This document shows positions 1 to 64,000 of a stretch of DNA of 64,000 nucleotides, one piece after another. A program made the translations under genes and the position numbers. Location of the stretch: the NCBI GenBank assembly GCA_016235445.1, contig JACRLB010000007.1, forward strand, positions 1 to 64,000, read 5' to 3'. The notes under the pieces are model-generated. The model did no database searches. It worked only from the letters and a program-made list of their open reading frames with translations, and was not told the origin of the DNA. Source of the DNA: Chloroflexota bacterium (GTDB taxonomy: Bacteria; Chloroflexota; Anaerolineae; Anaerolineales; Villigracilaceae). The stretch's first letter is position 1; every line of letters starts with the position of its first letter.

Positions 1-125
1 AGTACAGCACCGTGACTGACAGTAGCATGTCGTATAATCCATTCTGTTGCTCCTCGAAACGTTGGATGGTTTCGAGAATAATAGATTTTCGACATAGCAC
101 AAACATCTTTTTTTGTCATCACTCG

Positions 126-374
126 TTACAGGGACACTACCGAATATGGCAAATGGTCTACAATTTTTTCTCCAACCGAACTCCTTCCGTCTAAAAAGTC
201 TCCGCCGTCAAAAATATGCCCGCTCCAGCCAAACCAGCGATCCCAAATTTTTTGACTGGATATGCCGACATATAGAATTTCACAGAGATCATTTTTTACA
301 ACATACAGTTCATGGAGACCGTCTTCCTGATATTTGAGTTCATAAAATTCCCTGAAAGTTATCTCAATCATCAT
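126..374 (-). CDS. GIY-YIG nuclease-like fragment, probably truncated
   Basis: The 82-residue product opens with a LYVV...ILYVGIS stretch followed by an Arg-containing helix (IWDRW), which resembles the GIY-YIG endonuclease core. The family normally continues past a conserved Glu, but this reading frame stops after about 80 residues. A neighbouring frame further left encodes a VENLLFSKP-like stretch that would suit the missing part, so a frameshift is possible. The ATG overlaps the recombinase stop (ATGATG) behind an AGGAGG ribosome site, which indicates translational coupling. The family call comes from motif recognition only. It may be a decayed nuclease. Confidence 0.5.
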   Translation of the reverse strand: MMIEITFREFYELKYQEDGLHELYVVKNDLCEILYVGISSQKIWDRWFGWSGHIFDGGDFLDGRSSVGEKIVDHLPYSVVSL

Positions 375-1279
375 TTCCTCCTGTTGAAAATCTCATCGTA
401 GGCTTTATCTGCTTCCTCGCCGATATGCGTGTAGTGGTTCGTTGTGTCGATGCTGCTATGCCGCGCAAGTTCCTGCGATAACTTAATATCCCGTTTAGCT
501 AGATAGGTCATGGTGACAAAGTAATGGCGAAAATCATGGATGCGGACAAGGTTGCGCTCGACGCCAGCCTCTTCAATTCTGCCTTTGATTCCCTGCTTTG
601 GGTTGCCTTTAATTGCCGTCCACATGCCGCTGGCGCTGATGGGTCTGATCTTCTTACTGGCTCGAATGTCGTGACGCAAAAACACAGGCTGGGATTTCAA
701 AGGCATGCGTGTGTTGGGCTCGATGGATGCGCAGGCGCGATGATATTCACGCAGCGCCTGAATTGAGCGTTCCGAAAAACGGACAACAGCCTGTTTGTCG
801 CCTTTGCCGATGATGATGGCGCGGGCTTCCAGCCAGTCAATATCTCCGCGTTTCAGGGCACATGCCTCGGAGATTCGCAAGCCTGTATCAGCAAGCGTCA
901 ACACGAAGGCGCGGTCGCGCAAGGCGGGCAAATCGCCGCTCAAATGGCTGCAATACTCGATGACTTTCTCCACCGCGTCACGCTCAAAATTGACGATCCG
1001 TTTGCCTTGTTTGCGGATTAAACGGATGCGCCTTTGGATCTCCGCCAGGTCGTTTGAACGGTGGAAGATATAAAACCCGACGACCGCCGTGCGCCAAATT
1101 TGTTTTGTGGAAGGGGAGTAAGCTTTGATGGCTGAAAGAAATTCTTCGAATGTATCCACGGTAAGTGGCGCATCTTCGCCGACAATATATGCGAAGCGTC
1201 CGAGAGCGTAACGATAGGCGTCAATCGTGTTCTTGGAAAGGTCCAGCGCAGACAGGAATTGGTCTATTTTCTCTTGCAT
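371..1279 (-). CDS. Tyrosine recombinase / phage-type integrase
   Basis: This 302-residue protein has the full catalytic set of the XerC/D-integrase family: Arg135 in TGLRISE, Lys162 in GKGDK, His248 and Arg251 in HDFRH, His274 in ARHSS, and the nucleophile Tyr283 in NHYTH. Residues 1-90 form the SAM-like core-binding domain. Such enzymes cut and rejoin DNA at specific sites through a 3'-phosphotyrosine intermediate. It has a consensus promoter of its own and is followed by an overlapping small gene. It sits among accessory genes (CHAT protein, hicBA) rather than near replication genes, so an element or integron-type integrase is likelier than the chromosome-dimer resolvase. No attachment site was identified. 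Confidence 0.9.
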   Translation of the reverse strand: MQEKIDQFLSALDLSKNTIDAYRYALGRFAYIVGEDAPLTVDTFEEFLSAIKAYSPSTKQIWRTAVVGFYIFHRSNDLAEIQRRIRLIRKQGKRIVNFERDAVEKVIEYCSHLSGDLPALRDRAFVLTLADTGLRISEACALKRGDIDWLEARAIIIGKGDKQAVVRFSERSIQALREYHRACASIEPNTRMPLKSQPVFLRHDIRASKKIRPISASGMWTAIKGNPKQGIKGRIEEAGVERNLVRIHDFRHYFVTMTYLAKRDIKLSQELARHSSIDTTNHYTHIGEEADKAYDEIFNRRK

Positions 1280-1582
1280 GAGGTAATTTTCCTCTTGTTT
1301 TTATTATGGCGTATAATGCTAATTATATTCAATGATAAAGAGATTGTCAAGATTTGCTTTAGGGGATTTTAAGATGCGCTCCCCCACTGCTGCTTTGACC
1401 GCGGACGGTAGACCACAGACCACGCAAGCGAAACCGCTTCACACCTACAGGACGGCTGGTTTATTCATCCTTCATCCTTCGTTTTTCATCCTTGCATTTC
1501 CCCTCCCCTGCCCCACTGACTATCCCTTCGAAAAGTTGTACAATATGCCCATGAGAAGCCAAAGAGTAAAAGGGAGTATCTT
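1280..1582. other. Intergenic region, 303 bp
   Basis: The region between divergent genes contains the recombinase promoter at its left end. Around 1464-1493 there are three close copies of a TTCATCC unit in a pyrimidine-rich run. A weak promoter-like pair (CTGACT 1516-1521, TACAAT 1539-1544, 17 bp apart) precedes the zinc-ribbon gene. No convincing coding sequence was seen. Confidence 0.5.
1322..1350 (-). promoter_or_regulatory. Consensus sigma-70 promoter of the recombinase
   Basis: On the minus strand TTGACA (1350-1345) and TATAAT (1327-1322) are separated by exactly 17 bp. The recombinase ATG lies about 43 bases downstream of the -10 box. Both hexamers match consensus perfectly, suggesting strong, possibly constitutive, expression unless an unseen repressor acts. 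Confidence 0.75.
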
Positions 1583-1795
1583 ATGCCGCCTTTCGTAAAT
1601 GCAGAATGCAAGAATTGCAACAAGCTCAACCGTTTTGACCTGGCTGAATTAAGGAAAGAAGATGGAAGCCTCGTCAAAGGTGTGCTGTATCGTGGTGAAG
1701 AAGATAATGAGGAAGTGTTCGAGAAAACCTGTCAGCACTGCGGCAGGAAGTTCAAATTTATAGTGAAAGGCGGGGACGATGGCAAGAAAAAGTAA
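1583..1795 (+). CDS. Small zinc-ribbon protein
   Basis: The 70-residue protein has two Cys pairs, CKNC near residue 9 and CQHC near residue 52. Their spacing fits a zinc ribbon binding one metal ion. The rest is charged with a basic C-terminus (GDDGKKK). A GGGAG ribosome site precedes the ATG. Its end overlaps the start of the following membrane-protein gene by 17 bases, so the two are probably co-transcribed with the CHAT gene. No specific family is recognised and its role is unknown. Confidence 0.7.
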   Translation: MPPFVNAECKNCNKLNRFDLAELRKEDGSLVKGVLYRGEEDNEEVFEKTCQHCGRKFKFIVKGGDDGKKK

Positions 1796-2249
1796 ACCCA
1801 CACAAGACGATGAGATTTTCGTAGAGTCCACTCCCCTCTCGCCAGAAGATGAACGGCTGGATAAGTTATTCGACGAAATGGAGCAAAACTCGCTGAAAAC
1901 GCTCGAAGATGCGGCGCGGCAGATCATCACCCTGTCCACGGCGTTACTCGGCGCATTCTTTGGGTTGATGGCTTTCAAAGATGCGCCCACCTACCTGAAA
2001 TTCTTTGAAATCAAGTTAATCGGCGCGCTGGCGTTGATTTGTTTTATGGCAGCGTTGTACTTTGCCTTGCAAGCAGTTTCACCAAAACGATATGAATACC
2101 CGCGTGCGAGTTTGACCGGGAAACGCAGAATTCTTGAAGAAATGCTTACGAAGAAACATCGCGCCGTAAATGTCTCGGCATGGATATTCGGTCTTGGCGC
2201 TCTGTTGATGCTCGCCGCGGCGCTGGATATTTTGATTTTCAGACTGTAA
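1779..2249 (+). CDS. Small three-helix membrane protein upstream of CHAT gene
   Basis: This 156-residue protein has a charged N-terminal half (residues 1-45, predicted helical) and then hydrophobic segments at about 47-66, 81-101 and 131-152. This suggests an inner-membrane protein with a cytosolic acidic N-terminus. It overlaps the zinc-ribbon gene upstream and lies 57 bases before the CHAT-STAND gene. By analogy with other protease-plus-membrane-protein conflict systems it could be the membrane partner or target of the CHAT protease. That is inference from position only; no conserved domain was recognised. Confidence 0.65.
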   Translation: MARKSKPTQDDEIFVESTPLSPEDERLDKLFDEMEQNSLKTLEDAARQIITLSTALLGAFFGLMAFKDAPTYLKFFEIKLIGALALICFMAALYFALQAVSPKRYEYPRASLTGKRRILEEMLTKKHRAVNVSAWIFGLGALLMLAAALDILIFRL

Positions 2250-2250
2250 G

Positions 2251-2289
2251 ACAAACCTCTGGTTTGTCCGCGCAAGTCGGACACTTGCG
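2251..2289. repeat. Tandem small hairpins before the CHAT gene
   Basis: Two adjacent inverted repeats are visible: ACAAACC (2251-2257) pairing with GGTTTGT (2261-2267), and CGCAAGT (2271-2277) pairing with ACTTGCG (2283-2289). They fall in the 57-base gap between the membrane-protein gene and the CHAT gene. They may be a dispersed repeat or an RNA structure affecting translation; there is no U-tract, so a terminator is unlikely. Confidence 0.55.
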
Positions 2290-2306
2290 TTACATCGAGG
2301 AATTTT

Positions 2307-5300
2307 ATGCTCACCCTCCACCTAACCCTCACCAACAACCAAGTTAGCGTACGCGCCAATGGGAAGGAAAGCCATCAGTTTTCTTTGCATGATTTGATTC
2401 CAACGGAAAAAGAACAGCAGGAATTTTTCAAAAACCCGCGTCCCTACGGCGAGAAGTTGTTCAATGCGCTGTTCAGAGACGCGGCGCGGATTGAGTTCGA
2501 TGCGCTCTCCAAACAACCCGAGCGGACGATTGTGCTGGTGCTGGAGTCACCTGACCCTTCGACCCTTCGACAGGCTCAGGGCGACGCTTCGCTTAGGGCG
2601 AGCTTAGACGGCGTGGCATGGGAGTACGCGTACAACAAAGCCAAAGAAGAATATGTGGTGGAGGATTGCGCCTTTGTGCGCGCGTTGCCTGAGAAGGAAC
2701 GCCCCGCGAATGGACGCATGAAAAACGAAGTGGATCGCGTGTCGTTGTTGTTCATCCCTGCCAACCCGCTGGTGGATTTGAGCGGCGAGCCGATGCGCTC
2801 GTTGGATGTGGAAGGCGAATGGCGGGAGATGAAACGTCTCATCGAGAAAAGCAACGCGCCGTTTGACATGCTCGAGTTGAGACCCGCGACGCCCGAAGCG
2901 TTGCAGAGCGTGATGGCGAGATTCCAAAATGGGATGATCGCGCATTTTTCAGGTCACGGCGCGGCAACGAAGGACGGCGCGATCCTGTTATTCGAGCGCG
3001 AGAACGGGGCGTCGAATCCGCTGGAGGCGCGGGAGTTCGTGCGGGAGATCAAAGATAAGGCGTGGATCGGCTTCTTGAGCGCGTGCCAGTCCGCAGTCCC
3101 AGAACGAACCGAGTTTTCCAATCTGGCGCGGGAATTGGCGAAGGCGGGAGTCCCGTTTGCGTTGGGGATGCAGTTCAATCTCCCCGATCCGTTTGCGCCG
3201 AACATCAGCGGACAGTTCTACAACTATCTCGCGTATGGACACGCCGTCCCCGAGGCGGCGCGGCAGGCGCGGCGCGCGGTGAAGCGTGAGAATGAATTTC
3301 TTGTCGGCATGATCGCGCTGTATGCCGCGCACCCCGATGAAGCGGGAACCCTTCGGCAGGCTCAGGGCGGATGGCGCGGCGCGGGCGCGCAGACCGTGAA
3401 CCTGTTCCGTCCCGCCGACGTGAGCTACCTGCCCTCCCCTGCCAGCGGATTGATCGGACGCCAGCGCGAGTTGATGCGCATTGGCACACGCCTGCTCGAT
3501 GTTAAGAAGCCGCTGACGGTGACCCTGCACGGCGCGGGCGGGATTGGCAAGACCGCCCTGCTCTGGCAGGCGCTCCTGCGCTTCGCCCCATCCTTCGAGT
3601 TGACTCTCGCCATCGGGCTGGATCCACTGCCGTCGCTGGAAAGCGTGCTGGGACGGGTCGAACGCTTTTTGGGTTTGCCTTCGCCTTGCGCGAATGAAAC
3701 GAAGGAACGCGAAACGATTGTGCGGAACACGTTGACGAGTAAGCGCACGTTGCTGGGTTTGGATAATTTTGAAACGCTCAATTACGCGCTGAATGAGAAA
3801 GGCAGTGACGAAGAAAAGACTGCCAAGAGTTTGCACACCTTTTTCAAGAGCCTTGCCGCAAATGGTGTGACGCTATGCGTAACATGCCGTGAAGTTACGA
3901 ATTTGGGTGGCGAAACCATTGAAGACATTCAAGGTCTTACCAATGAAAACGGCGGAAGATTGTTTCAGGAGAATGTGGTCAAGCAAAAAGACGAAATTTA
4001 CATCGAGAAGACTCAACAGGTAAGTGAAATGGTTGGCGGTCATCCATTGGCGTTGCGCCTGCTTGCTTCTGCATTTGACGATCAAGTTGGAATATCGCTG
4101 GATCAGTATATTGAGAGTTTGCAATCTTTCCTGCCCAAAGCACACGACAAATGGACGGAGGAAGATCGTCACGAGAGTTTACGCGCGTCGTTTGCTTTCT
4201 CGATGGATAATTTGCCGAAGAATGAAGAAGGGAAAAAATTACGGGTTGCGGTATCAAGATTGAGCGTATTCACTTCATTCTTTATGGATATTATCGTCGC
4301 GCCTGTATTAGAGAACTATTTTCCTACAACGATTGATGAATTCTCGGAAATCAAAGAACAAACGAAAAACACACTGCACACGCTGTGGGAACGCGGATTA
4401 TTAGAACGCTCCGACGCATTCTTGTTGGAAACCGAAATTTACTACATGTACCGTTCACACCCAGCATTGAGATATTTTGCTAAAAAATATCTGACCGACA
4501 TTGAAACCGTCAATAAAAACTACTGGCAATCAATGAGAAATCTAGTAATCACGGCAGAAATGTCTATTGAGAAAATGCCAATTTGGTCAAAAATCATTTC
4601 TGAAGCATTGCCAGATTTGTTACGTGCGACAGAAATGACAAATGATATGGATGCGTCGCTAATGCAATTCAAGCTTAGTAAGATGCTTGAACTATTAGGT
4701 TTATATAATGAAGCACTGCGTCTATTAAGGAAATCTGGTGAAATAAGTAAATTTCATCATTTCCCTCAAGCTGAAGCAGCAGCACTATATGCTATAGCAG
4801 GTATATATGTAAAACAAGGAAATCTTGAGGATGCGCTAAAATTGTATCGCCAGTCTTTTGAAGTTTACGATTCACTTGGAAACGAAAACTTGAAAGACAA
4901 GGCAAATGCAATTGTTGAGATGGGAGTTATTTGCAACTTGCGCGGAGAAACAGACAAGGCAATGAGGCTCTACCAAGAAGCTTACCAAATTTACGAAACA
5001 CTAGGTCGTTCTGGAATAGAAGGCAAGTCTAATGCAACAAGGCATATAGCAAACATCCTAAAAAATCGTGGAGATTTAGAAGGGGCGGCGATGTTACACC
5101 AACAAAGATTTAAAGAAATACAAGAAAGGGGTAATTATTTAGAGATTTCCATTGCATTGACAGACACAGCAATGATTTTATGTGATCTTGGAGATTTTAA
5201 CACAGCAATAGAATTACTTCACCAAGCGCTTAAGGTTTTTAATTTACTCCAAGACCAACAAAATAAATCGATAACATTAGCAAATTTAGCGCATGTATAC

Positions 5301-5633
5301 ACATCTCGTAAAGAACCATCAAAAGCGACTGAACTTCTTGAACAGGCAATACAGATATCACACGATATAGGTAATAAACAAAACGAAATACTATATATTT
5401 GCGCATTGAGTCGTGCTTTATGGAAAATTAGTAAGTATGAAAAGGCAATCCTATCTGCCTTTACCAGCCTGTCGCTGTTAGCCGACTTAGACTTAAGAGA
5501 ACAGCCCAAAGTTGCACAGTCTGTTATGTCTGATTTATATAGTTGGAGAAACGAATTAGGCGTTGAAACGTTCGACATAATCTGGAGAAAAACTACAGGA
5601 AAAAATATTCCTGATTGGCTTATGTATATCTGA
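2307..5633 (+). CDS. CHAT protease - STAND NTPase - TPR protein
   Basis: This 1108-residue protein has three recognisable parts. A CHAT (caspase-like) domain covers roughly residues 100-345, with the catalytic pair His217 (SGHGA) and Cys260 (LSACQS). A STAND/NB-ARC-type NTPase follows, with P-loop GAGGIGKT at 409-416, a Walker B-like LLGLDNFE near 488-495 and a GGHPLALRL motif. TPR-like helical repeats occupy about 750-1080. STAND proteins normally oligomerise after the repeats sense a ligand, here presumably activating proteolysis as in immune or programmed-death systems. Two peptide inserts (LRQAQG at about 87 and 349) derive from a dispersed DNA repeat. The TPR half is clearly AT-richer than the first half. 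Confidence 0.88.
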   Translation: MLTLHLTLTNNQVSVRANGKESHQFSLHDLIPTEKEQQEFFKNPRPYGEKLFNALFRDAARIEFDALSKQPERTIVLVLESPDPSTLRQAQGDASLRASLDGVAWEYAYNKAKEEYVVEDCAFVRALPEKERPANGRMKNEVDRVSLLFIPANPLVDLSGEPMRSLDVEGEWREMKRLIEKSNAPFDMLELRPATPEALQSVMARFQNGMIAHFSGHGAATKDGAILLFERENGASNPLEAREFVREIKDKAWIGFLSACQSAVPERTEFSNLARELAKAGVPFALGMQFNLPDPFAPNISGQFYNYLAYGHAVPEAARQARRAVKRENEFLVGMIALYAAHPDEAGTLRQAQGGWRGAGAQTVNLFRPADVSYLPSPASGLIGRQRELMRIGTRLLDVKKPLTVTLHGAGGIGKTALLWQALLRFAPSFELTLAIGLDPLPSLESVLGRVERFLGLPSPCANETKERETIVRNTLTSKRTLLGLDNFETLNYALNEKGSDEEKTAKSLHTFFKSLAANGVTLCVTCREVTNLGGETIEDIQGLTNENGGRLFQENVVKQKDEIYIEKTQQVSEMVGGHPLALRLLASAFDDQVGISLDQYIESLQSFLPKAHDKWTEEDRHESLRASFAFSMDNLPKNEEGKKLRVAVSRLSVFTSFFMDIIVAPVLENYFPTTIDEFSEIKEQTKNTLHTLWERGLLERSDAFLLETEIYYMYRSHPALRYFAKKYLTDIETVNKNYWQSMRNLVITAEMSIEKMPIWSKIISEALPDLLRATEMTNDMDASLMQFKLSKMLELLGLYNEALRLLRKSGEISKFHHFPQAEAAALYAIAGIYVKQGNLEDALKLYRQSFEVYDSLGNENLKDKANAIVEMGVICNLRGETDKAMRLYQEAYQIYETLGRSGIEGKSNATRHIANILKNRGDLEGAAMLHQQRFKEIQERGNYLEISIALTDTAMILCDLGDFNTAIELLHQALKVFNLLQDQQNKSITLANLAHVYTSRKEPSKATELLEQAIQISHDIGNKQNEILYICALSRALWKISKYEKAILSAFTSLSLLADLDLREQPKVAQSVMSDLYSWRNELGVETFDIIWRKTTGKNIPDWLMYI
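2563..2582. repeat. Dispersed repeat inserted in frame in CHAT gene (copy 1)
   Basis: The 20-base unit begins CCCTTCGACAGG and ends CTCAGGGC. It translates as part of TLRQAQG inside the CHAT protein, before the catalytic core. Near-identical units occur at 3349-3368 and, outside genes, at 59094-59113. Confidence 0.7.
3349..3368. repeat. Dispersed repeat inserted in frame in CHAT gene (copy 2)
   Basis: This is the same unit as at 2563 with one A-to-G difference (CCCTTCGGCAGG, then CTCAGGGC). It encodes GTLRQAQG in the linker between the CHAT domain and the NTPase domain and keeps the reading frame open. Confidence 0.7.
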
Positions 5634-5648
5634 TGCGGAGAGCCACTC

Positions 5649-5891
5649 ATGGCTATCGAACAATTTATCGCGGGCGCGATTCAATCTGCAAGGGAGAAGC
5701 GTCCCGAAGCGGAGGAGTACTTCAAGTCCGCGCAGAAGATGGCGGCGGAGAAGAGCGTCCCTGCGGAGATGCGCGAGTTGGGCAGGGTCTTGCAACGAAT
5801 CATGATCGGCGACAGGAACGTTGATCTCTCGTCCCTGCCGAGGGAGTGGGCGGAGATAATACAAAGGATGAACGCTTCGCGTGAATTGTGA
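5649..5891 (+). CDS. Small helical protein following the CHAT gene
   Basis: The 80-residue product is predicted all-helical (AIEQFIAGAIQSAREKR..., AEMRELGRVLQRIM) and ends with a SLPREWAEII motif. That motif resembles the cap often found after TPR arrays. It starts 15 bases after the CHAT-STAND gene stop, so it is probably the last gene of that unit. It may be a small accessory subunit of the CHAT system or a detached repeat remnant. No catalytic motif is visible. Its stop is only 9 bases from the palindromic element that truncates hicA. Confidence 0.6.
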   Translation: MAIEQFIAGAIQSAREKRPEAEEYFKSAQKMAAEKSVPAEMRELGRVLQRIMIGDRNVDLSSLPREWAEIIQRMNASREL

Positions 5892-5900
5892 AGGATGAAT

Positions 5901-5996
5901 GTCATTGCGAGCGCACTTCCCCGCACCGAACGCAGGACGGTGTGCGAAGCAATCCCCACGTAACAGGAGACTGCTTCGCCGAAGGCTCGCAGTGAT
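5901..5996. repeat. Imperfect palindromic repeat truncating hicA
   Basis: The ends match as inverted repeats: GTCATTGCGAGC at the left and GCTCGCAGTGAT at the right. Internal arms GCGAAGC (5944-5950) and GCTTCGC (5973-5979) also pair. This is the layout of a dispersed palindromic (MITE/REP-like) element. Its right end coincides with the point where hicA similarity stops on the minus strand. Confidence 0.7.
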
Positions 5997-6138
5997 CGGG
6001 TACTGGAATAGTGATCGTTGAATTCCCAACCTGCTTTTGCATGATGACGTGACTGCCCTTTTGCCGCACTTTCTCGAATCCATGCTATGTCAGAATCTTG
6101 CATACATCCCTGCCTGAGAGAACACGCAACTTTGGCAT
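5991..6138 (-). pseudogene. hicA: Broken hicA-type mRNA interferase toxin
   Basis: From the ATG at 6138, which overlaps the hicB stop as TAATG, the frame reads MPKLRVLSGRDVCKILT, meets an amber codon (6087-6085), then continues in the same frame as HGFEKVRQKGSHVIMQKQ and on to ...PVPDH. This is the characteristic HicA sequence including the active-site GSH. The expected residue at the amber is probably Gln (CAG to TAG). After PVPDH the sequence runs into the palindromic repeat and the usual C-terminal helix is missing. HicA toxins are dsRBD-fold ribonucleases neutralised by HicB. Two independent lesions indicate an inactive toxin. Confidence 0.85.
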
Positions 6139-6398
6139 TACGCCCTCACAGAAGGCTTGCTTTTCACTCCTGGAATATTAGGCATAAGCGGTATAACATA
6201 TGTCTCTTTTTTGAGTCTGCGCTTGATTTCGGAAGGAGATGCCGCCTCAAAAAATAATTCCACCGCTTCCAATAAATTTGCGCGGGCATCTTCGATGCTT
6301 TTGCCCTGACTCACCACATCCACTTCGGGGCAGGTCGCAACGAACCAATCATCTTCACGTTCGATTACGGCAGTAAATTGAAAGGATTTTGTATTCAT
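6138..6398 (-). CDS. hicB: HicB-family antitoxin
   Basis: This 86-residue protein shows the HicB partial-RNase-H-like fold signature: FTAVIEREDDWFVATCPEVDV followed by GKSIEDARANLLEAVELFFE. It lacks a C-terminal DNA-binding domain, so autoregulation through its own helix-turn-helix is unlikely. A GGAGAG ribosome site precedes the ATG, and a TATAAT box lies upstream (6428-6423). The gene is directly upstream of, and overlaps, a hicA that is broken. The antitoxin is therefore an orphan relic, or protects against related toxins elsewhere. Confidence 0.85.
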   Translation of the reverse strand: MNTKSFQFTAVIEREDDWFVATCPEVDVVSQGKSIEDARANLLEAVELFFEAASPSEIKRRLKKETYVIPLMPNIPGVKSKPSVRA

Positions 6399-6495
6399 AC
6401 CATCTCTCCAGTTGTTGAAGTAATTATACGCTACCTTTTATTCCGAATCGCTCGCTATTAATTACGCAACATGCAACCTCTCCCCCACAAAGAGT

Positions 6496-6522
6496 CCATC
6501 CCCCGGATAAACCGGGGGATGG
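6496..6522. terminator. Strong hairpin between small Lys-rich gene and hicB
   Basis: An 11-bp perfect stem (CCATCCCCCGG / CCGGGGGATGG) with loop ATAAA lies just downstream of the minus-strand Lys-rich gene. It has no clear U-tract on that strand and an A-run on the plus strand, so it may be a transcript-end stabiliser as much as an intrinsic terminator. Confidence 0.5.
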
Positions 6523-6548
6523 AAAAAATTAACTCAAACATCAGCCAG

Positions 6549-6620
6549 TTACTTCTTTGGCTTCTCCTTCTTTTTCTTCTTCTTTTCCTTGTTCTTCCCT
6601 TTTTGTTCCTTGTTCGCCAT
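6549..6620 (-). CDS. Tiny lysine-rich basic protein (23 aa)
   Basis: The 23-residue product starts MANKEQKGKNKE and continues almost entirely as lysines, ending KPKK. A good ribosome site (GGAAAGGAG) sits 6 bases before the ATG. Very short MA(N/K)KEQ-type Lys-rich proteins recur in environmental bacteria; their function is unknown to me and nucleic-acid binding is only suggested by charge. On the opposite strand it creates a false hydrophobic leader for the radical SAM gene. Confidence 0.6.
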   Translation of the reverse strand: MANKEQKGKNKEKKKKKKEKPKK

Positions 6621-6669
6621 AATTTTCTCCTTTCCAAAATCAACGGGTGGACGCTCAAAATTATATCAC

Positions 6670-6698
6670 TTGATAAATTAGAACATCTATTCTATAAT
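6670..6698 (+). promoter_or_regulatory. Promoter giving a probably leaderless radical SAM mRNA
   Basis: TTGATA (6670-6675) and TATAAT (6693-6698) are 17 bp apart. Transcription would be expected to start about 7 bases after the -10 box, which coincides with the ATG at 6705. No ribosome site lies between, so the mRNA is probably leaderless. Confidence 0.7.
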
Positions 6699-6704
6699 GG
6701 ATGT

Positions 6705-7862
6705 ATGGACTCGCTCGAAACCCTCAAAGAGTTATCTTCACAAATGTCGTTTGAAGCAGATGGAGAGCCGCGCCTCTCTTCCCCCGCCCCAGCCTGCTTC
6801 AGTCCGAAGGAAAGTGACCAGGCTTTTACACACCCCGCCCAACTCCCCAACGGACAGAAGATCATCCTGCTCAAGACCCTGCTCTCCTCCGCCTGTGAGC
6901 GGGACTGTTTCTACTGTCCCTTCCGCGCAGGCAGAGACTTCCGCCGCGCCACCTTCAAGCCCGATGAATTCGCTGGCCTGTTCAGCAAAATGAATCGGGG
7001 CGGAATGGCCGAAGGTGTCTTCCTCAGCTCCGGGCTGGCCGGAGGCGGAGTCCGTACGATGGACAAGCTCCTCGATACCGCAGAAATCCTGCGCAAGAAA
7101 CATCAGTTTCGCGGCTATGTCCACCTTAAGATCATGCCAGGCGCAGAGAAAGATCAGGTCTACCGCGCCATGCAACTGGCCGACCGCGTCTCGGTCAACC
7201 TGGAAGCTCCCAGCGCCGAACGGCTGGAAAAACTTGCGCCGCATAAAATATTTTTTGAAGAGTTACTGCGTTCTCTCAAATGGGTCGAGGAAATCCGCAG
7301 AACCGTGCCCGCCTATAAATTTTGGAATGGACGCCACCCATCCACCGTGACTCAGTTCGTGGCCGGCGGCTCCGACGAAAGCGACTTGGAATTGCTCAAC
7401 ACCACGAGCTGGTTGATGAAGAACGTGCGCCTCAAACGCGCCTATTTTTCGGCGTTCCATCCCATCCGCGATACCCCGCTCGAAAACAAACCCACCGTAG
7501 ACCCCATGCGTGAACATCGCCTGTATCAGGCATCTTTCCTTTTGCGCGATTACGGCTTTGACATCGAAGACCTGCCCTTCACAAAAGACAGCAACCTCCC
7601 CCTGCACACCGACCCCAAACAAGCCTGGGCAGAGATGAATTTGATCCATCATCCCATTGAGTTGAACAAAGCCGAGAAACACGACCTGATCAAAATCCCC
7701 GGCATCGGCATCAAAGGCGCGGAGGCAATTTTATATGCCAGAAAAAACAAAAATATCCGCGACCTCTCTTCGTTGAAGAAACTTGGCGTCATCGCCGAAC
7801 GCGCCGCCCCATATGTATTACTGGATGGACACAAAGCCGCAATGCAAATGAACTTGTTTTGA
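6705..7862 (+). CDS. Radical SAM protein with C-terminal helix-hairpin-helix
   Basis: The protein starts MDSLETLK and has about 385 residues. It carries the radical SAM cluster motif CERDCFYC (Cys-x3-Cys-x2-Cys) and later LKIMPGAEKDQV and NLEAPSAERL, typical of the family called putative DNA modification/repair radical SAM protein. The C-terminus has a helix-hairpin-helix (IPGIGIKGAEAIL) that suggests DNA binding. Cleavage of S-adenosylmethionine at a 4Fe-4S cluster generates a radical; the substrate is unknown. Its usual uracil-DNA-glycosylase-like partner is not adjacent here. A start at 6471 is rejected because it would read through the complement of the Lys-rich gene and the promoter. Confidence 0.85.
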   Translation: MDSLETLKELSSQMSFEADGEPRLSSPAPACFSPKESDQAFTHPAQLPNGQKIILLKTLLSSACERDCFYCPFRAGRDFRRATFKPDEFAGLFSKMNRGGMAEGVFLSSGLAGGGVRTMDKLLDTAEILRKKHQFRGYVHLKIMPGAEKDQVYRAMQLADRVSVNLEAPSAERLEKLAPHKIFFEELLRSLKWVEEIRRTVPAYKFWNGRHPSTVTQFVAGGSDESDLELLNTTSWLMKNVRLKRAYFSAFHPIRDTPLENKPTVDPMREHRLYQASFLLRDYGFDIEDLPFTKDSNLPLHTDPKQAWAEMNLIHHPIELNKAEKHDLIKIPGIGIKGAEAILYARKNKNIRDLSSLKKLGVIAERAAPYVLLDGHKAAMQMNLF

Positions 7863-8008
7863 GAAAGACACTAAAAAAACTGTTCTTTTCCGTCTTTTCC
7901 GTAACATCCGTGTACCAAAAGAAGAGTGACAAGAACTCAAGAAACTCTGTCTTAGAATGACACAGCGCTCAACATCATTAATAAACTTTATCGGTAATTA
8001 GAAAAAAC

Positions 8009-8062
8009 GTCCCGAAGGTTGTTGTCAGGAGTTCAAGTTCCTCAAGAAAAACCTTCGGGACG
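8009..8062. repeat. Long inverted repeat / hairpin
   Basis: CGTCCCGAAGGTT (about 8009-8021) pairs perfectly with AACCTTCGGGACG (8050-8062). Weaker outer arms (TATCGGTAATTA / TTATTTCCGATA) extend the symmetry. It may be a mobile palindromic element. Confidence 0.6.
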
Positions 8063-8126
8063 GTGCCTGTGCGTTATTTCCGATAACGTCTAATATTTTT
8101 TATTGATAATGTTTTTTTGTTTATAA

Positions 8127-8168
8127 GCCGCAACATTCATCTTGCAATGTCAATATAAATGTTGCGGC
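8127..8168. repeat. Palindromic repeat of the GCCGCAACATT family
   Basis: GCCGCAACATTCAT (8127-8140) pairs with ATAAATGTTGCGGC (8155-8168) with a single mismatch. A shorter relative, GCAACATTTATGTTGC, occurs at 59043-59058, indicating a dispersed family. Confidence 0.6.
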
Positions 8169-8218
8169 GCTTCCCATCAATGCAACCTTAAAATATTTCA
8201 ACATCCCCTATTAATCCC

Positions 8219-8275
8219 TTGTAATTAAATTTATAATGACTATACTAAACGAATAATTTACAAACTAATTTGTAA
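8219..8275 (+). promoter_or_regulatory. Promoter and operator-like palindrome of SET gene
   Basis: TTGTAA (8219-8224) and TATACT (8241-8246) form a plausible promoter with 16-bp spacing. Downstream, TTACAAA-CTAA-TTTGTAA (8258-8275) is a perfect 7-bp inverted repeat immediately before the AAAAGGAG ribosome site. It could be a repressor site or a small mRNA hairpin controlling translation. Confidence 0.45.
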
Positions 8276-8290
8276 AAGGAGATCATAACA

Positions 8291-8773
8291 ATGACTACGA
8301 CAACCATGGAAACACTTTCTATCAAAACAGAAAATAAATTTCGCACATTGATTACAAAGCAATCCTACAAAAAAGGCGAGGTGATCTGTTCCATGCCGAG
8401 TGAAAACATCATGGATAAACCCAACCGCTTCACCGTACAGATCGCCCGCGACAGGCACACCCACGTCGGCAAACTCGCCGCGTTGAATCACTCCTGTGAC
8501 CCCAACGTAATCCTCGATACAGACAAAATGCTGATGATCGCGCGCCGCGATATCGAAAAAGGCGAAGAGCTTTCATTCTTCTATCCCTCCACCGAATGGG
8601 AAATGCAGGCGCCTTTCATTTGCCTGTGCGGCTCAGCGAACTGCATCCATGTAGTGGCCGGTGCGCGCTTCCTGCCGCTCTCCACTTTGGAGCATCACTA
8701 CCTCAGTTCCCACATCCGCGATCTGATGATCGAATTGCTCAAGAACACAAAACTGCATTTGAAAAATTTGTAG
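8291..8773 (+). CDS. SET-domain protein (putative lysine methyltransferase)
   Basis: The 160-residue protein matches a minimal SET domain. It has the NHSCDPN motif at 66-72, part of the cofactor pseudoknot; a GEELSFFYPSTEW segment at 91-103 supplying the catalytic Tyr region; and a post-SET-like Cys cluster CLCGSANC (111-118) that could bind zinc. SET enzymes methylate protein lysines using S-adenosylmethionine. The substrate in this bacterium is unknown; histone-like or ribosomal proteins are possibilities. The start is supported by AAAAGGAG 9 bases upstream. The gene is monocistronic and followed by a strong bidirectional terminator. Confidence 0.85.
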   Translation: MTTTTMETLSIKTENKFRTLITKQSYKKGEVICSMPSENIMDKPNRFTVQIARDRHTHVGKLAALNHSCDPNVILDTDKMLMIARRDIEKGEELSFFYPSTEWEMQAPFICLCGSANCIHVVAGARFLPLSTLEHHYLSSHIRDLMIELLKNTKLHLKNL

Positions 8774-8780
8774 GAACATA

Positions 8781-8823
8781 AAATCAAAACTCCGAGTTCA
8801 TCATAAACTCGGAGTTTTGATTT
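8781..8823. terminator. Bidirectional intrinsic terminator
   Basis: An 18-bp stem AAATCAAAACTCCGAGTT (8781-8798) with AACTCGGAGTTTTGATTT (8806-8823) closes on a 7-base loop. The A/T-rich outer parts provide U-tracts on both strands, serving the SET gene and the convergent gene at 8901. Confidence 0.8.
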
Positions 8824-8827
8824 AACT

Positions 8828-8887
8828 GTAAGGGCGACCCGCCCATAGAAAACAGCGGCTCGATAATCGTTGAAGGGTCGTCCCTAC
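8828..8887. repeat. Palindromic repeat, GTAGGGACGACCC type
   Basis: GTAAGGGCGACCC (8828-8840) and GGGTCGTCCCTAC (8875-8887) form imperfect inverted ends around a 34-base core. This is typical of dispersed palindromic intergenic elements and abuts the end of the minus-strand gene. Confidence 0.6.
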
Positions 8888-8900
8888 GGCATAATGCGCG

Positions 8901-9323
8901 TTACAATTTTTGGTGAAACGCCAACAGTTTATAAGCGCTCGACCAGGGCTTGCCCAGCCTGTGATTGTCCGAAACCACAATCTTGCTGAATCTCTGCGCG
9001 ATCTGCGGCATGAGCATCGCAATCGTCGCCCAGTCATCGGAGAGCACAGCCTCCTTCATCTTTGCGGCAACCTGCCCCGCCCACATCCACTCCATGCGAA
9101 ATTTATCCGCCTTCACCCAATAATCACGCTTCTCCCAAGCCGCCACAGAAACATCAATTCCATCCGCAATGGCCTGCAAAGCCAGCGCAATATATGCGGC
9201 CTGGTCCTTCGTTTCGGGCGTCACATTCGATTGCTTTGCCAATTCGCGAATGCACAGCACTATGGATTTCGTCAAACGGGTTCGTTCTTTTCCTACAGAA
9301 TCGGGGTTGATCACACGGCTCAA
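8901..9323 (-). CDS. Conserved hypothetical helical protein
   Basis: The 140-residue product is mostly alpha-helical, soluble, and has no motif I recognise. Its segments include SIVLCIRELAKQSN and AAYIALALQAIADGIDVSVAAWEKRDYW, and it ends KLLAFHQKL. The start is a TTG supported by a GGAG ribosome site 8 bases upstream, and a TATAAT box lies at 9367-9362 on this strand. It is divergent from the HAD gene and convergent with the SET gene. The coding strand was chosen because opposite-strand frames look like shadows. Confidence 0.7.
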   Translation of the reverse strand: MSRVINPDSVGKERTRLTKSIVLCIRELAKQSNVTPETKDQAAYIALALQAIADGIDVSVAAWEKRDYWVKADKFRMEWMWAGQVAAKMKEAVLSDDWATIAMLMPQIAQRFSKIVVSDNHRLGKPWSSAYKLLAFHQKL

Positions 9324-9407
9324 GATAAATTCTCCAAATTCAAAATATTTACAGACGCGCGATTATACCGCTGTGGACACCGTCCATGTTGGGATAAAAT
9401 ATAGCCC

Positions 9408-10025
9408 ATGAATTCCCCCATCACCGCCATTCTCTTCGACTTTGGAAATGTCTTCGTCAATTGGGATGCCCGCAACCTCTACAAACGCTTCTTCCCTAAT
9501 CTGGAAGCTGTTGACTCTTTCCTGAAAGAGATTCGCTTCGCTGAATGGAACGCCCACCAGGACGCAGGCCGTCCATTCAAGAAAGGCATCGCCGAGCTTT
9601 CAAATCAATTTCCCCACTACGCAGGCCTGATACAGGCATTCGACGCCCATTGGGAGGAAAGCCTTGGCCAAACCCTGCATGAGAATATTGAGGTTGCGAA
9701 AAATTTAAAACAAGCTGGCTGGCCGCTCTATCTGCTAAGCAACTTCTCCGCAGAGAAGTTCGAGATTGTCAGGAAACAGCATGATTTTCTGACAATCTTC
9801 GATGACATGATCATTTCAGGCGAACATAATCTGATCAAGCCCGATGCCGCCATTTTTGAGTTTGCCCTGAACAGAATCAAGCGCCCGGCAAAAGAGTGTT
9901 TGTTCATTGACGATTCGCTCCCGAATATTGAAACAGCACGTAAAATGAATTTCATCACCATCCATTACCAGTCCCCTGCCCAGTTGAAGCGGGACTTATA
10001 CCAATTATCCATTAAAGGCTATTAG
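9408..10025 (+). CDS. HAD-family hydrolase (phosphatase-like)
   Basis: The 205-residue protein has the HAD motifs in order: nucleophile Asp11 in ILFDFGNV, motif II LLSNFSAEKF, a motif III Lys in LIKPDAAIF, and motif IV LFIDDSLPNIETA. The alpha-helical cap between motifs I and II makes it subclass IA, like YihX or haloacid dehalogenase-type phosphatases. The usual second motif-I Asp is Gly, as in the DxGNV group. The substrate is unknown. An AT-rich TAAAAT box lies only 8 bases before the ATG and there is no ribosome site, so initiation may be leaderless. It is followed by a polyprenyl synthase gene 4 bases later. Confidence 0.85.
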   Translation: MNSPITAILFDFGNVFVNWDARNLYKRFFPNLEAVDSFLKEIRFAEWNAHQDAGRPFKKGIAELSNQFPHYAGLIQAFDAHWEESLGQTLHENIEVAKNLKQAGWPLYLLSNFSAEKFEIVRKQHDFLTIFDDMIISGEHNLIKPDAAIFEFALNRIKRPAKECLFIDDSLPNIETARKMNFITIHYQSPAQLKRDLYQLSIKGY

Positions 10026-10029
10026 ACCG

Positions 10030-11070
10030 ATGACAACCATCACCGAATCCATGTTGGCAACAATAGAAGATGAACTGCAACGCCAGGTTGCAAGGCTTGA
10101 CCAGCCGCGAACACAACAATTCCACGAGATGCTAACCTACCACATGGGTTGGACAGGGGAAGGCGCCGGCTCCCTCGCTGCCGGCAAGCGGATTCGTCCG
10201 TTATTGACTTTGTTATCAGCCGCTTCTGTTTTTAATGGTGAAGAGAAGGGGGATAATACAAGTGACCCAAATTGGCTACACGCTAAATCGGCGGCGGCAT
10301 CTGTTGAATTGATTCACAACTTCTCGCTCGTTCATGATGATATTCAAGATAACTCTGATCTCAGGCGTGGGCGGCGTACGGTTTGGGTCAAATGGGGCGC
10401 ACCGATGGCGATTAACGTCGGCGATGCTTTGTTCGTAATTGCCAATCAGGCCATTCTTGATTTAGCTGACCATTACCCAGCGGAGATTGTTGTCAGGGCG
10501 TCCAGTATTTTGAATGATTGCTGTCTCGATCTGACGCGCGGTCAATTCCTGGATATGTCATATGAAGAACGAGATGATCTTGGTCTTGAAGATTACTGGC
10601 CGATGATTGGAGGGAAGACCTCTGCCCTGCTGTCTGCATGTACCCATATCGGTTCCCTTCTTGGTTACGCGAATGAAAATCAGCAAGAGGCGTATCGCTT
10701 GTTTGGCTATCATTTAGGGCTGGCCTTCCAGGTGCAGGATGATCTCCTGGGCATTTGGGGGGACGAATCCCTTACTGGAAAGTCTGTAGCCAGCGATTTG
10801 GTTGAGGGAAAAAACTCCCTGCCAATCCTTTTTGGGTTAGGCAAAAACGGAAGGTTTGCTGAAAGATGGAGGCAAGGGCCGATCCTTTTGGATGAAGTCC
10901 GGCGTGTCTCTGCCTTGCTGGAGGATGAAGGCGCCAGAGCTTTTGCTGAGACTGTGGCTGAGGCGGAGACTCAAAAGGCGTTGGGCTATTTGAAAGAGGC
11001 GAATCCTTACGGCGAGGCTGGCGAGGCAATGCTTGGGCTGGCGAACATGCTGCTTAAACGGAAGCAGTGA
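10030..11070 (+). CDS. Trans-isoprenyl diphosphate synthase
   Basis: This 346-residue enzyme has the first Asp-rich motif DDIQD at 103-107 with the RRGRRTVWVKWG segment after it, and a second motif QDDLLG at about 236-241. These bind the Mg-diphosphate of the allylic substrate. KRIRPLLTLL near residue 57 is the isopentenyl diphosphate-binding region. Such enzymes condense isopentenyl diphosphate to form geranylgeranyl or longer diphosphates for quinone, carotenoid or lipid synthesis; product length cannot be read here. It is probably co-transcribed with the HAD gene. Confidence 0.92.
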   Translation: MTTITESMLATIEDELQRQVARLDQPRTQQFHEMLTYHMGWTGEGAGSLAAGKRIRPLLTLLSAASVFNGEEKGDNTSDPNWLHAKSAAASVELIHNFSLVHDDIQDNSDLRRGRRTVWVKWGAPMAINVGDALFVIANQAILDLADHYPAEIVVRASSILNDCCLDLTRGQFLDMSYEERDDLGLEDYWPMIGGKTSALLSACTHIGSLLGYANENQQEAYRLFGYHLGLAFQVQDDLLGIWGDESLTGKSVASDLVEGKNSLPILFGLGKNGRFAERWRQGPILLDEVRRVSALLEDEGARAFAETVAEAETQKALGYLKEANPYGEAGEAMLGLANMLLKRKQ

Positions 11071-11104
11071 TCAGATTAAGAAAGAGGCGGTTTATTAATC
11101 AGAC

Positions 11105-11134
11105 TTGACATGCGTTTTCAGCGTAGCGTATAAT
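11105..11134 (+). promoter_or_regulatory. Consensus promoter of tRNA-Gly
   Basis: TTGACA (11105-11110) and TATAAT (11129-11134) are both perfect and 18 bp apart, ending 16 bases before the tRNA. Confidence 0.85.
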
Positions 11135-11150
11135 CCCGCTCGCCAAATAT

Positions 11151-11222
11151 GCGGGTGTAGTTCAGTGGTAGAACGCTTGCTTCCCAAGCAAGATATCGTG
11201 GGTTCGAGTCCCATCACCCGCT
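11151..11222 (+). tRNA. tRNA-Gly (anticodon CCC)
   Basis: The cloverleaf is readable: acceptor GCGGGTG pairs with CACCCGC, and the D arm is GTTC...GAAC. The anticodon stem CTTGC/GCAAG encloses loop TTCCCAA (anticodon CCC), and the T arm is GTGGG-TTCGAGT-CCCAT. The discriminator base is T and CCA is not encoded. It reads the GGG glycine codon. Confidence 0.95.
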
Positions 11223-11230
11223 CACAGTTA

Positions 11231-11259
11231 AGTCGAGGAAATGACCGCCTCGACTTTTT
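11231..11259 (+). terminator. Intrinsic terminator after tRNA-Gly
   Basis: Stem AGTCGAGG (11231-11238) / CCTCGACT (11248-11255) is followed directly by a run of T, a standard rho-independent terminator. Confidence 0.8.
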
Positions 11260-11263
11260 GTTA

Positions 11264-11313
11264 TGCTATACTATTTGTAAGGTAGCTGTTATGCGTATGT
11301 CTTTGTCTTACAA
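11264..11313 (+). promoter_or_regulatory. Extended -10 promoter and leader of the sensory operon
   Basis: TGCTATACT (11264-11272) is an extended -10 (TGn) box lying just after the tRNA terminator, with no good -35. The leader that follows contains TTGTAAG (11275-11281) and CTTACAA (11307-11313), which could pair. This is the only promoter-like signal seen before the long sensory gene run. Confidence 0.4.
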
Positions 11314-11343
11314 GTAAAATTCAGCCCGGAGTTGACTTGTAAT

Positions 11344-11736
11344 ATGTCAGAACTTAACAAAGGCACAGTTTTATACGTGGAGGATAATTCGGACAACAGG
11401 AATTTGATCCGCAGGGTTTTGGGCGCGGAGGGATACTCTGTTGTTGACGCTGTTAATGCAGGCCAGGCAATCGAAAAACTTGAGGGTAACAAGATTGACC
11501 TGATATTGATGGATATTAATATGCCCGACATGGATGGGTACACTTTAACGATGAAGATCAAGGGAATTCAGAAATTCTCGAATATTCCCATTGTTGCAGT
11601 GACTGCAAATGTAATGCGCGGAGACCGCGAAAAATCACTTGAAGCGGGATGCGATGGTTATATTCAAAAACCAATTGACATTGATACGCTTTCCCAGCAG
11701 ATCGAGCGTTTTATGACAAGGAGTTCAAATGCCTGA
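11344..11736 (+). CDS. Single-domain response regulator (CheY/DivK-like)
   Basis: This is a stand-alone receiver of about 130 residues. It has the acidic pocket VEDN, the phosphoacceptor Asp in ILMDINMPDMDG, the Thr/Ala switch region VAVTANVM and the conserved Lys in IQKPID. With no output domain it would act by protein contact, as CheY or DivK do. The ATG at 11344 is preferred over an in-frame TTG at 11332 because CCCGGAG lies just upstream at a usable distance. It is the first gene of the sensory operon and overlaps the next gene by 8 bases. Confidence 0.92.
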   Translation: MSELNKGTVLYVEDNSDNRNLIRRVLGAEGYSVVDAVNAGQAIEKLEGNKIDLILMDINMPDMDGYTLTMKIKGIQKFSNIPIVAVTANVMRGDREKSLEAGCDGYIQKPIDIDTLSQQIERFMTRSSNA

Positions 11737-12187
11737 CCAGAACCAACCCCCTGCTGTATCCGATACACAGCCTATTCGAAAGCCCAATATTCCGAAGGAT
11801 GCCGCTGTGCTGGTGGTTGAGGATAATGTTTCAAATTTCGTTTTGATCGCTCGTATGCTTGGCTATCTTGGGGTGCATTGTGAATGGAAAACATCGGGGT
11901 ATGAAGTTTTGGAATATGCCGATACACTCCCCCGCCTGGATTTGATTCTGATGGATATCCGCCTTCCGTATGAAGATGGGTACGGCGCTTTGAAGAAAAT
12001 CCGCGCGTCTGAGCGGTTTAAATCCGTGCCGATTATTGCCGTTACAGCGGAGGCAAGCATGGAACAGATGAAGAAGGCCCAGGAATCTGGTTTTGACGGC
12101 TTTTTAGGAAAGCCGCTCGACCCAGATCGTTTTCCGGACCAAATCCGCCGTATCCTGAGCGGTGAACCCGTCTGGGAATTTAGTTAA
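11729..12187 (+). CDS. Single-domain response regulator with N-terminal tail
   Basis: The 152-residue product is a proline-rich tail of about 27 residues followed by a receiver domain: VVEDNVSN, phosphoacceptor in ILMDIRLPYEDG, IIAVTAEASM and the conserved Lys in LGKPLD. The start lies inside the end of the preceding receiver gene, with AAGGAG upstream, showing translational coupling. The two receivers are clear paralogues and could be alternative acceptors for the hybrid kinase encoded at the far end of the same gene run. Confidence 0.9.
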   Translation: MPDQNQPPAVSDTQPIRKPNIPKDAAVLVVEDNVSNFVLIARMLGYLGVHCEWKTSGYEVLEYADTLPRLDLILMDIRLPYEDGYGALKKIRASERFKSVPIIAVTAEASMEQMKKAQESGFDGFLGKPLDPDRFPDQIRRILSGEPVWEFS

Positions 12188-12195
12188 TGTGATAG

Positions 12196-15100
12196 ATGAC
12201 AAAGAATCCAGCGCCGCTTGCAACTGATACGAAAGAGAAAAGATATAAGGGCAGCCTGACAGGCACACTCGTAAGAACGCTCCTTATCTTTACCTTTATT
12301 CCCCTTGCCATTATGGCAGGGGCGGCTTATTTTAGGGCGCGTACTTTACTGCGCGATCAGGCGATTACGCAATCCGAAAACCTGTTGAGTAATCAACTTA
12401 AGATTGTGGGTGGGGAGATAAACGGCAAGGAAGAACAACTTGAATCCTACCTGGCTTCAACGGCATTTTCCACACTGGTCGAGGTTGCCCTGCATGCAAA
12501 CCCGCAAAGCAGTGAGTTTCGCGCAATTCGCCAGAGTTTTATCAATGAAGTTCAGGCAAGGAATATTCAAAACGGAAAACCCATATTTGATGAGTTCTTT
12601 CTGGTGGACAAGGATGGGGTTGTCAGTGTTGCCAGTGAGTCTGCATGGCAAAGAGCAACCCTTGATGTATCCATGTTTGACGATATGGAAGGGACGCAGT
12701 CTCATGCTTTCTATGGTTTTACTCCCCTGTATGAGAATGAACTGATCCTTGTTACGGCGATAAACTACCAGACCGCGCGAGGTTCCACCCTGGGGACTTT
12801 GGTTGGGGTCACCGAAAAAGAGAACTTGCAAGAATTGCTTCAACCTCTTAATGGGTTATCGCCGCTTGCAAGCACTTATTTCATTTTGTCTGATAATCAA
12901 TTCATTGCGAGTGACCCTGAAACCGGGGAATTCAATCGGATTGTTTCTTCAACTGCACAGGATGAATTAGCGGCGGGGCTTTCTGCGCTGGTTCAAAGCG
13001 GCGACGAAAAGCCGCTGGCTCTGGATATCACTTCGCCGGATGGCGAAGCCGCGCTTGCGCAACTGCAATGGTTCCCTGGAATGCACAGCGGCATCGTTCT
13101 GGAGATCGATACTATCAAGATCTATGGGCAGGTTGCCAGCCTTGCGCCGTTTACGATTCTGCTGGCGCTGGGAACTTTGATAGGTATCGGCCTCGCATTA
13201 ACCTTTGGCATCCGGCGGGTTATTCGGCCTTTGCAGTCTTTATCTGAAATTACCCGAAAATTTGCGGAGGGGGATTTGAGTCAACGGGCGGAAGTGCGGG
13301 GCAACGACGAGGTCGGCACGCTGGCAAGCTCATTTAATTATATGGCCGATGAAATTGGGGAGGTTTACCGCTCGCTTGAACAAAAAGTGGAAGAGCGGAC
13401 GCGTCAAATTCAAACGGCGGCTGAAGTGGCGCAAAGTATCACAACCATTTCGAACCTGGATGAAATGTTGAAGAAAACCGCTGAACTGCTTGTTCAACAA
13501 TTTGGTTACCATCAAGCAAGCATTTTCATGGTGGACAAAAGCGGAAGGTTCGCCGATTTCAAAACCGGGTTTGGTTCTGCAACAAAAGGATTGATGGAGA
13601 AAAACTACAGGCTGGAAGTTGGTTCTGCCTCCATCATCGGCTGGGTAAGCAAAAACAATCGATCCCGAATGGCCTCGGATGTTTCGGAAGATCCGCTTCA
13701 CCTTAAAAATGAATTGCTCCCTGAAACCCGTTCGGAAGCCAGTGTGCCGATTTCACTGGGAAACCTTGTTCTGGGCGTGCTCGATGTGCAGAGCGAAAAG
13801 TCTGGCGCGTTCAACAAAGACAGCATTGTTATGCTGCAAACTTTGGCCAGCCAGATTGCCGCGGCAATTCAAACCTCGGGTTTGATAGAAACAAGCCATG
13901 TGAATTTTGAGGAGCTTGAACGGCTTTATCGTTCAAGCCGGTTGATTGCAGAGGCAGACAACGAGGAGGATGTACTAACTATCAGCAGTGAAATCCTCAA
14001 AGGTGTGCCGTATCCGGCGGCGCTGTTCGTTGTTGACAACAATCATATCCGCCTTCTCTCTTCGGCCGACTCCACTCGAAGCCTGACATCCCTGGAAGAA
14101 TTACGGAAAGACTATGAAATAGATTTCAGAGAGGTTAATGACTACCTGCTTAACGGAATAGCCATTGCCACCGCCGCAGACACATCCCTTCCCGGGGCGT
14201 TTCGAGACATTGTCGGTCAATTGAAATTGACGAGCGCCGCATTTTTATCAATAAAGCGGCACGGCGCGTTGGCCTCCGTCATTTTGATCGGGGCGCGGGA
14301 TCGCATCCTGACCAGCACATCCATTCAACTGTACGCAAACCTGGCCGACCTTGCCTCCATTACACTTGAAAAAGTAGATGCAATTCAACAAACGGCAAGG
14401 CATCTTAAAGAAATGGAATCTCTTGCCTCCATTAATGAGTTGATTTCATCCGCCTCGGACCTTCAAGGTTTCTTTCGGGCGCTATTGGCAAAGATCCAGC
14501 AAATCATCGGTGATTTCAACTTGATCGTTGCCCTTTATGAGGAAAAGAGCAACACGATCAGCGTTCCATTCAACTACGAAAACAAAGGAATATCCTCCAT
14601 TGATTCGTTTCCACTGGGCGAAGGATTGACGTCCATTCTGATTCGCAGCCGCCAGCCCTTGATGTTGGTGGAAAACACTGAAAAGAGAGCCTCGGAATTG
14701 GGGGCAAAAGTAGTTGGAAAACCCGCCCGTTCATGGATGGGCGCGCCCATGCTTGTACAAAACAACCCGATTGGCGCGTTGATTATTCAGGATCTGGAGA
14801 ACGAACATGCGTTTGATGAGAACGATCTTAAATTCTTCACGACCCTGGCGGGTCAGGTTGCGGGTGTAATCCATAATGTCCGTTTGCTTGGGGAAAGCGA
14901 GCATAAAGCGCTTCAGATTGAAACCGCCGCGGAAATTGCCCGCGATATCAGCGGCTCATTAAATCTCGACGAGTTATTGATCAAGGCTGTCACCTTCATC
15001 CGGGAACGATTCAATTTTTACCATGCGGCTATTTTCCTTCACGACCTGCCGGGTGAATTTGCAATCATCCGCGAAGCGACGGGAGATGCGGGGGCGCAAA

Positions 15101-16065
15101 TGAAGAGGGCCGGGTACAAAATCGGCGTGGGGTCAAAATCCATCGTTGGTTTTGTCAGCGGGCGCGGCGAACAACTGGTAGTGAATGACACTTCTAAGGA
15201 TGCGACGTATTACGCAAACGTTCTATTGCCCGATACCCGCGCAGAGGCGGCGATTCCACTCAAGGTTGGCGAACGTATATTGGGCGTTCTCGATGTTCAA
15301 AGCACCAAGCCGTATGCTTTTTCAGATGAGAACATGCGCAGTTTGCAAATCCTGGCTGATCAACTAGCTGTTGCAGTTGTCAACACTGAGCTTTTTGCGG
15401 AAACGCAGGAGCACCTTTCGCAGCACCGTCTCCTCCACCACATTACTACCACGGCGGCTTCCGGTACCACCCTTGAAGAGGCGCTGGAAAGCGCTGTAAA
15501 CGGATTGCGGGTAACGCTCGGCGGCGACCGCGTGACGATTCTACTGGCGGACCGTGAAAAGAAGGCGCTTGAAGTAAAAGCTTCCATGGGGTATTCTGAT
15601 GATATTTCGAGAACGCAGATAATGTTCGGGAGTGGCATCACGGGTTGGGTAGCCGAACACAGGCGTCCGTTAAGAGTCAGAAACGTGAGTGAAGATCCGC
15701 GCTATATTCTGGCAAGTTCGAACACGCGCTCCGAATTGGCCATTCCGTTAATTTATCGCAATGAACTGCTTGGCGTTTTAAACGTTGAAAGTGAACAGGT
15801 GGATGCCTACACCGAAAACGATGAGGAAATGCTCGGAACTCTTGGTGGAAGTTTGGCCGCGATCATTGCGAATGCGCGGCTTTTGGAGCAAATCCGAGTT
15901 CAGGCGGAGCGCGAGCGATTGATCAATGAGGTTGCAAGTAAAATACGCAGGTCTACCGATATGCAATCCATCCTGATGACAACAACGAGCGAAGTGGCTA
16001 GAATTACAGGCTCCCGCTTTGCCAGGATTAACATAAAGCCATCAAATAACCCTGAAGAGTCTTAA
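12196..16065 (+). CDS. Receptor 1: extracellular sensor, HAMP, five GAF domains
   Basis: This is the largest receptor, 1289 residues. TM1 is near 25-46, followed by an extracellular Cache-like region to about 313. TM2 is near 314-336, then HAMP to about 390 and a short coiled coil. Five GAF domains follow at about 408-570, 575-735, 737-900, 906-1070 and 1075-1235. The first, fourth and fifth carry the G.G..SI(V/I)G-type and NTRSE/DTRAEA..P signatures; the second and third are divergent. The tail INEVASKIRRSTDMQSIL matches the C-terminal helix of the other receptors. There is no kinase, cyclase or MCP signalling domain. GAF domains usually bind small ligands or mediate dimer contacts. The ATG follows receiver 2 by 8 bases with no clear ribosome site. 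Confidence 0.88.
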   Translation: MTKNPAPLATDTKEKRYKGSLTGTLVRTLLIFTFIPLAIMAGAAYFRARTLLRDQAITQSENLLSNQLKIVGGEINGKEEQLESYLASTAFSTLVEVALHANPQSSEFRAIRQSFINEVQARNIQNGKPIFDEFFLVDKDGVVSVASESAWQRATLDVSMFDDMEGTQSHAFYGFTPLYENELILVTAINYQTARGSTLGTLVGVTEKENLQELLQPLNGLSPLASTYFILSDNQFIASDPETGEFNRIVSSTAQDELAAGLSALVQSGDEKPLALDITSPDGEAALAQLQWFPGMHSGIVLEIDTIKIYGQVASLAPFTILLALGTLIGIGLALTFGIRRVIRPLQSLSEITRKFAEGDLSQRAEVRGNDEVGTLASSFNYMADEIGEVYRSLEQKVEERTRQIQTAAEVAQSITTISNLDEMLKKTAELLVQQFGYHQASIFMVDKSGRFADFKTGFGSATKGLMEKNYRLEVGSASIIGWVSKNNRSRMASDVSEDPLHLKNELLPETRSEASVPISLGNLVLGVLDVQSEKSGAFNKDSIVMLQTLASQIAAAIQTSGLIETSHVNFEELERLYRSSRLIAEADNEEDVLTISSEILKGVPYPAALFVVDNNHIRLLSSADSTRSLTSLEELRKDYEIDFREVNDYLLNGIAIATAADTSLPGAFRDIVGQLKLTSAAFLSIKRHGALASVILIGARDRILTSTSIQLYANLADLASITLEKVDAIQQTARHLKEMESLASINELISSASDLQGFFRALLAKIQQIIGDFNLIVALYEEKSNTISVPFNYENKGISSIDSFPLGEGLTSILIRSRQPLMLVENTEKRASELGAKVVGKPARSWMGAPMLVQNNPIGALIIQDLENEHAFDENDLKFFTTLAGQVAGVIHNVRLLGESEHKALQIETAAEIARDISGSLNLDELLIKAVTFIRERFNFYHAAIFLHDLPGEFAIIREATGDAGAQMKRAGYKIGVGSKSIVGFVSGRGEQLVVNDTSKDATYYANVLLPDTRAEAAIPLKVGERILGVLDVQSTKPYAFSDENMRSLQILADQLAVAVVNTELFAETQEHLSQHRLLHHITTTAASGTTLEEALESAVNGLRVTLGGDRVTILLADREKKALEVKASMGYSDDISRTQIMFGSGITGWVAEHRRPLRVRNVSEDPRYILASSNTRSELAIPLIYRNELLGVLNVESEQVDAYTENDEEMLGTLGGSLAAIIANARLLEQIRVQAERERLINEVASKIRRSTDMQSILMTTTSEVARITGSRFARINIKPSNNPEES

Positions 16066-17663
16066 TGGAAAGTAATTCCTCAAACAGGCAATCCACAAAT
16101 CCGGAAGAAGCCATCCGTCTATTTTATAAAAACTGGCGGGAACGCTTTGCGCTGCCTTTACTTATAGGGGTTTTGGTATTTGGCGCAATTGTGTTGATAC
16201 CGGCCATCAGCGCATCCACCAGCCTGGTGGTGGATACAATTTTCATCTCGGCGTATATGATAACAGGGCTTGTAACGGTGATCCGCTTTTCCTACACAGT
16301 ACGGATGAGCGTGTTTTTACTTGCGGTGTATATGCTGGGATTGGGAGAACTGATCACCCACGGAGTTTTAGGCGACAGTCTCATTTTCTTCTTTGCGGCA
16401 ATCGTGTTTTCCACAATATTGCTTTCGCCCCGCGCCGGCATTACGGTGACTGTCGCCAATGTGATTACCTTTGCGCTGTTTGCCTTTTTGTTTATAAATG
16501 AGCGCATCACGACTCTTAACCCGTTTGCGTCCCCTGCAAAACTGGAGGATTGGTTCAACGCCACTGGCATTATCGTCATGTTCGGGGTGGTTGTCATTCT
16601 TGGGTTTCAAAGGCTGGAATTGGAATTCGTCGAGGCGCAAAGGCAAATTGACTCAACGCTGAACGCGCTGAAAGAAGAACGTGTAAACCTGGAAAACAAG
16701 GTGGCAGAACGTACGCAACAGCTTCGCCAGATCAACGAAATTGGGCGGCATGTTGCAGGCATCCTGGACCCAGATGCAGTGTTGCCGCGCGCAACGACCA
16801 TTATCGAAGCCGAGTTCAAGTTTTACTACATCGCATTTTTTCTAATTGACGCCACCAACCAATGGGCGGAACTGAAAGAGGCCAGCGGCGAAGCCGGCAG
16901 GGTACTGCGCGAGAACAAGCACAGGCTGGATATCAATGGCAAGAGCCTTGTGGCAACTGCCATCCGCGCCAAAGAGGGGCAGATTTCATTGGAAGGCGGA
17001 ACCGAGCAATTACGAATTGACAACCCTTTGCTTCCATATACCCGTTCTCAAATTGCACTCCCTCTGAGTGTCGGCGAATCAGTGCTCGGCGCCCTGGAAA
17101 TTCATTCGACGATGGAGAATGCATTCCAGCCGGGGGATATTAATGCCTTTCAAAATATGGCGAATGAAATTGCCATTGCCCTCGAGAATTCCCGTCTCTT
17201 TCGGCAGGCCCAGCAAAGCCTTGCTGAAATGCGCGCAACACAAAGACAGTATCTTCAAGGCGCGTGGCAGTCACTTACGGAAGAGAAAAACCTGGCATAT
17301 GCACTTGGAGACAATGACGCTCTCAACAGCAACGAGAATGAGATTGAAATACCCCTCACACTGCGAGAACAAATCATCGGCCAACTTCATTTGGTAAATA
17401 CCGCTGAATGGACTCCTGAACAGAAAAGCCTTGTAGAAGCCATTGCAACCCAGGCCGCCCTCGCGCTGGAAAATGCGCGGTTGGTGGAGGAAAGCCAGTC
17501 TATTGCCGCCCGGGAAAAACTGGCAAACGAGATCATTTCCAAAGTTTGGACATCTGCAAATATGGAAGGTATCCTTCAAACTGCTGTTCGCGAACTGGGC
17601 AGGTCGCTCGAAGCCTCTGAAGTGGAGATTGAGCTATCCATGGATGGAGGCGACTATGAATAG
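16065..17663 (+). CDS. Receptor 2: six-TM sensor with GAF module
   Basis: This 532-residue protein begins with a cytosolic stretch (YKNWRERF) and about six membrane segments at roughly 29-49, 54-75, 80-98, 103-120, 124-143 and 165-182. A coiled coil (LENKVAERTQQLRQINEI) follows, then a GAF at about 226-390 with LPYTRSQIALPL in place of the usual DTRSEIALPL. A shortened second GAF spans about 395-495, and the shared tail ends MEGILQTAVRELGRSL. The start overlaps the stop of receptor 1 as TAATG. The membrane block is homologous to receptor 3, suggesting tandem duplication. No output domain is present. Confidence 0.85.
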   Translation: MESNSSNRQSTNPEEAIRLFYKNWRERFALPLLIGVLVFGAIVLIPAISASTSLVVDTIFISAYMITGLVTVIRFSYTVRMSVFLLAVYMLGLGELITHGVLGDSLIFFFAAIVFSTILLSPRAGITVTVANVITFALFAFLFINERITTLNPFASPAKLEDWFNATGIIVMFGVVVILGFQRLELEFVEAQRQIDSTLNALKEERVNLENKVAERTQQLRQINEIGRHVAGILDPDAVLPRATTIIEAEFKFYYIAFFLIDATNQWAELKEASGEAGRVLRENKHRLDINGKSLVATAIRAKEGQISLEGGTEQLRIDNPLLPYTRSQIALPLSVGESVLGALEIHSTMENAFQPGDINAFQNMANEIAIALENSRLFRQAQQSLAEMRATQRQYLQGAWQSLTEEKNLAYALGDNDALNSNENEIEIPLTLREQIIGQLHLVNTAEWTPEQKSLVEAIATQAALALENARLVEESQSIAAREKLANEIISKVWTSANMEGILQTAVRELGRSLEASEVEIELSMDGGDYE

Positions 17664-19329
17664 CGGCAACCCGTTCAATAGATCGTCCTTTCTGACCGCC
17701 AGCTTCAACTACAAGGAATGGCGCGAACGATTTATTCTGGCCATCTTACGAATCGCAAGTTTTATAGCCATCTTTCCCCTGATTGCCTCATTTCCGACAG
17801 CCACGCTCAGCGATCGATTCCTCTTCGTTGGAATGTACTTAATTCTGGTGGCGCTAACGGTTTTGCCGGTGTCATATTCCATTCGAGCCTATGTGTTGTT
17901 ATTAATATCCTTCACCATCGGCGTGAATGCAATTCTGATGTGGGGGCCCTGGGCAGACGGGTCGCTTTTTCTCCTGACAGGCATAATCCTATCGTCCCTC
18001 CTGCTCGACCATCGAACCGATCTGTTTGTATTAATCATCAGCATCGTATTTATTGTTGGGTTGGCCGCTCTTCAGCAGATTGGGGTTTACAAATTTACAA
18101 CTGCAAATATTCCAGCCATCACGCCTTCAGACTGGTTTGTGTACAGCCTTGATTTCTCCATCGCTGGCGTTTTGCTTGTTGCCGCTTTCGGGCAATTTAA
18201 AGATGCGTTTGCCCGCGTAATTCAGGATATGCAGGGCGCATTCGATGCTCTCGGCACGGAACGCGCACAATTGGAAGAAAAAGTCCGCGAACGAACCGAT
18301 GAACTCGAAACACAGACCGCACAATTACGCACCTCTGCCACCGTCTCCCGTGTTGTGGCGGAAATTCAGAATATTACGGATCTTTTGGAAACGGTCACAC
18401 AGCTCACATCCGATAAATTTGGGTATTACCATGTGGGGCTGTATATACTGGATGAAAAGAAAAAAATAGCCTTCCTGCAAGCGGCCTCCTCGGCAACGGG
18501 CAAGCAATTAATCGGACATGCCTTTCGCGTGGAACCAGACCTGCGAAACCCGCTTACCCAGGTAGTGGAACAAAATCGCTACATCATTTCATCCGACATC
18601 GACAGCCTTAATTTCGTGCGTGATGCGAATTTCCCCATCACCCGTTCGCGAATGATATTGCCACTCGCCGTGCGCGGAAATGTTCTTGGGTTGTTGGATT
18701 TGCACTCAGACCAGCCGCGGGCATTCAGCGCACAGGATGCGGAAATCCTGCAAACGCTCGCCGACCTGACCGCAATCACCTTTGATAACGTCCGCCTCCT
18801 TAATGAGACCAAGAGCCTGGTCGGCCAACTGGAGATTACTACAAGCATCCAGACACAGCGAACCTGGAAAAAACTTACCAGCCGCCAAAAGCCTGCATAC
18901 CAATACACCCCCGCCGGCGTACGGCCTGTGTTTTCAACGAATAAGAAAGACAGCAATGACGGGATGCAAATTCCATTAATACTTCATGGGCAAAAGATCG
19001 GCGGCATCACGTTAAAGAGAAAAGGCACAGCCACCGACTGGTCGGAGCGGGAACGTGTGCTCGTGGAAAAAATTGCAGATCAGGTTGCCCTGGCCCTCGA
19101 AAACAGCCGCCTTGTAGACGAAGCTCAAAAAAGCGCCATGCGTGACCAAATGATCGCAAATATTTCCACCCGAGTCCGCGAAACACTGGATATCGAATCT
19201 GTTGTTCGCACAGCTACCGCTGAACTTCGTAAAGTGTTCGATCTAAAAGAAGCCGAGATCAGCGTTGGCGCTCCCCAGGCAGAGAGCACACCCATCAGAA
19301 AAAACACCAGCTCGCTTAAGTTGAAGTAA
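17656..19329 (+). CDS. Receptor 3: six-TM sensor with GAF module
   Basis: About 557 residues when started at the ATG in TGGAGGCGACTATG, which overlaps the end of receptor 2 as ATGAATAG; longer upstream extensions are out-of-frame readings of receptor 2. YKEWRERFILAIL matches receptor 2, and about six membrane segments lie between 27 and 182. A coiled coil with ERTDELETQTAQL follows, then a GAF at about 236-395 (FGYYHVGLYILDE; FPITRSRMILPL) and a short second GAF (IPLILHGQKIGGITLK). The common tail is VRETLDIESVVRTATAEL. The GAF here is more diverged than in receptors 4-11. No output domain is present. Confidence 0.85.
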   Translation: MNSGNPFNRSSFLTASFNYKEWRERFILAILRIASFIAIFPLIASFPTATLSDRFLFVGMYLILVALTVLPVSYSIRAYVLLLISFTIGVNAILMWGPWADGSLFLLTGIILSSLLLDHRTDLFVLIISIVFIVGLAALQQIGVYKFTTANIPAITPSDWFVYSLDFSIAGVLLVAAFGQFKDAFARVIQDMQGAFDALGTERAQLEEKVRERTDELETQTAQLRTSATVSRVVAEIQNITDLLETVTQLTSDKFGYYHVGLYILDEKKKIAFLQAASSATGKQLIGHAFRVEPDLRNPLTQVVEQNRYIISSDIDSLNFVRDANFPITRSRMILPLAVRGNVLGLLDLHSDQPRAFSAQDAEILQTLADLTAITFDNVRLLNETKSLVGQLEITTSIQTQRTWKKLTSRQKPAYQYTPAGVRPVFSTNKKDSNDGMQIPLILHGQKIGGITLKRKGTATDWSERERVLVEKIADQVALALENSRLVDEAQKSAMRDQMIANISTRVRETLDIESVVRTATAELRKVFDLKEAEISVGAPQAESTPIRKNTSSLKLK

Positions 19330-19330
19330 T

Positions 19331-21691
19331 ATGTATTCACCCATTCCTAATTCCGTTCACGAGTCAAAAACATCCCCTCCGAATATACGCGGGGCTGTAA
19401 GCCGCCGCTTAAGCCTCAGAATCAAGCTTCCATTAATAGTAATCCTGCTATTGATTCTTGCCTTCCTCGTCTCTACAATCTTGAGCATCCGGGCGGCGCA
19501 AAGCGCTCTCACAGATACACTAAAAGGGGAGTTAACAGCGCAAACAGATACAAAAGCAGAGTTGATCCGCACCAACCTGGTGTGGACGAGAAGCGTGGCA
19601 ATAGACCTGGCCGCCGCCGCCGAAGTGATAAACTACGACAAAGAGACCATTCTTAACACCATCAGCAATACGCTCGACCATAATGAACAGATATTTGGTT
19701 CCACCATAGCATACGAGCCTTATCAATTTCAACCTAATATTTACTACTGGTCACCCTATTACAGCCGCACCAGCGACGGACTCCGATTTACCCAGCTCGG
19801 AAATCCAGACTATAACTATTTCGGCTGGGAGTGGTACACCCTGCCCAAAGCAAAACGAGCGCCAGTCTTATCCCCCCCCTACTTCGATGAAGGCGGCGGC
19901 GAAATCTGGATGGTTACCTGGAGCGCGCCATTTTTTGACAACAACGGGGATGTCAAAGGTGTGGCAACCGCTGATATTGCCTTCTCTCAAACGCAGGAAA
20001 TTGTAAGCAGTATATCCGTTGGCCAAAAAGGTTATGCCTTTCTACTGGACCCTCAAGGCATCATCCTCGGCATCGGAAAAAATGGAGGCGAATACCAGGT
20101 AATGGTCGATTCCATGTTAACCGCCGCAGAGTCTTCCCAAACCGAAGGCTGGGCCGCCCTGGTTTCAACAATGATGGCAGGCAATACAGGTTTTGCCGAT
20201 GTAGTTGATACACGCGGCGAACCCATGTTCGTAGCCTACACACCAGTCGGGCTGGACACGGGCTGGTCGCTTGGGCTGGCTTTCCCTCAAGCTGAACTTT
20301 TTCAGAAGGCATCCCAACTACAAAACACCCTCGTTATTTATGCAATCTTTGTTGTAATAATTTTTAGCGCCATTTTATATCTATTTACCTTATCCATCAC
20401 TGAACCGCTCCATCGCTTAACCTTGTACACCAGCCGCTTCTCGCCGGAACAATTACTCTTGAACAAAGGCCAGGCCGCCGACCCAATTCACATACGAACC
20501 CGCGACGAACTCGAAGACCTGACTACAGCCTTCAACCAAATGACTACAAACTTACATCAGGCCTTTGAAACTCTGGAAGAACGCGTAAACGAACGCACCG
20601 ACGCGCTTAATAAACGCGCCACCCAACTGCGAACTGTTGCAGATGTTGGAAAGATCGTTGTATCTTTTCGCGAACTCTCTGAACTCCTGCAACGAACTAC
20701 GTACCTCATCCACGAAAACTTTGGCTACTACCATGCCGGCATATTTTTGCTCGATGAACACAAGGAATACGCCGTATTTACCGCCACTAACAGCCCAGGC
20801 GGACAACGCATGTTGGAAAGAAAACACCAACTTAAAATTGGAGAGACAAGCATTGTGGGCTACACGATTGAAAATACAAAAGCGCGCATCGCTCTGGACG
20901 TTGGGCAGGATGCTGTTTTCTTCGACAACCCCGACCTCCCCGATACCCGCTCGGAAATTGCGCTTCCGCTGGTTGTGGGTGGGCAAATCCTCGGGGCTTT
21001 GGATGTGCAAAGCACGGAATCTCAAGCCTTCCGTGAAGAGGATATTTCCACACTTCAAATCCTAGCAGACCAGATTGCAGTCGCCATTCAAAACGCAAAA
21101 CTGTTCGAGGAAGTTGAAAAAACACTGGATGCCGCCCGCATCGTTTACGGAGAAGTAAGCCGTGAAGCCTGGAGCAAAATCCTCCACAACCAGCCGCGCA
21201 TTGGTTACATTGCCACACAGCCCGCCACCATCGAAACACATGGCGAGGCGGTTGAACCAAGCCTCGCCAAAGCCTTCGAGACGGGAGACTTGATCCTCGG
21301 CGCAGACGGGCTTACCATCAGCGTCCCCATAAAAATTCGCGGACAGGCCATCGGCGCAATCCGCCTGAAAAAATCTGAAATTGCCGAAGCGTGGACGCAG
21401 GATGAAACCAACCTCGCCATTGCCCTGTCTGACCAGTTGAGCGGCGCGCTCGAAAGCGCCCGCCTGTACCGCGAGTCTCAACAACGCGCGGCCCGCGAAT
21501 CACTCGTTTCCGATATTTCCGCGCGCATCAGCGGCGTTTCCCATATGGATTCCATTCTTCGTGAAACGGTGCAGGAGCTTGGGCAGGCGCTTGGCAACAC
21601 TTCGGTCACTTTCCAGTTGTTGAATCAGCCTGATGGACAGAAGCAGGCCACAGGTCCGCATGGAAGCGCAAATCGTCCTGTTGAAAGATAA
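19331..21691 (+). CDS. Receptor 4: dCache sensor, HAMP, GAF module
   Basis: This 786-residue protein has TM1 near 33-54 and a double-Cache extracellular domain to about 335, containing the typical YYSRTSDGL, FGWEWYTLP, SPPYFDEGGGEIW and GVATADIAF segments. TM2 is near 337-358, HAMP follows to about 415, then a coiled coil (LEERVNERTDAL). The first GAF at about 430-600 carries the array signature: FGYYHAGIFLLDE, ALDVGQDAVFF, DTRSEIALPL, ALDVQST. A degenerate second GAF (ISVPIKIRGQAIGAIRLKK) and the tail MDSILRETVQELG follow. dCache domains often bind amino acids or organic acids. It lies 1 base after receptor 3. Confidence 0.88.
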   Translation: MYSPIPNSVHESKTSPPNIRGAVSRRLSLRIKLPLIVILLLILAFLVSTILSIRAAQSALTDTLKGELTAQTDTKAELIRTNLVWTRSVAIDLAAAAEVINYDKETILNTISNTLDHNEQIFGSTIAYEPYQFQPNIYYWSPYYSRTSDGLRFTQLGNPDYNYFGWEWYTLPKAKRAPVLSPPYFDEGGGEIWMVTWSAPFFDNNGDVKGVATADIAFSQTQEIVSSISVGQKGYAFLLDPQGIILGIGKNGGEYQVMVDSMLTAAESSQTEGWAALVSTMMAGNTGFADVVDTRGEPMFVAYTPVGLDTGWSLGLAFPQAELFQKASQLQNTLVIYAIFVVIIFSAILYLFTLSITEPLHRLTLYTSRFSPEQLLLNKGQAADPIHIRTRDELEDLTTAFNQMTTNLHQAFETLEERVNERTDALNKRATQLRTVADVGKIVVSFRELSELLQRTTYLIHENFGYYHAGIFLLDEHKEYAVFTATNSPGGQRMLERKHQLKIGETSIVGYTIENTKARIALDVGQDAVFFDNPDLPDTRSEIALPLVVGGQILGALDVQSTESQAFREEDISTLQILADQIAVAIQNAKLFEEVEKTLDAARIVYGEVSREAWSKILHNQPRIGYIATQPATIETHGEAVEPSLAKAFETGDLILGADGLTISVPIKIRGQAIGAIRLKKSEIAEAWTQDETNLAIALSDQLSGALESARLYRESQQRAARESLVSDISARISGVSHMDSILRETVQELGQALGNTSVTFQLLNQPDGQKQATGPHGSANRPVER

Positions 21692-21696
21692 ATGCA

Positions 21697-23421
21697 ATGA
21701 ATCCATTTAATCTCCGCGATTTCCTGTTCAAAGACCGCCCCGGCGAAGAATTCGGCCAGCGCGCAGAAGTAATCATTACCCTGTCGCTTGGTTTCCTGGC
21801 CACAGCGTTGGCTTATTTTACGTACAGCAACCCAGTGATCGTCACCGCGTCGGTCATTACCAACGCGGTTGCGCTTTTCACTTTGATTCAGGCCATTCGT
21901 GGGCGCTACAAATATCTAATCATTTTCCCCGCATTGACAGCCGTATCCATTTGCCTGGTATCCATCCTTGAGGGCGAAGGGGTGCATGACATGATATGGA
22001 TAGGAACTTTGGGAATGTTTCTTTTGGCGCATGTGTACAGCCGTTCAAGCAACCTCCCTGCAATTTTGCTTGGTATTTTTATGACCGTCCTGTTCGCCGC
22101 CACCGGCGCGGCAGAAGCAGGCAACCTTCTGCCAAACCCCTACGCAACAGACCCAGAGTATGTGATTCTTAATACATTTTTCCTTGTCGTAATCATGGTT
22201 GCAATGACCGCCGTGTTCCACCGCCATCGCGCATTGTTGCGCGCGGCGGTTACAAACAGAAACGACCAGATTACAACCAATCAACTTCTCGAGGAAACCA
22301 ACCGAACCCTTGAAGACCAGGTGCAGGCGCGCACCAATGAATTGAACAAGGCAAACAATCAGATGCAAATCAAAACGATGCGTTTGCAGGCGGCTTCTGA
22401 AATTTCGCAGGAGATCATGGCAAACATCCATGAAACGCCCGCTGAATTATTGACGCGCGCCACCCGAAGCATCAGCGAGAAACTTGGGTTTTATCATGTT
22501 GGCATATTTCTTCTGGACGAAAACCGCGAGTACGCCGCCTTGCGCGCCGCCAACAGCAAAGGCGGTCAGCAAATGCTGGCGCGCCGCCATCAACTAAGGG
22601 TTGGAGGCACAGGCATTGTAGGGTACGTTGCGCAAAGCGGCCGCCCGCGTATCGCGCTCGACACCGGCGCAGATGCGGTTTTTTTCAACAACCCCGACCT
22701 CCCCGATACCCGCTCGGAAATTGCGCTTCCCTTGAAATATGGAACATCCATCATTGGCGTATTGGATGTGCAAAGCGCCAAATCCTCCGCCTTCAATGCA
22801 GAAGACGCAAACACACTCAGCACTCTTGCAAACCAGATCGCCGTTGTAATAAAAAACCTGCGCGCATTCGAAAGCGATGGAATATCCACCCAATTTAAAA
22901 TTGTGAACAGGCAAGCCGCATTACAGCCAAACCGCGATCAAGCCGTTGGATATACATTCACCGCGGATGGAACCATTTCAAATTCGCAGACTGAAAATAA
23001 CCCAACCTTTGATAAAGCCGCCGTCTCCGGCGAGACCGTCATCCTGCATCCCGTCCCGAAGGGCAGTTCCCCCACTATGGCAGTTCCCGTCAGACTCCGC
23101 GACCAGGTCATTGGCGTGATCCATATCGAAGCGTCTGAATCCAACAGAAAATGGACGGAAGATGAAGTGGCAATGGTTCAGGCAATTTCAGAACGCGCCG
23201 CCCTGGCGCTGGAAAACGCCCGCCTGCTGGAAAACGCAACCCAGCGCGCCGAGCAGGAGGAAACCATTGCCCACATTACAACCCAAATTGGCGCCTCCAC
23301 CAACTTTAACCATATCCTGCAAACCACCATTCAAGAGCTTGGCCTTGCGCTTGGAACGTCCCGTTCCTTCATCCAACTGGCAACCCCTGCCGAAAACAGC
23401 AAAGTAACGCCAATCGAGTAG
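21697..23421 (+). CDS. Receptor 5: multi-TM sensor with GAF module
   Basis: This 574-residue protein has five to six membrane segments between about residues 24 and 180, including LSLGFLATALAYFTY and LNTFFLVVIMVAMTAVF. A coiled coil (LEDQVQARTNELNKAN) follows, then a GAF at about 225-395 with LGFYHVGIFLLDE, GGTGIVGYVAQSGRPRIALD, DTRSEIALPL and VLDVQSAK, close to the array consensus. A reduced second GAF (VPVRLRDQVIGVIHIEA) leads into the common tail FNHILQTTIQELGLALG. It follows receptor 4 by 5 bases; the 125-base gap after it is the longest in the run. Confidence 0.86.
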   Translation: MNPFNLRDFLFKDRPGEEFGQRAEVIITLSLGFLATALAYFTYSNPVIVTASVITNAVALFTLIQAIRGRYKYLIIFPALTAVSICLVSILEGEGVHDMIWIGTLGMFLLAHVYSRSSNLPAILLGIFMTVLFAATGAAEAGNLLPNPYATDPEYVILNTFFLVVIMVAMTAVFHRHRALLRAAVTNRNDQITTNQLLEETNRTLEDQVQARTNELNKANNQMQIKTMRLQAASEISQEIMANIHETPAELLTRATRSISEKLGFYHVGIFLLDENREYAALRAANSKGGQQMLARRHQLRVGGTGIVGYVAQSGRPRIALDTGADAVFFNNPDLPDTRSEIALPLKYGTSIIGVLDVQSAKSSAFNAEDANTLSTLANQIAVVIKNLRAFESDGISTQFKIVNRQAALQPNRDQAVGYTFTADGTISNSQTENNPTFDKAAVSGETVILHPVPKGSSPTMAVPVRLRDQVIGVIHIEASESNRKWTEDEVAMVQAISERAALALENARLLENATQRAEQEETIAHITTQIGASTNFNHILQTTIQELGLALGTSRSFIQLATPAENSKVTPIE

Positions 23422-23546
23422 CGTTATTGGTTGATTTACCTCGTAAGAAACCCCAAAGGTCTTTTTGTTAATCGGGTTTGTACGAATGCCAGGCAGACCT
23501 GTAGGGCTTACGTGTACAGTAGAAAATGATTTACAAAAAGGTTAAG

Positions 23547-25886
23547 ATGAGTCTGAATAATTTTGAAGGGCAAAACAATTTCCAGAATACCATCGCCCGG
23601 CGCGCTTCCCTGCAAACGCGCCTGGTATTGTTTATGCTGTTCATTTCACTTGCGCCGCTGATCGCCCTTTCAGTGCGCGATATTCTCCAAACACAACAAG
23701 CGCTCACCAACAGCGCCGAAAAATCCCTGCGATCCAGCGCAGAACAAACTGCAAACAGCCTGGATACATTCATCCAGACCACGCTGGATTCGATCAGCAT
23801 CGAATCGCAGATATCCGACTTTACAGAATATCTATCCCTGCCGCCGGAGCAACGCCCTGGCAGTATAGAAAAAATACGCGCAGAAGACCTGCTGGCCAAG
23901 TTGAGCGTTAAAGACTCGGTCAATATAATTTCCTACGCGCTGGTGGATGTGGATGGGAATATCCTGTTGAATTCAGCGAAGCAGACTTCTCAAAAAAACG
24001 AAGCGGATGAAGCGTATTTTCCCCAGGTGCGGTTTAGCGTCAAACCAATCCTTACCGAAGTCATTTACGATGATAACGACACGACCACGATCACCTTTGC
24101 CAACAGGGTGCTGGGAGCAGACGGAAGCTTTGTTGGGATTCTAAGGGTCAAATACGATTCAAATGTCCTGCAATCCATTGTTGTCAGCAGTTCTGAAATA
24201 TCCGCCAATGCGCTGGTTTTGCTTTTGGATCAAATGTACATTCGCCTGGCAGACAGCCAAAATCCAGACCTCATCCAAACATCCATTGCGCCGCTCAGCC
24301 CGGTAGATTACCTGCTTGCCGTCGAGATCAAACGATTCTTGGATATTCCAAGTGAAGAGCAAACCACCCATTTTATCGAATTTGAAGACGCGCTCGACAA
24401 CGCCGCAGTACAGCCCTTCTTCAGGGTTGACATAACCCCCAACATAGCGGGGGACGACACGGTTTCCGTGGCAACGATGAATACCCGTCCATGGGTTATT
24501 GCATACAGCCAGCCAACCGCCGTCTTTCTTGCCGATGTTCAGGCACAAACACAAACGAATACAATCCTGGTGATCTTTGCTTCGATTATCGTAGCAATCA
24601 TTACCACAGTTGTAGCCAGGGCGCTTACAAACCCAATCCTCGCCCTGACAACAGTGGCAAATGCAATCTCCCAGGGCGACCTGGACGCGCGCGCAAATGT
24701 CAATTCTTCCGATGAAATCGGGTTATTGTCTTCGGCATTTAATTCGATGGCAGACCAACTCCAGTCGAATCTGGTTGGGTTGGAACAGCGCATTTACGAA
24801 CGCACAGAAGAACTGGAAAAGAATAAACTGGAGCTTGAAACCATCGCCGATGTGGCGCGCGAAATTGCCGTAATCCGAGACATGGACACCCTGCTTAATG
24901 TGGCCGCCAACCTCATTCGGGAAAGATTAAACTACTACCACGCCGGCATCTTCCTCGTGGACGAGCGCGGCGAGTATGCCATCCTGCGTGGCGCAAGCAG
25001 TATTGCCGCAGATCAAATGCTCTCCAGAAACTATAAATTAAGAGTAGGCAAAACTGGGCTGGTGGGCAATGTGACGAATACCGGGCAGGCCTATATCGCC
25101 CTGGACGTTGGGCATGATGCGGTTCATTTTGAAAACCCATTCCTGCCGGATACCCGTTCGGAAATCGCCCTCCCCCTTCGCAGCCGCAGTATCACCATCG
25201 GCGCGCTGGATATTCAGGCAAATGTTCCCAATGCCTTTAATCAGCAGGATATCCAAACCCTGCAAATCCTTGCAGATCAGCTCGCTGCGGCAATCGAAAA
25301 CGCCCAGTTGGTACAGCAAGTGGAAGGCACACTCAACGAACTCACCAAAGCCAACCGGGTTCAGGTAAAACAGATCTGGCAATCCACAATTGACGAACGT
25401 AACATCACTAACTATGAATATGACGGTCTTCAAATCAGAGCCACGCCGCCAAATCTCCCGGCAGAGTTATTAGGAAAACTGGAAAGCGGAAGACCCATCA
25501 TTATCCAAAAACTGGAAAGCCACGGGCCGGGAAGCAACAGAAATACGCTCCTGGTTCCCCTGATGGTGCTCAACCAGGTGATTGGCGTGATCGGCCTTGA
25601 ACAGGAAGATCCGTCTCACAACTGGAGCGAAGAGGAAATTGCCGTTGCCCAGGCGGCCGCCAACCGTGCGGCGCTTACCCTGGAAAACGCCCGCCTGCTG
25701 GAAGAAAGCCAACGACGCGCCTCCAAGGAACGCACCATCCTCGAATCCACTGCGCGCATTGGGTCCGCTTTGAATATTGAGAACATCCTCCAGACAACCG
25801 CCGAAGAGTTGGAACGGGTTTTGGGTGATTCCGAAGTTGTGTTGCAATTTAATAGTGAAAACACCTCTTCAGGAAAAGACAAATGA
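23547..25886 (+). CDS. Receptor 6: Cache-type sensor, HAMP, GAF module
   Basis: About 779 residues from the ATG preceded by AAGG; an upstream ATG at 23526 in the same frame is possible. TM1 is near 25-45 and a Cache-like extracellular domain spans about 46-335, with a PAS-like segment (IISYALVDVDGNILL; FVGILRVKYD). TM2 is near 336-358 and HAMP follows (ALTTVANAISQGDLDARA). The GAF at about 420-590 contains LNYYHAGIFLVDE, ALDVGHDAVHFENP and DTRSEIALPL. The second GAF (VPLMVLNQVIGVIGLEQ) leads to the shared tail ENILQTTAEELERVLG. The gap before it could hold an internal promoter, though none is convincing. Confidence 0.85.
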   Translation: MSLNNFEGQNNFQNTIARRASLQTRLVLFMLFISLAPLIALSVRDILQTQQALTNSAEKSLRSSAEQTANSLDTFIQTTLDSISIESQISDFTEYLSLPPEQRPGSIEKIRAEDLLAKLSVKDSVNIISYALVDVDGNILLNSAKQTSQKNEADEAYFPQVRFSVKPILTEVIYDDNDTTTITFANRVLGADGSFVGILRVKYDSNVLQSIVVSSSEISANALVLLLDQMYIRLADSQNPDLIQTSIAPLSPVDYLLAVEIKRFLDIPSEEQTTHFIEFEDALDNAAVQPFFRVDITPNIAGDDTVSVATMNTRPWVIAYSQPTAVFLADVQAQTQTNTILVIFASIIVAIITTVVARALTNPILALTTVANAISQGDLDARANVNSSDEIGLLSSAFNSMADQLQSNLVGLEQRIYERTEELEKNKLELETIADVAREIAVIRDMDTLLNVAANLIRERLNYYHAGIFLVDERGEYAILRGASSIAADQMLSRNYKLRVGKTGLVGNVTNTGQAYIALDVGHDAVHFENPFLPDTRSEIALPLRSRSITIGALDIQANVPNAFNQQDIQTLQILADQLAAAIENAQLVQQVEGTLNELTKANRVQVKQIWQSTIDERNITNYEYDGLQIRATPPNLPAELLGKLESGRPIIIQKLESHGPGSNRNTLLVPLMVLNQVIGVIGLEQEDPSHNWSEEEIAVAQAAANRAALTLENARLLEESQRRASKERTILESTARIGSALNIENILQTTAEELERVLGDSEVVLQFNSENTSSGKDK

Positions 25887-25908
25887 TAATGCTTGATCAA
25901 GGAAAAAA

Positions 25909-27639
25909 ATGCTAAAGGCGTTTCGCAGTGTATTGCAACCACCTGTATTTGAAGATAAAGAGCAAAACCGGCTTGGCGGAATGCTCCATGCCATCACGCT
26001 GGGCGCATGGCTGATTCCCGCAAGCCTGCTCATTATTCCACTACTCTTTCCAGAATTTATTTCCAGGAGCATTCCCGCCGCGGCGGCTACCGTTTTCGTT
26101 AACTTAATTGTAACGATCCTCACACACAGGGGCTACCTGCGTCCGGCCAGCGCCATTTTTGTGTTTGCATTAACTGCAGTAATCACCTACGTCAGTATTA
26201 GTTTCACCGGACAACCCCGCCCCTACATTCTATTCTTTGCATGGATCATTACCCTCGCCGGCCTGCTCCTGGGAAGAAGCGCCGCAACCGTTGTGGCTCT
26301 CTATTTTGTCTTATTACAAACAGCAATTATGCTGATGGTGGAAAACGGCCTGATGACGCCTGTGAATGCCGCCTTTTCCCCCGTGGGAACTGTTTTCGTA
26401 TTTGGCGTGGGGTTCCTGCTTGTTTCAAGCACCGTCAACCTCGCAACCAAAAGTATTCAGGAATTATACGAACAAAGCACAAAAAACGAATTGGGATTCG
26501 AGACCAGCAATAAAGAACTAATCAATTTGGCGAACACTCTCGAAAGACGAATTGCAGACCGAACTACGGAATTGGAAAACGCAAATTTGCGCATTGAAAA
26601 GCGCGCCAGGCAATTCCAAACAATATCACAGATAACACGCGCCATAATCTCCACCCAAAACCTTCAGGACCTTCTTCCACAGATTACGCAGGTTATCAGC
26701 CAGCAATTCGATTTTTATCATGTCGGTATTTTTCTGATCGACCCAAACAGAGAGTATGCCACGCTTAGCGCCTCCAACAGTGAAGGCGGGGAGAGAATGC
26801 TTGCCCGATCCCATAAACTTCGCGTTGGACAAACCGGCATTGTCGGGTATGTGGCGAAAACCGGGAAAGTACGCATCGCTCTCGATACGGGGGGCGACGC
26901 CATCTACTTCAACAACCCCGACCTCCCGGAAACCCGTTCGGAAATGGCGCTTCCGCTTTTTCAAGCAAGCGGAGAAATCATAGGCGTATTGGATATTCAA
27001 AGCACCATTCCAAACGCTTTTTATCAGGAGGATATTGAAGTCCTGACAACGTTGGCCGACCAGGTATCTGTTGCAATTGCAAATGCCCGCCTTTACGAAG
27101 AAACTCAAAAAGCCCTGATCGAAGCGGAACTGGTGTATCGCCATGAATTAAAAACAGGATGGGGAAAATTTTCCCGTTCGCAAAAACTTGCCGGCATTCG
27201 CAGGCGAAGCATGAAATCGAGTTTCCTGGCAGACCCGCTGGATGTGCCCGGCGCAAAGGAAGTCATTCAATTTGGAAATATTTACCGGGAAAAAGCGAAA
27301 GGCAGCAAAATATCCCAGCTTACCATGCCGGTAAAACTTCGCGGAGAAGTGGTCGGAGTGCTAAACCTCAAGGCAGGCAACAACCGCGAATGGAGCGCGG
27401 ATGAAATGGACATTATCGCCGCGATTATCGAACGCGCAGCCCTGTCCATCGAAAATGCGCGCCTGCTTAACGATAGCCGAAAGATCGCGGAAAAAGAACG
27501 CGCCATCAGCGAAATTTCCGCCAAGATCGGCCAGGGAACAGAGATCGAGACGATCTTAAGAACCGCTGTCAGGGAATTGGGAAGCCAATTAAGCGGCGCC
27601 CAGGTTACGGTCGAGATCGGAGGCGAGGAACATGAATAA
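25909..27639 (+). CDS. Receptor 7: six-TM sensor with GAF module
   Basis: This 576-residue protein has about six membrane segments between 27 and 180, including AWLIPASLLIIPLLF and YILFFAWIITLAGLLLG. A coiled coil (LERRIADRTTELENANLRIEK) follows, then a GAF at about 225-395: FDFYHVGIFLIDP, GQTGIVGYVAKTGKVRIALD, ETRSEMALPL, VLDIQST. The second GAF (MPVKLRGEVVGVLNLKA) leads to the shared tail IETILRTAVRELGSQL. The membrane block resembles receptors 5 and 9 in size and position. No output domain is present. It lies 22 bases after receptor 6. Confidence 0.85.
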   Translation: MLKAFRSVLQPPVFEDKEQNRLGGMLHAITLGAWLIPASLLIIPLLFPEFISRSIPAAAATVFVNLIVTILTHRGYLRPASAIFVFALTAVITYVSISFTGQPRPYILFFAWIITLAGLLLGRSAATVVALYFVLLQTAIMLMVENGLMTPVNAAFSPVGTVFVFGVGFLLVSSTVNLATKSIQELYEQSTKNELGFETSNKELINLANTLERRIADRTTELENANLRIEKRARQFQTISQITRAIISTQNLQDLLPQITQVISQQFDFYHVGIFLIDPNREYATLSASNSEGGERMLARSHKLRVGQTGIVGYVAKTGKVRIALDTGGDAIYFNNPDLPETRSEMALPLFQASGEIIGVLDIQSTIPNAFYQEDIEVLTTLADQVSVAIANARLYEETQKALIEAELVYRHELKTGWGKFSRSQKLAGIRRRSMKSSFLADPLDVPGAKEVIQFGNIYREKAKGSKISQLTMPVKLRGEVVGVLNLKAGNNREWSADEMDIIAAIIERAALSIENARLLNDSRKIAEKERAISEISAKIGQGTEIETILRTAVRELGSQLSGAQVTVEIGGEEHE

Positions 27640-27677
27640 CCGCCGAAGAAGTGGAAGGAATTTTCGAGGTATACATC

Positions 27678-29030
27678 GTGATCAATAAATCGAATCACAT
27701 GCGCCTTCATGAGACACAGCGTTACGCCATGTTCGGCGCAGTTTTTGGATTCACATTTCCGCTATTCGGCACTGTTCTGGAAGTTATATTTTCCAATCTT
27801 CCACTCAACATTTTAAACATGCTCTACATTCAAAGCACAGAACCTTTATTATGGATTGTAGATACTGCGCCAATCGTAATCGGACTGCTTGCAGGGTACG
27901 CAGGCCGCAAGCAGGATACATTAAGCGAAGTCAACGAACAATTGCGCGAGCGTGAAAACGAGCTTAAAAACAATCAAGCAAATCTTGAACAATATGCAAA
28001 TGAGCGCACCGCCGAACTGATGATTGCCAACCAGCGCAACGAACACCGCGCCGCCCAACTTGAATCGATTGCGCACATTTCCCGCACCATCAGCTCCACC
28101 CAAACGCTCGATGCCCTGCTCCCGCAGATCACCGAAACCATTTCCGAAAGACTTGGCTTTTACCATATCGGCATATTTCTTCTGGATGCCCAAAAGGAAT
28201 ACGCCATCCTCGTAGCCGCCAACAGCCCGGGCGGCAGGCGGATGCTTACCCGCAGTCACCGCCTGCCCGTAGGCGAAACCGGCATCGTCGGCAACGTCGC
28301 CAAAACAGGACAACCCCGCCTCGCCCTGGACGTTGGGCATGATGCGGTTTTCTTCAACAATCCCGACCTCCCAGAAACGCGTTCCGAAATCGCGCTTCCC
28401 CTGCGCATCGGCTCCAACACCTTCGGCGCCATCGATGTGCAAAGCACAAAATCGCAAGCCTTCACACAAGAGGATGTAAACATCCTCTCGACACTGGCAG
28501 AACAGGTCAGTATCGCCATCCAGAACGCGCGCTCCTACCAGGAAAGCCAGGAAGCTCTCGCGCAAGCCGAGATCATATCGTCGCAATTAAGCGAACAACA
28601 ATGGAGTCAATTCCTCTCCCGCCAAATAGTCGGAGGATATCACTTCGACGGCGTCGAGGCCAGACAACTCCAGCCATCGTCGCAAGATGGAACCGCCCAT
28701 AGCCTGACCATCCCATTAACCCTGCGCGGCACTCGCATTGGCACGCTCAAATTAAATGCGCCAGACCCAAACCGCATCTGGACGGAAGAAGAAATCGCCC
28801 TCGCCCAGGCAACAGCAGACCGCACCGCACTTGCAATCGAAAACGCCCGCCTTCTGCAAGACGCCCAAAAACGCGCCGCCAAAGAACGCACCATCGGCGA
28901 GATTTCATCGAAGATCGGCAGTTTGGTCAGCCTCGAAAACATCGTCCAAACCACCATTCAGGAACTGGGCAGTACACTTCCTGGAACCGAGATCGCAATT
29001 CAATTTACACAGCGAAAGCCCAGGCAATAA
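27678..29030 (+). CDS. Receptor 8: short membrane anchor with GAF module
   Basis: The smallest receptor, about 450 residues from the GTG at 27678, chosen because GAGG lies 8 bases upstream; a GTG at 27651 and an ATG at 27699 share the frame. It has only two or three membrane segments within the first 70 residues (MFGAVFGFTFPLFGTVLEVIF; WIVDTAPIVIGLLAGYAG). A coiled coil (LEQYANERTAELMIANQ) precedes the GAF with LGFYHIGIFLLDA, GETGIVGNVAKTGQPRLALD, ETRSEIALPL and AIDVQST. The second GAF (IPLTLRGTRIGTLKLNA) and tail LENIVQTTIQELGSTLP follow. The sensor part is so reduced that it may detect membrane state or act as an adaptor. Confidence 0.84.
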   Translation: MINKSNHMRLHETQRYAMFGAVFGFTFPLFGTVLEVIFSNLPLNILNMLYIQSTEPLLWIVDTAPIVIGLLAGYAGRKQDTLSEVNEQLRERENELKNNQANLEQYANERTAELMIANQRNEHRAAQLESIAHISRTISSTQTLDALLPQITETISERLGFYHIGIFLLDAQKEYAILVAANSPGGRRMLTRSHRLPVGETGIVGNVAKTGQPRLALDVGHDAVFFNNPDLPETRSEIALPLRIGSNTFGAIDVQSTKSQAFTQEDVNILSTLAEQVSIAIQNARSYQESQEALAQAEIISSQLSEQQWSQFLSRQIVGGYHFDGVEARQLQPSSQDGTAHSLTIPLTLRGTRIGTLKLNAPDPNRIWTEEEIALAQATADRTALAIENARLLQDAQKRAAKERTIGEISSKIGSLVSLENIVQTTIQELGSTLPGTEIAIQFTQRKPRQ

Positions 29031-29049
29031 GAAAGCCCCGGAGCGCGAA

Positions 29050-30771
29050 ATGCAATTAAATCTATCTGATTACTTTAAAGATGAAGACGACAACGACCCG
29101 TCATTCGTTCGATTGACGCGAAATATCCTATTCTTCGTCCTCGTTGTAAATATCGCTCTTCTGCCCCTGGTGACCGGCGCCGTGGGAGAAGGCTCGCGCA
29201 ACCCGCAGGCGCTGGCAACGCTCTCCATCACACTCGCCCTGGAATTGATCTCGCTTTACCTCGTTCTCCGCGGAAGAATACGCATGGCAAAGCTCATCAT
29301 CCCAATGGCATTGCTTTCAGCCGTAACCGTCATTGCGCTGGCATCGAATGGGTTGAAGAACACCGCCATGGTAGGTCTTCCAATAATTTTGGTGATTGCC
29401 GCCATCCTTTTGGGCAGGCGTTCAAACTACCTTGTTGTCCCGCTTGCCATCATTTCTGTGGCCGTTGTGGCATATTATGATTTGAACCGTAAGATCCTAA
29501 ATGTGCCGGCCGGGCTGGACGACGCAATCGTCATACCGATCCTTTTGCTGGGCGGCGCCGGAATTATCCAACTCCTGCTCAATCGATTAAACGACACAAT
29601 CCAAAGAGCTAGAAAAAGCGAAGAAACTCAAAAACTGGAGAACATCGAACTCAGCGACCTGCGCACCTCCCTCGAAGAACGCGTCAATCAACGCACCCTC
29701 GAACTTGACCTCGCCAACCGCAACAACGAAAAACGCGCAAAACAATTTGAAGCAATCGCCCAGGTCTCCCGCGCCGTATCATCCATCCAGGGGCTGGATG
29801 CCATCCTGCCCCGCATCACCCAGGTCATCAGCGAACAATTCGGCCATTACCACACCGGAATTTTCCTGCTGGACGACAAGCGCGAATTTGCAGTGCTGCG
29901 CGCCACAAACAGCGAAGGCGGGCAGGGAATGCTCGAAAACAGACACAAACTCCCCGTCGGCCAGACCGGGATTGTAGGATATGTCACAGCCACCGGCCAA
30001 CCCCGCATCGCCCTGGACGTTGGAACTGATGCGGTTTACTTTGACAATCCCTTCCTTCCGAACACCCACTCCGAAATCGCCCTGCCCCTTCGCATTGCCG
30101 GGCAAATCGTCGGCGCATTGGATGTGCAAAGTGAAATTTCAAACGCCTTCACAGAAAATGATGTTGAAGTATTATCCACCCTGGCAGACCAGGTATCCAT
30201 CGCCATCCAAAACGCCCGCACGTTGGAAGAAGCCCGCAAGTCGCTTGCAGAGGCGCAATCCGCATTTGGGCAATTAACCCGCGAAGCATGGAAAATCCTG
30301 CGCCCCGAAACAGTAGCCCTGGGCTTTCAATTAATAGACCAGGCCGCAAAGCCGCTCGAAAAGCCGCTCGAAGACCCCGTTATTCAGGAAACGCTCGCCA
30401 AAGGCGAAACCATCGTCACCACCCAAAACAACAAAACCTCGAACCTCACCATCCCAATCCGCCTGCGCAATGAAATTATCGGCGTGATGAACCTGAAACC
30501 AACCGGCGCCGCCATCATCACCCAGGACGAAGTGGACATTGCAGAAGCCATATCTGCGCGCCTTTCACTGGCCATTGAAACCGCCACCCTTCTACGCGCC
30601 ACACAACGCCGCGCAGATATTGAAAAAATCACAACCGATATTTCAGCCAAAGTAAGCTCCTCCACCCGTTTTGAAGCGATCCTGCAAACTGCCGCCCAGG
30701 AACTCAGCCGCGCACTTGGCGGCGAAGTGATCGTCCAGATCGAACCAATTGCAATGAAAATGGACGCCTAG
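29050..30771 (+). CDS. Receptor 9: six-TM sensor with GAF module
   Basis: About 573 residues from the ATG after CGGAGCGCGAA; an upstream extension is a shadow of receptor 8. About six membrane segments span residues 23-180 (LFFVLVVNIALLPLVTGA; VGLPIILVIAAILLG). The coiled coil is LEERVNQRTLELDLANRNNEK. The GAF has FGHYHTGIFLLDD, GQTGIVGYVTATGQPRIALD, NTHSEIALPL and ALDVQSE; His replaces the Arg of the consensus DTRSE, as in receptor 11. The second GAF (IPIRLRNEIIGVMNLKP) and the tail FEAILQTAAQELSRALG complete it. No output domain is present. Confidence 0.85.
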   Translation: MQLNLSDYFKDEDDNDPSFVRLTRNILFFVLVVNIALLPLVTGAVGEGSRNPQALATLSITLALELISLYLVLRGRIRMAKLIIPMALLSAVTVIALASNGLKNTAMVGLPIILVIAAILLGRRSNYLVVPLAIISVAVVAYYDLNRKILNVPAGLDDAIVIPILLLGGAGIIQLLLNRLNDTIQRARKSEETQKLENIELSDLRTSLEERVNQRTLELDLANRNNEKRAKQFEAIAQVSRAVSSIQGLDAILPRITQVISEQFGHYHTGIFLLDDKREFAVLRATNSEGGQGMLENRHKLPVGQTGIVGYVTATGQPRIALDVGTDAVYFDNPFLPNTHSEIALPLRIAGQIVGALDVQSEISNAFTENDVEVLSTLADQVSIAIQNARTLEEARKSLAEAQSAFGQLTREAWKILRPETVALGFQLIDQAAKPLEKPLEDPVIQETLAKGETIVTTQNNKTSNLTIPIRLRNEIIGVMNLKPTGAAIITQDEVDIAEAISARLSLAIETATLLRATQRRADIEKITTDISAKVSSSTRFEAILQTAAQELSRALGGEVIVQIEPIAMKMDA

Positions 30772-30815
30772 CTCTGCATGTACCATGTTAAAACTGTGAA
30801 CAAGAGAAATTTATT

Positions 30816-33338
30816 ATGAATCAGCCCCAACTCAAAATGCCATTCATTCTCCGCAGACTTTTATCAGTGCCATTAAGCCTGCGCGGAAAATTGATCGTGG
30901 GCAACATGCTCATTACGCTCCTGGCCATTCTTGGCATGGGCTATTATGTATATTACCGGGCGCAGGAATCCAACAGATACCTCACAAGCCGGTTGGAGCA
31001 AAGTGTCACCCAAAACGAAGAAGAACAATTAACCGCAATTATCGAAGAACAGTCAACGCAATTAAATTCTTTCTTTTCTTCCAAAAGCCGCGACATCACC
31101 CAGATAGGGGCAAACCTCAACAACTTATTAAGCCGCGAATCCCTGCTCAACAACGGCGCCTACTGGGATGCGTCCGTGTCTTTAACCACCCTCCCCGGCG
31201 GAAGTTGGGACAATTCCAACACCGAGCCATCCTCGATCTTTATCCCGCTGGATGTTCGGAAATTAAATCCCTCATTGATCTCACAGCTAAATACGATCAA
31301 ATTAACTGAAACCATCATCCCACCAATCCTTGAAGCCAACCCGGAGATCATCGCCATTTATTTCGGGGGTACTTCCAAGGAAACAATATATTACCCAAAC
31401 ATAGACCTGGCAAATATCGTACCGCCAGATTTCGATGTAACCCAACGACCCTGGTATATTGCGGCAGACCCATCCGATAACCCCGATGGAAAAGTCATTT
31501 GGTCAGACCCATACCAGGACGCCGCATTGCACGGACTTGTGGTAACCACCAGCATCCCCGTATTCGACTCGAACAATAGATTTCGCGGCGTTGCGGCAAT
31601 GGACATTCAGCTCAACAGCATCACCAACATTATCTCGAACATTAGCATTGGCGAAAGCGGCTACGCCATTTTGATAGACCGCAACAACAAATTAATAGCC
31701 TTTCCCCCGGCCGGCTACGATGATTTTGGCGTAACGCCTGAAACCTTGCCGCTTGGCGAAATCATCGATCCCGCCAAACTTCCCGGCATACCGCCCTCAT
31801 TTTTCGAAACTCTCTCGAAAATCTCTGCGGGTGAAAGCGGTTCCACCACAATAAAAATCAACGATATAGAAAGACATATTTACTACCGCCCGCTCCCGGA
31901 AGTTGGATACGGCCTGGCCATCCTTGTTTCTGAAATAGAATTACATGCAGATGCGATCATTGCCAATGAAGAATTGGTTCAGCAATCCCAAAACACGATC
32001 CTGACAAGTTTAATTTTGATCGTCGCAATCCTCCTTACAGCCTCCATAGCCTCGCTCGGGATGGGCAACGCGCTTACCGCTCCTTTGACCTCCCTGCGGC
32101 AAACCGCCGAAAAAATCGCGGGTGGAAACCTCGATGCGCGCGCAGACATTCACAACCAGGATGAGATCGGCGCTCTCGGGCGGGCCTTGAACACCATGGC
32201 CGCAGAATTAAGAAAATCTTTTGTTTCCCTCGAGCAAGGCGTGGCAGAGCGAACGTACGAACTCGAAATTTCCCGCACACAAAGCGAGCGCCGCGCAGGC
32301 GAACTCCAATCCATCAGCGAAATATCCAAGGTGATTACCGGTGAACAAAAATTAAATGTACTGCTCCCGTTAATCGCCAACCTTGTCAGTGACCGCCTCG
32401 GCTTCTATCACACAGGCATATTCCTCATCGACGAATCAGGCAAATATGTTGTTCTGCAAGCCGCAAGCAGCGAAGGCGGAAAAATCATGCTCGCGCGCGG
32501 TCACAAACTGGAAACTGGCGAGAGCGGAATTATCGGCCAGGTTGCAAAATTCAGCGCCCCCCGCATCCTGCTCAACGTTGGGCCTGATACGGTTTTCTTC
32601 AACAACCCCGACCTCCCAGACACACGCTCTGAAATGGCCCTGCCATTGACCGCCCGCAACAAAATCATTGGCATACTCGATCTGCAAACCACAAAACCCG
32701 GCGCATTCACAGACGCAGAATTGAACACCATGAGCATCCTTGCAGACCAAATTGCCATCGCCATTGAAAACGCCCGTCTCTTCCAGCAAACACAGCAGGC
32801 ATTAACCGAAGCAGAAAGCCTGTACCGGCAAAATATCCAGGAAAGCTGGGAAGAGTTCAGCCGCAGTGAAGCGGCCATTGGATACCGTCAAACATTAACA
32901 AGCGGCGAAAAACTGGTAAACCCCATCGACACAGACGAAATCCGCCAGGTGATGAACCGCGGCAACTCCCTGGTGTCCAATGCCAGCGAAACCCATCAGG
33001 AAGCGTCCATTGTCATTCCAATCAAATTGCGCGGACAGGTAATCGGCGCATTAAAAGTCAACGCCCCCGAACAGGATCGAACCTGGACGAGCGACGAGGT
33101 CAACCTTGCAGAGACGATTTCAGAGCGGCTCTCCCTGTCCATTGAAAATGCCCGCCTGATCCAGGAATCTCAACGCCATGCCTTCAAAGAACAGACCATC
33201 AGCGAAGTGACCGGAAAGATCAGCGCATCCATTAACCTAAAAAATGTTCTGCAAACCGCAGTGGAAGAATTGGGACGCGCCATGCCAGGTTCTGAAGTGA
33301 TCATCGAATTCGAACAAAAGAACGGGAAAGTGGATTAA
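30816..33338 (+). CDS. Receptor 10: dCache sensor, HAMP, GAF module
   Basis: This 840-residue protein has TM1 near 26-47 and a large double-Cache extracellular domain to about 385, with YYPNIDLANIVPPDFDVTQRPWY-type Cache ligand segments and GVAAMDIQLN. TM2 is near 388-410, HAMP follows (LRQTAEKIAGGNLDARA), then a coiled coil. The GAF at about 475-650 has LGFYHTGIFLIDE, GESGIIGQVAKFSAPRILLN, DTRSEMALPL and ILDLQTT. The second GAF (IPIKLRGQVIGALKVNA) and tail LKNVLQTAVEELGRAMP follow. It is built like receptors 4 and 6 and lies 44 bases after receptor 9. Confidence 0.88.
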   Translation: MNQPQLKMPFILRRLLSVPLSLRGKLIVGNMLITLLAILGMGYYVYYRAQESNRYLTSRLEQSVTQNEEEQLTAIIEEQSTQLNSFFSSKSRDITQIGANLNNLLSRESLLNNGAYWDASVSLTTLPGGSWDNSNTEPSSIFIPLDVRKLNPSLISQLNTIKLTETIIPPILEANPEIIAIYFGGTSKETIYYPNIDLANIVPPDFDVTQRPWYIAADPSDNPDGKVIWSDPYQDAALHGLVVTTSIPVFDSNNRFRGVAAMDIQLNSITNIISNISIGESGYAILIDRNNKLIAFPPAGYDDFGVTPETLPLGEIIDPAKLPGIPPSFFETLSKISAGESGSTTIKINDIERHIYYRPLPEVGYGLAILVSEIELHADAIIANEELVQQSQNTILTSLILIVAILLTASIASLGMGNALTAPLTSLRQTAEKIAGGNLDARADIHNQDEIGALGRALNTMAAELRKSFVSLEQGVAERTYELEISRTQSERRAGELQSISEISKVITGEQKLNVLLPLIANLVSDRLGFYHTGIFLIDESGKYVVLQAASSEGGKIMLARGHKLETGESGIIGQVAKFSAPRILLNVGPDTVFFNNPDLPDTRSEMALPLTARNKIIGILDLQTTKPGAFTDAELNTMSILADQIAIAIENARLFQQTQQALTEAESLYRQNIQESWEEFSRSEAAIGYRQTLTSGEKLVNPIDTDEIRQVMNRGNSLVSNASETHQEASIVIPIKLRGQVIGALKVNAPEQDRTWTSDEVNLAETISERLSLSIENARLIQESQRHAFKEQTISEVTGKISASINLKNVLQTAVEELGRAMPGSEVIIEFEQKNGKVD

Positions 33339-33398
33339 CGATGATGCCTGCTCCATATTCCAACGCCTTAAATTTTGAAACGCTAAAGGGTATTTATC

Positions 33399-35393
33399 AT
33401 GGCATTTGATTCCGACCTTCAAAATCCATCCACGCCACGGGGATCTTTGCAGGAAAATATCCTTGCCAATATTAGCGTCCCCTGGAAACTAAATTTACTC
33501 ATTCTGGTTATGATCATCGGAATCATAGCGGTTTTCTCCACCGCTTTGCAAGGCATTAACGCCATTCAAAACCAACAACAGTACTACTTCACTTCCATCA
33601 GTGCATCCATCACCGCGCTGAATGACGCCGACATTGCCCTGGGTGAGATACAAACCGAGTTGATCCTGCTTGAAAATACAGCCCTATCACCGCAAGAAAT
33701 AAACAACCATCTGGAAAAAATCACAAACGCCGAGAATATAGCGGCATCCACATTGCAGGAATATGAAACAGACTGGCTCCCTCTCTTGGAATCAACTCTC
33801 AACTCAGGAATTCCTCAAAATAGAAAAGAGGAAATCCAACAAACCCTGGAAGCGCTTCAAAATGACGAGATTTTACTCTTCGCTCAAATCAACAATAATT
33901 ACCAGGCATACACTGCGGAATCCGCTGTTTATTATCAAAATATAAAAAAAGGGAAGTATGACGAACAGGTGGAAGATCAGATCACCAATCTCCTTACTTT
34001 AACACACCCTTCTCTCAGGCAATTGATTTCGATGCACAGTGAAAGACAACTCCTGTCCAACGAAATCTCCCAATCCATATATCTGGACCTTGGCGTTCGA
34101 ATGATTTTCGCATTAGCCCTGGCAGTTGGAATCGGCTTGATATTTGCAAACTCTGTTGCACGCTCGATCAGTTCCCGCCTGGACATCCTTGGCAACAATG
34201 CATTAGCTCTGCAAGACGACCTTCTCGATCGCCGCTCCAATATCTCTGTGATAGGAAATGACGAGATCGCCCTCGTATCCAGATCGTTCGACGAAATGTC
34301 CGGACGCCTCAGGGAAATGTTTGCAGACCTTGAAAATAAAGTAAAGGAACGCACCGTAAAACTCGCCGCCGCAACTGCCGAAAGCAACAAGCGCGCCCAA
34401 CAGTTCGAAGCCATTACCATCGTAGCGCGCGCCATCAGCGCTACTCCGAATTTACAGGAACTGCTCCCTCAAATATCCAGCGCCATCAGCGAACAGTTTG
34501 GCTTTTATCATGTCGGCATCTTCCTGAACGATCCCACCAACCAAACTGCCATGCTTCTCGCGGCAAACAGCGAAGGCGGAAAGAAAATGCTCCAGCGCAA
34601 TCACCAACTCAGAATCGGCGAACAAGGCATCGTAGGCTACGTCACCCAAACTGGAAAATCACGCATCGCACTGGATGTGGGAGAAGACGCGAATTACTTT
34701 GACAACCCGGAACTGCCTTCCACCCATTCTGAAATGGCCCTGCCCCTCAAAACAGGCGGACAGGTCATCGGCGCATTGGATATTCAAAGCACAGAGGTTG
34801 GCGCATTTACCGACGATGATTTCGAAGCCCTCTCAGCTTTAGCCGAACAAGTCAGCCTTGCCATTCAAAACGCCCGCCTCTTCGACCAGATAAAAAAGAC
34901 ACTTTCAGAATCCGAATCGATTCAACGCCAATACATCCGCGAATCCTGGGGACGCCTCTCAAAGGAAGAAAAACTAAGCGGATTCTGGTATTCAGGCGCA
35001 GGCGTCATCCCACTGGATGACGAATCAAAAATCGCCGCAAGTGAAGAAACAAACGAAAAACGCAGGATCAGCGTACCCATCAGCCTGCGCGGCGAAACCA
35101 TTGGCACACTCTCCGTGCAGGTCCAAAAAAACCAACACGTCAGCGCAGACCAGGTTGACCTGATCAAGGCTGTCGCAGAAAGCGTTGCCCTCTCCGCTGA
35201 AAACGCCCGCCTCTTCGAGGAAACCTCCACCCGCGCCGAGCGGGAACGTCTCGTTTCCGAAATCACCACAAAAATACGCACAACCAACGACCCGCAGGAA
35301 ATGATCCACACCGCCGTGGATGAACTAAAACGCGCATTGGGTGTCACCCGCATAGAGATCGTTCCGCAAAAAATGACGCCCCCGGACAATTAA
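33399..35393 (+). CDS. Receptor 11: helical-bundle sensor, HAMP, GAF module
   Basis: This 664-residue protein has TM1 near 30-51 and an all-helical extracellular region to about 225, rich in Gln, Asn and Glu, resembling a four-helix-bundle chemoreceptor sensor. TM2 is near 228-250 and HAMP follows. The GAF at about 315-490 has FGFYHVGIFLND, GEQGIVGYVTQTGKSRIALD, STHSEMALPL and ALDIQSTE. The second GAF (VPISLRGETIGTLSVQV) and the tail PQEMIHTAVDELKRALG follow. It is the last receptor before the ParA and kinase genes. The extracellular domain differs from all others in the run. Confidence 0.87.
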   Translation: MAFDSDLQNPSTPRGSLQENILANISVPWKLNLLILVMIIGIIAVFSTALQGINAIQNQQQYYFTSISASITALNDADIALGEIQTELILLENTALSPQEINNHLEKITNAENIAASTLQEYETDWLPLLESTLNSGIPQNRKEEIQQTLEALQNDEILLFAQINNNYQAYTAESAVYYQNIKKGKYDEQVEDQITNLLTLTHPSLRQLISMHSERQLLSNEISQSIYLDLGVRMIFALALAVGIGLIFANSVARSISSRLDILGNNALALQDDLLDRRSNISVIGNDEIALVSRSFDEMSGRLREMFADLENKVKERTVKLAAATAESNKRAQQFEAITIVARAISATPNLQELLPQISSAISEQFGFYHVGIFLNDPTNQTAMLLAANSEGGKKMLQRNHQLRIGEQGIVGYVTQTGKSRIALDVGEDANYFDNPELPSTHSEMALPLKTGGQVIGALDIQSTEVGAFTDDDFEALSALAEQVSLAIQNARLFDQIKKTLSESESIQRQYIRESWGRLSKEEKLSGFWYSGAGVIPLDDESKIAASEETNEKRRISVPISLRGETIGTLSVQVQKNQHVSADQVDLIKAVAESVALSAENARLFEETSTRAERERLVSEITTKIRTTNDPQEMIHTAVDELKRALGVTRIEIVPQKMTPPDN

Positions 35394-35411
35394 TTGCAAT
35401 GAGGTAGCTCC

Positions 35412-36200
35412 ATGCTAAAAACCATAGCCGTATCAAACGAAAAAGGCGGAGTGGCCAAAACCACCACCACCCTCTCCCTGGGCGCCGCCCTGATGGAGTT
35501 GGGCAACCGCGTTCTATTGATCGACCTGGACGCCCAGGCCAACCTAACCCTTGCGCTTGGCTTCGAACCAGGAGAAAACGAAAACACCTCCAGCAACATC
35601 ATGCTGGATAACATGCCCCTGCTCGATGTCTGCAAAAAAACCGAAGTAAAAAACCTCGACCTCATTCCCTCGAGTTCGCGCATCGAAATATCGGAGCAAT
35701 TCCTGCCTGTGCGCACGAGCTACACCACCATTCTACAACGCGCCATTCGCACCGTGCCCAACCTTCCTTATGATTACATCGTCCTAGACTGCCCCCCCGC
35801 GCTTGGGGCAATCACAAAAAACGCGCTCGCCGCCTCAGACCTCCTGCTCATCCCAACCCAGGCAGAATACTTCTCAGCCTACGCGCTTCGCAACATGATG
35901 GCGCTCATCCGCAACATCCGCGAACAGGATAACCCCAACCTCGCCTATCGCATCCTCGTCACCATGCTGGACAGGAGAAACCGCACCCATCGCAACATCC
36001 ACGAACAACTTCGCTCCACCTTTGGCGAAGGCATCTTCAACACCGTCATCGAAATGGACACAAAATTACGTGAAAGCCCCATCGCAGGGCTTCCCATCAC
36101 CCAGTACAAATCCGGCGCGCGCGGTTCCACCCAATACCGCGTTCTCGCTCAGGAGCTAATGGAATATGCCAAAGAAACCGAAAATAGACAAGCGGCTTAA
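35412..36200 (+). CDS. ParA/Soj-family ATPase (orphan, within sensory operon)
   Basis: This 262-residue protein has the deviant Walker A motif KGGVAKTTT at 11-19, a Walker A' DLDAQANL at about 38-45 and Walker B YIVLDCPPALG. These are diagnostic for the ParA/Soj/MinD superfamily that forms ATP-dependent dimers on the nucleoid. There is no parB or origin feature nearby. Instead it lies between the receptor genes and the hybrid kinase and overlaps the kinase start by 35 bases. ParA homologues in chemotaxis operons position receptor or kinase clusters, so a positioning role for this array is a reasonable inference. GAGGTAG precedes the ATG. Confidence 0.9.
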   Translation: MLKTIAVSNEKGGVAKTTTTLSLGAALMELGNRVLLIDLDAQANLTLALGFEPGENENTSSNIMLDNMPLLDVCKKTEVKNLDLIPSSSRIEISEQFLPVRTSYTTILQRAIRTVPNLPYDYIVLDCPPALGAITKNALAASDLLLIPTQAEYFSAYALRNMMALIRNIREQDNPNLAYRILVTMLDRRNRTHRNIHEQLRSTFGEGIFNTVIEMDTKLRESPIAGLPITQYKSGARGSTQYRVLAQELMEYAKETENRQAA

Positions 36201-39200
36201 CAAACTCTTCAAGGATATCCAACCCGAAGAGAATGTCATTAGGAAGGGTGACAGGCCCAGGGCGAAGGAAGAAGCGGCGCCTCCCTCCCCGCCGAAGGCT
36301 GTTCAAAAAAATCCCGAATCAGCCGCCTCCCCGATTCCAACCCGCAGAAGGCAAACCGCCGGGCTGTATTCGCCGGAAACAATGAACAGGGCAGAAGCCA
36401 TCTCCACAGATTCATCCGCCTATTCCGTGAATATTCAAACAGGCGAACAGGATTGGGTAACCATGCGGCTGTTGGATGAACAACAGCCGCGCCAGTGGTC
36501 CAGCGACGAGCAATTGCTCATCAAACAGGTGACAGATCAATTATCCCTGGCAATGGAAAACGCGCGCCTGTTCCAGGAAACGCAAAAACGCGCGCAGGAA
36601 CTGGCCGCGGTTAACGAAGTGGTTTCATCCGTTGCGGGCGCACTGGATCTTAAACATACCCTGAAAAAAATTGCGGACAATCTGCTGAAGATACTTTCGG
36701 CCGGGCGCGTTGGCATCACATTGATGAACCCTGAAAAAAACGCCCTGATTCTGACCGCAGATGCGGTATCCATTTTTGGGACTTCAACAAATATCGGTCT
36801 GCCCATTCCAATTGCCGGCAACCCCGCCACCGAGCAGGTAATTCACACACGCAAACCAGTTTTCATTCAGGATGCCCCCAACAACCCCTTATCAGGCCCC
36901 ATCCGAGACGCCCTGCTCGAACGCGGCACAAAGAACCTGCTGATCCTGCCCCTGCTGGCGGAAGATGAAGTGATCGGCACCATTGGCGTGGATTTTTACG
37001 ACCTGGACCGCCTGATCACCGAGGATGAACTGCGTATTCTCGAAAACATCGTTTATCAAACTGCCACCGCAATTCAAAAAAACCAACTCTTTGAACGCAT
37101 CGGGCAATCTGAATCGGATTTACGCGCCTTGTTCAACTCGATGGAAGATGTTGTGCTGGTCATGAGCGCAGACGGGCGCTACGAACGCATTGCGCCGACC
37201 AACCCCGCGCGCCTGATTCGCCCGCCGGAAGAACTGCTCGGAAAATTCGTGCATGAAGTTCTGCCCAGGGAAACCGCAGAGCGTTTTGTGGCCGCCATTC
37301 AGCAGACCTTGAACAGCCCCGAAAAAGTTCAACTGGAATATGAATTACCTGTCGGGAATGAATCATTTTGGTTTCTTGCCAACCTAACCAAACTCGCTGA
37401 AGACAAGGTCTTCTGGGTGGCGCGAGATATCACCGAGCGTAAAAAAGCGGAGGAGGCCATCCGCCGCAGGAACGAATACCTGGCTGTTTCCGCCGAGATC
37501 GGGAAGCTGGTTACCTCCACATTGGATTTGAATTCGATCTTTGCGCGCACCGTGAACTTGATCAATGAGCGGTTTAATTTTTACTACGCCGCAATCTACA
37601 TTGTGGAAGAGACCGGGTTCAACGCCACCCTGCGCGAGGCAACCGGCGCGGCTGGCGTTGAAATGAAAAAACAAAATCATTCCTATCCGATCAATCTCAA
37701 ATCGACGGTGGGCAAGGTGGCGTCGGAAGGGCAGGCGCTGGTCGTCAACGATATCAGAACCAACCCTCTGCACGTCGGCAATCCCTCACTACCGAACACC
37801 AAAGCGGAAGCCGCCATCCCCCTGCGGATTGGCAACCGCATCATCGGCGTCATCGATATTCAATCGGAGAACACAGGCGCGTTCACCGAAGATGAGGTGG
37901 CAGTCTTACAAACTCTCGCAGACCAGGTTGCGGTGGCAATTGACAATGCCCGCTCCTTCGAGCTTTCACAGCAAGCCGTTATGGAAATGCGCGAGATCGA
38001 CCGCCTGAAAAGCCAGTTCCTGGCCAACATGAGCCATGAACTCCGCACGCCTCTCAATTCGATCATCGGCTTTTCACGCGTCATCCTAAAAGGGATTGAC
38101 GGGCCGGTGACGGAATTGCAACAGCAAGACCTGACCGCCATTTACAACTCCGGCCAGCACCTGCTGGGTCTCATCAACGATATTCTCGATCTGGCAAAGA
38201 TCGAAGCGGGCAAAATGGAACTGGCCTTCGACGAGGTCAACATTTCGGATGTGGCCAACAGCGTGCTTTCCACCATGAGCGGTTTGGTAAAAGACCGTCC
38301 GATTCAGATAAAGCGGGTAATCGAGCCGAACCTGCCAACGGTCCGGGCAGATGCGATTCGTGTCCGCCAGGTGATGATCAACCTGCTGTCCAATGCCGCC
38401 AAATTCACGGAGGAAGGCGATATCATCGTGGAAGTGGGACTCAAACCCGGTGCGCAGGGCCGCAACGAAATCAGGATAAGCGTGGTGGATACGGGGCCGG
38501 GTATTTCCGAACAAGATCAGGAAAAGCTGTTCCAGCCCTTCTCGCAAGTGGATGACTCTCCCACCCGCAAAACAGGCGGCACGGGTTTGGGCCTGTCCAT
38601 TTGCCAGCAACTGATCAACATGCATGGCGGGCGCATTTGGGTTGAAAGCGAGGTGGGGAAAGGGAGCATGTTCTCCTTTACCCTGCCGCTCTTCCGCAAG
38701 GAAAGGGAAAACGATACTCAGCCGAACGGAAATAAAATCATCCTTTCGATAGATGATGACCCGCAAGTTGTTGGGCTGTACGAAAGATACCTGCATCCAC
38801 AGGGGTATCAGGTTATGCCATTAACCGACCCCTCCCGCGCGGTGGAACGCGCGCGCCAATTGAAACCGTTTGCAATTACACTGGATATTATGATGCCCGG
38901 CATCGACGGCTGGCAGGTTTTGGACGCCCTGAAAGGCGACCCGGTGACCCGCCACATACCAGTCATTGTTTGCAGTATCATCGAAGACTTGGAAAAAGGC
39001 TTCAACCTCGGAGCCTCTGACTATCTCGTCAAGCCCATTCTCGAGGATGATCTGGTCAACGCGCTTGACCGCCTGAATGCGGACGGTTCCATTCGGGATG
39101 TGCTGGTTATCGACGATAACCCGGATGACCTGCGCCTGATCGCAAAGATATTGAGCGATGACGGCAGGTACAAAGCCATTCTGGCCGAAGGCGGAAGCAA

Positions 39201-39483
39201 CGGTTGGAATATAATCTCCACTGGAAACCCGCCGCACGCCATCATCCTGGACCTGTTCATGCCAGACATGAACGGCTTTCAAATTCTCGAGAAGTTACAG
39301 GCCGATAAAAAACTGCGCGATATTCCAACCATTGTCATCAGCGGCCTAGAGTTGTCGTTGGAACAAAAGAATCAGCTGACTGAATTTGGGCGGCAGGTGC
39401 TGGCCAAGGGAGAGTTCAGCGAAAAGGAATTGCTGACGTCCATTCAACGTTCACTGGAACGAATCCAGGCAGGCAACAAGTAA
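36166..39483 (+). CDS. Soluble hybrid histidine kinase (GAF-GAF-PAS-GAF-HK-REC-REC)
   Basis: This 1105-residue protein has no membrane segment. After a basic, Pro-rich N-terminus it carries the C-terminal half of the receptor-type GAF (about 88-145, ending LSLAMENARLFQETQ). Then come a GAF (about 150-310), PAS (about 318-430) and another GAF (about 440-600). The dimerisation/phosphoacceptor helix has His624 in MSHELRTPL, and the ATPase carries DTGPGI and GGTGLGLSI. Receiver 1 has Asp907 in LDIMMPG and VKP; receiver 2 has Asp1029 in LDLFMPD but KG instead of KP. It is translationally coupled to parA, with AGGAG upstream. It is the only kinase on the receptor strand and is the likely shared output of receptors 1-11. 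Confidence 0.92.
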   Translation: MPKKPKIDKRLNKLFKDIQPEENVIRKGDRPRAKEEAAPPSPPKAVQKNPESAASPIPTRRRQTAGLYSPETMNRAEAISTDSSAYSVNIQTGEQDWVTMRLLDEQQPRQWSSDEQLLIKQVTDQLSLAMENARLFQETQKRAQELAAVNEVVSSVAGALDLKHTLKKIADNLLKILSAGRVGITLMNPEKNALILTADAVSIFGTSTNIGLPIPIAGNPATEQVIHTRKPVFIQDAPNNPLSGPIRDALLERGTKNLLILPLLAEDEVIGTIGVDFYDLDRLITEDELRILENIVYQTATAIQKNQLFERIGQSESDLRALFNSMEDVVLVMSADGRYERIAPTNPARLIRPPEELLGKFVHEVLPRETAERFVAAIQQTLNSPEKVQLEYELPVGNESFWFLANLTKLAEDKVFWVARDITERKKAEEAIRRRNEYLAVSAEIGKLVTSTLDLNSIFARTVNLINERFNFYYAAIYIVEETGFNATLREATGAAGVEMKKQNHSYPINLKSTVGKVASEGQALVVNDIRTNPLHVGNPSLPNTKAEAAIPLRIGNRIIGVIDIQSENTGAFTEDEVAVLQTLADQVAVAIDNARSFELSQQAVMEMREIDRLKSQFLANMSHELRTPLNSIIGFSRVILKGIDGPVTELQQQDLTAIYNSGQHLLGLINDILDLAKIEAGKMELAFDEVNISDVANSVLSTMSGLVKDRPIQIKRVIEPNLPTVRADAIRVRQVMINLLSNAAKFTEEGDIIVEVGLKPGAQGRNEIRISVVDTGPGISEQDQEKLFQPFSQVDDSPTRKTGGTGLGLSICQQLINMHGGRIWVESEVGKGSMFSFTLPLFRKERENDTQPNGNKIILSIDDDPQVVGLYERYLHPQGYQVMPLTDPSRAVERARQLKPFAITLDIMMPGIDGWQVLDALKGDPVTRHIPVIVCSIIEDLEKGFNLGASDYLVKPILEDDLVNALDRLNADGSIRDVLVIDDNPDDLRLIAKILSDDGRYKAILAEGGSNGWNIISTGNPPHAIILDLFMPDMNGFQILEKLQADKKLRDIPTIVISGLELSLEQKNQLTEFGRQVLAKGEFSEKELLTSIQRSLERIQAGNK

Positions 39484-39501
39484 ACAGGAGATCCAACCAA
39501 A

Positions 39502-41154
39502 GTGTCATTTATTATCAAATGCCTGGATTGCGGGCACAATGCGCCCTACTATCCAACATCCTCCACCTGCCCCAAATGCGGCAGTCAATGGAGGGAAGCG
39601 GAATACGACTATGAGCGGATCGGGAAAACCCTGCCCGCACTGCTTTCTACAAGGCCGGCCGGCCTTTGGCGGTATCGGGAATTACTGCCTGTTCGAAATC
39701 CCAATGTCAGCCTTTCTCTCGGCGAAGGAAGCACCCCGTTGATCCGCGCCGGGAATTTGGGCATGATGCTCGGTTGCCCCAACATTTACATCAAAGACGA
39801 AAGGCAGGGGCCAACCTCCTCTTTTAAGGACAGGCAGGCCGCAGTAACCATTGCCGCCCTCAAAGAAGCAGGCATCACCGAAATGGTCGCCGCTTCCACT
39901 GGGAATGTGGCAATATCCTATTCGGCATACGCCTCCCGCGCAGGGATGAAGCTATGGGCCTTCGTAACCAGCCTTGTTCCAGCGGTAAAGATGCGCGAGA
40001 TCGCGCTTTACGGAAGCCAGGTAATCAAGATTACCGGCTCGTACGACCAGTGCAAGCAGGTGGCTTCCGAGTTTGCACGTCAACGCCGCTTGTATCAGGA
40101 TATGGGCGCGCGCACCATCACATCCATCGAGGCTATGAAAACCATTGCCTTTGAAATTGCCGAACAATTGACCGCCGTACAGGGACCCGGCGAAAACAGT
40201 CCCTGGCGCACACCCGATTGGTACGTGCAGGCCATCAGCGGCGGCATGGGGCCTCTGGGTGTTTACAAAGGTTTCCGCGAAATGAAACAGATGGGATGGA
40301 TCGACCGCATTCCAGCATTTGCCCCCATCCAGGCGGAGGGATGCGCGCCCATGGTAGATAGCTGGAAAAAAGGCCTGGACAAAGCCGAGCCGGTAAAATC
40401 ACCGAAAACACGCATCGAAACCCTGGCCACCGGCGACCCCGGGCGTTCCTATGAATTTTTGCGCGAACACGTCAACAATACCCACGGGGCATTCGAAAGC
40501 GTGAGTGACGAAGACGCCTTCCGCGCCATGCACGTTCTCGCAAAGATGGAGGGTATCTCCGCTGAACCCGCCGCCGCCGCCGCATTTGCAGGCTTATTCA
40601 AGCTGATCCGCGCCGGGGTCATCAAACCCAGCGATACGGTTGTGGTCAATTGCACCGGGCACACCATGCCGGCCGAGCCGGGCATCCTTGGAGACAACTG
40701 GTCGCGCGATGTCAAATTCCCGACCGTTGAAGAGACTCCGCAAGAAGGCCTGCTCTCCGCGCTTACGCAGGTTGCCCCCGAACGCTTCCCCAAGATCGTA
40801 ATCGTGGAAGATACCACCGAAGCGCGGCGTCTTATTCGCCGCATCCTGCAATCGCAGGGAAATTTTACAATCATGGAAGCAGTCAACGGGCGCGAAGGAC
40901 TCGAACTCATCCAGAAGGAACTGCCTGACCTCATCATCCTCGATTTGATGATGCCTGAAATGGATGGCTTTACCGTTATCGAATCACTGCGAGCCAACCC
41001 CGAAACTGCGACCATCCCCGTTATTGTTGCCACGGCAAAAGAGTTAACCCCCGATGAAAAAAGCAGGCTGGGCGGCCAGATACAATCCCTGATGCAAAAG
41101 GGTGATTTCCTCAATGACGAATTTCTGGAAGAAGTAAAGTCGTTAATAAAATAA
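39502..41154 (+). CDS. Threonine synthase-like PLP enzyme fused to a receiver domain
   Basis: The 550-residue protein starts with GTG. Residues 7-26 form a zinc ribbon (Cys7, Cys10, Cys23, Cys26). A fold type II PLP-enzyme domain spans about 70-415, with GEGSTPL, the PLP-binding Lys109 in SSFKD, STGNVAIS, a glycine loop SGGMGPLG, and CTGHTMP near the end. This matches threonine synthase, which converts O-phosphohomoserine to threonine. Residues about 431-550 form a response-regulator receiver with VEDT, phosphoacceptor Asp481 in IILDLMMPEMDG and a KGDF in place of KP. It follows the hybrid kinase by 18 bases. Phosphorylation-controlled enzyme activity is inferred from the fusion and context. 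Confidence 0.88.
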   Translation: MSFIIKCLDCGHNAPYYPTSSTCPKCGSQWREAEYDYERIGKTLPALLSTRPAGLWRYRELLPVRNPNVSLSLGEGSTPLIRAGNLGMMLGCPNIYIKDERQGPTSSFKDRQAAVTIAALKEAGITEMVAASTGNVAISYSAYASRAGMKLWAFVTSLVPAVKMREIALYGSQVIKITGSYDQCKQVASEFARQRRLYQDMGARTITSIEAMKTIAFEIAEQLTAVQGPGENSPWRTPDWYVQAISGGMGPLGVYKGFREMKQMGWIDRIPAFAPIQAEGCAPMVDSWKKGLDKAEPVKSPKTRIETLATGDPGRSYEFLREHVNNTHGAFESVSDEDAFRAMHVLAKMEGISAEPAAAAAFAGLFKLIRAGVIKPSDTVVVNCTGHTMPAEPGILGDNWSRDVKFPTVEETPQEGLLSALTQVAPERFPKIVIVEDTTEARRLIRRILQSQGNFTIMEAVNGREGLELIQKELPDLIILDLMMPEMDGFTVIESLRANPETATIPVIVATAKELTPDEKSRLGGQIQSLMQKGDFLNDEFLEEVKSLIK

Positions 41155-41194
41155 TCCCTTCCACCAGAACAGAAACAAATAAAGGCTGGCACCT

Positions 41195-42142
41195 TTGCCA
41201 AAAAAACAAACAGCCGGGATTGCGGCGGCATTTAGCTCAGCGTTCTTCCTCGGGTTGGCGCCTGTTTTTGGAAAACTCGCCATCACCCAGGGATTCACCC
41301 CTTTGGCAGTGGTGGCGCTGCGCACAGGCTTTGCCGCTGGAATACTCTTCCTGGTTGTTTTGCTTTTCTACCGCCAATACCTTTATATCTTCCCGGTCGG
41401 GTTGGTAGGCTGTATTCTTGCAGGCACAATTAATGGGTTGGGCTCCCTGCTGTATTATCTCGCGCTCGAACGGCTCGATGCAAGTTTGGGACAGTTGCTC
41501 TACTCGTTGTACCCATTCTTTGTGGCGCTCTGGCTTGTGCTCGACCATCAACCCCCCAGCCGCCTGACATTTTTTCGCATCATCCTTGCAACGATTGCGG
41601 TTCTGTTGCTTACCAGCGTCCCCGGCCGTTCTGTGGATGCCAGCGGAGTACTCATGATGATCGGCGCCGCAGTGCTTTACGCCATGCACCTGCCCATCAA
41701 TCAGCGCGTGCTTTACGAAGTCCCCGCCCCCACCGTGGCGCTTTACACACTGCTTTCGATGAGCGCAGTGGTCATCCCAGCCTATTTTTTATTCGACCGC
41801 GCCTGGCCAGCCACAGGCATCCCCTGGCCGCCCGTGGCTGGGCTAACCTTCGTCACCGTCTTTTCAAGAATTGCCCTGTTCCTGGGGGTGAAGAAGATTG
41901 GCGGAATGCAAACCGCATTATTGGGACTCGCCGAACTTTTGATTGCGATCTTCTTTAGCAGTATTTGGCTTGGCGAAAGCCTTTCCCCCCTCCAATGGAT
42001 GGGCGCGCTCGGACTTACCGTCAGCCTGATCCTGGTAATGTACGAACATCCCCCCGCCCCGACGCATAGCGGGAGAACCGGCTGGCTTTCGTGGATTCGC
42101 GCACCAGGCCTGCCAAAGGATATTTTTGGCCCGTACGAATAA
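41195..42142 (+). CDS. EamA/DMT-family transporter
   Basis: The 315-residue protein has about ten hydrophobic segments in two EamA-type halves (VVALRTGFAAGILFLVVLLF; GTINGLGSLLYYLALERLDASLGQLLYSLYPFFVALW; LLGLAELLIAIFFSSIWLGE). This is the signature of the drug/metabolite transporter superfamily, which exports small metabolites such as amino acids. The start is TTG with AAGG about 10 bases upstream. It follows the PLP-enzyme gene by 40 bases, so threonine or related amino-acid export is an open but untested idea. It ends at a strong terminator. Confidence 0.85.
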   Translation: MPKKQTAGIAAAFSSAFFLGLAPVFGKLAITQGFTPLAVVALRTGFAAGILFLVVLLFYRQYLYIFPVGLVGCILAGTINGLGSLLYYLALERLDASLGQLLYSLYPFFVALWLVLDHQPPSRLTFFRIILATIAVLLLTSVPGRSVDASGVLMMIGAAVLYAMHLPINQRVLYEVPAPTVALYTLLSMSAVVIPAYFLFDRAWPATGIPWPPVAGLTFVTVFSRIALFLGVKKIGGMQTALLGLAELLIAIFFSSIWLGESLSPLQWMGALGLTVSLILVMYEHPPAPTHSGRTGWLSWIRAPGLPKDIFGPYE

Positions 42143-42170
42143 AAAAAGGCCGCATCGCCGCGGCCTTTTT
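42143..42170. terminator. Bidirectional terminator between convergent operons
   Basis: Stem AAAAAGGCCGC (42143-42153) / GCGGCCTTTTT (42160-42170) with loop ATCGCC is symmetric with A- and T-runs, so it ends transcripts from both sides. Confidence 0.9.
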
Positions 42171-42182
42171 GTTTGCAGTTTT

Positions 42183-42911
42183 TTATTTATCGCCTTCGTA
42201 TAAATAGCCCGTTCCTCGCACGCTGACCACCTGCTCTGAAAGGGAGGGGAACTGCTCCAGCTTGTGCCTCAAACGGCTGACCAGCGGGCGCAGGATCTCC
42301 GGCGCTTCCTGCTGGGAGGTGTCGTAACCCTGAACCAGCAAAACCAATTCACGGTGCGAAAAAACCTTCCCTTTATTTTCCATCAAAATCTTCAGCAGGC
42401 GGCCTTCCGCGGGGGTCAGGTGTTCAATTTTGCTTTTGAACTTGATCTGGCGGCGCGAGAGATCCACGGTTGTGCCGTCTTTCAAGTTGAAAACTTCCTG
42501 GCCGCCTTCATCTGCCAAAGAGACGCTATTCAGGTGAGACCTGGCCGAGCGGCGGGAGAGTCCTTTTTTCACTGTGGAAATGATCTGCGCCGGGGATGCG
42601 GGTTTCAAAAGATAATCGTGAATTCTCAGGCGCAAGGCCTGGATGGCAGTTTCAGTGGAGCCGTACGCCGTCAGCAGGATTACCTCGGTTTCCGGCGAAA
42701 CCTGGTTGACCACCTGCACCACTTCCAGCCCGTCCATGCCGGGCATTTTCAGGTCTACGATCATCAAGTCCACGTTGTGCGTGCGGACATATTCAACTGC
42801 GGCCTGTCCGTTTGGCGCAGAGGCAACGATGTGGCCTTCCAGTTTTAGGATATCGGTGAGGGACTGTCTGGCGACAGGCTCGTCATCTACAACCAGAATA
42901 TTCGATTTCAT
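42183..42911 (-). CDS. OmpR/PhoB-like response regulator
   Basis: The 242-residue protein has a receiver with VVDDE, phosphoacceptor Asp53 in VDLKMPG, a TAYG switch and LLKPAS. A linker and a winged-helix DNA-binding domain follow (LTPAEGRLLKILMENKGKVFSHRELVLLV...RPLVSRLRHKLEQ...VSVRGTGYLY). The order matches the OmpR/PhoB class of transcription regulators, although the receiver resembles the NtrC-type TETAIQALR group. It overlaps the upstream kinase gene by 4 bases (ATGA) and is therefore its likely partner. Target genes are unknown; control of the neighbouring receptor operon is possible. Confidence 0.93.
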   Translation of the reverse strand: MKSNILVVDDEPVARQSLTDILKLEGHIVASAPNGQAAVEYVRTHNVDLMIVDLKMPGMDGLEVVQVVNQVSPETEVILLTAYGSTETAIQALRLRIHDYLLKPASPAQIISTVKKGLSRRSARSHLNSVSLADEGGQEVFNLKDGTTVDLSRRQIKFKSKIEHLTPAEGRLLKILMENKGKVFSHRELVLLVQGYDTSQQEAPEILRPLVSRLRHKLEQFPSLSEQVVSVRGTGYLYEGDK

Positions 42912-44488
42912 TGTATTCCTCCTGCAGGTAAGAATATGCGGAAACAGGCGCCGGGCCCGCGGTCTGGCAGGTATTCCAATACGCCGCCGTGCGCTGTAAT
43001 TATATTGTAACTCACAGTCAGCCCCAAGCCGGTACCGCCGTCTTTTGTGCTGAAAAACGGTTCGAAGATATTGGTCTGTTTTTCTTTTGGGATGCCATTA
43101 CCGTTGTCCTGAAAAATGATCTCGACGCCCTGGCGTATCGAGCGGGCTGTGATGTGCAATTTGCCGCCTTGCGGCATGGCATCGGCGGCGTTTAGGATGA
43201 GGTTGATAAACACCTGTTGGATCTGGCTGTTGACTGCCATGATTGCCAGGGGCTGTGCGGGGAAATCGGCTTCCACGGTTACATTGGTTTCAGTAAGCTG
43301 TTTGGACATCAACGTAACGATGTATTGGAGCGCCTCAGCCAGGTTTATAGTTTCAAGAGAACTTGCGCCGGGGCGGTAGAAATCCAACATGCGGCGGACG
43401 GTGAGCATGAGTCGTTCGAGTTCGGTGCGCGCGAGGTCGAAATATTCCTTGCGCTTTTCTTCGGGCAGGTCTTCGCGGCCGGCCAGGTGCAGGCAGTTTT
43501 GCACGGCTTGTAATGGGTTGTTGACTTCGTGCGCGATGGATGCGCTCAGGCGTCCTGCGGCGGCCATTTTCTCGGCTTGCAATAATGCCTTTTGGGATTC
43601 TTCCACCTTGCGGACGTAGTCCAATTGTTCGGCGTACAAACGCGCATTCTCCAGCGCGGCAATGGACTGGCGCGCTAAAATCTGGAACATCTCGAGGTCT
43701 GATTCGTGGAAGGGGGGTTCGCCGACTGCGCGGGCGGCGTAGAGCATCATGCTCAGGTTGGGGCGGAGGATTGGCGTCAGGATAACGGCGCCAAGCCCGA
43801 GCGCGGAAAGATGCGTTTTGAGGGTGGAGTCGCCTGGGCCGCTAGCGTTGATAAATAATGGGGCGGGGGATTCGTCTACGCGGGAAATTAAATCCAAATG
43901 CAGTTGGGAGGCGGGGAAACCGCGCGATGCGAGCAGGGAGTATTTTCCTGATTCGAATTCCAGTTGGTAGCAGGCGGCCTGTGAACATTGCATGTGGCCG
44001 CAGATGGCGTTGACGATGAGTTCGAGCAGGGGTTCGCGGCGGGTTTCAGAGAGCAGGGCTTCGGTGACGGAAAACAAGGGACGCAGGGCGCGGGTGCGGG
44101 CGGCGTCTCGTTTGGTTTGGCTGTCTGCGAGGGCAAGTTTTACGGCTTCGATCAATTCGTTGCCCTGGCTGAACGGTTTCAGCAGAAGGCCATCGACACC
44201 CTGCCGCAGGGCGCGGATGGCGGTTTCGACTGTGCCATGCCCGGTCATGATGAGCACGGCGGCATCGGGCTGGAGGCGTTGGGCGTGCTGGATCACTTCG
44301 AAGCCATCCACTTCGGGCATACGAATATCGACGAGCAGGAGGTTGATCTTGTTTTCTTTCAGGTATTCGATTGCTTTGCGCGGGTCGGTTTCTGTGGCGA
44401 CCTTGTACCCGGCGCGGGTGAGCAGGCGGTTGCAGAGCAATGCAATACCTGGTTCATCGTCCACTACGAAGACAAAAGGGTTTTCCAT
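42908..44488 (-). CDS. Receiver-GAF histidine kinase
   Basis: This 526-residue soluble kinase has an N-terminal receiver (Asp54 in LVDIRMPEVDG, LLKPFS), a GAF at about 140-290 and a coiled coil. The phosphoacceptor domain has His320 in SIAHEVNNPLQ, and the NtrB-type ATPase carries NLILNAADAMPQGG, FQDNGNGIP and GGTGLGLTVS. The kinase class (HExNNP) belongs to the family that pairs with NtrC-like receivers. It starts 6 bases after the larger GAF kinase gene and overlaps the regulator gene downstream. The N-terminal receiver suggests that it relays or is tuned by another kinase. Confidence 0.92.
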   Translation of the reverse strand: MENPFVFVVDDEPGIALLCNRLLTRAGYKVATETDPRKAIEYLKENKINLLLVDIRMPEVDGFEVIQHAQRLQPDAAVLIMTGHGTVETAIRALRQGVDGLLLKPFSQGNELIEAVKLALADSQTKRDAARTRALRPLFSVTEALLSETRREPLLELIVNAICGHMQCSQAACYQLEFESGKYSLLASRGFPASQLHLDLISRVDESPAPLFINASGPGDSTLKTHLSALGLGAVILTPILRPNLSMMLYAARAVGEPPFHESDLEMFQILARQSIAALENARLYAEQLDYVRKVEESQKALLQAEKMAAAGRLSASIAHEVNNPLQAVQNCLHLAGREDLPEEKRKEYFDLARTELERLMLTVRRMLDFYRPGASSLETINLAEALQYIVTLMSKQLTETNVTVEADFPAQPLAIMAVNSQIQQVFINLILNAADAMPQGGKLHITARSIRQGVEIIFQDNGNGIPKEKQTNIFEPFFSTKDGGTGLGLTVSYNIITAHGGVLEYLPDRGPGACFRIFLPAGGIQ

Positions 44489-44494
44489 AATGTG

Positions 44495-47092
44495 TTAGAC
44501 GGGGAGCCAGACTTCGAAGGTGGAGCCGTGATCTGGCTTGCTTGAGATTTCGATGATTCCGCCGTGGTCGGCGATGATGCCGTAGGTGACGGAAAGACCC
44601 AGGCCTGTGCCGCCGCGATCTCCTTTGGTGGTGAAGAATGGTTCAAAGATGCGCCCCTGGTCTTCAGGGGAGATTCCGCTTCCGCTGTCTTGGACGCTGA
44701 GGATGACCCAGCTTCGTGATTCGCGTTTTGCAAGGTGGGTGCCGACTGTCAACTCGCCGCCGTTCTTCATGGCTTGCAGGGCATTGTGGATCAGGTTCAG
44801 CAGGACTTGCTTCATCTGGTTGGTGTCTATGGAAATCCAGGGCAGGTTTTCAGCAAGTTGAAGAACGAGGGTTACGTTATTGGTTTGGATGAGATGCTTT
44901 GTGAGTGCGATGACATCATGTACCACTTCGTTGATGTCGGCGCTGGTGCGCATCCGTTCACCCTGGCGGGAGAAATCCAACAGGCGGCGGACAACGCCGC
45001 TGGCGCGCCGCGCCTCTTGCAGGACCATTTCCAGTTCGTTGCGATGGGGAGAGTCTTTGGCGAGTTCATCCAAAACGATTTCGGAGAACCCGGTGACGGT
45101 GGTGAGCGGGTTGTTCAATTCGTGCGCGATGCCCGCCGCCATCTCACCGACTGCCGCGAGTTTGGCGGCTTGCAAAAGCCTGTTTTCGGCGGACTGCTGG
45201 GCTTCCATGCGGGCGTTCAATTCGATCTCGGTGGCGCGCAGTTGTCGGACGGTCTCCTGTAATTTTTGGGTTTGGTTGGCGCTGGAGATGACCGAAGCAA
45301 GAATGCCCGCCAGCGATTCCATGGCGATCAGGTCATTGTGCGAGAAGGCATTCTGTTCCCTGCTTTCCACGTCAATGATGCCGAGGATGGTTTCACCGTC
45401 TTTCACAGCCACGCAGACTTCGGAACGCGCTTCCCAGCCTTTGATGGCTTTGTACAAGCCATCCTGCGCTGTATCGTTGACGAGGATGCTTTCCCCACTG
45501 CGTGCGACCTGGCCTGTGACCCCATCCACTTTGATGAATTCGCCGCCCGCGAGCGCGGCTTTGAGAGTCTCTGCATGTGTGCCGCCAATGCCTTGAATGG
45601 CGAATTTTTGCTCATCATCCATCAGCAAAATAACGGCAAGCTCGTATTTGAAGTATTGCGCCACCAGTTCGGCGGCAATGGCGGCCACTTCGTTTTTATC
45701 GTTGAGGCCAATAACCTCCTGCACCACTTCGTGGATCAACCCCAGACTGCGCGCGCGGCCTTCCGCTTCTTCACGCAGGCGGGTGTATTCGATGAGTCCC
45801 GCCAGATGGCTGGCGATCACCACCATCAGGTGTTCGTCATATTGGCTGAAGGCTTCGGCGTAGGTGTTCTCGATGACAAGCGCGCCGATGGGCTGTCCGC
45901 GATATTTGAGCGGAACAACCAGCTCGGAACGCGCCCCTTTGTGGATGCCGATAAATCCCTCGCGTGTGGTTTCTGCGATGCGGCGGACACGTCCCTCTTT
46001 TAACACCGCTTGCATGGAATGCCCTGAAAGCGAAACGCTGATCACATTCAATTTGCCTTCGAACATGCGGTAGTCGCGCAGGATGCGCCCATCGCTGGAA
46101 CGCAGGAAAAGCGCGATCAATTCGGTGTTGAAGGCGCGGGTGAGCAGGCCGAACATGCGCCGCGCGATCTGGTCTAAATTTTGGGCGGAGGAAACTGTCA
46201 GCACAAAGTCATTGAGCAAGCCAAGCCTGCGAAGGTGCGAAGCCATTTCAGAAAATGTCACCACCACTTCCACCGAGGGCGGCACTCGCACCGCCAGGTC
46301 ACGCAGTTGTCCGCGCTCGGCCTGTGAGAATTCCTTTTGCCGCCACAACGCCACCACCCCAATGACCCGATGACCGATGACCAGCGGCAGACAGACCCAC
46401 GCATTTGCGCCCGACTTCAACGCGCCGTACGGGAGATTATCCCAATTAGGCTGGCCGCGCAGGATGAGCACATCCGCAAGGGATCGGTTCACTCGACGGA
46501 GAACAGGATTCTCGTCTATGAGCAGGGACCCCCCCTTGGCTTTTGGCGCGTTCCATTCCGCCTGAATGTCGAATGATTCGCCGCGCCGTATCGCGAGCCA
46601 CGCTCCCTGGCAAGGCACAGACTGCACGAAAGCGCCCAGCGTCTTTTCGAGGGCAAGCGGCAGATCGAAAGCCAGACCAGATTGCAGGTCAGGCAGGAAC
46701 GGTTGATTGGGCACAGCGCTCCGCCCTGAGAGCAGGGACGCGGTCAACTTCCAAATTCTCTGCGCCGTGGCAGATTGTTCATCCGCGCCGACGATGACAC
46801 TTTGGGAAGTGCCGTTGACTGGAAACGCATACATGCGCGCCGTATTAAGTTTGCTTCCTTCAGGGGTGGAGGTAAAACGGGAATAGCCCCCGCTGAGCGC
46901 GCCGCACAACCAGGCATCAATGGTGGGGGCGGCGAGAACGCCCATCAATTCATTTTGCGCCGCCTTGTTAAGTTTATATACAGAACGCAACAGCCACGCG
47001 CCTCCCACCCGCTCTGCAAGTACCGCCCACACCGCCTCGGAGAGTTGCGCCGCATCTTTGAGTTGAGTTTCTATGCCGTTTTCGGTTTGCAT
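44495..47092 (-). CDS. Multi-GAF histidine kinase
   Basis: The 865-residue soluble protein has an N-terminal region without a recognised domain (about 1-140). Three GAF domains follow at about 145-290, 295-450 and 455-625, joined by short helices. The third has GGEFIKVDGVTGQVARSGESILVND and VCVAVKDGETILGIIDVES. The phosphoacceptor His657 lies in GIAHELNNPL, and the ATPase has NLIHNALQAMKNGG, VQDSGSGISPEDQ and GGTGLGLSV. It is the first gene of the minus-strand operon. A TATAAT box (47112-47107) lies 14 bases before the ATG with no clear -35. Confidence 0.92.
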   Translation of the reverse strand: MQTENGIETQLKDAAQLSEAVWAVLAERVGGAWLLRSVYKLNKAAQNELMGVLAAPTIDAWLCGALSGGYSRFTSTPEGSKLNTARMYAFPVNGTSQSVIVGADEQSATAQRIWKLTASLLSGRSAVPNQPFLPDLQSGLAFDLPLALEKTLGAFVQSVPCQGAWLAIRRGESFDIQAEWNAPKAKGGSLLIDENPVLRRVNRSLADVLILRGQPNWDNLPYGALKSGANAWVCLPLVIGHRVIGVVALWRQKEFSQAERGQLRDLAVRVPPSVEVVVTFSEMASHLRRLGLLNDFVLTVSSAQNLDQIARRMFGLLTRAFNTELIALFLRSSDGRILRDYRMFEGKLNVISVSLSGHSMQAVLKEGRVRRIAETTREGFIGIHKGARSELVVPLKYRGQPIGALVIENTYAEAFSQYDEHLMVVIASHLAGLIEYTRLREEAEGRARSLGLIHEVVQEVIGLNDKNEVAAIAAELVAQYFKYELAVILLMDDEQKFAIQGIGGTHAETLKAALAGGEFIKVDGVTGQVARSGESILVNDTAQDGLYKAIKGWEARSEVCVAVKDGETILGIIDVESREQNAFSHNDLIAMESLAGILASVISSANQTQKLQETVRQLRATEIELNARMEAQQSAENRLLQAAKLAAVGEMAAGIAHELNNPLTTVTGFSEIVLDELAKDSPHRNELEMVLQEARRASGVVRRLLDFSRQGERMRTSADINEVVHDVIALTKHLIQTNNVTLVLQLAENLPWISIDTNQMKQVLLNLIHNALQAMKNGGELTVGTHLAKRESRSWVILSVQDSGSGISPEDQGRIFEPFFTTKGDRGGTGLGLSVTYGIIADHGGIIEISSKPDHGSTFEVWLPV

Positions 47093-47281
47093 GGCTTGTG
47101 AATCGAATTATACCCTGCCGCTCCGCTGTGAATTGGAATCTCAGAGACTGTCTCTAACGCAAAGATTCAAAGGCTTTTCCTTCGCGCCTTTGCAGCTTTG
47201 CGTTAAAAAAGGAAAACTACAATTCATGGCCATGCCTGGTATAACTGACTCAAATTTTGGTAGTGGCATTGAGTAAATGAT

Positions 47282-47308
47282 GTAGCGCGAGATAATATCT
47301 CGCGCTAC
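47282..47308. repeat. Perfect 12-bp palindrome
   Basis: GTAGCGCGAGAT (47282-47293) and ATCTCGCGCTAC (47297-47308) are exact inverse complements around AAT. It lies in the divergent-to-terminal gap between the kinase promoter side and the end of the pseudouridine synthase gene. It is probably a dispersed REP-like element; it could also act as a terminator stem, but no T-run follows. Confidence 0.65.
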
Positions 47309-47358
47309 GGTTGCCAACATTTATTTCGACCCACTACCCAATTTTTTTCTTTTCAACA

Positions 47359-48252
47359 TCATCGGCGTTTTGTTCGTGGACGATCTTCGCGCATGCGTTC
47401 TGCCTTTTCCTTCGTGGAAGGTCTCTCGCCACGAGTGCGGTCTACGATACGAGTATCCACTTTAGGGGCTCGTTTCGGTTGATCTGTTGGATGAAGGCGT
47501 TTCGCAGGAGTTCGAACGCTTCGAACTTCCATCTTCGGAACCTTGTCGCCTTTCAACTCAGCGATCTCATCCCCCGTAAGATACCGCCATTGACGCGGCT
47601 TGAGACTGCCCAATTTCAACGTGCCAATTCGCAAGCGGATGATTTTCACAACAGGCAAACCCAACAGCCTGCCCACTTCGCGAATCTGCCGTTTTTTTCC
47701 TTCGCCCATCACCACCCGAATCCACGCGCCCTTGCCAGAAGTGGAAAGGAAATTCACTTCGGCAGGGGCGGTCTTGTCGCCATCCTCAAGTACAACACCC
47801 CTGCGCCAGGCTTCCATTTGTTTTTCATCGGGACGGCGCGCAACCAGAACGCGGTATTCCTTCTCGTGCCCAAAACGTGGATGAGTCAACTTGTTGGTCA
47901 GCTCACCGTCATTGGTCATCAGAATCAAACCTTCCGAGTCGAAATCCAAACGGCCAACGGGATAGAGATGCCCTTCAACTGGAATCAAGTTCCGCACGGT
48001 TTGGCGGTCATCCTGTCCCTCGGCGGCAGAAAGTACATTGCGCGGCTTATACAAGGCAATGTAAGTCAAAGTCTCTGCTTTGGGGAGGGCTTTTCCATCA
48101 ATGGTTACTTTGTCCACAAAAAGGTCGGCCTTCTGCCCCAACTCTGCAACCTTCCCGTTGACACGCACGCGGCCTTCGGTGATGAACACCTCGCAGGCGC
48201 GGCGGGAGCCGTATCCTGCCTGGGCAAGTAGTTTTTGCAATCGTTCCTGCAT
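47359..48252 (-). CDS. rluB: Pseudouridine synthase, RsuA/RluB family
   Basis: About 297 residues from MQERLQKLLAQAGYGSRR. An N-terminal S4 RNA-binding domain is followed by the catalytic domain with the nucleophile Asp in GRLDFDSEGLILMTNDGEL and the KEYRV segment. The basic C-terminal tail (residues about 235-297) is Lys/Arg-rich, as in many RluB/RluF proteins. It isomerises a uridine in 23S (or 16S) rRNA. An upstream in-frame GTG at 48261 overlaps the scpB stop (TAGTG), so the exact start is uncertain, but coupling with scpB is clear. Confidence 0.9.
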   Translation of the reverse strand: MQERLQKLLAQAGYGSRRACEVFITEGRVRVNGKVAELGQKADLFVDKVTIDGKALPKAETLTYIALYKPRNVLSAAEGQDDRQTVRNLIPVEGHLYPVGRLDFDSEGLILMTNDGELTNKLTHPRFGHEKEYRVLVARRPDEKQMEAWRRGVVLEDGDKTAPAEVNFLSTSGKGAWIRVVMGEGKKRQIREVGRLLGLPVVKIIRLRIGTLKLGSLKPRQWRYLTGDEIAELKGDKVPKMEVRSVRTPAKRLHPTDQPKRAPKVDTRIVDRTRGERPSTKEKAERMREDRPRTKRR

Positions 48253-48260
48253 GGCCAACA

Positions 48261-48830
48261 CTACCCTTTCAACAACTCTGTATGCTCGGTCTCTACTTCC
48301 ACTTGAACGGCGAGCGGCGGCAATTCGATAATTGAACTCAAACCGAAATGCTGTAAAAACTCGGGCGTGGTAGAGTATAAAATCGGTCGGCCAGGGCCAT
48401 CGGTGCGCCCAGATTCCTGAACGAGTCCCTTGCTCAACAGGCTTTTCATCATGCCGTCACTGTTCACGCCGCGGATCGAATCCACCTGCGGACGGGTGAC
48501 AGGCTGTTGGTAGGCAATGATCGCCAGCGTCTCGAGCGCGGCGCGGCTGAGATGCGTTGTCGCTTCCAGCCCAAGAAAATGCTCCACGATGCCAGCTATT
48601 TCAGGAGCCGTCGTCAGTTGCACACGCCCTGCGCTTCGTTGCAGACGCAGGCCGCGGGTTAAGAGAGAATCGTCAAGTTCTTTAAGTCCACGCTCGATCA
48701 CCGAAGAATTCACATCCAATGCCTGCGCCAGTTGAGTCACAGGCACTGGCTCGGCAGAAACGAACAACATCGCCTCGATCTTTGCCGCAAGGCTGAGATC
48801 CGCATCTGAAATGGTTTGAGAGTCGCTCAT
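48261..48830 (-). CDS. scpB: Segregation and condensation protein B
   Basis: This 189-residue protein has the two winged-helix domains of ScpB, with the hallmarks LEAMLFVSAEPV-type start (IEAMLFVSAEPVPV), LSRAALETLAIIAYQQPVTRPQVDSIRGVNSDGMMKSL and LVQESGRTDGPGRPILYSTTPEF. ScpB dimers bind the ScpA kleisin in the SMC condensin complex for chromosome compaction. scpA is not adjacent on the upstream side. The gene is coupled to rluB downstream, a pairing common in bacteria. Confidence 0.95.
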   Translation of the reverse strand: MSDSQTISDADLSLAAKIEAMLFVSAEPVPVTQLAQALDVNSSVIERGLKELDDSLLTRGLRLQRSAGRVQLTTAPEIAGIVEHFLGLEATTHLSRAALETLAIIAYQQPVTRPQVDSIRGVNSDGMMKSLLSKGLVQESGRTDGPGRPILYSTTPEFLQHFGLSSIIELPPLAVQVEVETEHTELLKG

Positions 48831-48883
48831 GCTATAATTACTCCGCTTAAAAAATATATTCGCAAATCAAAAAAACTAAAATT

Positions 48884-49450
48884 ATGAAAACATCCAAACT
48901 TTATTTTTCCATCATATCGCTCGCGCTTGCATCACTGGCCTGTTCCATTTTCGTTGGCGGCCCCGATTATCCCGCGCAAACCATACCCTACTCGCCCAAT
49001 GAAGTGCAAAACATGCGCACGCAGATCGAACAGGCTTTTCTCGCAGGCGCAGAGTCGGGCATTGTCACATTGCAGATCACCGAAAGCCAGCTCACATCCT
49101 ACATGACCGAAATATTACAGGCGCAGGCAGACCCGCCCTTCAGCGAGCCGCAAGTTCTGCTTCGCAACGGTCAAATGCAAATGTACGGAAAAGTAAACCA
49201 GGGCATGTTCGACGCCAACATTCTCATCACCATGAACGTCGGCATCGACGAAATCACAGGCCAGCCAAAAGTCGAGATCGCCTCGGCAGATTTCGGCCCC
49301 CTGCCCGCGCCCGAAGGCATCAACACCGCCATGAACACCGTCATCGCCGAAGCCTTCACAGGCTCGCTTGGCCCGGTGGCCGTTGGCTTTCGTTTGGAAG
49401 CGATTACCATCGCAGACGGCATCATGACCCTCACCGGACGAATCAAATAG
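48884..49450 (+). CDS. Putative lipoprotein
   Basis: The 188-residue protein has a signal peptide ending in the lipobox LASLAC (Cys20), so it is probably a lipid-anchored exported protein. The mature part has QITESQLTSYMTEIL and repeated beta-rich segments (MQMYGKVNQGMFDANILITMNV; ITIADGIMTLTGRIK), reminiscent of lipid-binding LolA/BPI-like sheets, but no family is recognised. It precedes a second lipoprotein gene by 19 bases. A TATAAT box at 48833-48838 lies 45 bases upstream. Confidence 0.75.
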   Translation: MKTSKLYFSIISLALASLACSIFVGGPDYPAQTIPYSPNEVQNMRTQIEQAFLAGAESGIVTLQITESQLTSYMTEILQAQADPPFSEPQVLLRNGQMQMYGKVNQGMFDANILITMNVGIDEITGQPKVEIASADFGPLPAPEGINTAMNTVIAEAFTGSLGPVAVGFRLEAITIADGIMTLTGRIK

Positions 49451-49469
49451 CGGCTGGATTATACCCGAC

Positions 49470-51056
49470 ATGCCCCGCCTCGGACTCCGCCCGCACCTGC
49501 TCGTTGCGCTACTCACATTCGCCACGCTGATTGTTTCCTGCCGCTCCCCGCAGATCGGCGAAGAGATCGTCGTTACCATCGTGGCAGATGGCACAGCGCA
49601 AGACATCAGCATCACCGCTGGCAGTACCGTCTCGCAAGCCTTGCAAACCGCAGGCATCGCCCCAGGCAGTCTGGACAGAACCGAGCCGCCATTTTACACA
49701 GTGTTAAGCGAAGGCGACCTCGTCACTCTCACCCGCGTGGTGGAAGCGTTTGAAACCGAAGAAATCATCGTTCCATTCGAACGGCAAATCATCCGCAACG
49801 AAACCCTGGCCGAAGGCGAAACAAGGCTGGTGCAGGCGGGCGTCAACGGGTTGGAGGAAATCACCTACCGCAGAATCCTCGAAGACAATCTGGAAATCAG
49901 CAAATCGGAAGTGAAGACTGTGGTGTTAAAAGAAGCGCTGTCAGAGATCGTGATGGTCGGCGCGCAATCTTCGTACACGCCATTGAACATCCCTGGCGCC
50001 ATCGCCTATCTCGCGGGCGGCAATGCGTGGATCATGGAAGGCTCCACGGCGAACCGCCGCATCATCGTCAGCACAGGTGATCTGGACGGGCGCATTTTCA
50101 CCCTCTCACCCAACGGCGAATATCTGGTTTTCACCCGCAAATCCAAAAAGCCTGCGGATGAGGAGATCAATACTCTGTGGGCTGTCCGCACCAGGAATTT
50201 GGAGCCAAAACTGATTTACTTGCAAGCATCCAACGTGGTGCATTTCGCGTCATGGATTCCAGGCACGAATTCCGTGGCCTACTCCACGGTGGAGCCGCGC
50301 AGTGCAGTTCCAGGCTGGCAGGCCAATAATGATTTGTACCGAGTCAGCATTACGGGCGGAAGTCCGCGCAGGTTGTTGAGCGCGAACAGCGGCGGCGTGT
50401 ACGGCTGGTGGGGCATGTCTTTTGCGTATGCGCCGAGCGGCGTGCTGGCCTATTCCCGCCCCGATGGAATTGGGTTGGTGGATCAGGATGGCGGCTACCT
50501 CAAACCCCTGCTCGAGATCACGCCATTGAACACGCACAGTGACTGGGCATGGATTCCCCCGCTTGCCTGGGGCGCGGATGGCAACAGCCTGTACTTCGTC
50601 AGCCATGCGCCAGCCCCGGCGCCAATTACCAGCGAGGAGTCGCCCTATTTTGACCTCTCAGCCGCCTCGTTCAGCAATGAAGCGGCTGTTTCCATCATCG
50701 ACTCAACGGGCATGTTTGCATATCCATCCGTCTCGCCGATCCAACAAATTGGCAGCGAAAAAAGTTTTCAGGTGGCTTATTTGCAATCCATTTTTATCGA
50801 ACAAAGCGACACCAGCCGCTATCGTTTAATGGTGATGGATCGCGACGGGTCGAACAAAAAAATGCTTTTCCCGCCCAGTGACTCGAACGGCATCGAGCCG
50901 CAATTGCCCACCTGGGCGCCGGCGGATATCGAAGGACAGGCGAATGATTTCATTGCGGTGATCTATCAGGGCAATCTCTGGCTGGTGGACAGCGGCAATA
51001 GCGAGGCCTACCAGGTTACTGGCGATGGGTTGATTAATAAAATTGATTGGAAATAA
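49470..51056 (+). CDS. Lipoprotein with G5 domain and beta-propeller
   Basis: This 528-residue protein has a signal peptide with lipobox LIVSC. A DUF348/ubiquitin-like segment (VADGTAQDISITAGSTVSQALQ) follows, then a G5 domain at about 92-170 (EEIIVPFERQIIRNETLAEGETRLVQAG). The C-terminal portion has TolB/WD40-like repeats (GRIFTLSPNGEYLVFTRKS; VHFASWIPGTNSVAYST; LPTWAPADIEG). G5 domains occur in cell-wall-binding proteins. It is predicted to act outside the cell; function unknown. No ribosome site is visible; a TATACC box ends 5 bases before the ATG, which may mean leaderless transcription. Confidence 0.82.
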   Translation: MPRLGLRPHLLVALLTFATLIVSCRSPQIGEEIVVTIVADGTAQDISITAGSTVSQALQTAGIAPGSLDRTEPPFYTVLSEGDLVTLTRVVEAFETEEIIVPFERQIIRNETLAEGETRLVQAGVNGLEEITYRRILEDNLEISKSEVKTVVLKEALSEIVMVGAQSSYTPLNIPGAIAYLAGGNAWIMEGSTANRRIIVSTGDLDGRIFTLSPNGEYLVFTRKSKKPADEEINTLWAVRTRNLEPKLIYLQASNVVHFASWIPGTNSVAYSTVEPRSAVPGWQANNDLYRVSITGGSPRRLLSANSGGVYGWWGMSFAYAPSGVLAYSRPDGIGLVDQDGGYLKPLLEITPLNTHSDWAWIPPLAWGADGNSLYFVSHAPAPAPITSEESPYFDLSAASFSNEAAVSIIDSTGMFAYPSVSPIQQIGSEKSFQVAYLQSIFIEQSDTSRYRLMVMDRDGSNKKMLFPPSDSNGIEPQLPTWAPADIEGQANDFIAVIYQGNLWLVDSGNSEAYQVTGDGLINKIDWK

Positions 51057-51077
51057 AAAACGAAAGAGGATAATGAA

Positions 51078-52037
51078 ATGCGAATCTTGATCACAGGCGC
51101 GGCGGGGTTTCTCGGCTCCCATCTTTGCGACCACCTGCTGGCAGACGGTCATCACGTCATCGGCATGGACAATTTCATCACAGGCAGCCCTGATAACATT
51201 GCGCACCTGGCAAACAACGAGCGTTTTGAATTTTACAAACGGGATGTGTCGAATTATATTTTTGTGCCCGGCAAAGTGGATGCGATCCTGCATTTTGCAT
51301 CGCCTGCCAGCCCAAACCCGCAGTCAAAATCGGGGTACTTTAATTTACCGATCCAGACCATGAAGGCGGGTGCGCTTGGCACGCACAACTGCCTCGGCAT
51401 TGCCCGCATCCAAAATGCGCGTTTCCTGCTGGCCTCCACCAGTGAAATTTACGGCGACCCGGAAGTGCATCCGCAGGCGGAAACCTACGCAGGGAATGTA
51501 GACCCCGTCGGCACCCGCGCCGTGTATGACGAAGCCAAGCGGTTTGCAGAATCCCTGACCATGGCCTATCATCGTTTTCATGGCGTGAACACCAGCATCG
51601 TGCGCATTTTCAACACCTACGGCCCGCGCATGGATCTGGAAGACGGACGCGCCCTGCCCAACCTGCTCAAGCAGGCCCTGCTCGGCCAGCCGCTCACCGT
51701 CTATGGCGATGGAGGCCAGACCCGCTCCTTCTGCTTCGTGGACGATCTTGTGGACGGCATCGTCAAACTGCTTTACTCAGATGAACATCTGCCCGTCAAC
51801 ATCGGCAACCCCGTGGAAATGTCCATCCTGCAATTCGCCGAAGCCATAAATAGAGTCACTGGCAGTAAGGCAGGCATCATCTTTGAGGAAAACTCCAGAA
51901 GCGCGCGTGACCCGCAACGGCGCCGTCCCGACATCACCCGCGCCCATGAGCTATTGAACTGGAATCCAAACGTGGATTTGGAGGAAGGCATCCGCCGCAC
52001 CATCCCATTCTTCAAACAAAAACTAGAGTTGGAATGA
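51078..52037 (+). CDS. NAD-dependent sugar epimerase, UDP-glucuronate decarboxylase-like
   Basis: The 319-residue protein is a short-chain dehydrogenase of the extended class. It has the NAD-binding GAAGFLG at 7-13, the catalytic Tyr150 and Lys154 (YDEAKR), and [14 protein letters not shown] and NTYGPRM, which fit UDP-glucuronate decarboxylase best. That enzyme would make UDP-xylose from UDP-glucuronate. RmlB-like or other epimerase activity cannot be excluded. AGAGGA precedes the ATG. It overlaps the GtrA gene by 4 bases and leads a run of surface-polysaccharide genes. Confidence 0.85.
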
Positions 52038-52492
52038 TCCTTACCGACCAAAAGGAACGCAGTCGCTTCCTCAAATTCGCCGCGGTTGGCGCGCTCGGCG
52101 CAGTGATTGATTTTGGAGTCATGAACCTGCTCTCCCACTCCACAGATATGAGCCTCGTCATGGCTGGGACGATCTCCTTCGCCTGCGCCGTGATAAGCAA
52201 CTTCACCTGGAACCGCCTGTGGACCTACCCTGAATCGCGTTCGCGTCCCCTGCTCGGACAGCTTGGCATGTTTTTTCTGGTGAACCTGGCTGGCATTGCC
52301 ATCCGCGTGCCCACACTGCATTACGTCGAGCCTCCCATGCTGAGTTTCTTTGAAACCATATTCCACACCTCCTACGCCACCGCCGAATTCTACGCAAAAA
52401 ACCTCACCCTTGCGGCGGCAGTGGGAGTTGTAATGTTGTGGAACTTCTTCGTGAACCGTTATTGGACGTATAATGACATTGACAATGATTGA
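52034..52492 (+). CDS. GtrA-family membrane protein
   Basis: This 152-residue protein has four hydrophobic segments and the GtrA features [35 protein letters not shown] and [12 protein letters not shown]. GtrA proteins are thought to help move undecaprenyl- or dolichyl-linked sugars across the membrane for surface glycosylation. The start overlaps the epimerase stop (ATGA), showing coupling. Confidence 0.9.
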
Positions 52493-52504
52493 CGAGGCAG
52501 GTTA

Positions 52505-52879
52505 ATGGCTCCACCAGTTCTCATTCCCATTTACACAACCAGGGGCGACGCAGAGGCGTTTCTGCAATATCCGTATTTATTCAACCGCAACGGAGACTGG
52601 ATCGGATTCGTAACCCCCATGCGTGAAGTCTATTCGGTGCTTGGCGATTTTGTAGGAACCCTGACCAACGACCCGCGCATCATTCGCAAACGGGCGACGT
52701 CCACGCTCAAACCGCGCCTCAGCCCGCCTCCGCAACCCCAAAAAGTGTACCCCCCTGCCACAGTTCCCCTTGCCCGCATGATGGCCGAACTCAGCCACTC
52801 CGTCATCGACGTTTTATTGGAAGCCCCCGAAAGACTCCACACCGCAGACTCTGGCGAACAAAGACAAGACCTGGATTGA
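52505..52879 (+). CDS. Hypothetical protein, possible beta-flower fold
   Basis: The 124-residue product has an early repeat-like pattern (YLFNRNGDWIGFVT; REVYSVLGDFVGTLT) that recalls small four-fold beta-flower domains. A Pro-rich linker (LSPPPQPQKVYPP) and a short helical C-terminus follow. No catalytic motif is visible. It lies between gtrA and a thioesterase gene, 12 bases from the former and 8 from the latter, so it is probably co-transcribed. The fold suggestion is tentative. Confidence 0.65.
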   Translation: MAPPVLIPIYTTRGDAEAFLQYPYLFNRNGDWIGFVTPMREVYSVLGDFVGTLTNDPRIIRKRATSTLKPRLSPPPQPQKVYPPATVPLARMMAELSHSVIDVLLEAPERLHTADSGEQRQDLD

Positions 52880-52887
52880 ATTTTTAT

Positions 52888-53361
52888 ATGACAAACGATC
52901 TCGCTCCAAAAACCACCCGCGTCTCGCGGGTTACGCTTTCCCAGTTAATGCACCCTGAACACGCCAACCTGCTTGGCAATGTGCATGGCGGGTGGATCAT
53001 GAAACTGGTGGACGAAGCCGGCGCACTGGCCTGTATGCGCCATGCCCAAAAGAAAGTCGTCACCGTTGCCATCGACTCGATGACCTTTCGCCAGCCGATC
53101 CGCATCGGCGACCTGATCATCCTAAATGCCGAAGTGACCTACACCGGCAGAACATCCATGGAAGCCGAAGTTCAGGTGGTTGCCGAAAACCCCGTCACCG
53201 GCGAGCGGACACACACCAACACCGCCTATCTTGTTTACGTTGCCCTCGATGATGAAGGCCGCCCAACGAATGTCCCCGGGCTGGCAACAGAAACAGACGA
53301 AGAAAAAGTGCGCATGGAACAAGCCAAAAAACGACAGGCATATCGCACCTCGCAAAAATAA
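52888..53361 (+). CDS. Acyl-CoA thioesterase (hotdog fold)
   Basis: About 157 residues from the ATG at 52888; a TTG at 52876 overlaps the upstream stop but is less likely. The hotdog-fold markers MHPEHANLLGNVHGGWIMKLVDEAGALAC and FRQPIRIGDLI are those of the YciA/acyl-CoA hydrolase family, with the catalytic acidic residue in LVDEAGA. It hydrolyses acyl-CoA thioesters; chain preference is unknown. Its 3' end lies close to the next gene, whose likely start is 20 bases downstream. Confidence 0.9.
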   Translation: MTNDLAPKTTRVSRVTLSQLMHPEHANLLGNVHGGWIMKLVDEAGALACMRHAQKKVVTVAIDSMTFRQPIRIGDLIILNAEVTYTGRTSMEAEVQVVAENPVTGERTHTNTAYLVYVALDDEGRPTNVPGLATETDEEKVRMEQAKKRQAYRTSQK

Positions 53362-53380
53362 AAAAATTCGATCATTCACC

Positions 53381-54934
53381 TTGCAAAAACTCCAAAAGCA
53401 TCCCATCCTCATTCTGCTGATCATCAACCTTGCGCTTGGCTTGATAACCTTCCGCAATTACGGCCTATCCTGGGATGAGCCACTCTTTTACGATTACGCC
53501 AACGCCCTGCCATACGCCTACTCACCCGGCGAATGGCTCAGCGGAAATTTCAACATTCAAAATGCCTTCGGCTCCAGCGGAACTGACCACGCCAACCGCG
53601 GCCCCGCCTATATTTTGATTGCGCGCCCCATCGTTTCGCTGATCGAAACCCTCGGCTCAGACAACGCCTCAGCCTGGCACCTCGTCAATTTTCTGACATT
53701 CCAACTGGGAGTTTTTCTTTTCCATCGCTTCGCATCCAAATGGATGAACGAAACTTCCGCGCTTGCCGCAAGCGCGCTCTTTGCATGGCAACCGCTCCTG
53801 TGGGGACATGCCTTCATCAACCCGAAAGACATTCCCTTTCTCGTGTTCTTCATCGGCTCGATATGCTTCGGCTTTGAAATGGTGGATGAACTCGTCCGAA
53901 AAGACCATAAAGTTTTTTGGAAACCTTCAAAATCCACCCTGCTGGCGGCCTTCTTTCTTGGAATTGCCACCTCCATCCGCGTGCTTGGGCCGCTCGCCGC
54001 CATGTTGACAGGGCTGTACGCGCTCGGTCAAATCCGCAAAATAGAATTGGGCGAATTGATAAAACGCTTTGCAATCTACGCAGTCCTCACCCTGCTGATT
54101 GCCTTCATCGCCTGGCCTTACCTGTGGACAAATCCCCTGCAAAAATTCGTTGAAGTCTTCGGCTTCATGTCTGATAACCCGACCCAGCTAACCGTCCTTT
54201 TCAATGGCGATCAATACAAAGCGGATGAACTTCCACGCCGCTACCTGCCACTCCTTCTTGGCTACACGCTGACTGAGCCTGTTTGGCTGTTATTTTTTCT
54301 CGGCCTGGCAGTTGGTTTTTGGAAATCAGACAACCAAAAAAGATTCACCCTTGCCCTTATTTTGTTTTGGTTTCTCATTCCCGCCGCCTATGTTATTCTC
54401 CGCCAACCGCCGATGTACGACGGCTTTCGTCACTTCCTTTTTATCCTGCCGCCTGTTTTCATTTTCTCAGGATTTGCATTTGAAAAATTTGCTGAATTAA
54501 TAAAAAATAATTGGGCAAGGATAATTTCAATTGCGGCGATTCTGATGTTTGGAATCGTTCCTTCGATTCAACTTCACCCGTATCAATATGCCTATTACAA
54601 CTCCTTCATCGGCAGAACGGATGGGGCTTTCCGCACCTATGAAACAGAGTATTGGCTGACCTGTTATCGAGAAGCAGTTGTCAAATTAAATGAAGAGGCG
54701 GGAGCGGGGACTCGGTTATTCGTCAGACGTGAACCGTATATCGCGGCGTATTATGCCAGTCCAGAAATCACCATCCGCGACTTTCGCACCGAGGCAAAGG
54801 AAATGCAGTCTGGTGATTTTTATCTCGTCAACACCCGCTCGAATGAAGACCTGAAATTTCTACGAGACCAGCCCGCCTTCATTCAAATTGCAAGGCAGGG
54901 CGCAGACTTTTGCCTCATCAAACGAGTTCCCTGA
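53381..54934 (+). CDS. GT39-like membrane glycosyltransferase
   Basis: This hydrophobic protein of about 517 residues has roughly ten membrane segments. Just after the first TM is GLSWDEPLFYDY, matching the WDE catalytic region of PMT/ArnT-type family 39 glycosyltransferases that transfer sugars from polyprenyl phosphate. GHAFINPKDIPFLVFF also fits. The frame opens upstream inside the thioesterase gene. No good ATG follows the thioesterase stop, so a TTG at 53381 is the best guess and the start is uncertain. It probably works with the GtrA protein in surface glycosylation. Confidence 0.78.
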   Translation: MQKLQKHPILILLIINLALGLITFRNYGLSWDEPLFYDYANALPYAYSPGEWLSGNFNIQNAFGSSGTDHANRGPAYILIARPIVSLIETLGSDNASAWHLVNFLTFQLGVFLFHRFASKWMNETSALAASALFAWQPLLWGHAFINPKDIPFLVFFIGSICFGFEMVDELVRKDHKVFWKPSKSTLLAAFFLGIATSIRVLGPLAAMLTGLYALGQIRKIELGELIKRFAIYAVLTLLIAFIAWPYLWTNPLQKFVEVFGFMSDNPTQLTVLFNGDQYKADELPRRYLPLLLGYTLTEPVWLLFFLGLAVGFWKSDNQKRFTLALILFWFLIPAAYVILRQPPMYDGFRHFLFILPPVFIFSGFAFEKFAELIKNNWARIISIAAILMFGIVPSIQLHPYQYAYYNSFIGRTDGAFRTYETEYWLTCYREAVVKLNEEAGAGTRLFVRREPYIAAYYASPEITIRDFRTEAKEMQSGDFYLVNTRSNEDLKFLRDQPAFIQIARQGADFCLIKRVP

Positions 54935-54961
54935 CAACCCTGCCATGAAATACCCGCAAGG

Positions 54962-54967
54962 TATAAT
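54962..54967 (+). promoter_or_regulatory. TATAAT box close to deacetylase start
   Basis: A perfect TATAAT ends 9 bases before the ATG at 54977, with no ribosome site between, suggesting a leaderless or near-leaderless transcript. No good -35 is visible at the normal distance. Confidence 0.4.
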
Positions 54968-54976
54968 CTGCCCGCC

Positions 54977-55813
54977 ATGAACCCATCCCCACGCCTGTTA
55001 CTCACCATTGACTATGAATCCTGGCTGGCCCCGTCCCGCAGGTACGATTTCCTCTCGCCTGAAAAACGCTTTGCGCTGGACGAAGGCTTTGCATGGAACG
55101 TCATCGACCCGATCCTCGAACGATTGAAAGACAACAAGGCAAGTTTTTATATCGTCGGCGAGTTGGTGGAGTGGTATCCCGACCTGCCCCAAAAAATATT
55201 CGACGCAGGCCACGAGGTTGGTTTTCATTGCCAGGTTCACCGCCCATTGACCGTGGTGGCGGATGTCGAGCAGGACTTGCAAGCCTCCGCAGGCTGGCGC
55301 AAAAAATACAAAGTGCATGGCTATCGCGCCCCCATGATAAACACCGTCGAAGGCGTGTACCCGCTTCTCGAACAAAACGGTTTCACCTACAGCTCTTCGC
55401 TTTACGCCCCGGCAGGAACGCTCCTGCAAAAGGGAAAAATTTGGGAAGCGCCAGTCAGCACCTACCCCCTGCTCGGAAAACCCTCCACCTTCCACGCCCC
55501 GCGCCGCATGGATGTACCGCTCGTGCTCGGCGGAGAATTCCCGTACGGCTCCAGTTTTATCAGCGGCATGTTCCCCAAAACCGTTTTCAAAATTATCGAA
55601 AAAGAATTCAAAGCGGGGTTGAGTCCCGTGATCTTTTTACATCCCTACGAAATCGTATCGCCCACACGCTGGCCTGCCCGCTTCGCCCGCGACCTGCTCG
55701 CCAACCCCCTGCTTTACCCGTTCACATTTAATAAGTCCGCCTTCCTCGACGACCTTCTGCGCAACTTCCCCATCTCCACCGTCGAAGGCTACATCCGCGA
55801 GACAACCCAATGA
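54977..55813 (+). CDS. Polysaccharide deacetylase family protein
   Basis: The 278-residue protein begins LLLTIDYESW, where the Asp at position 12 is the expected NodB-type catalytic/metal site. It continues with ASFYIVGELVEWYPDL, the His-containing GHEVGFHCQVHRPL, and GYRAPM, all in NodB order. These enzymes remove N-acetyl groups from polysaccharides using a divalent metal. The form resembles the deacetylases of exopolysaccharide/XrtA-type loci. It overlaps the FemAB-like gene downstream by 4 bases. Confidence 0.88.
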   Translation: MNPSPRLLLTIDYESWLAPSRRYDFLSPEKRFALDEGFAWNVIDPILERLKDNKASFYIVGELVEWYPDLPQKIFDAGHEVGFHCQVHRPLTVVADVEQDLQASAGWRKKYKVHGYRAPMINTVEGVYPLLEQNGFTYSSSLYAPAGTLLQKGKIWEAPVSTYPLLGKPSTFHAPRRMDVPLVLGGEFPYGSSFISGMFPKTVFKIIEKEFKAGLSPVIFLHPYEIVSPTRWPARFARDLLANPLLYPFTFNKSAFLDDLLRNFPISTVEGYIRETTQ

Positions 55814-56832
55814 AAGCACAGATTGTCGAATCACTGAATTTCCCGACACTTGAAAAAAAGCTGAGCTTCGCAGGCCTGGAAAGCTGGCTAAATCTCGTTC
55901 ACGAAATGTACGGATACAAAACCTATCGCCGCGCAGTGATCGAAAATTCCCAGCCCATTGCCGCGCTGGGGTTGGTTGAAATCAATCATCCCGTCTTCGG
56001 GCATTACCTCGCCACCGCCCCTTTCGGCAGTTACGGCGGCTTTGCATTTGAAACCCCCGAAGCCCGTGACCTTTTATTGGATGAAGCCCGCCGCCTCGCA
56101 GAAGATGTCAAAGCCGAATACATCTCCATTCGCTTTGACAAAGGCGCCTCCTCCCCACCCGACAACTGGTTTCAAAGCCCCTCCTACTTTACCTACCTGA
56201 TAGACCTCCCCGCCACCCCAGATGAACTGCTGAAAACATTTTCATCAGACCATCGCAACCACATCCGCAAATCCCTCAAAAAGGGATTCCAAATCCGCTT
56301 CGGCCACCTCGACCTGCTGGACGACATCTACGAAGCCCTCGCGAAAAGTATGCACGAACTCGGCTCGCCTTATCATTCAAAAAACTATTTGCGAAAAATG
56401 GCCGAACTCCTGGGCGACACCCTCGAATTCGCCGTGTTGTACAACGCGCAAGGGAAAATATCCGGCGGCGGCGTTTTTATTTACCAAGGCGATACCGTCT
56501 TCAATCTCCACGCCAACATCCTGCGCCACGCCCGCTCCACCTACGCAGGTGAATTTTTGTATTGGTCTGTCATCGAACGCGCCATTCAAAAAGGACTCAA
56601 AACCTTCGACCTGGGCCGAAGCCTCGTCGGTTCTGGCAACGAAGTCTTCAAAATGAAATGGTCGCCGCGCAAGCGCTTGCTTGCCTATTGGTACTGGCTC
56701 GCGCCCGGGCACGAACTGCCCTCGCTCAACCAAAAGAATCCAAAATTCCAATTAGTCATTGCCATCTGGAAGCGCCTGCCCGCCTTCATCGTCCGCCCGC
56801 TTGGCCCCTTCCTCATTCGCGGCCTGGCGTAA
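55810..56832 (+). CDS. FemAB-like GNAT-fold transferase
   Basis: This 340-residue protein has two GNAT-like halves. The key segments are FSSDHRNHIRKSLKKGFQIRF, LEFAVLYNAQGKISGGGVFIY and RSTYAGEFLYWSVIERAIQKGLKTFDLGRS, typical of FemAB and FemAB-like proteins of exopolysaccharide clusters. Classical FemAB adds amino acids to peptidoglycan precursors; in this context modification of an envelope polysaccharide is at least as likely. It is translationally coupled to the deacetylase gene (ATGA). Confidence 0.83.
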   Translation: MKAQIVESLNFPTLEKKLSFAGLESWLNLVHEMYGYKTYRRAVIENSQPIAALGLVEINHPVFGHYLATAPFGSYGGFAFETPEARDLLLDEARRLAEDVKAEYISIRFDKGASSPPDNWFQSPSYFTYLIDLPATPDELLKTFSSDHRNHIRKSLKKGFQIRFGHLDLLDDIYEALAKSMHELGSPYHSKNYLRKMAELLGDTLEFAVLYNAQGKISGGGVFIYQGDTVFNLHANILRHARSTYAGEFLYWSVIERAIQKGLKTFDLGRSLVGSGNEVFKMKWSPRKRLLAYWYWLAPGHELPSLNQKNPKFQLVIAIWKRLPAFIVRPLGPFLIRGLA

Positions 56833-56869
56833 TCTCTGGACTCCATCAGCTTGCTGATGGATATTTACC

Positions 56870-57466
56870 ATGAACTACACCCTCCACCCCCTCAAAGAAA
56901 TCCACCCCAGCCTGCTCCCCCGCATTGCAGAAATCCACATGGGAGATGCAGGCCTGCTCTCCAAACTTGGCTATCCTTTCGTACTGCGCTATTTTGAAAT
57001 CGCCGTCAAAGACAAACACGCGTTCGGTTTTTACGCGCAAGAAAATGAAACAGGCAAGATCATGGGTTTTAGCCTTGCCTCTCCTGAACCATCCGCGCTC
57101 ACCTCTCAACTAACTACTGACCGCAAGTGGTTCATCAAACAAGTTCTGAAGGTGCTTTTCACCCGTCCGCTCGTTTTTTTACAAATGATCATTTCCAGCA
57201 TCACCATTCAGGGACAAATGGAAGATGAGGCGATAGAATGTGTATACTTCACAGTTGACCCAAAGTTCCGCGGCCAACGGCTTGGGCGCACCCTTCAAAA
57301 AGCGCTGATGGACGAAGGCCGCAAACAAGGCTACAAAAAAATATTTGCCAGCATCGAAACCTGGAACAAAGCCAGCCTTGCCGCAACTCAGGCAAATGGA
57401 TTTACAATTGTAAAAACCTTCCGCGAAGGAATTTATCACAGGCACCGCCTGGAAAGCAGGTTATAA
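56870..57466 (+). CDS. GNAT-family N-acetyltransferase
   Basis: The 198-residue protein has the acetyl-CoA-binding motif A in VYFTVDPKFRGQRLGRTLQKALMDEG and motif B in ASIETWNKASLAATQANGF. A preceding hydrophobic loop (RPLVFLQMIISSITIQG) is unusual and may contact the membrane. The substrate is unknown; its location after the FemAB-like gene suggests a role in cell-surface sugar or peptide modification. It follows by 37 bases and precedes the URO-D-like gene by 1 base. Confidence 0.87.
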   Translation: MNYTLHPLKEIHPSLLPRIAEIHMGDAGLLSKLGYPFVLRYFEIAVKDKHAFGFYAQENETGKIMGFSLASPEPSALTSQLTTDRKWFIKQVLKVLFTRPLVFLQMIISSITIQGQMEDEAIECVYFTVDPKFRGQRLGRTLQKALMDEGRKQGYKKIFASIETWNKASLAATQANGFTIVKTFREGIYHRHRLESRL

Positions 57467-57467
57467 A

Positions 57468-58481
57468 ATGACCACACATCGGGAGCGAATTCAAGCCTGC
57501 CTCAAAGGGGAGATCACAGACCGCACGCCCATCGCCCTCTGGCGTCACTTCCCTGTCGACGACCAAAACCCCGAGGCCCTCGCCGCCGCCACACTGCAAC
57601 ACCAAAGCGCCTATGATTTTGACATCGTCAAAGTCACGCCGTCTTCATCCTTCGCAGTAAAAGATTGGGGCGTGGAAGATGATTGGATGGGAGACGCAGA
57701 AGGCTCGCGCCGCTACACCAAACGCATCATCCACAAACCTGAGGATTGGGAAAAACTCCCAGCGCTCGACCCAACCTCCCCGCATCTTTCTGGACAGTTG
57801 GCCTGCCTCCGTTTAATCAAGCAGAGTCTCAGCCCTGAGACACCCCTCATCCAAACCATATTCAATCCGCTTTCACAAGCAAAGAATCTAGCAGGCAATG
57901 ACCTGTTGCTGGAACACATCCGAAAACACCCCGAAGCCGTCATGAAGGGCCTGGAGACGATCACCAGGTCCGCTGTCAAATTTATAGAAGCGGCCATCGA
58001 GATCGGCGTGGATGGAGTCTTCTATGCCATCCAGCACGCCCAGGGCAGTCTGCTCGAACTCGATGAGTACAAGACCATCGCCCTGCCCTACGACCAGATC
58101 ACACTTGAACCCACAAAAGACCTGTGGTGCAACATGCTCCACCTGCATGGGAAGGATGTTTATTTTTCGCTGTTGCGCCTGGTGGATTTTCAAATCGTCA
58201 ACTGGCATGACCGCGAAACCTACCCATCCCTTTCCGAAGCGCAGAGTCTCTTCAAGGGGGCGCTTTGCGGCGGCCTGAGGCAGGATTCTCTCACGTTGGA
58301 GAATCAGGCCGAGGTTAAGAAAGAGGCGGAGGATGCAATTAAGCAAACGAAAGGCCGCCGCTTCATCCTCGGCACGGGATGCGTGGTTCCCGTCACCGCA
58401 TCCCATGAAAATTACATGGCGGCAAGGAAAAGTGTTGATTCCCCTCTCCTTCCAGGAGAGGGGGTAGGGGTGAGGTCATGA
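57468..58481 (+). CDS. Uroporphyrinogen decarboxylase-like protein
   Basis: This 337-residue protein belongs to the URO-D/MtaA superfamily: RERIQACLKGEITDRTPIALWRHF, QTIFNPLSQAKNLAG, VDGVFYAIQHAQ, and the C-terminal RRFILGTGCVVPVTASHENYMAA. The RQAGR signature of true HemE is absent, so it is probably a methyltransferase-like or uncharacterised member, not the heme enzyme. The last about 13 residues (SPLLPGEGVGVRS) are encoded by an inverted-repeat element of a type also found at 62575-62634, so the natural tail was replaced. It overlaps rsmD by 4 bases. Confidence 0.85.
   Translation: MTTHRERIQACLKGEITDRTPIALWRHFPVDDQNPEALAAATLQHQSAYDFDIVKVTPSSSFAVKDWGVEDDWMGDAEGSRRYTKRIIHKPEDWEKLPALDPTSPHLSGQLACLRLIKQSLSPETPLIQTIFNPLSQAKNLAGNDLLLEHIRKHPEAVMKGLETITRSAVKFIEAAIEIGVDGVFYAIQHAQGSLLELDEYKTIALPYDQITLEPTKDLWCNMLHLHGKDVYFSLLRLVDFQIVNWHDRETYPSLSEAQSLFKGALCGGLRQDSLTLENQAEVKKEAEDAIKQTKGRRFILGTGCVVPVTASHENYMAARKSVDSPLLPGEGVGVRS
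58441..58476. repeat. CCCTCTCC inverted repeat forming the 3' end of the URO-D-like gene
   Basis: CCCCTCTCCT (58442-58451) and AGGAGAGGGG form an inverted repeat around TCC, followed by GTAGGGGTGAGG. A related element with CCTCTCCC/GGGAGAGG arms occurs after the acyl-CoA dehydrogenase gene. Here it is translated as the C-terminus of the URO-D-like protein. Confidence 0.7.
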
Positions 58482-59032
58482 GTTTGCGAGTCATTTCTGG
58501 AATTGCAAAGGGCAGGAAGTTGAAGTCTGTGCCAGGCGATACGACCCGCCCGGTGATGGACCGCGTGAAAGAGGCGCTGTTCAACATTCTGGCTGGCGAT
58601 GTGATCGATTCGATCTGGTGGGATTTGTTCGGCGGCACGGGCGCAATTGGAATCGAAGCCATCAGCCGCGGCGCGTCGTTTGTGCGCTTTACAGATTTGA
58701 ACCGCGCGCCCGTTGAAACGATTAAAGAAAATGTGGAGCATTGCGGGTTTGCAAAGCAGGTTGAAATTCGGCGCGGTGACGCTTTTAGTTTGCTGGCCGC
58801 AAAGGCCGATAAACAATTTGAGTATATTTACATTGCCCCGCCGCAATACAAACAAATGTGGTCAACCGCCTTGAAATTAGTGGACGACAACATGGGCTGG
58901 CTGACCGAAGACGGGACGGTCATCGCGCAGATCGACCCGACGGAATACGAAGACGTTGAATTGAAAAATTTGGTTGAAGGCGAGCAAAGAAAGTACGGAA
59001 GCACGCTGTTGGTTTTTTATGACCGTTTATAA
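58478..59032 (+). CDS. rsmD: RsmD-family 16S rRNA guanine-N2 methyltransferase
   Basis: The 184-residue protein has the RsmD start LRVISGIAKGRKLKS, TRPVMDRVKEALFNIL and the SAM-binding motif I DLFGGTGAIGIEAISRGA. It would methylate G966 of 16S rRNA (E. coli numbering). Motif IV, normally (D/N)PP(Y/F), reads APPQY (about residue 129), losing the acidic/amide residue that contacts the target amino group; this may be a lineage variant. The start overlaps the end of the URO-D-like gene. Confidence 0.85.
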   Translation: MSLRVISGIAKGRKLKSVPGDTTRPVMDRVKEALFNILAGDVIDSIWWDLFGGTGAIGIEAISRGASFVRFTDLNRAPVETIKENVEHCGFAKQVEIRRGDAFSLLAAKADKQFEYIYIAPPQYKQMWSTALKLVDDNMGWLTEDGTVIAQIDPTEYEDVELKNLVEGEQRKYGSTLLVFYDRL

Positions 59033-59042
59033 ATAGAGCGCC

Positions 59043-59058
59043 GCAACATTTATGTTGC
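59043..59058. repeat. Short GCAACAT palindrome
   Basis: GCAACAT-TT-ATGTTGC is a perfect 7-bp inverted repeat, related to the larger element at 8127-8168. Confidence 0.55.
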
Positions 59059-59093
59059 ATGTGGTTTTGAGGCAAACCATCACTTGCAAGATA

Positions 59094-59113
59094 CCCTTCG
59101 ACAAGCTCAGGGC
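59094..59113. repeat. Dispersed CCCTTCGACAAGCTCAGGGC repeat, intergenic copy
   Basis: This is the intergenic copy of the unit found twice inside the CHAT gene. It is flanked by short inverted arms GCAAGAT (59086-59092) and ATCTTGC (59118-59124). Confidence 0.7.
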
Positions 59114-59139
59114 AAGAATCTTGCGGCACAAAATGTACG

Positions 59140-59376
59140 CTACTCGTCATCATCCTGCGGACCGTACGCCCGCAGGACCGCCGCTTCCACTTCCGCATTT
59201 GAATGTTTTTCGCAAGCCACCAGCGGGTGGTGCAGGTTGGGGACATGCCTTCCGCCATCCGTCATCACTTTGCAATCAACAAATTTTCCCCGCGCATCAT
59301 TGACAACGTATAACTGATACAGCCTGCCACAGACAATGCATCCGTGCATTTCGCCTTTGGTGTGCTTCTCGTTCAT
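59140..59376 (-). CDS. Small Cys-containing hypothetical protein
   Basis: About 78 residues from MNEKHTKGEMHG, chosen because GGAGAC lies 8 bases upstream. It has a CIVCGRLY pair near residue 14, then CKV and ACEKH, which together could bind a metal ion. It also has a His-rich middle (GGRHVPNLHHPL) and an acidic C-terminus. It is a lone gene on the minus strand between rsmD and the cyclophilin gene. No family is recognised. Confidence 0.65.
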   Translation of the reverse strand: MNEKHTKGEMHGCIVCGRLYQLYVVNDARGKFVDCKVMTDGGRHVPNLHHPLVACEKHSNAEVEAAVLRAYGPQDDDE

Positions 59377-59535
59377 AATGCTGTCTCCAGTAATAAATGG
59401 AATCAAGGCTTACGCAAAACCTTGAAAGAGTCCGCCAATCTTCACTAATTTACGCTAATCTTTTTAAATTCGTGCAAATTGGCGTGGATTAGCGGGGAAA
59501 AACTCATTCTGCGTAAGCCCTGAAACACTCAGTTC

Positions 59536-60225
59536 CTACTCTTCCGTAATGGTGATCGTCTTGATGGCATCGCCCAGGAAGTCCGGGGCTGTATCGGGGT
59601 CGCGGCGGGTGATGCCGTCAACCACATCCATGCCTTCGGTCACCTGGCCAAAGATGGTGTAGCCGCCATTCAAAAAATCGGCGGCGCCAAATGTAATGAA
59701 GAACTGGCTTCCGTTCGTGTCAGGGCCTGCATTTGCCATCGCCACCACGCCAGCCTTGTCAAAGGTCAGGTCGCTTTTTTCGTTCACGAACTCATAGCCA
59801 GGGCCGCCCATGCCCGTACCCGTTGGGTCGCCGCCCTGCGCCATGAAACCTTCCAGCACACGGTGGAAAGTGACGCCATTGAAAAATCCTTCGCGGGCGA
59901 GGAATACAAAACTATTCACAGTAATGGGCGCTTTATCGGCGTACAACTCAATCACAAACCCGCCGCCCTTTTCCATTTCAACCGTTGCAAAATATTTGTT
60001 GTCTGCGTCAATCGTCATCGGCGGCGCGGCATCATATTGCTTCGGCTCGCCTGAAACTGGTTCACTGGAGACAGCCGCCTGATTATTCGCGGCGAACGAC
60101 TCCCACGGCACATACTTCCACAGAAAAAATGCGGCCACGAGAACAACAATTCCAATCCCAACGTACTGAATCGTGTTATCCGATTTCTGGACTTGCGCCT
60201 TCTTTACCTTCTTTTTTTTGGACAT
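59536..60225 (-). CDS. Membrane-anchored cyclophilin-type peptidyl-prolyl isomerase
   Basis: The 229-residue protein has a Lys-rich N-terminus, one membrane segment at about 20-37, and a linker of about 35 residues. The cyclophilin domain follows with the active-site FHRVLEGFMAQGGDPTGTG and ANAGPDTNGSQFFIT. It would catalyse cis-trans proline isomerisation outside the cytoplasmic membrane, aiding folding of exported proteins. AAGGAGAG precedes the ATG. It is divergent from the YwiC-like gene. Confidence 0.93.
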   Translation of the reverse strand: MSKKKKVKKAQVQKSDNTIQYVGIGIVVLVAAFFLWKYVPWESFAANNQAAVSSEPVSGEPKQYDAAPPMTIDADNKYFATVEMEKGGGFVIELYADKAPITVNSFVFLAREGFFNGVTFHRVLEGFMAQGGDPTGTGMGGPGYEFVNEKSDLTFDKAGVVAMANAGPDTNGSQFFITFGAADFLNGGYTIFGQVTEGMDVVDGITRRDPDTAPDFLGDAIKTITITEE

Positions 60226-60303
60226 ACAAATCTCTCCTTGAAATAATTTTTCTTATTATATCAACCTTGCGCGTGCAATGCTTTTCTTGTATCCTTGCGC
60301 CAG

Positions 60304-61137
60304 ATGAAACCCTACTTCAAAAAACAAATCGCGCTCCCTCAAGACCACGGCTCCTGGGTATTTATTTTGAGTCCGCTGTTGGTTGGCATTTTCGCAGGCA
60401 GAGATTTCAGCTACGCCACCTTCAACCTGTTCATCGCGGCGATGTCTGCATTTATGATTCGCCAGCCGATGGCAGTTGCCGTCAAAGCATACAGTGGACG
60501 ACGCCCAAAGACGGATCTTGTCCCCGCCCGTTTCTGGTTGCTGGTCTACGGCAGTATCGCCGCCCTGGCATTGACCGGGTTGATCCTCGAGGGTTATGGC
60601 TATATTTTATTCCTGGCAGTTCCCGGCGTACCCGTTTTTGCATGGCACTTGTGGCTGGTCAGCCAGCGCGCGGAGAGGAAACAGGCAGGGATTGAAGTCA
60701 TCGCCACGGGCGTTTTGTCGCTGACTGCGCCTGCCGCATATTGGATCGGCATCCATGGGTATGATGCGTTTGGCTGGTGGCTTTGGGGGTTCACGTGGCT
60801 TCAATCTGCGGCGAGCATTGTGTACACGTATCTCAGGTTAGGTCAACGCGAGTTGGAACCCGATCAGGCTTCCGTTAAGATTCGAGGCGGGTGGTGGCGG
60901 ATGGGATTCCGCGCTTTGGCGTACACATCCTTTAATCTGGTTTTATCCGTTGCGCTGGGGTTGTCAAATCTGGTTCCGCGATTTATATTCATCCCGTTCC
61001 TCCTGCAATGGCTGGAAACGATCTGGGGCATCAGCCGCCCCGCGGTTGGATGGAAGCCCGCTCAAATTGGCATCCGCCAATTGATCGTGAGCATCCTTTG
61101 GACAATTCTATTCATCATCTTTTGGAGAACGCCATGA
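60304..61137 (+). CDS. YwiC-like membrane protein
   Basis: About 277 residues from the ATG at 60304; an in-frame TTG lies 9 bases upstream. It has the YwiC-like start IALPQDHGSWVFILSPLLVGIFAG, then AMSAFMIRQPMAVAVKAYSGRR, and about eight membrane segments. The family has no firmly known function; sequence character is close to UbiA-type membrane prenyltransferase-like proteins. It overlaps the DUF2007-like gene by 4 bases. Confidence 0.82.
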   Translation: MKPYFKKQIALPQDHGSWVFILSPLLVGIFAGRDFSYATFNLFIAAMSAFMIRQPMAVAVKAYSGRRPKTDLVPARFWLLVYGSIAALALTGLILEGYGYILFLAVPGVPVFAWHLWLVSQRAERKQAGIEVIATGVLSLTAPAAYWIGIHGYDAFGWWLWGFTWLQSAASIVYTYLRLGQRELEPDQASVKIRGGWWRMGFRALAYTSFNLVLSVALGLSNLVPRFIFIPFLLQWLETIWGISRPAVGWKPAQIGIRQLIVSILWTILFIIFWRTP

Positions 61138-61367
61138 CCGACATGAAGTACGAACTGTTGACCGAACTGCACAGCAGGATGGAAGCCGACCTGCTCGAAA
61201 GTTATCTCGAAGCGAACGGCATCGATGTGGAGTTGATTCAGGAAGCCATCGGGCATCACATTTACCCCGTTGCGCTGGATGCGCTGGGGCGGGTTCAGGT
61301 CTTTGTGCCTGGGAAAAAATTAAAGGCGGCGAATAAACTATTAAAAATATTCGAGTCGGAGAAGTGA
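61134..61367 (+). CDS. DUF2007-like putative signal-transducing protein
   Basis: The 77-residue protein starts MTDMKYELLTEL and matches the DUF2007 pattern: an early EADLLESYLEANGIDVELIQEA segment and a late RVQVFVPGKKLKAANKLL. Proteins of this family are small, soluble ferredoxin-like folds of unknown function. The ATG overlaps the stop of the YwiC-like gene, so they are co-translated. Confidence 0.8.
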   Translation: MTDMKYELLTELHSRMEADLLESYLEANGIDVELIQEAIGHHIYPVALDALGRVQVFVPGKKLKAANKLLKIFESEK

Positions 61368-61404
61368 TTATGAAAGCAACCCCAAAAAATGGCAGGAGAA
61401 AAAA

Positions 61405-62556
61405 ATGAATTTCGATTTGAGCAACGAACAGGTAATTTGGAAGAAGATCGCGCACGAGTTTGTAGAGAAGGAATTGCGGCCCAAAGCCCGCGAAGTGGAC
61501 GAAAAAGAGGAGTTCAACTGGGAGGCGGTTCGCAAAGGCGGGCCTGTGGGCTTGCTCGGCATGAGCATCCCTGAGGAATACGGCGGCTCGAATGTGGATG
61601 CGATTTCGAACGCGATTGCGATGGAAGAATTGGGCTGGGGCTGTGGTTCCACCGCGCTGGCATTCACCGCGCACAATGGACTCGGCACCGCTCCGATTGC
61701 CCTGTACGGAACCGAAGAGTTGAAAAAGCAATGGCTGCCGCTGGTTGCGAACGGAAAAAATAAACTCGGCGCGCTGGCTCTCACAGAACCTGGCGCTGGC
61801 TCGGATATTCAGGGCGGCGTGATTACGAAAGCCGAAAAGCAGGGCGATGAATGGGTCATCAACGGCGCGAAGATGTGGTGTACGAACGCAGGCATTGCGG
61901 AGTACATCATCACCCTCGTCCGCACAGACTCGCGGGGCGGGTCGAAATCGTTGAGCATGATCCTCGTGCCGACGGATTCAAAAGGATTGAAGATCGGCCC
62001 TGCTGAAAAGAAGATGGGCTTGCGCGGTTCGCCCGCTCACGGCGTCATCTACGATAATGTCCGTGTGCCGCTGGGGAATTTGGTCGGCGCCGAGGGACGC
62101 GGGTTACAGCAGACGCTGACCACGCTGGACGCGGGGCGCATCAGCATCGGCGCGATTTCAGTCGGGCTGGCACAGGCGGCGATGGATGCGGCTGTCAACT
62201 ATGCGCGGGAACGCAAGGCGTTTGGTCAGGTAATTTCTGAGTTTCAGGCCATTCAATTCAAGCTGTCTAACATGGCGATGGAGATTGAGTTGGCGCGCAC
62301 GATGATCTACAAAACGGCATGGCTCAAAGATCAGGGACGCCCGTACAACAAGGAGGCGGCGATTGCCAAACTCTACGCCACCGAGATGGCCGAGCGGGTG
62401 TGCTACGAGGCAATTCAAATCCATGGGGGGTATGGGTACAGCCGCGAGTACAACGTGGAGCGGATGTACCGCGATGCGCGTTTGATGACGATTGGCGAGG
62501 GGACGAGTGAAATTCAACGATTGGTGATTGCCAGGCATGTGCTGGCGAGTGAGTAA
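61405..62556 (+). CDS. Acyl-CoA dehydrogenase
   Basis: This 383-residue enzyme has the acyl-CoA dehydrogenase signatures ALTEPGAGSDIQGG, WVINGAKMWCTNAG, GLRGSPAHGVIYDNVRVP and IQIHGGYGYSREYNVERMYRDARLMTIGEGTSEIQR. It uses FAD to introduce a trans-2,3 double bond into acyl-CoA in fatty- or branched-chain acid breakdown, passing electrons to ETF. AGGAG lies 6 bases before the ATG. Chain specificity cannot be inferred. Confidence 0.95.
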   Translation: MNFDLSNEQVIWKKIAHEFVEKELRPKAREVDEKEEFNWEAVRKGGPVGLLGMSIPEEYGGSNVDAISNAIAMEELGWGCGSTALAFTAHNGLGTAPIALYGTEELKKQWLPLVANGKNKLGALALTEPGAGSDIQGGVITKAEKQGDEWVINGAKMWCTNAGIAEYIITLVRTDSRGGSKSLSMILVPTDSKGLKIGPAEKKMGLRGSPAHGVIYDNVRVPLGNLVGAEGRGLQQTLTTLDAGRISIGAISVGLAQAAMDAAVNYARERKAFGQVISEFQAIQFKLSNMAMEIELARTMIYKTAWLKDQGRPYNKEAAIAKLYATEMAERVCYEAIQIHGGYGYSREYNVERMYRDARLMTIGEGTSEIQRLVIARHVLASE

Positions 62557-62574
62557 TAAATTCCCTCACCCTAG

Positions 62575-62634
62575 CCCTCTCCCGAAGGGAGAGGGGACTC
62601 CCTTCCCCTTCGGGGGAAGGGTTGGGGATGAGGG
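62575..62634. repeat. GC-rich double hairpin repeat after acyl-CoA dehydrogenase
   Basis: CCTCTCCCGAAGGGAGAGG and TTCCCCTTCGGGGGAA are two adjacent inverted repeats with CGAA/TTCG-type loops, belonging to the same style of element as at 58441-58476. They lie between convergent genes and may also stop transcription. Confidence 0.65.
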
Positions 62635-62636
62635 GG

Positions 62637-63197
62637 TTATTTTTTTACTATCACCCAGGCCGTTCCATCTGCGGTTTTGATTTGCTTCTCCCCACTCGCA
62701 AAGTCCGTAAACAATTTCATAATTTCATCGGGCGTGAGGAAGTGACTTCGCATCAGCAAGAGTTTTTCGGCGAGGGCAATCAGCTTCACGCCGAAGGTGC
62801 GGATGTCGGGTTCTTCGATGACGAGCGCTCCGCCAGGTTTTAGCACGCGGAACATTTCGCGGGCGGTGTGGGCGTGGTCCATGACGTGGTGAAGGGCGTC
62901 TACCATGATGACGCGCTCGAAGGAATTGTCAGCGAAGGGTAATGATTCAGAACCACCGCACACAGGTTCGAGGGAGGAAAGAGGCGCTTTTTTCAGCATC
63001 CCCAGGGAAACATCGGCTACGATGATCCCATCCACCAAGCCACGAATCGCAGAAGCAACCCGCCCCGTGCCGCCGCCCACATCCAGCAAAATTCCGCGCA
63101 CAGGCAGGGACGCGGCTTCGCGCATCACATCCGTTTTGGAATAGGTGACGCGGGCATAAAGCGGGGCAATAAAAGCAAAGTGGTCGAAGCCTGACAT
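62637..63197 (-). CDS. Class I SAM-dependent methyltransferase
   Basis: About 186 residues from MSGFDHFAFIAPLYARVTY. SAM-binding motif I is LLDVGGGTGRVASAI, motif II is GIIVADVSLGML, and the downstream FERVIMVDALHHVMDHAHTAREMFRVLKPGGALVIEEPD matches UbiE/Methyltransf_11-type enzymes. Substrate unknown; quinone, sterol-like or small-molecule methylation are possibilities. The upstream in-frame ATGs (63218 and above) lack ribosome sites. It converges on the acyl-CoA dehydrogenase gene. Confidence 0.87.
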   Translation of the reverse strand: MSGFDHFAFIAPLYARVTYSKTDVMREAASLPVRGILLDVGGGTGRVASAIRGLVDGIIVADVSLGMLKKAPLSSLEPVCGGSESLPFADNSFERVIMVDALHHVMDHAHTAREMFRVLKPGGALVIEEPDIRTFGVKLIALAEKLLLMRSHFLTPDEIMKLFTDFASGEKQIKTADGTAWVIVKK

Positions 63198-63242
63198 AAT
63201 TGTTTTTGGCTCATGCATAAGGAGTGCGCAAGCGATTGGCAT

Positions 63243-63557
63243 CGTATCAAAATTCTTAATGCGAATGCCGCGAATTCAACGAATTGCGGTAACTGCTCAG
63301 ACACCTTGCTCCGCCGTAGGCTAAAGCCTACGGCTATCTTTACAAAATCCGCTAACCCACAGGGTGCTTCGCAAAGCGGATTAGCCGCCTTTAGGCGGCT
63401 TTGTAAAGATAGCCTGGACGTTTACGTTCAGGCGGGCACGGAACGTGCAGGTGCTTGCCTGAGCAGTTACGAATTGGGCGAAAAATTCGCGTGATTTGCC
63501 CGATTTGCGTACTTCGCGTTTGGCCTTTCGGACAGAGTCTATACATGAGCCTTGTTT
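63243..63557. other. Intergenic region dense in palindromes, 315 bp
   Basis: Nearly the whole stretch between two minus-strand genes consists of overlapping inverted repeats, the best-defined of which is annotated at 63314-63414. A further symmetric segment is CCTGGACG-TTTACGTTCAGG (63413-63432). No reading frame of coding character is present. Confidence 0.55.
63314..63414. repeat. Multibranched palindromic element
   Basis: A 20-base palindrome (CCGTAGGCTAAAGCCTACGG, 63314-63333) is followed by a perfect 14-bp stem: GGCTATCTTTACAA (63332-63345) pairs with TTGTAAAGATAGCC (63401-63414). Inside that stem lie two more hairpins, AATCCGCT/AGCGGATT (63346-63353, 63375-63382) and AGCCGCC-TTTA-GGCGGCT (63383-63400). 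A single strand would fold as a branched junction. Confidence 0.7.
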
Positions 63558-63998
63558 TTATATCGTAATCAGGTCTTTCATTTCCTCGAAGGTGGCAGGG
63601 CCAACTCCCGAAACGTTGAGAATCTCTTCAATGGATTCGAAGGGACCGTTTGCGGTGCGGTAGTCAATGATGCGCTGGGCGGTTGTAACACCGATGCCGG
63701 GCAGGGTATCCAACTCCTCTAAAGTGGCGGTGTTGATATTGATTAAATCATTTTGTGGGTTACCGTTTTGCCCGGAGTTCGGCAATTCGGGTTCGGTGGG
63801 CGCTTCGGCTGGGGCCGCGCCTTCCTGGTACGGAATTGTAAGTTGTTCTCCATCCACCAACAATGCGGCAAGGTTAATCGAATCGACACTGGCCGAGGCA
63901 AGCAAACCGCCCGCGGCGTCAATCGCATCCTGCACGCGCGCGCCTTCCGCAAATTCATACAAGCCCGGGCGCGGCACTGCGCCGATCACATGCACCAC
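63558..63998 (-). CDS. comEA: ComEA-like SLBB/helix-hairpin-helix protein, cut by window edge
   Basis: The visible 146 residues begin inside an SLBB domain (VHVIGAVPRPGLYEFAEGARVQDAIDAAGGL) and after a Pro/Glu/Asn-rich linker end in a double helix-hairpin-helix (ININTATLEELDTLPGIGVTTAQRIIDYR; EEILNVSGVGPATFEEM). This is the layout of ComEA, the DNA receptor for natural transformation. The N-terminal membrane anchor should lie beyond the right edge, and the frame is open to position 64000, so the annotated GTG is not a real start. Confidence 0.88.
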   Translation of the reverse strand: MVHVIGAVPRPGLYEFAEGARVQDAIDAAGGLLASASVDSINLAALLVDGEQLTIPYQEGAAPAEAPTEPELPNSGQNGNPQNDLININTATLEELDTLPGIGVTTAQRIIDYRTANGPFESIEEILNVSGVGPATFEEMKDLITI

Positions 63999-64000
63999 AA

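Follow-up and report, generated by a model that had tools for sequence, protein, structure and literature searches.

A threonine-synthase-like PLP enzyme joined to a response-regulator receiver in Chloroflexota: a candidate enzyme-output response regulator

The window analyzed here, a stretch of 64,000 nucleotides from a Chloroflexota bacterium, carries on its forward strand (39502–41154) a single open frame of 550 codons, free of internal stops, which begins with GTG and has the sequence AGGAGA 5' of this start. Two domains of the 550-aa product are recognized by Pfam: PALP (PF00291, residues 72–386, E = 1e-64; 39715–40659), that of a fold-type II PLP enzyme related to threonine synthase, and Response_reg (PF00072, residues 432–521, E = 7e-20), the receiver being alignable to residue 550 (40789–41151). 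Zero further Pfam domains were found in the protein at E 0.001. The enzyme and the receiver (REC) are separated by a linker (40678–40788), whose limits were set by eye on the alignment. Lys109 (codon 39826–39828), the predicted Schiff-base lysine for PLP, lies in an SFKDR motif aligning with that of the Aquifex threonine synthase, and Asp481 (codon 40942–40944) is the predicted phosphoacceptor. At the N-terminus Cys7, Cys10, Cys23 and Cys26 form a CxxC...CxxC ribbon (39520–39579). The preliminary description of this DNA, which had read the frame as a zinc ribbon, a PLP enzyme and a receiver with Lys109 and Asp481 at these places, was correct; the four cysteines are kept in all 98 aligned fusions, though the ribbon is unmatched by any Pfam model at E 0.001.

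The gene directly upstream, as also described before, encodes a hybrid histidine kinase (36166–39483, forward strand; GAF, PAS, HisKA, HATPase and two REC domains by Pfam, no predicted transmembrane segment) and ends 18 bases before the fusion gene. It is presumed to be the cognate kinase. A ParA/Soj-like ATPase (35412–36200; Pfam AAA_31, 4e-50) is encoded 5' of the kinase, and an EamA-family (DMT) transporter (41195–42142; Pfam) 3' of the fusion, both on the forward strand. These genes belong to a 31-kb run of forward-strand genes (11332–42142), with the fusion near its end, which comprises two lone receivers, 11 kinase-less predicted membrane GAF sensors, the ATPase, the kinase, the fusion and the transporter. 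The run is referred to below as the island. Downstream of it, convergent genes on the reverse strand (42183–47092) encode an OmpR-type response regulator, a receiver-kinase and a GAF kinase; similar genes lie beside the fusion in several relatives.

The island opens with two single-domain receivers (11332–11736 and 11729–12187), similar to proteins in islands of other families. The sensors that follow have predicted membrane helices and GAF domains, several of them also HAMP, dCache/PDC or MASE11 domains, and a kinase domain was found in none of the 11. They are a HAMP-GAF4 protein (12196–16065), two MASE11-GAF proteins (16065–17663 and 17443–19329, the true start of the second being probably later), a PDC/dCache-HAMP-GAF protein (19331–21691), a multi-TM GAF protein (21697–23421), a HAMP-GAF protein (23526–25886) with a dCache match of 30 bits, below the cut-off of 45, a further multi-TM GAF protein (25909–27639), a TM GAF protein (27651–29030), a multi-TM GAF protein whose true start is probably later (28756–30771), a dCache-HAMP-GAF protein (30816–33338) and a predicted membrane GAF protein (33399–35393) with a HAMP match of 21.9 bits, below the cut-off of 25.

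The dCache-HAMP-GAF sensor contains F-x4-R-P-W-Y, Y-x-D and a later Asp, a combination that we take to resemble an amino-acid-binding signature. A pattern of this type, [YFLM]-x4-R-x-W-[YF], was found in eight sensors among 139 ORFs (the window and six of 14 other regions, two sensors being in G054) versus 0.57 expected in shuffles, the eight being partly orthologues and not independent. Y-x-D is present in seven of them and the later Asp in all eight. A comparable order of genes was seen in 14 other genomes, whose corresponding regions hold 12, 10, 11, 4, 4, 1, 3, 3, 1, 3, 7, 6, 0 and 3 kinase-less sensors, as labeled by BLAST similarity to the window's proteins and with some stretches ending early. 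A receiver pair like that at 11332 and 11729 precedes the sensors in other families, for example in G119, G162, G063, G125 and G471.

Full-length fusions (about residues 10 to 540, counted by hand from listings) occur in 198 Chloroflexota genomes, this number being the union of overlapping samples at four ranks. The one-frame fusion was found in 52/61 genomes of the family sample, 95/201 of the order sample, 77/249 of the class sample and 29/251 of the phylum sample. Within the class and beyond the order it is present in 64 of 234 genomes. Beyond the class it is carried by six of 220, one of family f79 and five of a single f90 genus; a sample of the class holding this genus gave 6/101, all within the genus, to which the carrier Herpetosiphon aurantiacus DSM 785 belongs. 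Since scoring in the order, class and phylum samples was confined to the five to seven best candidates of each genome, and many genomes are incomplete, the counts are lower bounds. In G110 (C5:131246–133000) and G076 (C1:132905–133582) the fusion was matched in split or partial form, which may reflect decayed copies or breaks in the assembly.

A sequencing or assembly error that welded two genes together would explain a frame of this kind as well, and no point supporting such an error was found. It is excluded, its probability being negligible, because the same frame recurs in assemblies of many genera and families, including the H. aurantiacus genome, and the close homologues are fused and not separate genes. 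The domain pair had been called very unusual, which may hold for the architecture generally but not within Anaerolineae, where it is common. A scan of contigs with six short peptide patterns gave 16 Chloroflexota fusions and 64 loci matching in the receiver region only among the best 80 loci of the matches listed. In a plasmid search one record, from Haladaptatus, covers more than 80% of the query, at 28% identity and in two pieces over separately annotated genes. As neither search gave a fusion elsewhere, restriction of the fusion to Chloroflexota is likely, though not proven.

For the study of conservation, 109 fusions were reduced to 98 by removing sequences that duplicated another over the last 500 residues; the 98 form 95 clusters at 95% identity and over-represent the window's own family. 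Invariant in all of them are, in the enzyme part, the four cysteines, Ser107-Phe108-Lys109-Asp110, Asn135, Lys213, Thr214, Ser246, Gly247, Gly250, Pro251, Gly386 and His387, and, in the receiver part, Asp437, Asp481, Pro485, Asp488, Gly489 and Lys533. Without exception, position 436 is occupied by Asp or Glu and position 511 by Thr or Ser. In the STGN loop Ser132, Gly134 and Asn135 are kept in 98/98 and Thr133 in 97/98. The receiver fold thus comes with the phosphoacceptor Asp, the acidic pair, the Thr/Ser and the Lys that define a response regulator, and the same chain contains what appears, from its invariant Lys109 and other residues, to be a catalytically plausible enzyme, as an enzymatic output requires.

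Both domains are under strong purifying selection. Between the window and locus L047 (97% identical, the closest relative compared) dN/dS equals 0.016 for both the enzyme and the receiver and 0.026 for the linker; in six further comparisons, whose synonymous sites are near or at saturation, it ranged from 0.018 to 0.057 where computable.

Receivers can serve as dimerization modules, and the receiver of the fusion could accordingly be present only for dimerization, for anchoring or as a phosphate sink, without control of the enzyme. Two features are consistent with such a role: Lys533 is followed by Gly534 in 96 of 98 fusions, not by Pro as in the common Lys-Pro, and the position three residues before this lysine, presumably the aromatic switch position of CheY, is Leu in 80 of 98. 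However, the residues of phosphorylation are all kept, the gene is linked to a kinase gene, and a pure scaffold need not keep the set of Asp, Thr/Ser and Lys, which makes this alternative highly improbable.

The best PDB sequence matches of the fusion are threonine synthases. They also lead a fold search with a low-confidence AlphaFold2 model (16-row alignment, mean pLDDT 59.9, pTM 0.50, fit for fold recognition only), with 28–31% identity to the leading bacterial ones; as the model is poor, the enzyme-receiver interface is not readable from it. With ThrC (TIGR00260; PDB 6nmx, 2zsj, 1uim, 2d1f) the fusion shares the fold-type II PLP enzyme, the SFKDR lysine and the STGN loop, and differs from it by a score below the curated cut-off, by the missing motif N-P-(Y/F)-R and by the added receiver. 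Among the best 25 of 125 NCBIfam matches, the cut-offs of all six threonine-synthase models are missed (265.8 of 303 bits, 204.1 of 421, 160.8 of 167.1 as the nearest, others lower), and the type-B fusion of the same genome, described below, and the fusion of H. aurantiacus also stay under the threonine-synthase cut-offs.

The motif N-P-(Y/F)-R, whose Arg we take to bind the substrate phosphate in threonine synthase, was found in 0/98 fusions. The column aligned with this Arg is never Arg or Lys in the 98, and Arg or Lys stands one position later in 32 of them; at this site the fusions read, for example, T-I-T-S-I-E-A-M-K-T or S-V-P-A-R-E-S-M-K-T. The full form N-S-x-N-P-(Y/F)-R-I-E-G-Q-K-T is present in the Aquifex threonine synthase and in a separate canonical ThrC of the same genome (L130; TIGR00260 293.8 of 167.1 bits). 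Counting the two fusions, 11 PALP matches were found in this genome, and three of its other PALP proteins pass at least one threonine-synthase cut-off. Besides L130 these are L129 (TIGR00260 181.7 bits), where N-P-F-T replaces the Arg form, and the stand-alone protein adjoining the second fusion (PRK08197 577.5 of 303 bits; TIGR00260 178.3 bits). Since L129 passes TIGR00260 without the Arg, this model alone does not track the motif. In a tree, 19 fusion PALP domains form one clade (support 0.70) apart from 12 other PALP proteins.

The enzyme could still be an additional threonine synthase that uses O-phosphohomoserine and is regulated by phosphorylation, as its closest structures and families are threonine synthases, the H. 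aurantiacus fusion falls short of TIGR00260 by 0.2 bits (166.9 against 167.1), and L129 exceeds this cut-off despite the missing Arg. The missed cut-offs, the lack of N-P-(Y/F)-R with a column that is never Arg or Lys and the presence of a canonical ThrC in the same genome argue against such an identity and make it distinctly unlikely. On the same grounds the name threonine synthase, implied by the preliminary description, was rejected as probably wrong, and the label "threonine-synthase-like" is used for what is probably not a threonine synthase. Cysteate synthase has a substrate different from that of threonine synthase. Like the fusion it is a threonine-synthase relative (TIGR03844; PDB 9k3c); the fusion, however, scores 114 of the 324.9 bits that its model requires, and the 9k3c chain, of 435 residues, is too short for an added receiver. 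A specific reaction was indicated neither by NCBIfam nor by the PDB sequence search.

The linkage to a kinase could be followed in 80 fusions, the other 18 of the 98 having less than 1.5 kb upstream; kinases were recognized by BLAST similarity to the kinase core of the window. In 73 of the 80 the end of a same-strand kinase gene lies no more than 300 bases upstream (no more than 35 bases in 50 of these), and in two such a gene lies farther upstream. Within 2.5 kb upstream none was detected in the remaining five (L062, L165, L174, L175 and L178).

Two main types of loci are distinguished. In type A, which includes the window, one or two receivers were detected on the kinase at 49 of the 58 paired loci, and an EamA gene follows on the same strand in 65 of the 75 loci with room (on the opposite strand in two, absent in eight). 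In type B the kinases of all 17 paired loci lacked a detected receiver, Pfam likewise finding none in the three type-B kinases scanned, and the EamA gene was found at 0/18 loci. On its 3' side the type-B fusion has a single-domain receiver gene in 15 of 17 cases, a two-receiver protein of 472 aa in another and nothing detected in the last, which is how a kinase and its response regulators are arranged. A ParA-like gene lies just 5' of the kinase in 24/39 type-A and 2/17 type-B loci with room.

The second PALP-REC protein of this genome (C42:34185–35786; L127:9168–10826), 49% identical to the first, belongs to type B and is adjoined by its own PDC-HAMP kinase, on which no receiver was found, and also by a lone receiver and a stand-alone protein of the threonine-synthase family. 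In H. aurantiacus a dCache-HAMP-GAF/PAS kinase of 1877 aa with no Pfam receiver is encoded directly upstream of the fusion, which has 545 aa, and a free receiver of 126 aa directly downstream. Some type-B fusions possess a second tandem receiver (PALP-REC-REC) and are about 700 aa long. PALP-REC-REC homologues are L178, L182, L184, L135–L137, L140, L141, L185 and L186.

In the larger enzyme tree type B forms one split (0.98), and in a smaller rooted tree it lies near the base and is not one clade. For 72 pairs the trees of the kinase core and of the PALP domain are correlated with r = 0.71, whereas 1000 label shuffles gave no value above 0.23; this agreement is inflated by shared species history. 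Two kinase subclades of 7 and 8 members mirror two type-B enzyme subclades, with the exception of L182 and L184, whose kinases fall outside the two type-B kinase clades, and the type-B kinases as a whole are not one split. A tree built from 116 receivers places 42 first receivers of fusions together with the 7 second receivers of PALP-REC-REC proteins and with no others. Of the other receiver groups, the last receiver of the kinase is on average the closest to the fusion receivers (34% versus 26–30%), which suggests capture of the receiver from the neighboring hybrid kinase, too weakly to be claimed.

The fusion is real and intact, and its active sites, its kinase neighbor and the recurring island are likewise established by the sequence. 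It is probably an enzyme-output response regulator, in which the kinase of the neighboring gene phosphorylates Asp481 and thereby switches the attached PLP enzyme. According to this scheme, signals would reach the type-A kinase from the co-encoded membrane sensors that have no kinases of their own, and the histidine kinase of the next gene upstream would phosphorylate Asp481 of the C-terminal receiver. Phosphorylation could then alter the activity of the attached enzyme, a threonine synthase relative with a different substrate site, so that the output would be amino-acid chemistry and not transcription. In type-A operons the co-encoded EamA-family transporter probably moves the substrate or the product. 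Direct phospho-control, proposed in the preliminary description, stands as the best reading, given that the two domains do share one chain, that the active-site residues of each are conserved and that a kinase gene usually lies just upstream; phosphotransfer, its sign and its effect on the enzyme, the substrate, the link from sensors to kinase and the cargo of the transporter are what we infer.

This scheme is favored by the occurrence of fusions in 198 genomes, the conserved residues, the purifying selection, the kinase linkage, the tree correlation, the type-B layout and the location of sensor modules within kinases at other loci, namely dCache-HAMP in H. aurantiacus, CHASE4-HAMP in L168 and PDC-HAMP in the type-B kinase of this genome. 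Because equivalent modules sit within the kinase elsewhere, the last of these observations supports, without proving, an action of the separate sensors on the kinase. Against the scheme speak the two receivers of the type-A kinase itself, which are possible phosphoryl acceptors, the five fusions with no kinase detected upstream, the Leu that mostly occupies the position three residues before Lys533, the inflation of the kinase/PALP tree agreement by shared history and the kinase tree, which did not group all type-B kinases.

The main rival reverses the flow of information. The PLP domain could act as a sensor of a ligand (an amino acid or PLP) which sets the rate of receiver phosphorylation or dephosphorylation, so that metabolism would feed the kinase network and catalysis would be incidental. 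The PLP-binding residues are kept in the fusions while the substrate motif of threonine synthase is absent from all 98, and extra receivers accompany the fusion, points that favor such a sensor. Yet the invariance of residues expected for catalysis, among them Lys109, Asn135 and the S-F-K-D residues, seemingly exceeds the needs of ligand binding alone, and a same-strand transporter 3' of the fusion at most type-A loci suits a chemical output. The reversed flow is thus considered unlikely, and an enzyme switched by its receiver is preferred.

Chemosensory arrays comprise receptors, CheA, CheY, CheB and ParC/ParA-like positioning proteins. The island resembles them in that a single kinase is encoded together with several receptors devoid of kinase domains, with single-domain receivers, with a receiver that has an enzyme as output and with a ParA-like ATPase, and differs in that its kinase is of the HisKA type; an MCP signaling domain, CheW and a CheA-type HPt/P1 domain were not found by Pfam at E 0.001 in the island proteins scanned. 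A bolder, quite unlikely reading makes the island an array-like hub, in which many kinase-less receptors, some with dCache and the amino-acid-type motif, would act on one ParA-associated kinase and through it on the free receivers and the PLP enzyme-receiver. An amino-acid-like product would be exported by EamA and maybe sensed again, closing a loop on a self-produced signal.

Enzyme-output response regulators are already known as a kind, CheB being, we assume, an example. The excerpted text of PMC5847659 treats receivers attached to metabolic enzymes as a class of response regulators, and the fusion has in common with them the receiver and enzyme in one chain, the conserved phosphoacceptor and the adjacent kinase gene. 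A threonine-synthase-like PLP output is not named in those excerpts. The archaeal enzyme-receiver fusions reported there are narrow, typically of one family or genus, whereas the PALP-REC fusion extends across many families of a class. Plant threonine synthase is allosterically activated by S-adenosylmethionine, according to the excerpted PMC9081730; this is control by a small molecule, in contrast to the presumed control of the fusion by receiver phosphorylation. A PALP-type output was not found described: among the matches listed by an open-access literature search none was evidently on the fusion or the island, and subscription response-regulator censuses may list the fusion.

The likely annotation of such proteins as "threonine synthase" is put in doubt by these data, which point to an uncharacterized activity in a class that is known largely from metagenomes. 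The fusion is approachable in H. aurantiacus DSM 785, a named strain with a sequenced genome. With as many as a dozen kinase-less sensors accompanying one kinase, the recurring island raises the question of the number of inputs that are integrated. In bacteria the output of a two-component system is mostly a transcription factor or a second-messenger enzyme; if confirmed, the PALP-REC fusion would be a widespread case of a sensor kinase directly switching an amino-acid-type PLP enzyme.
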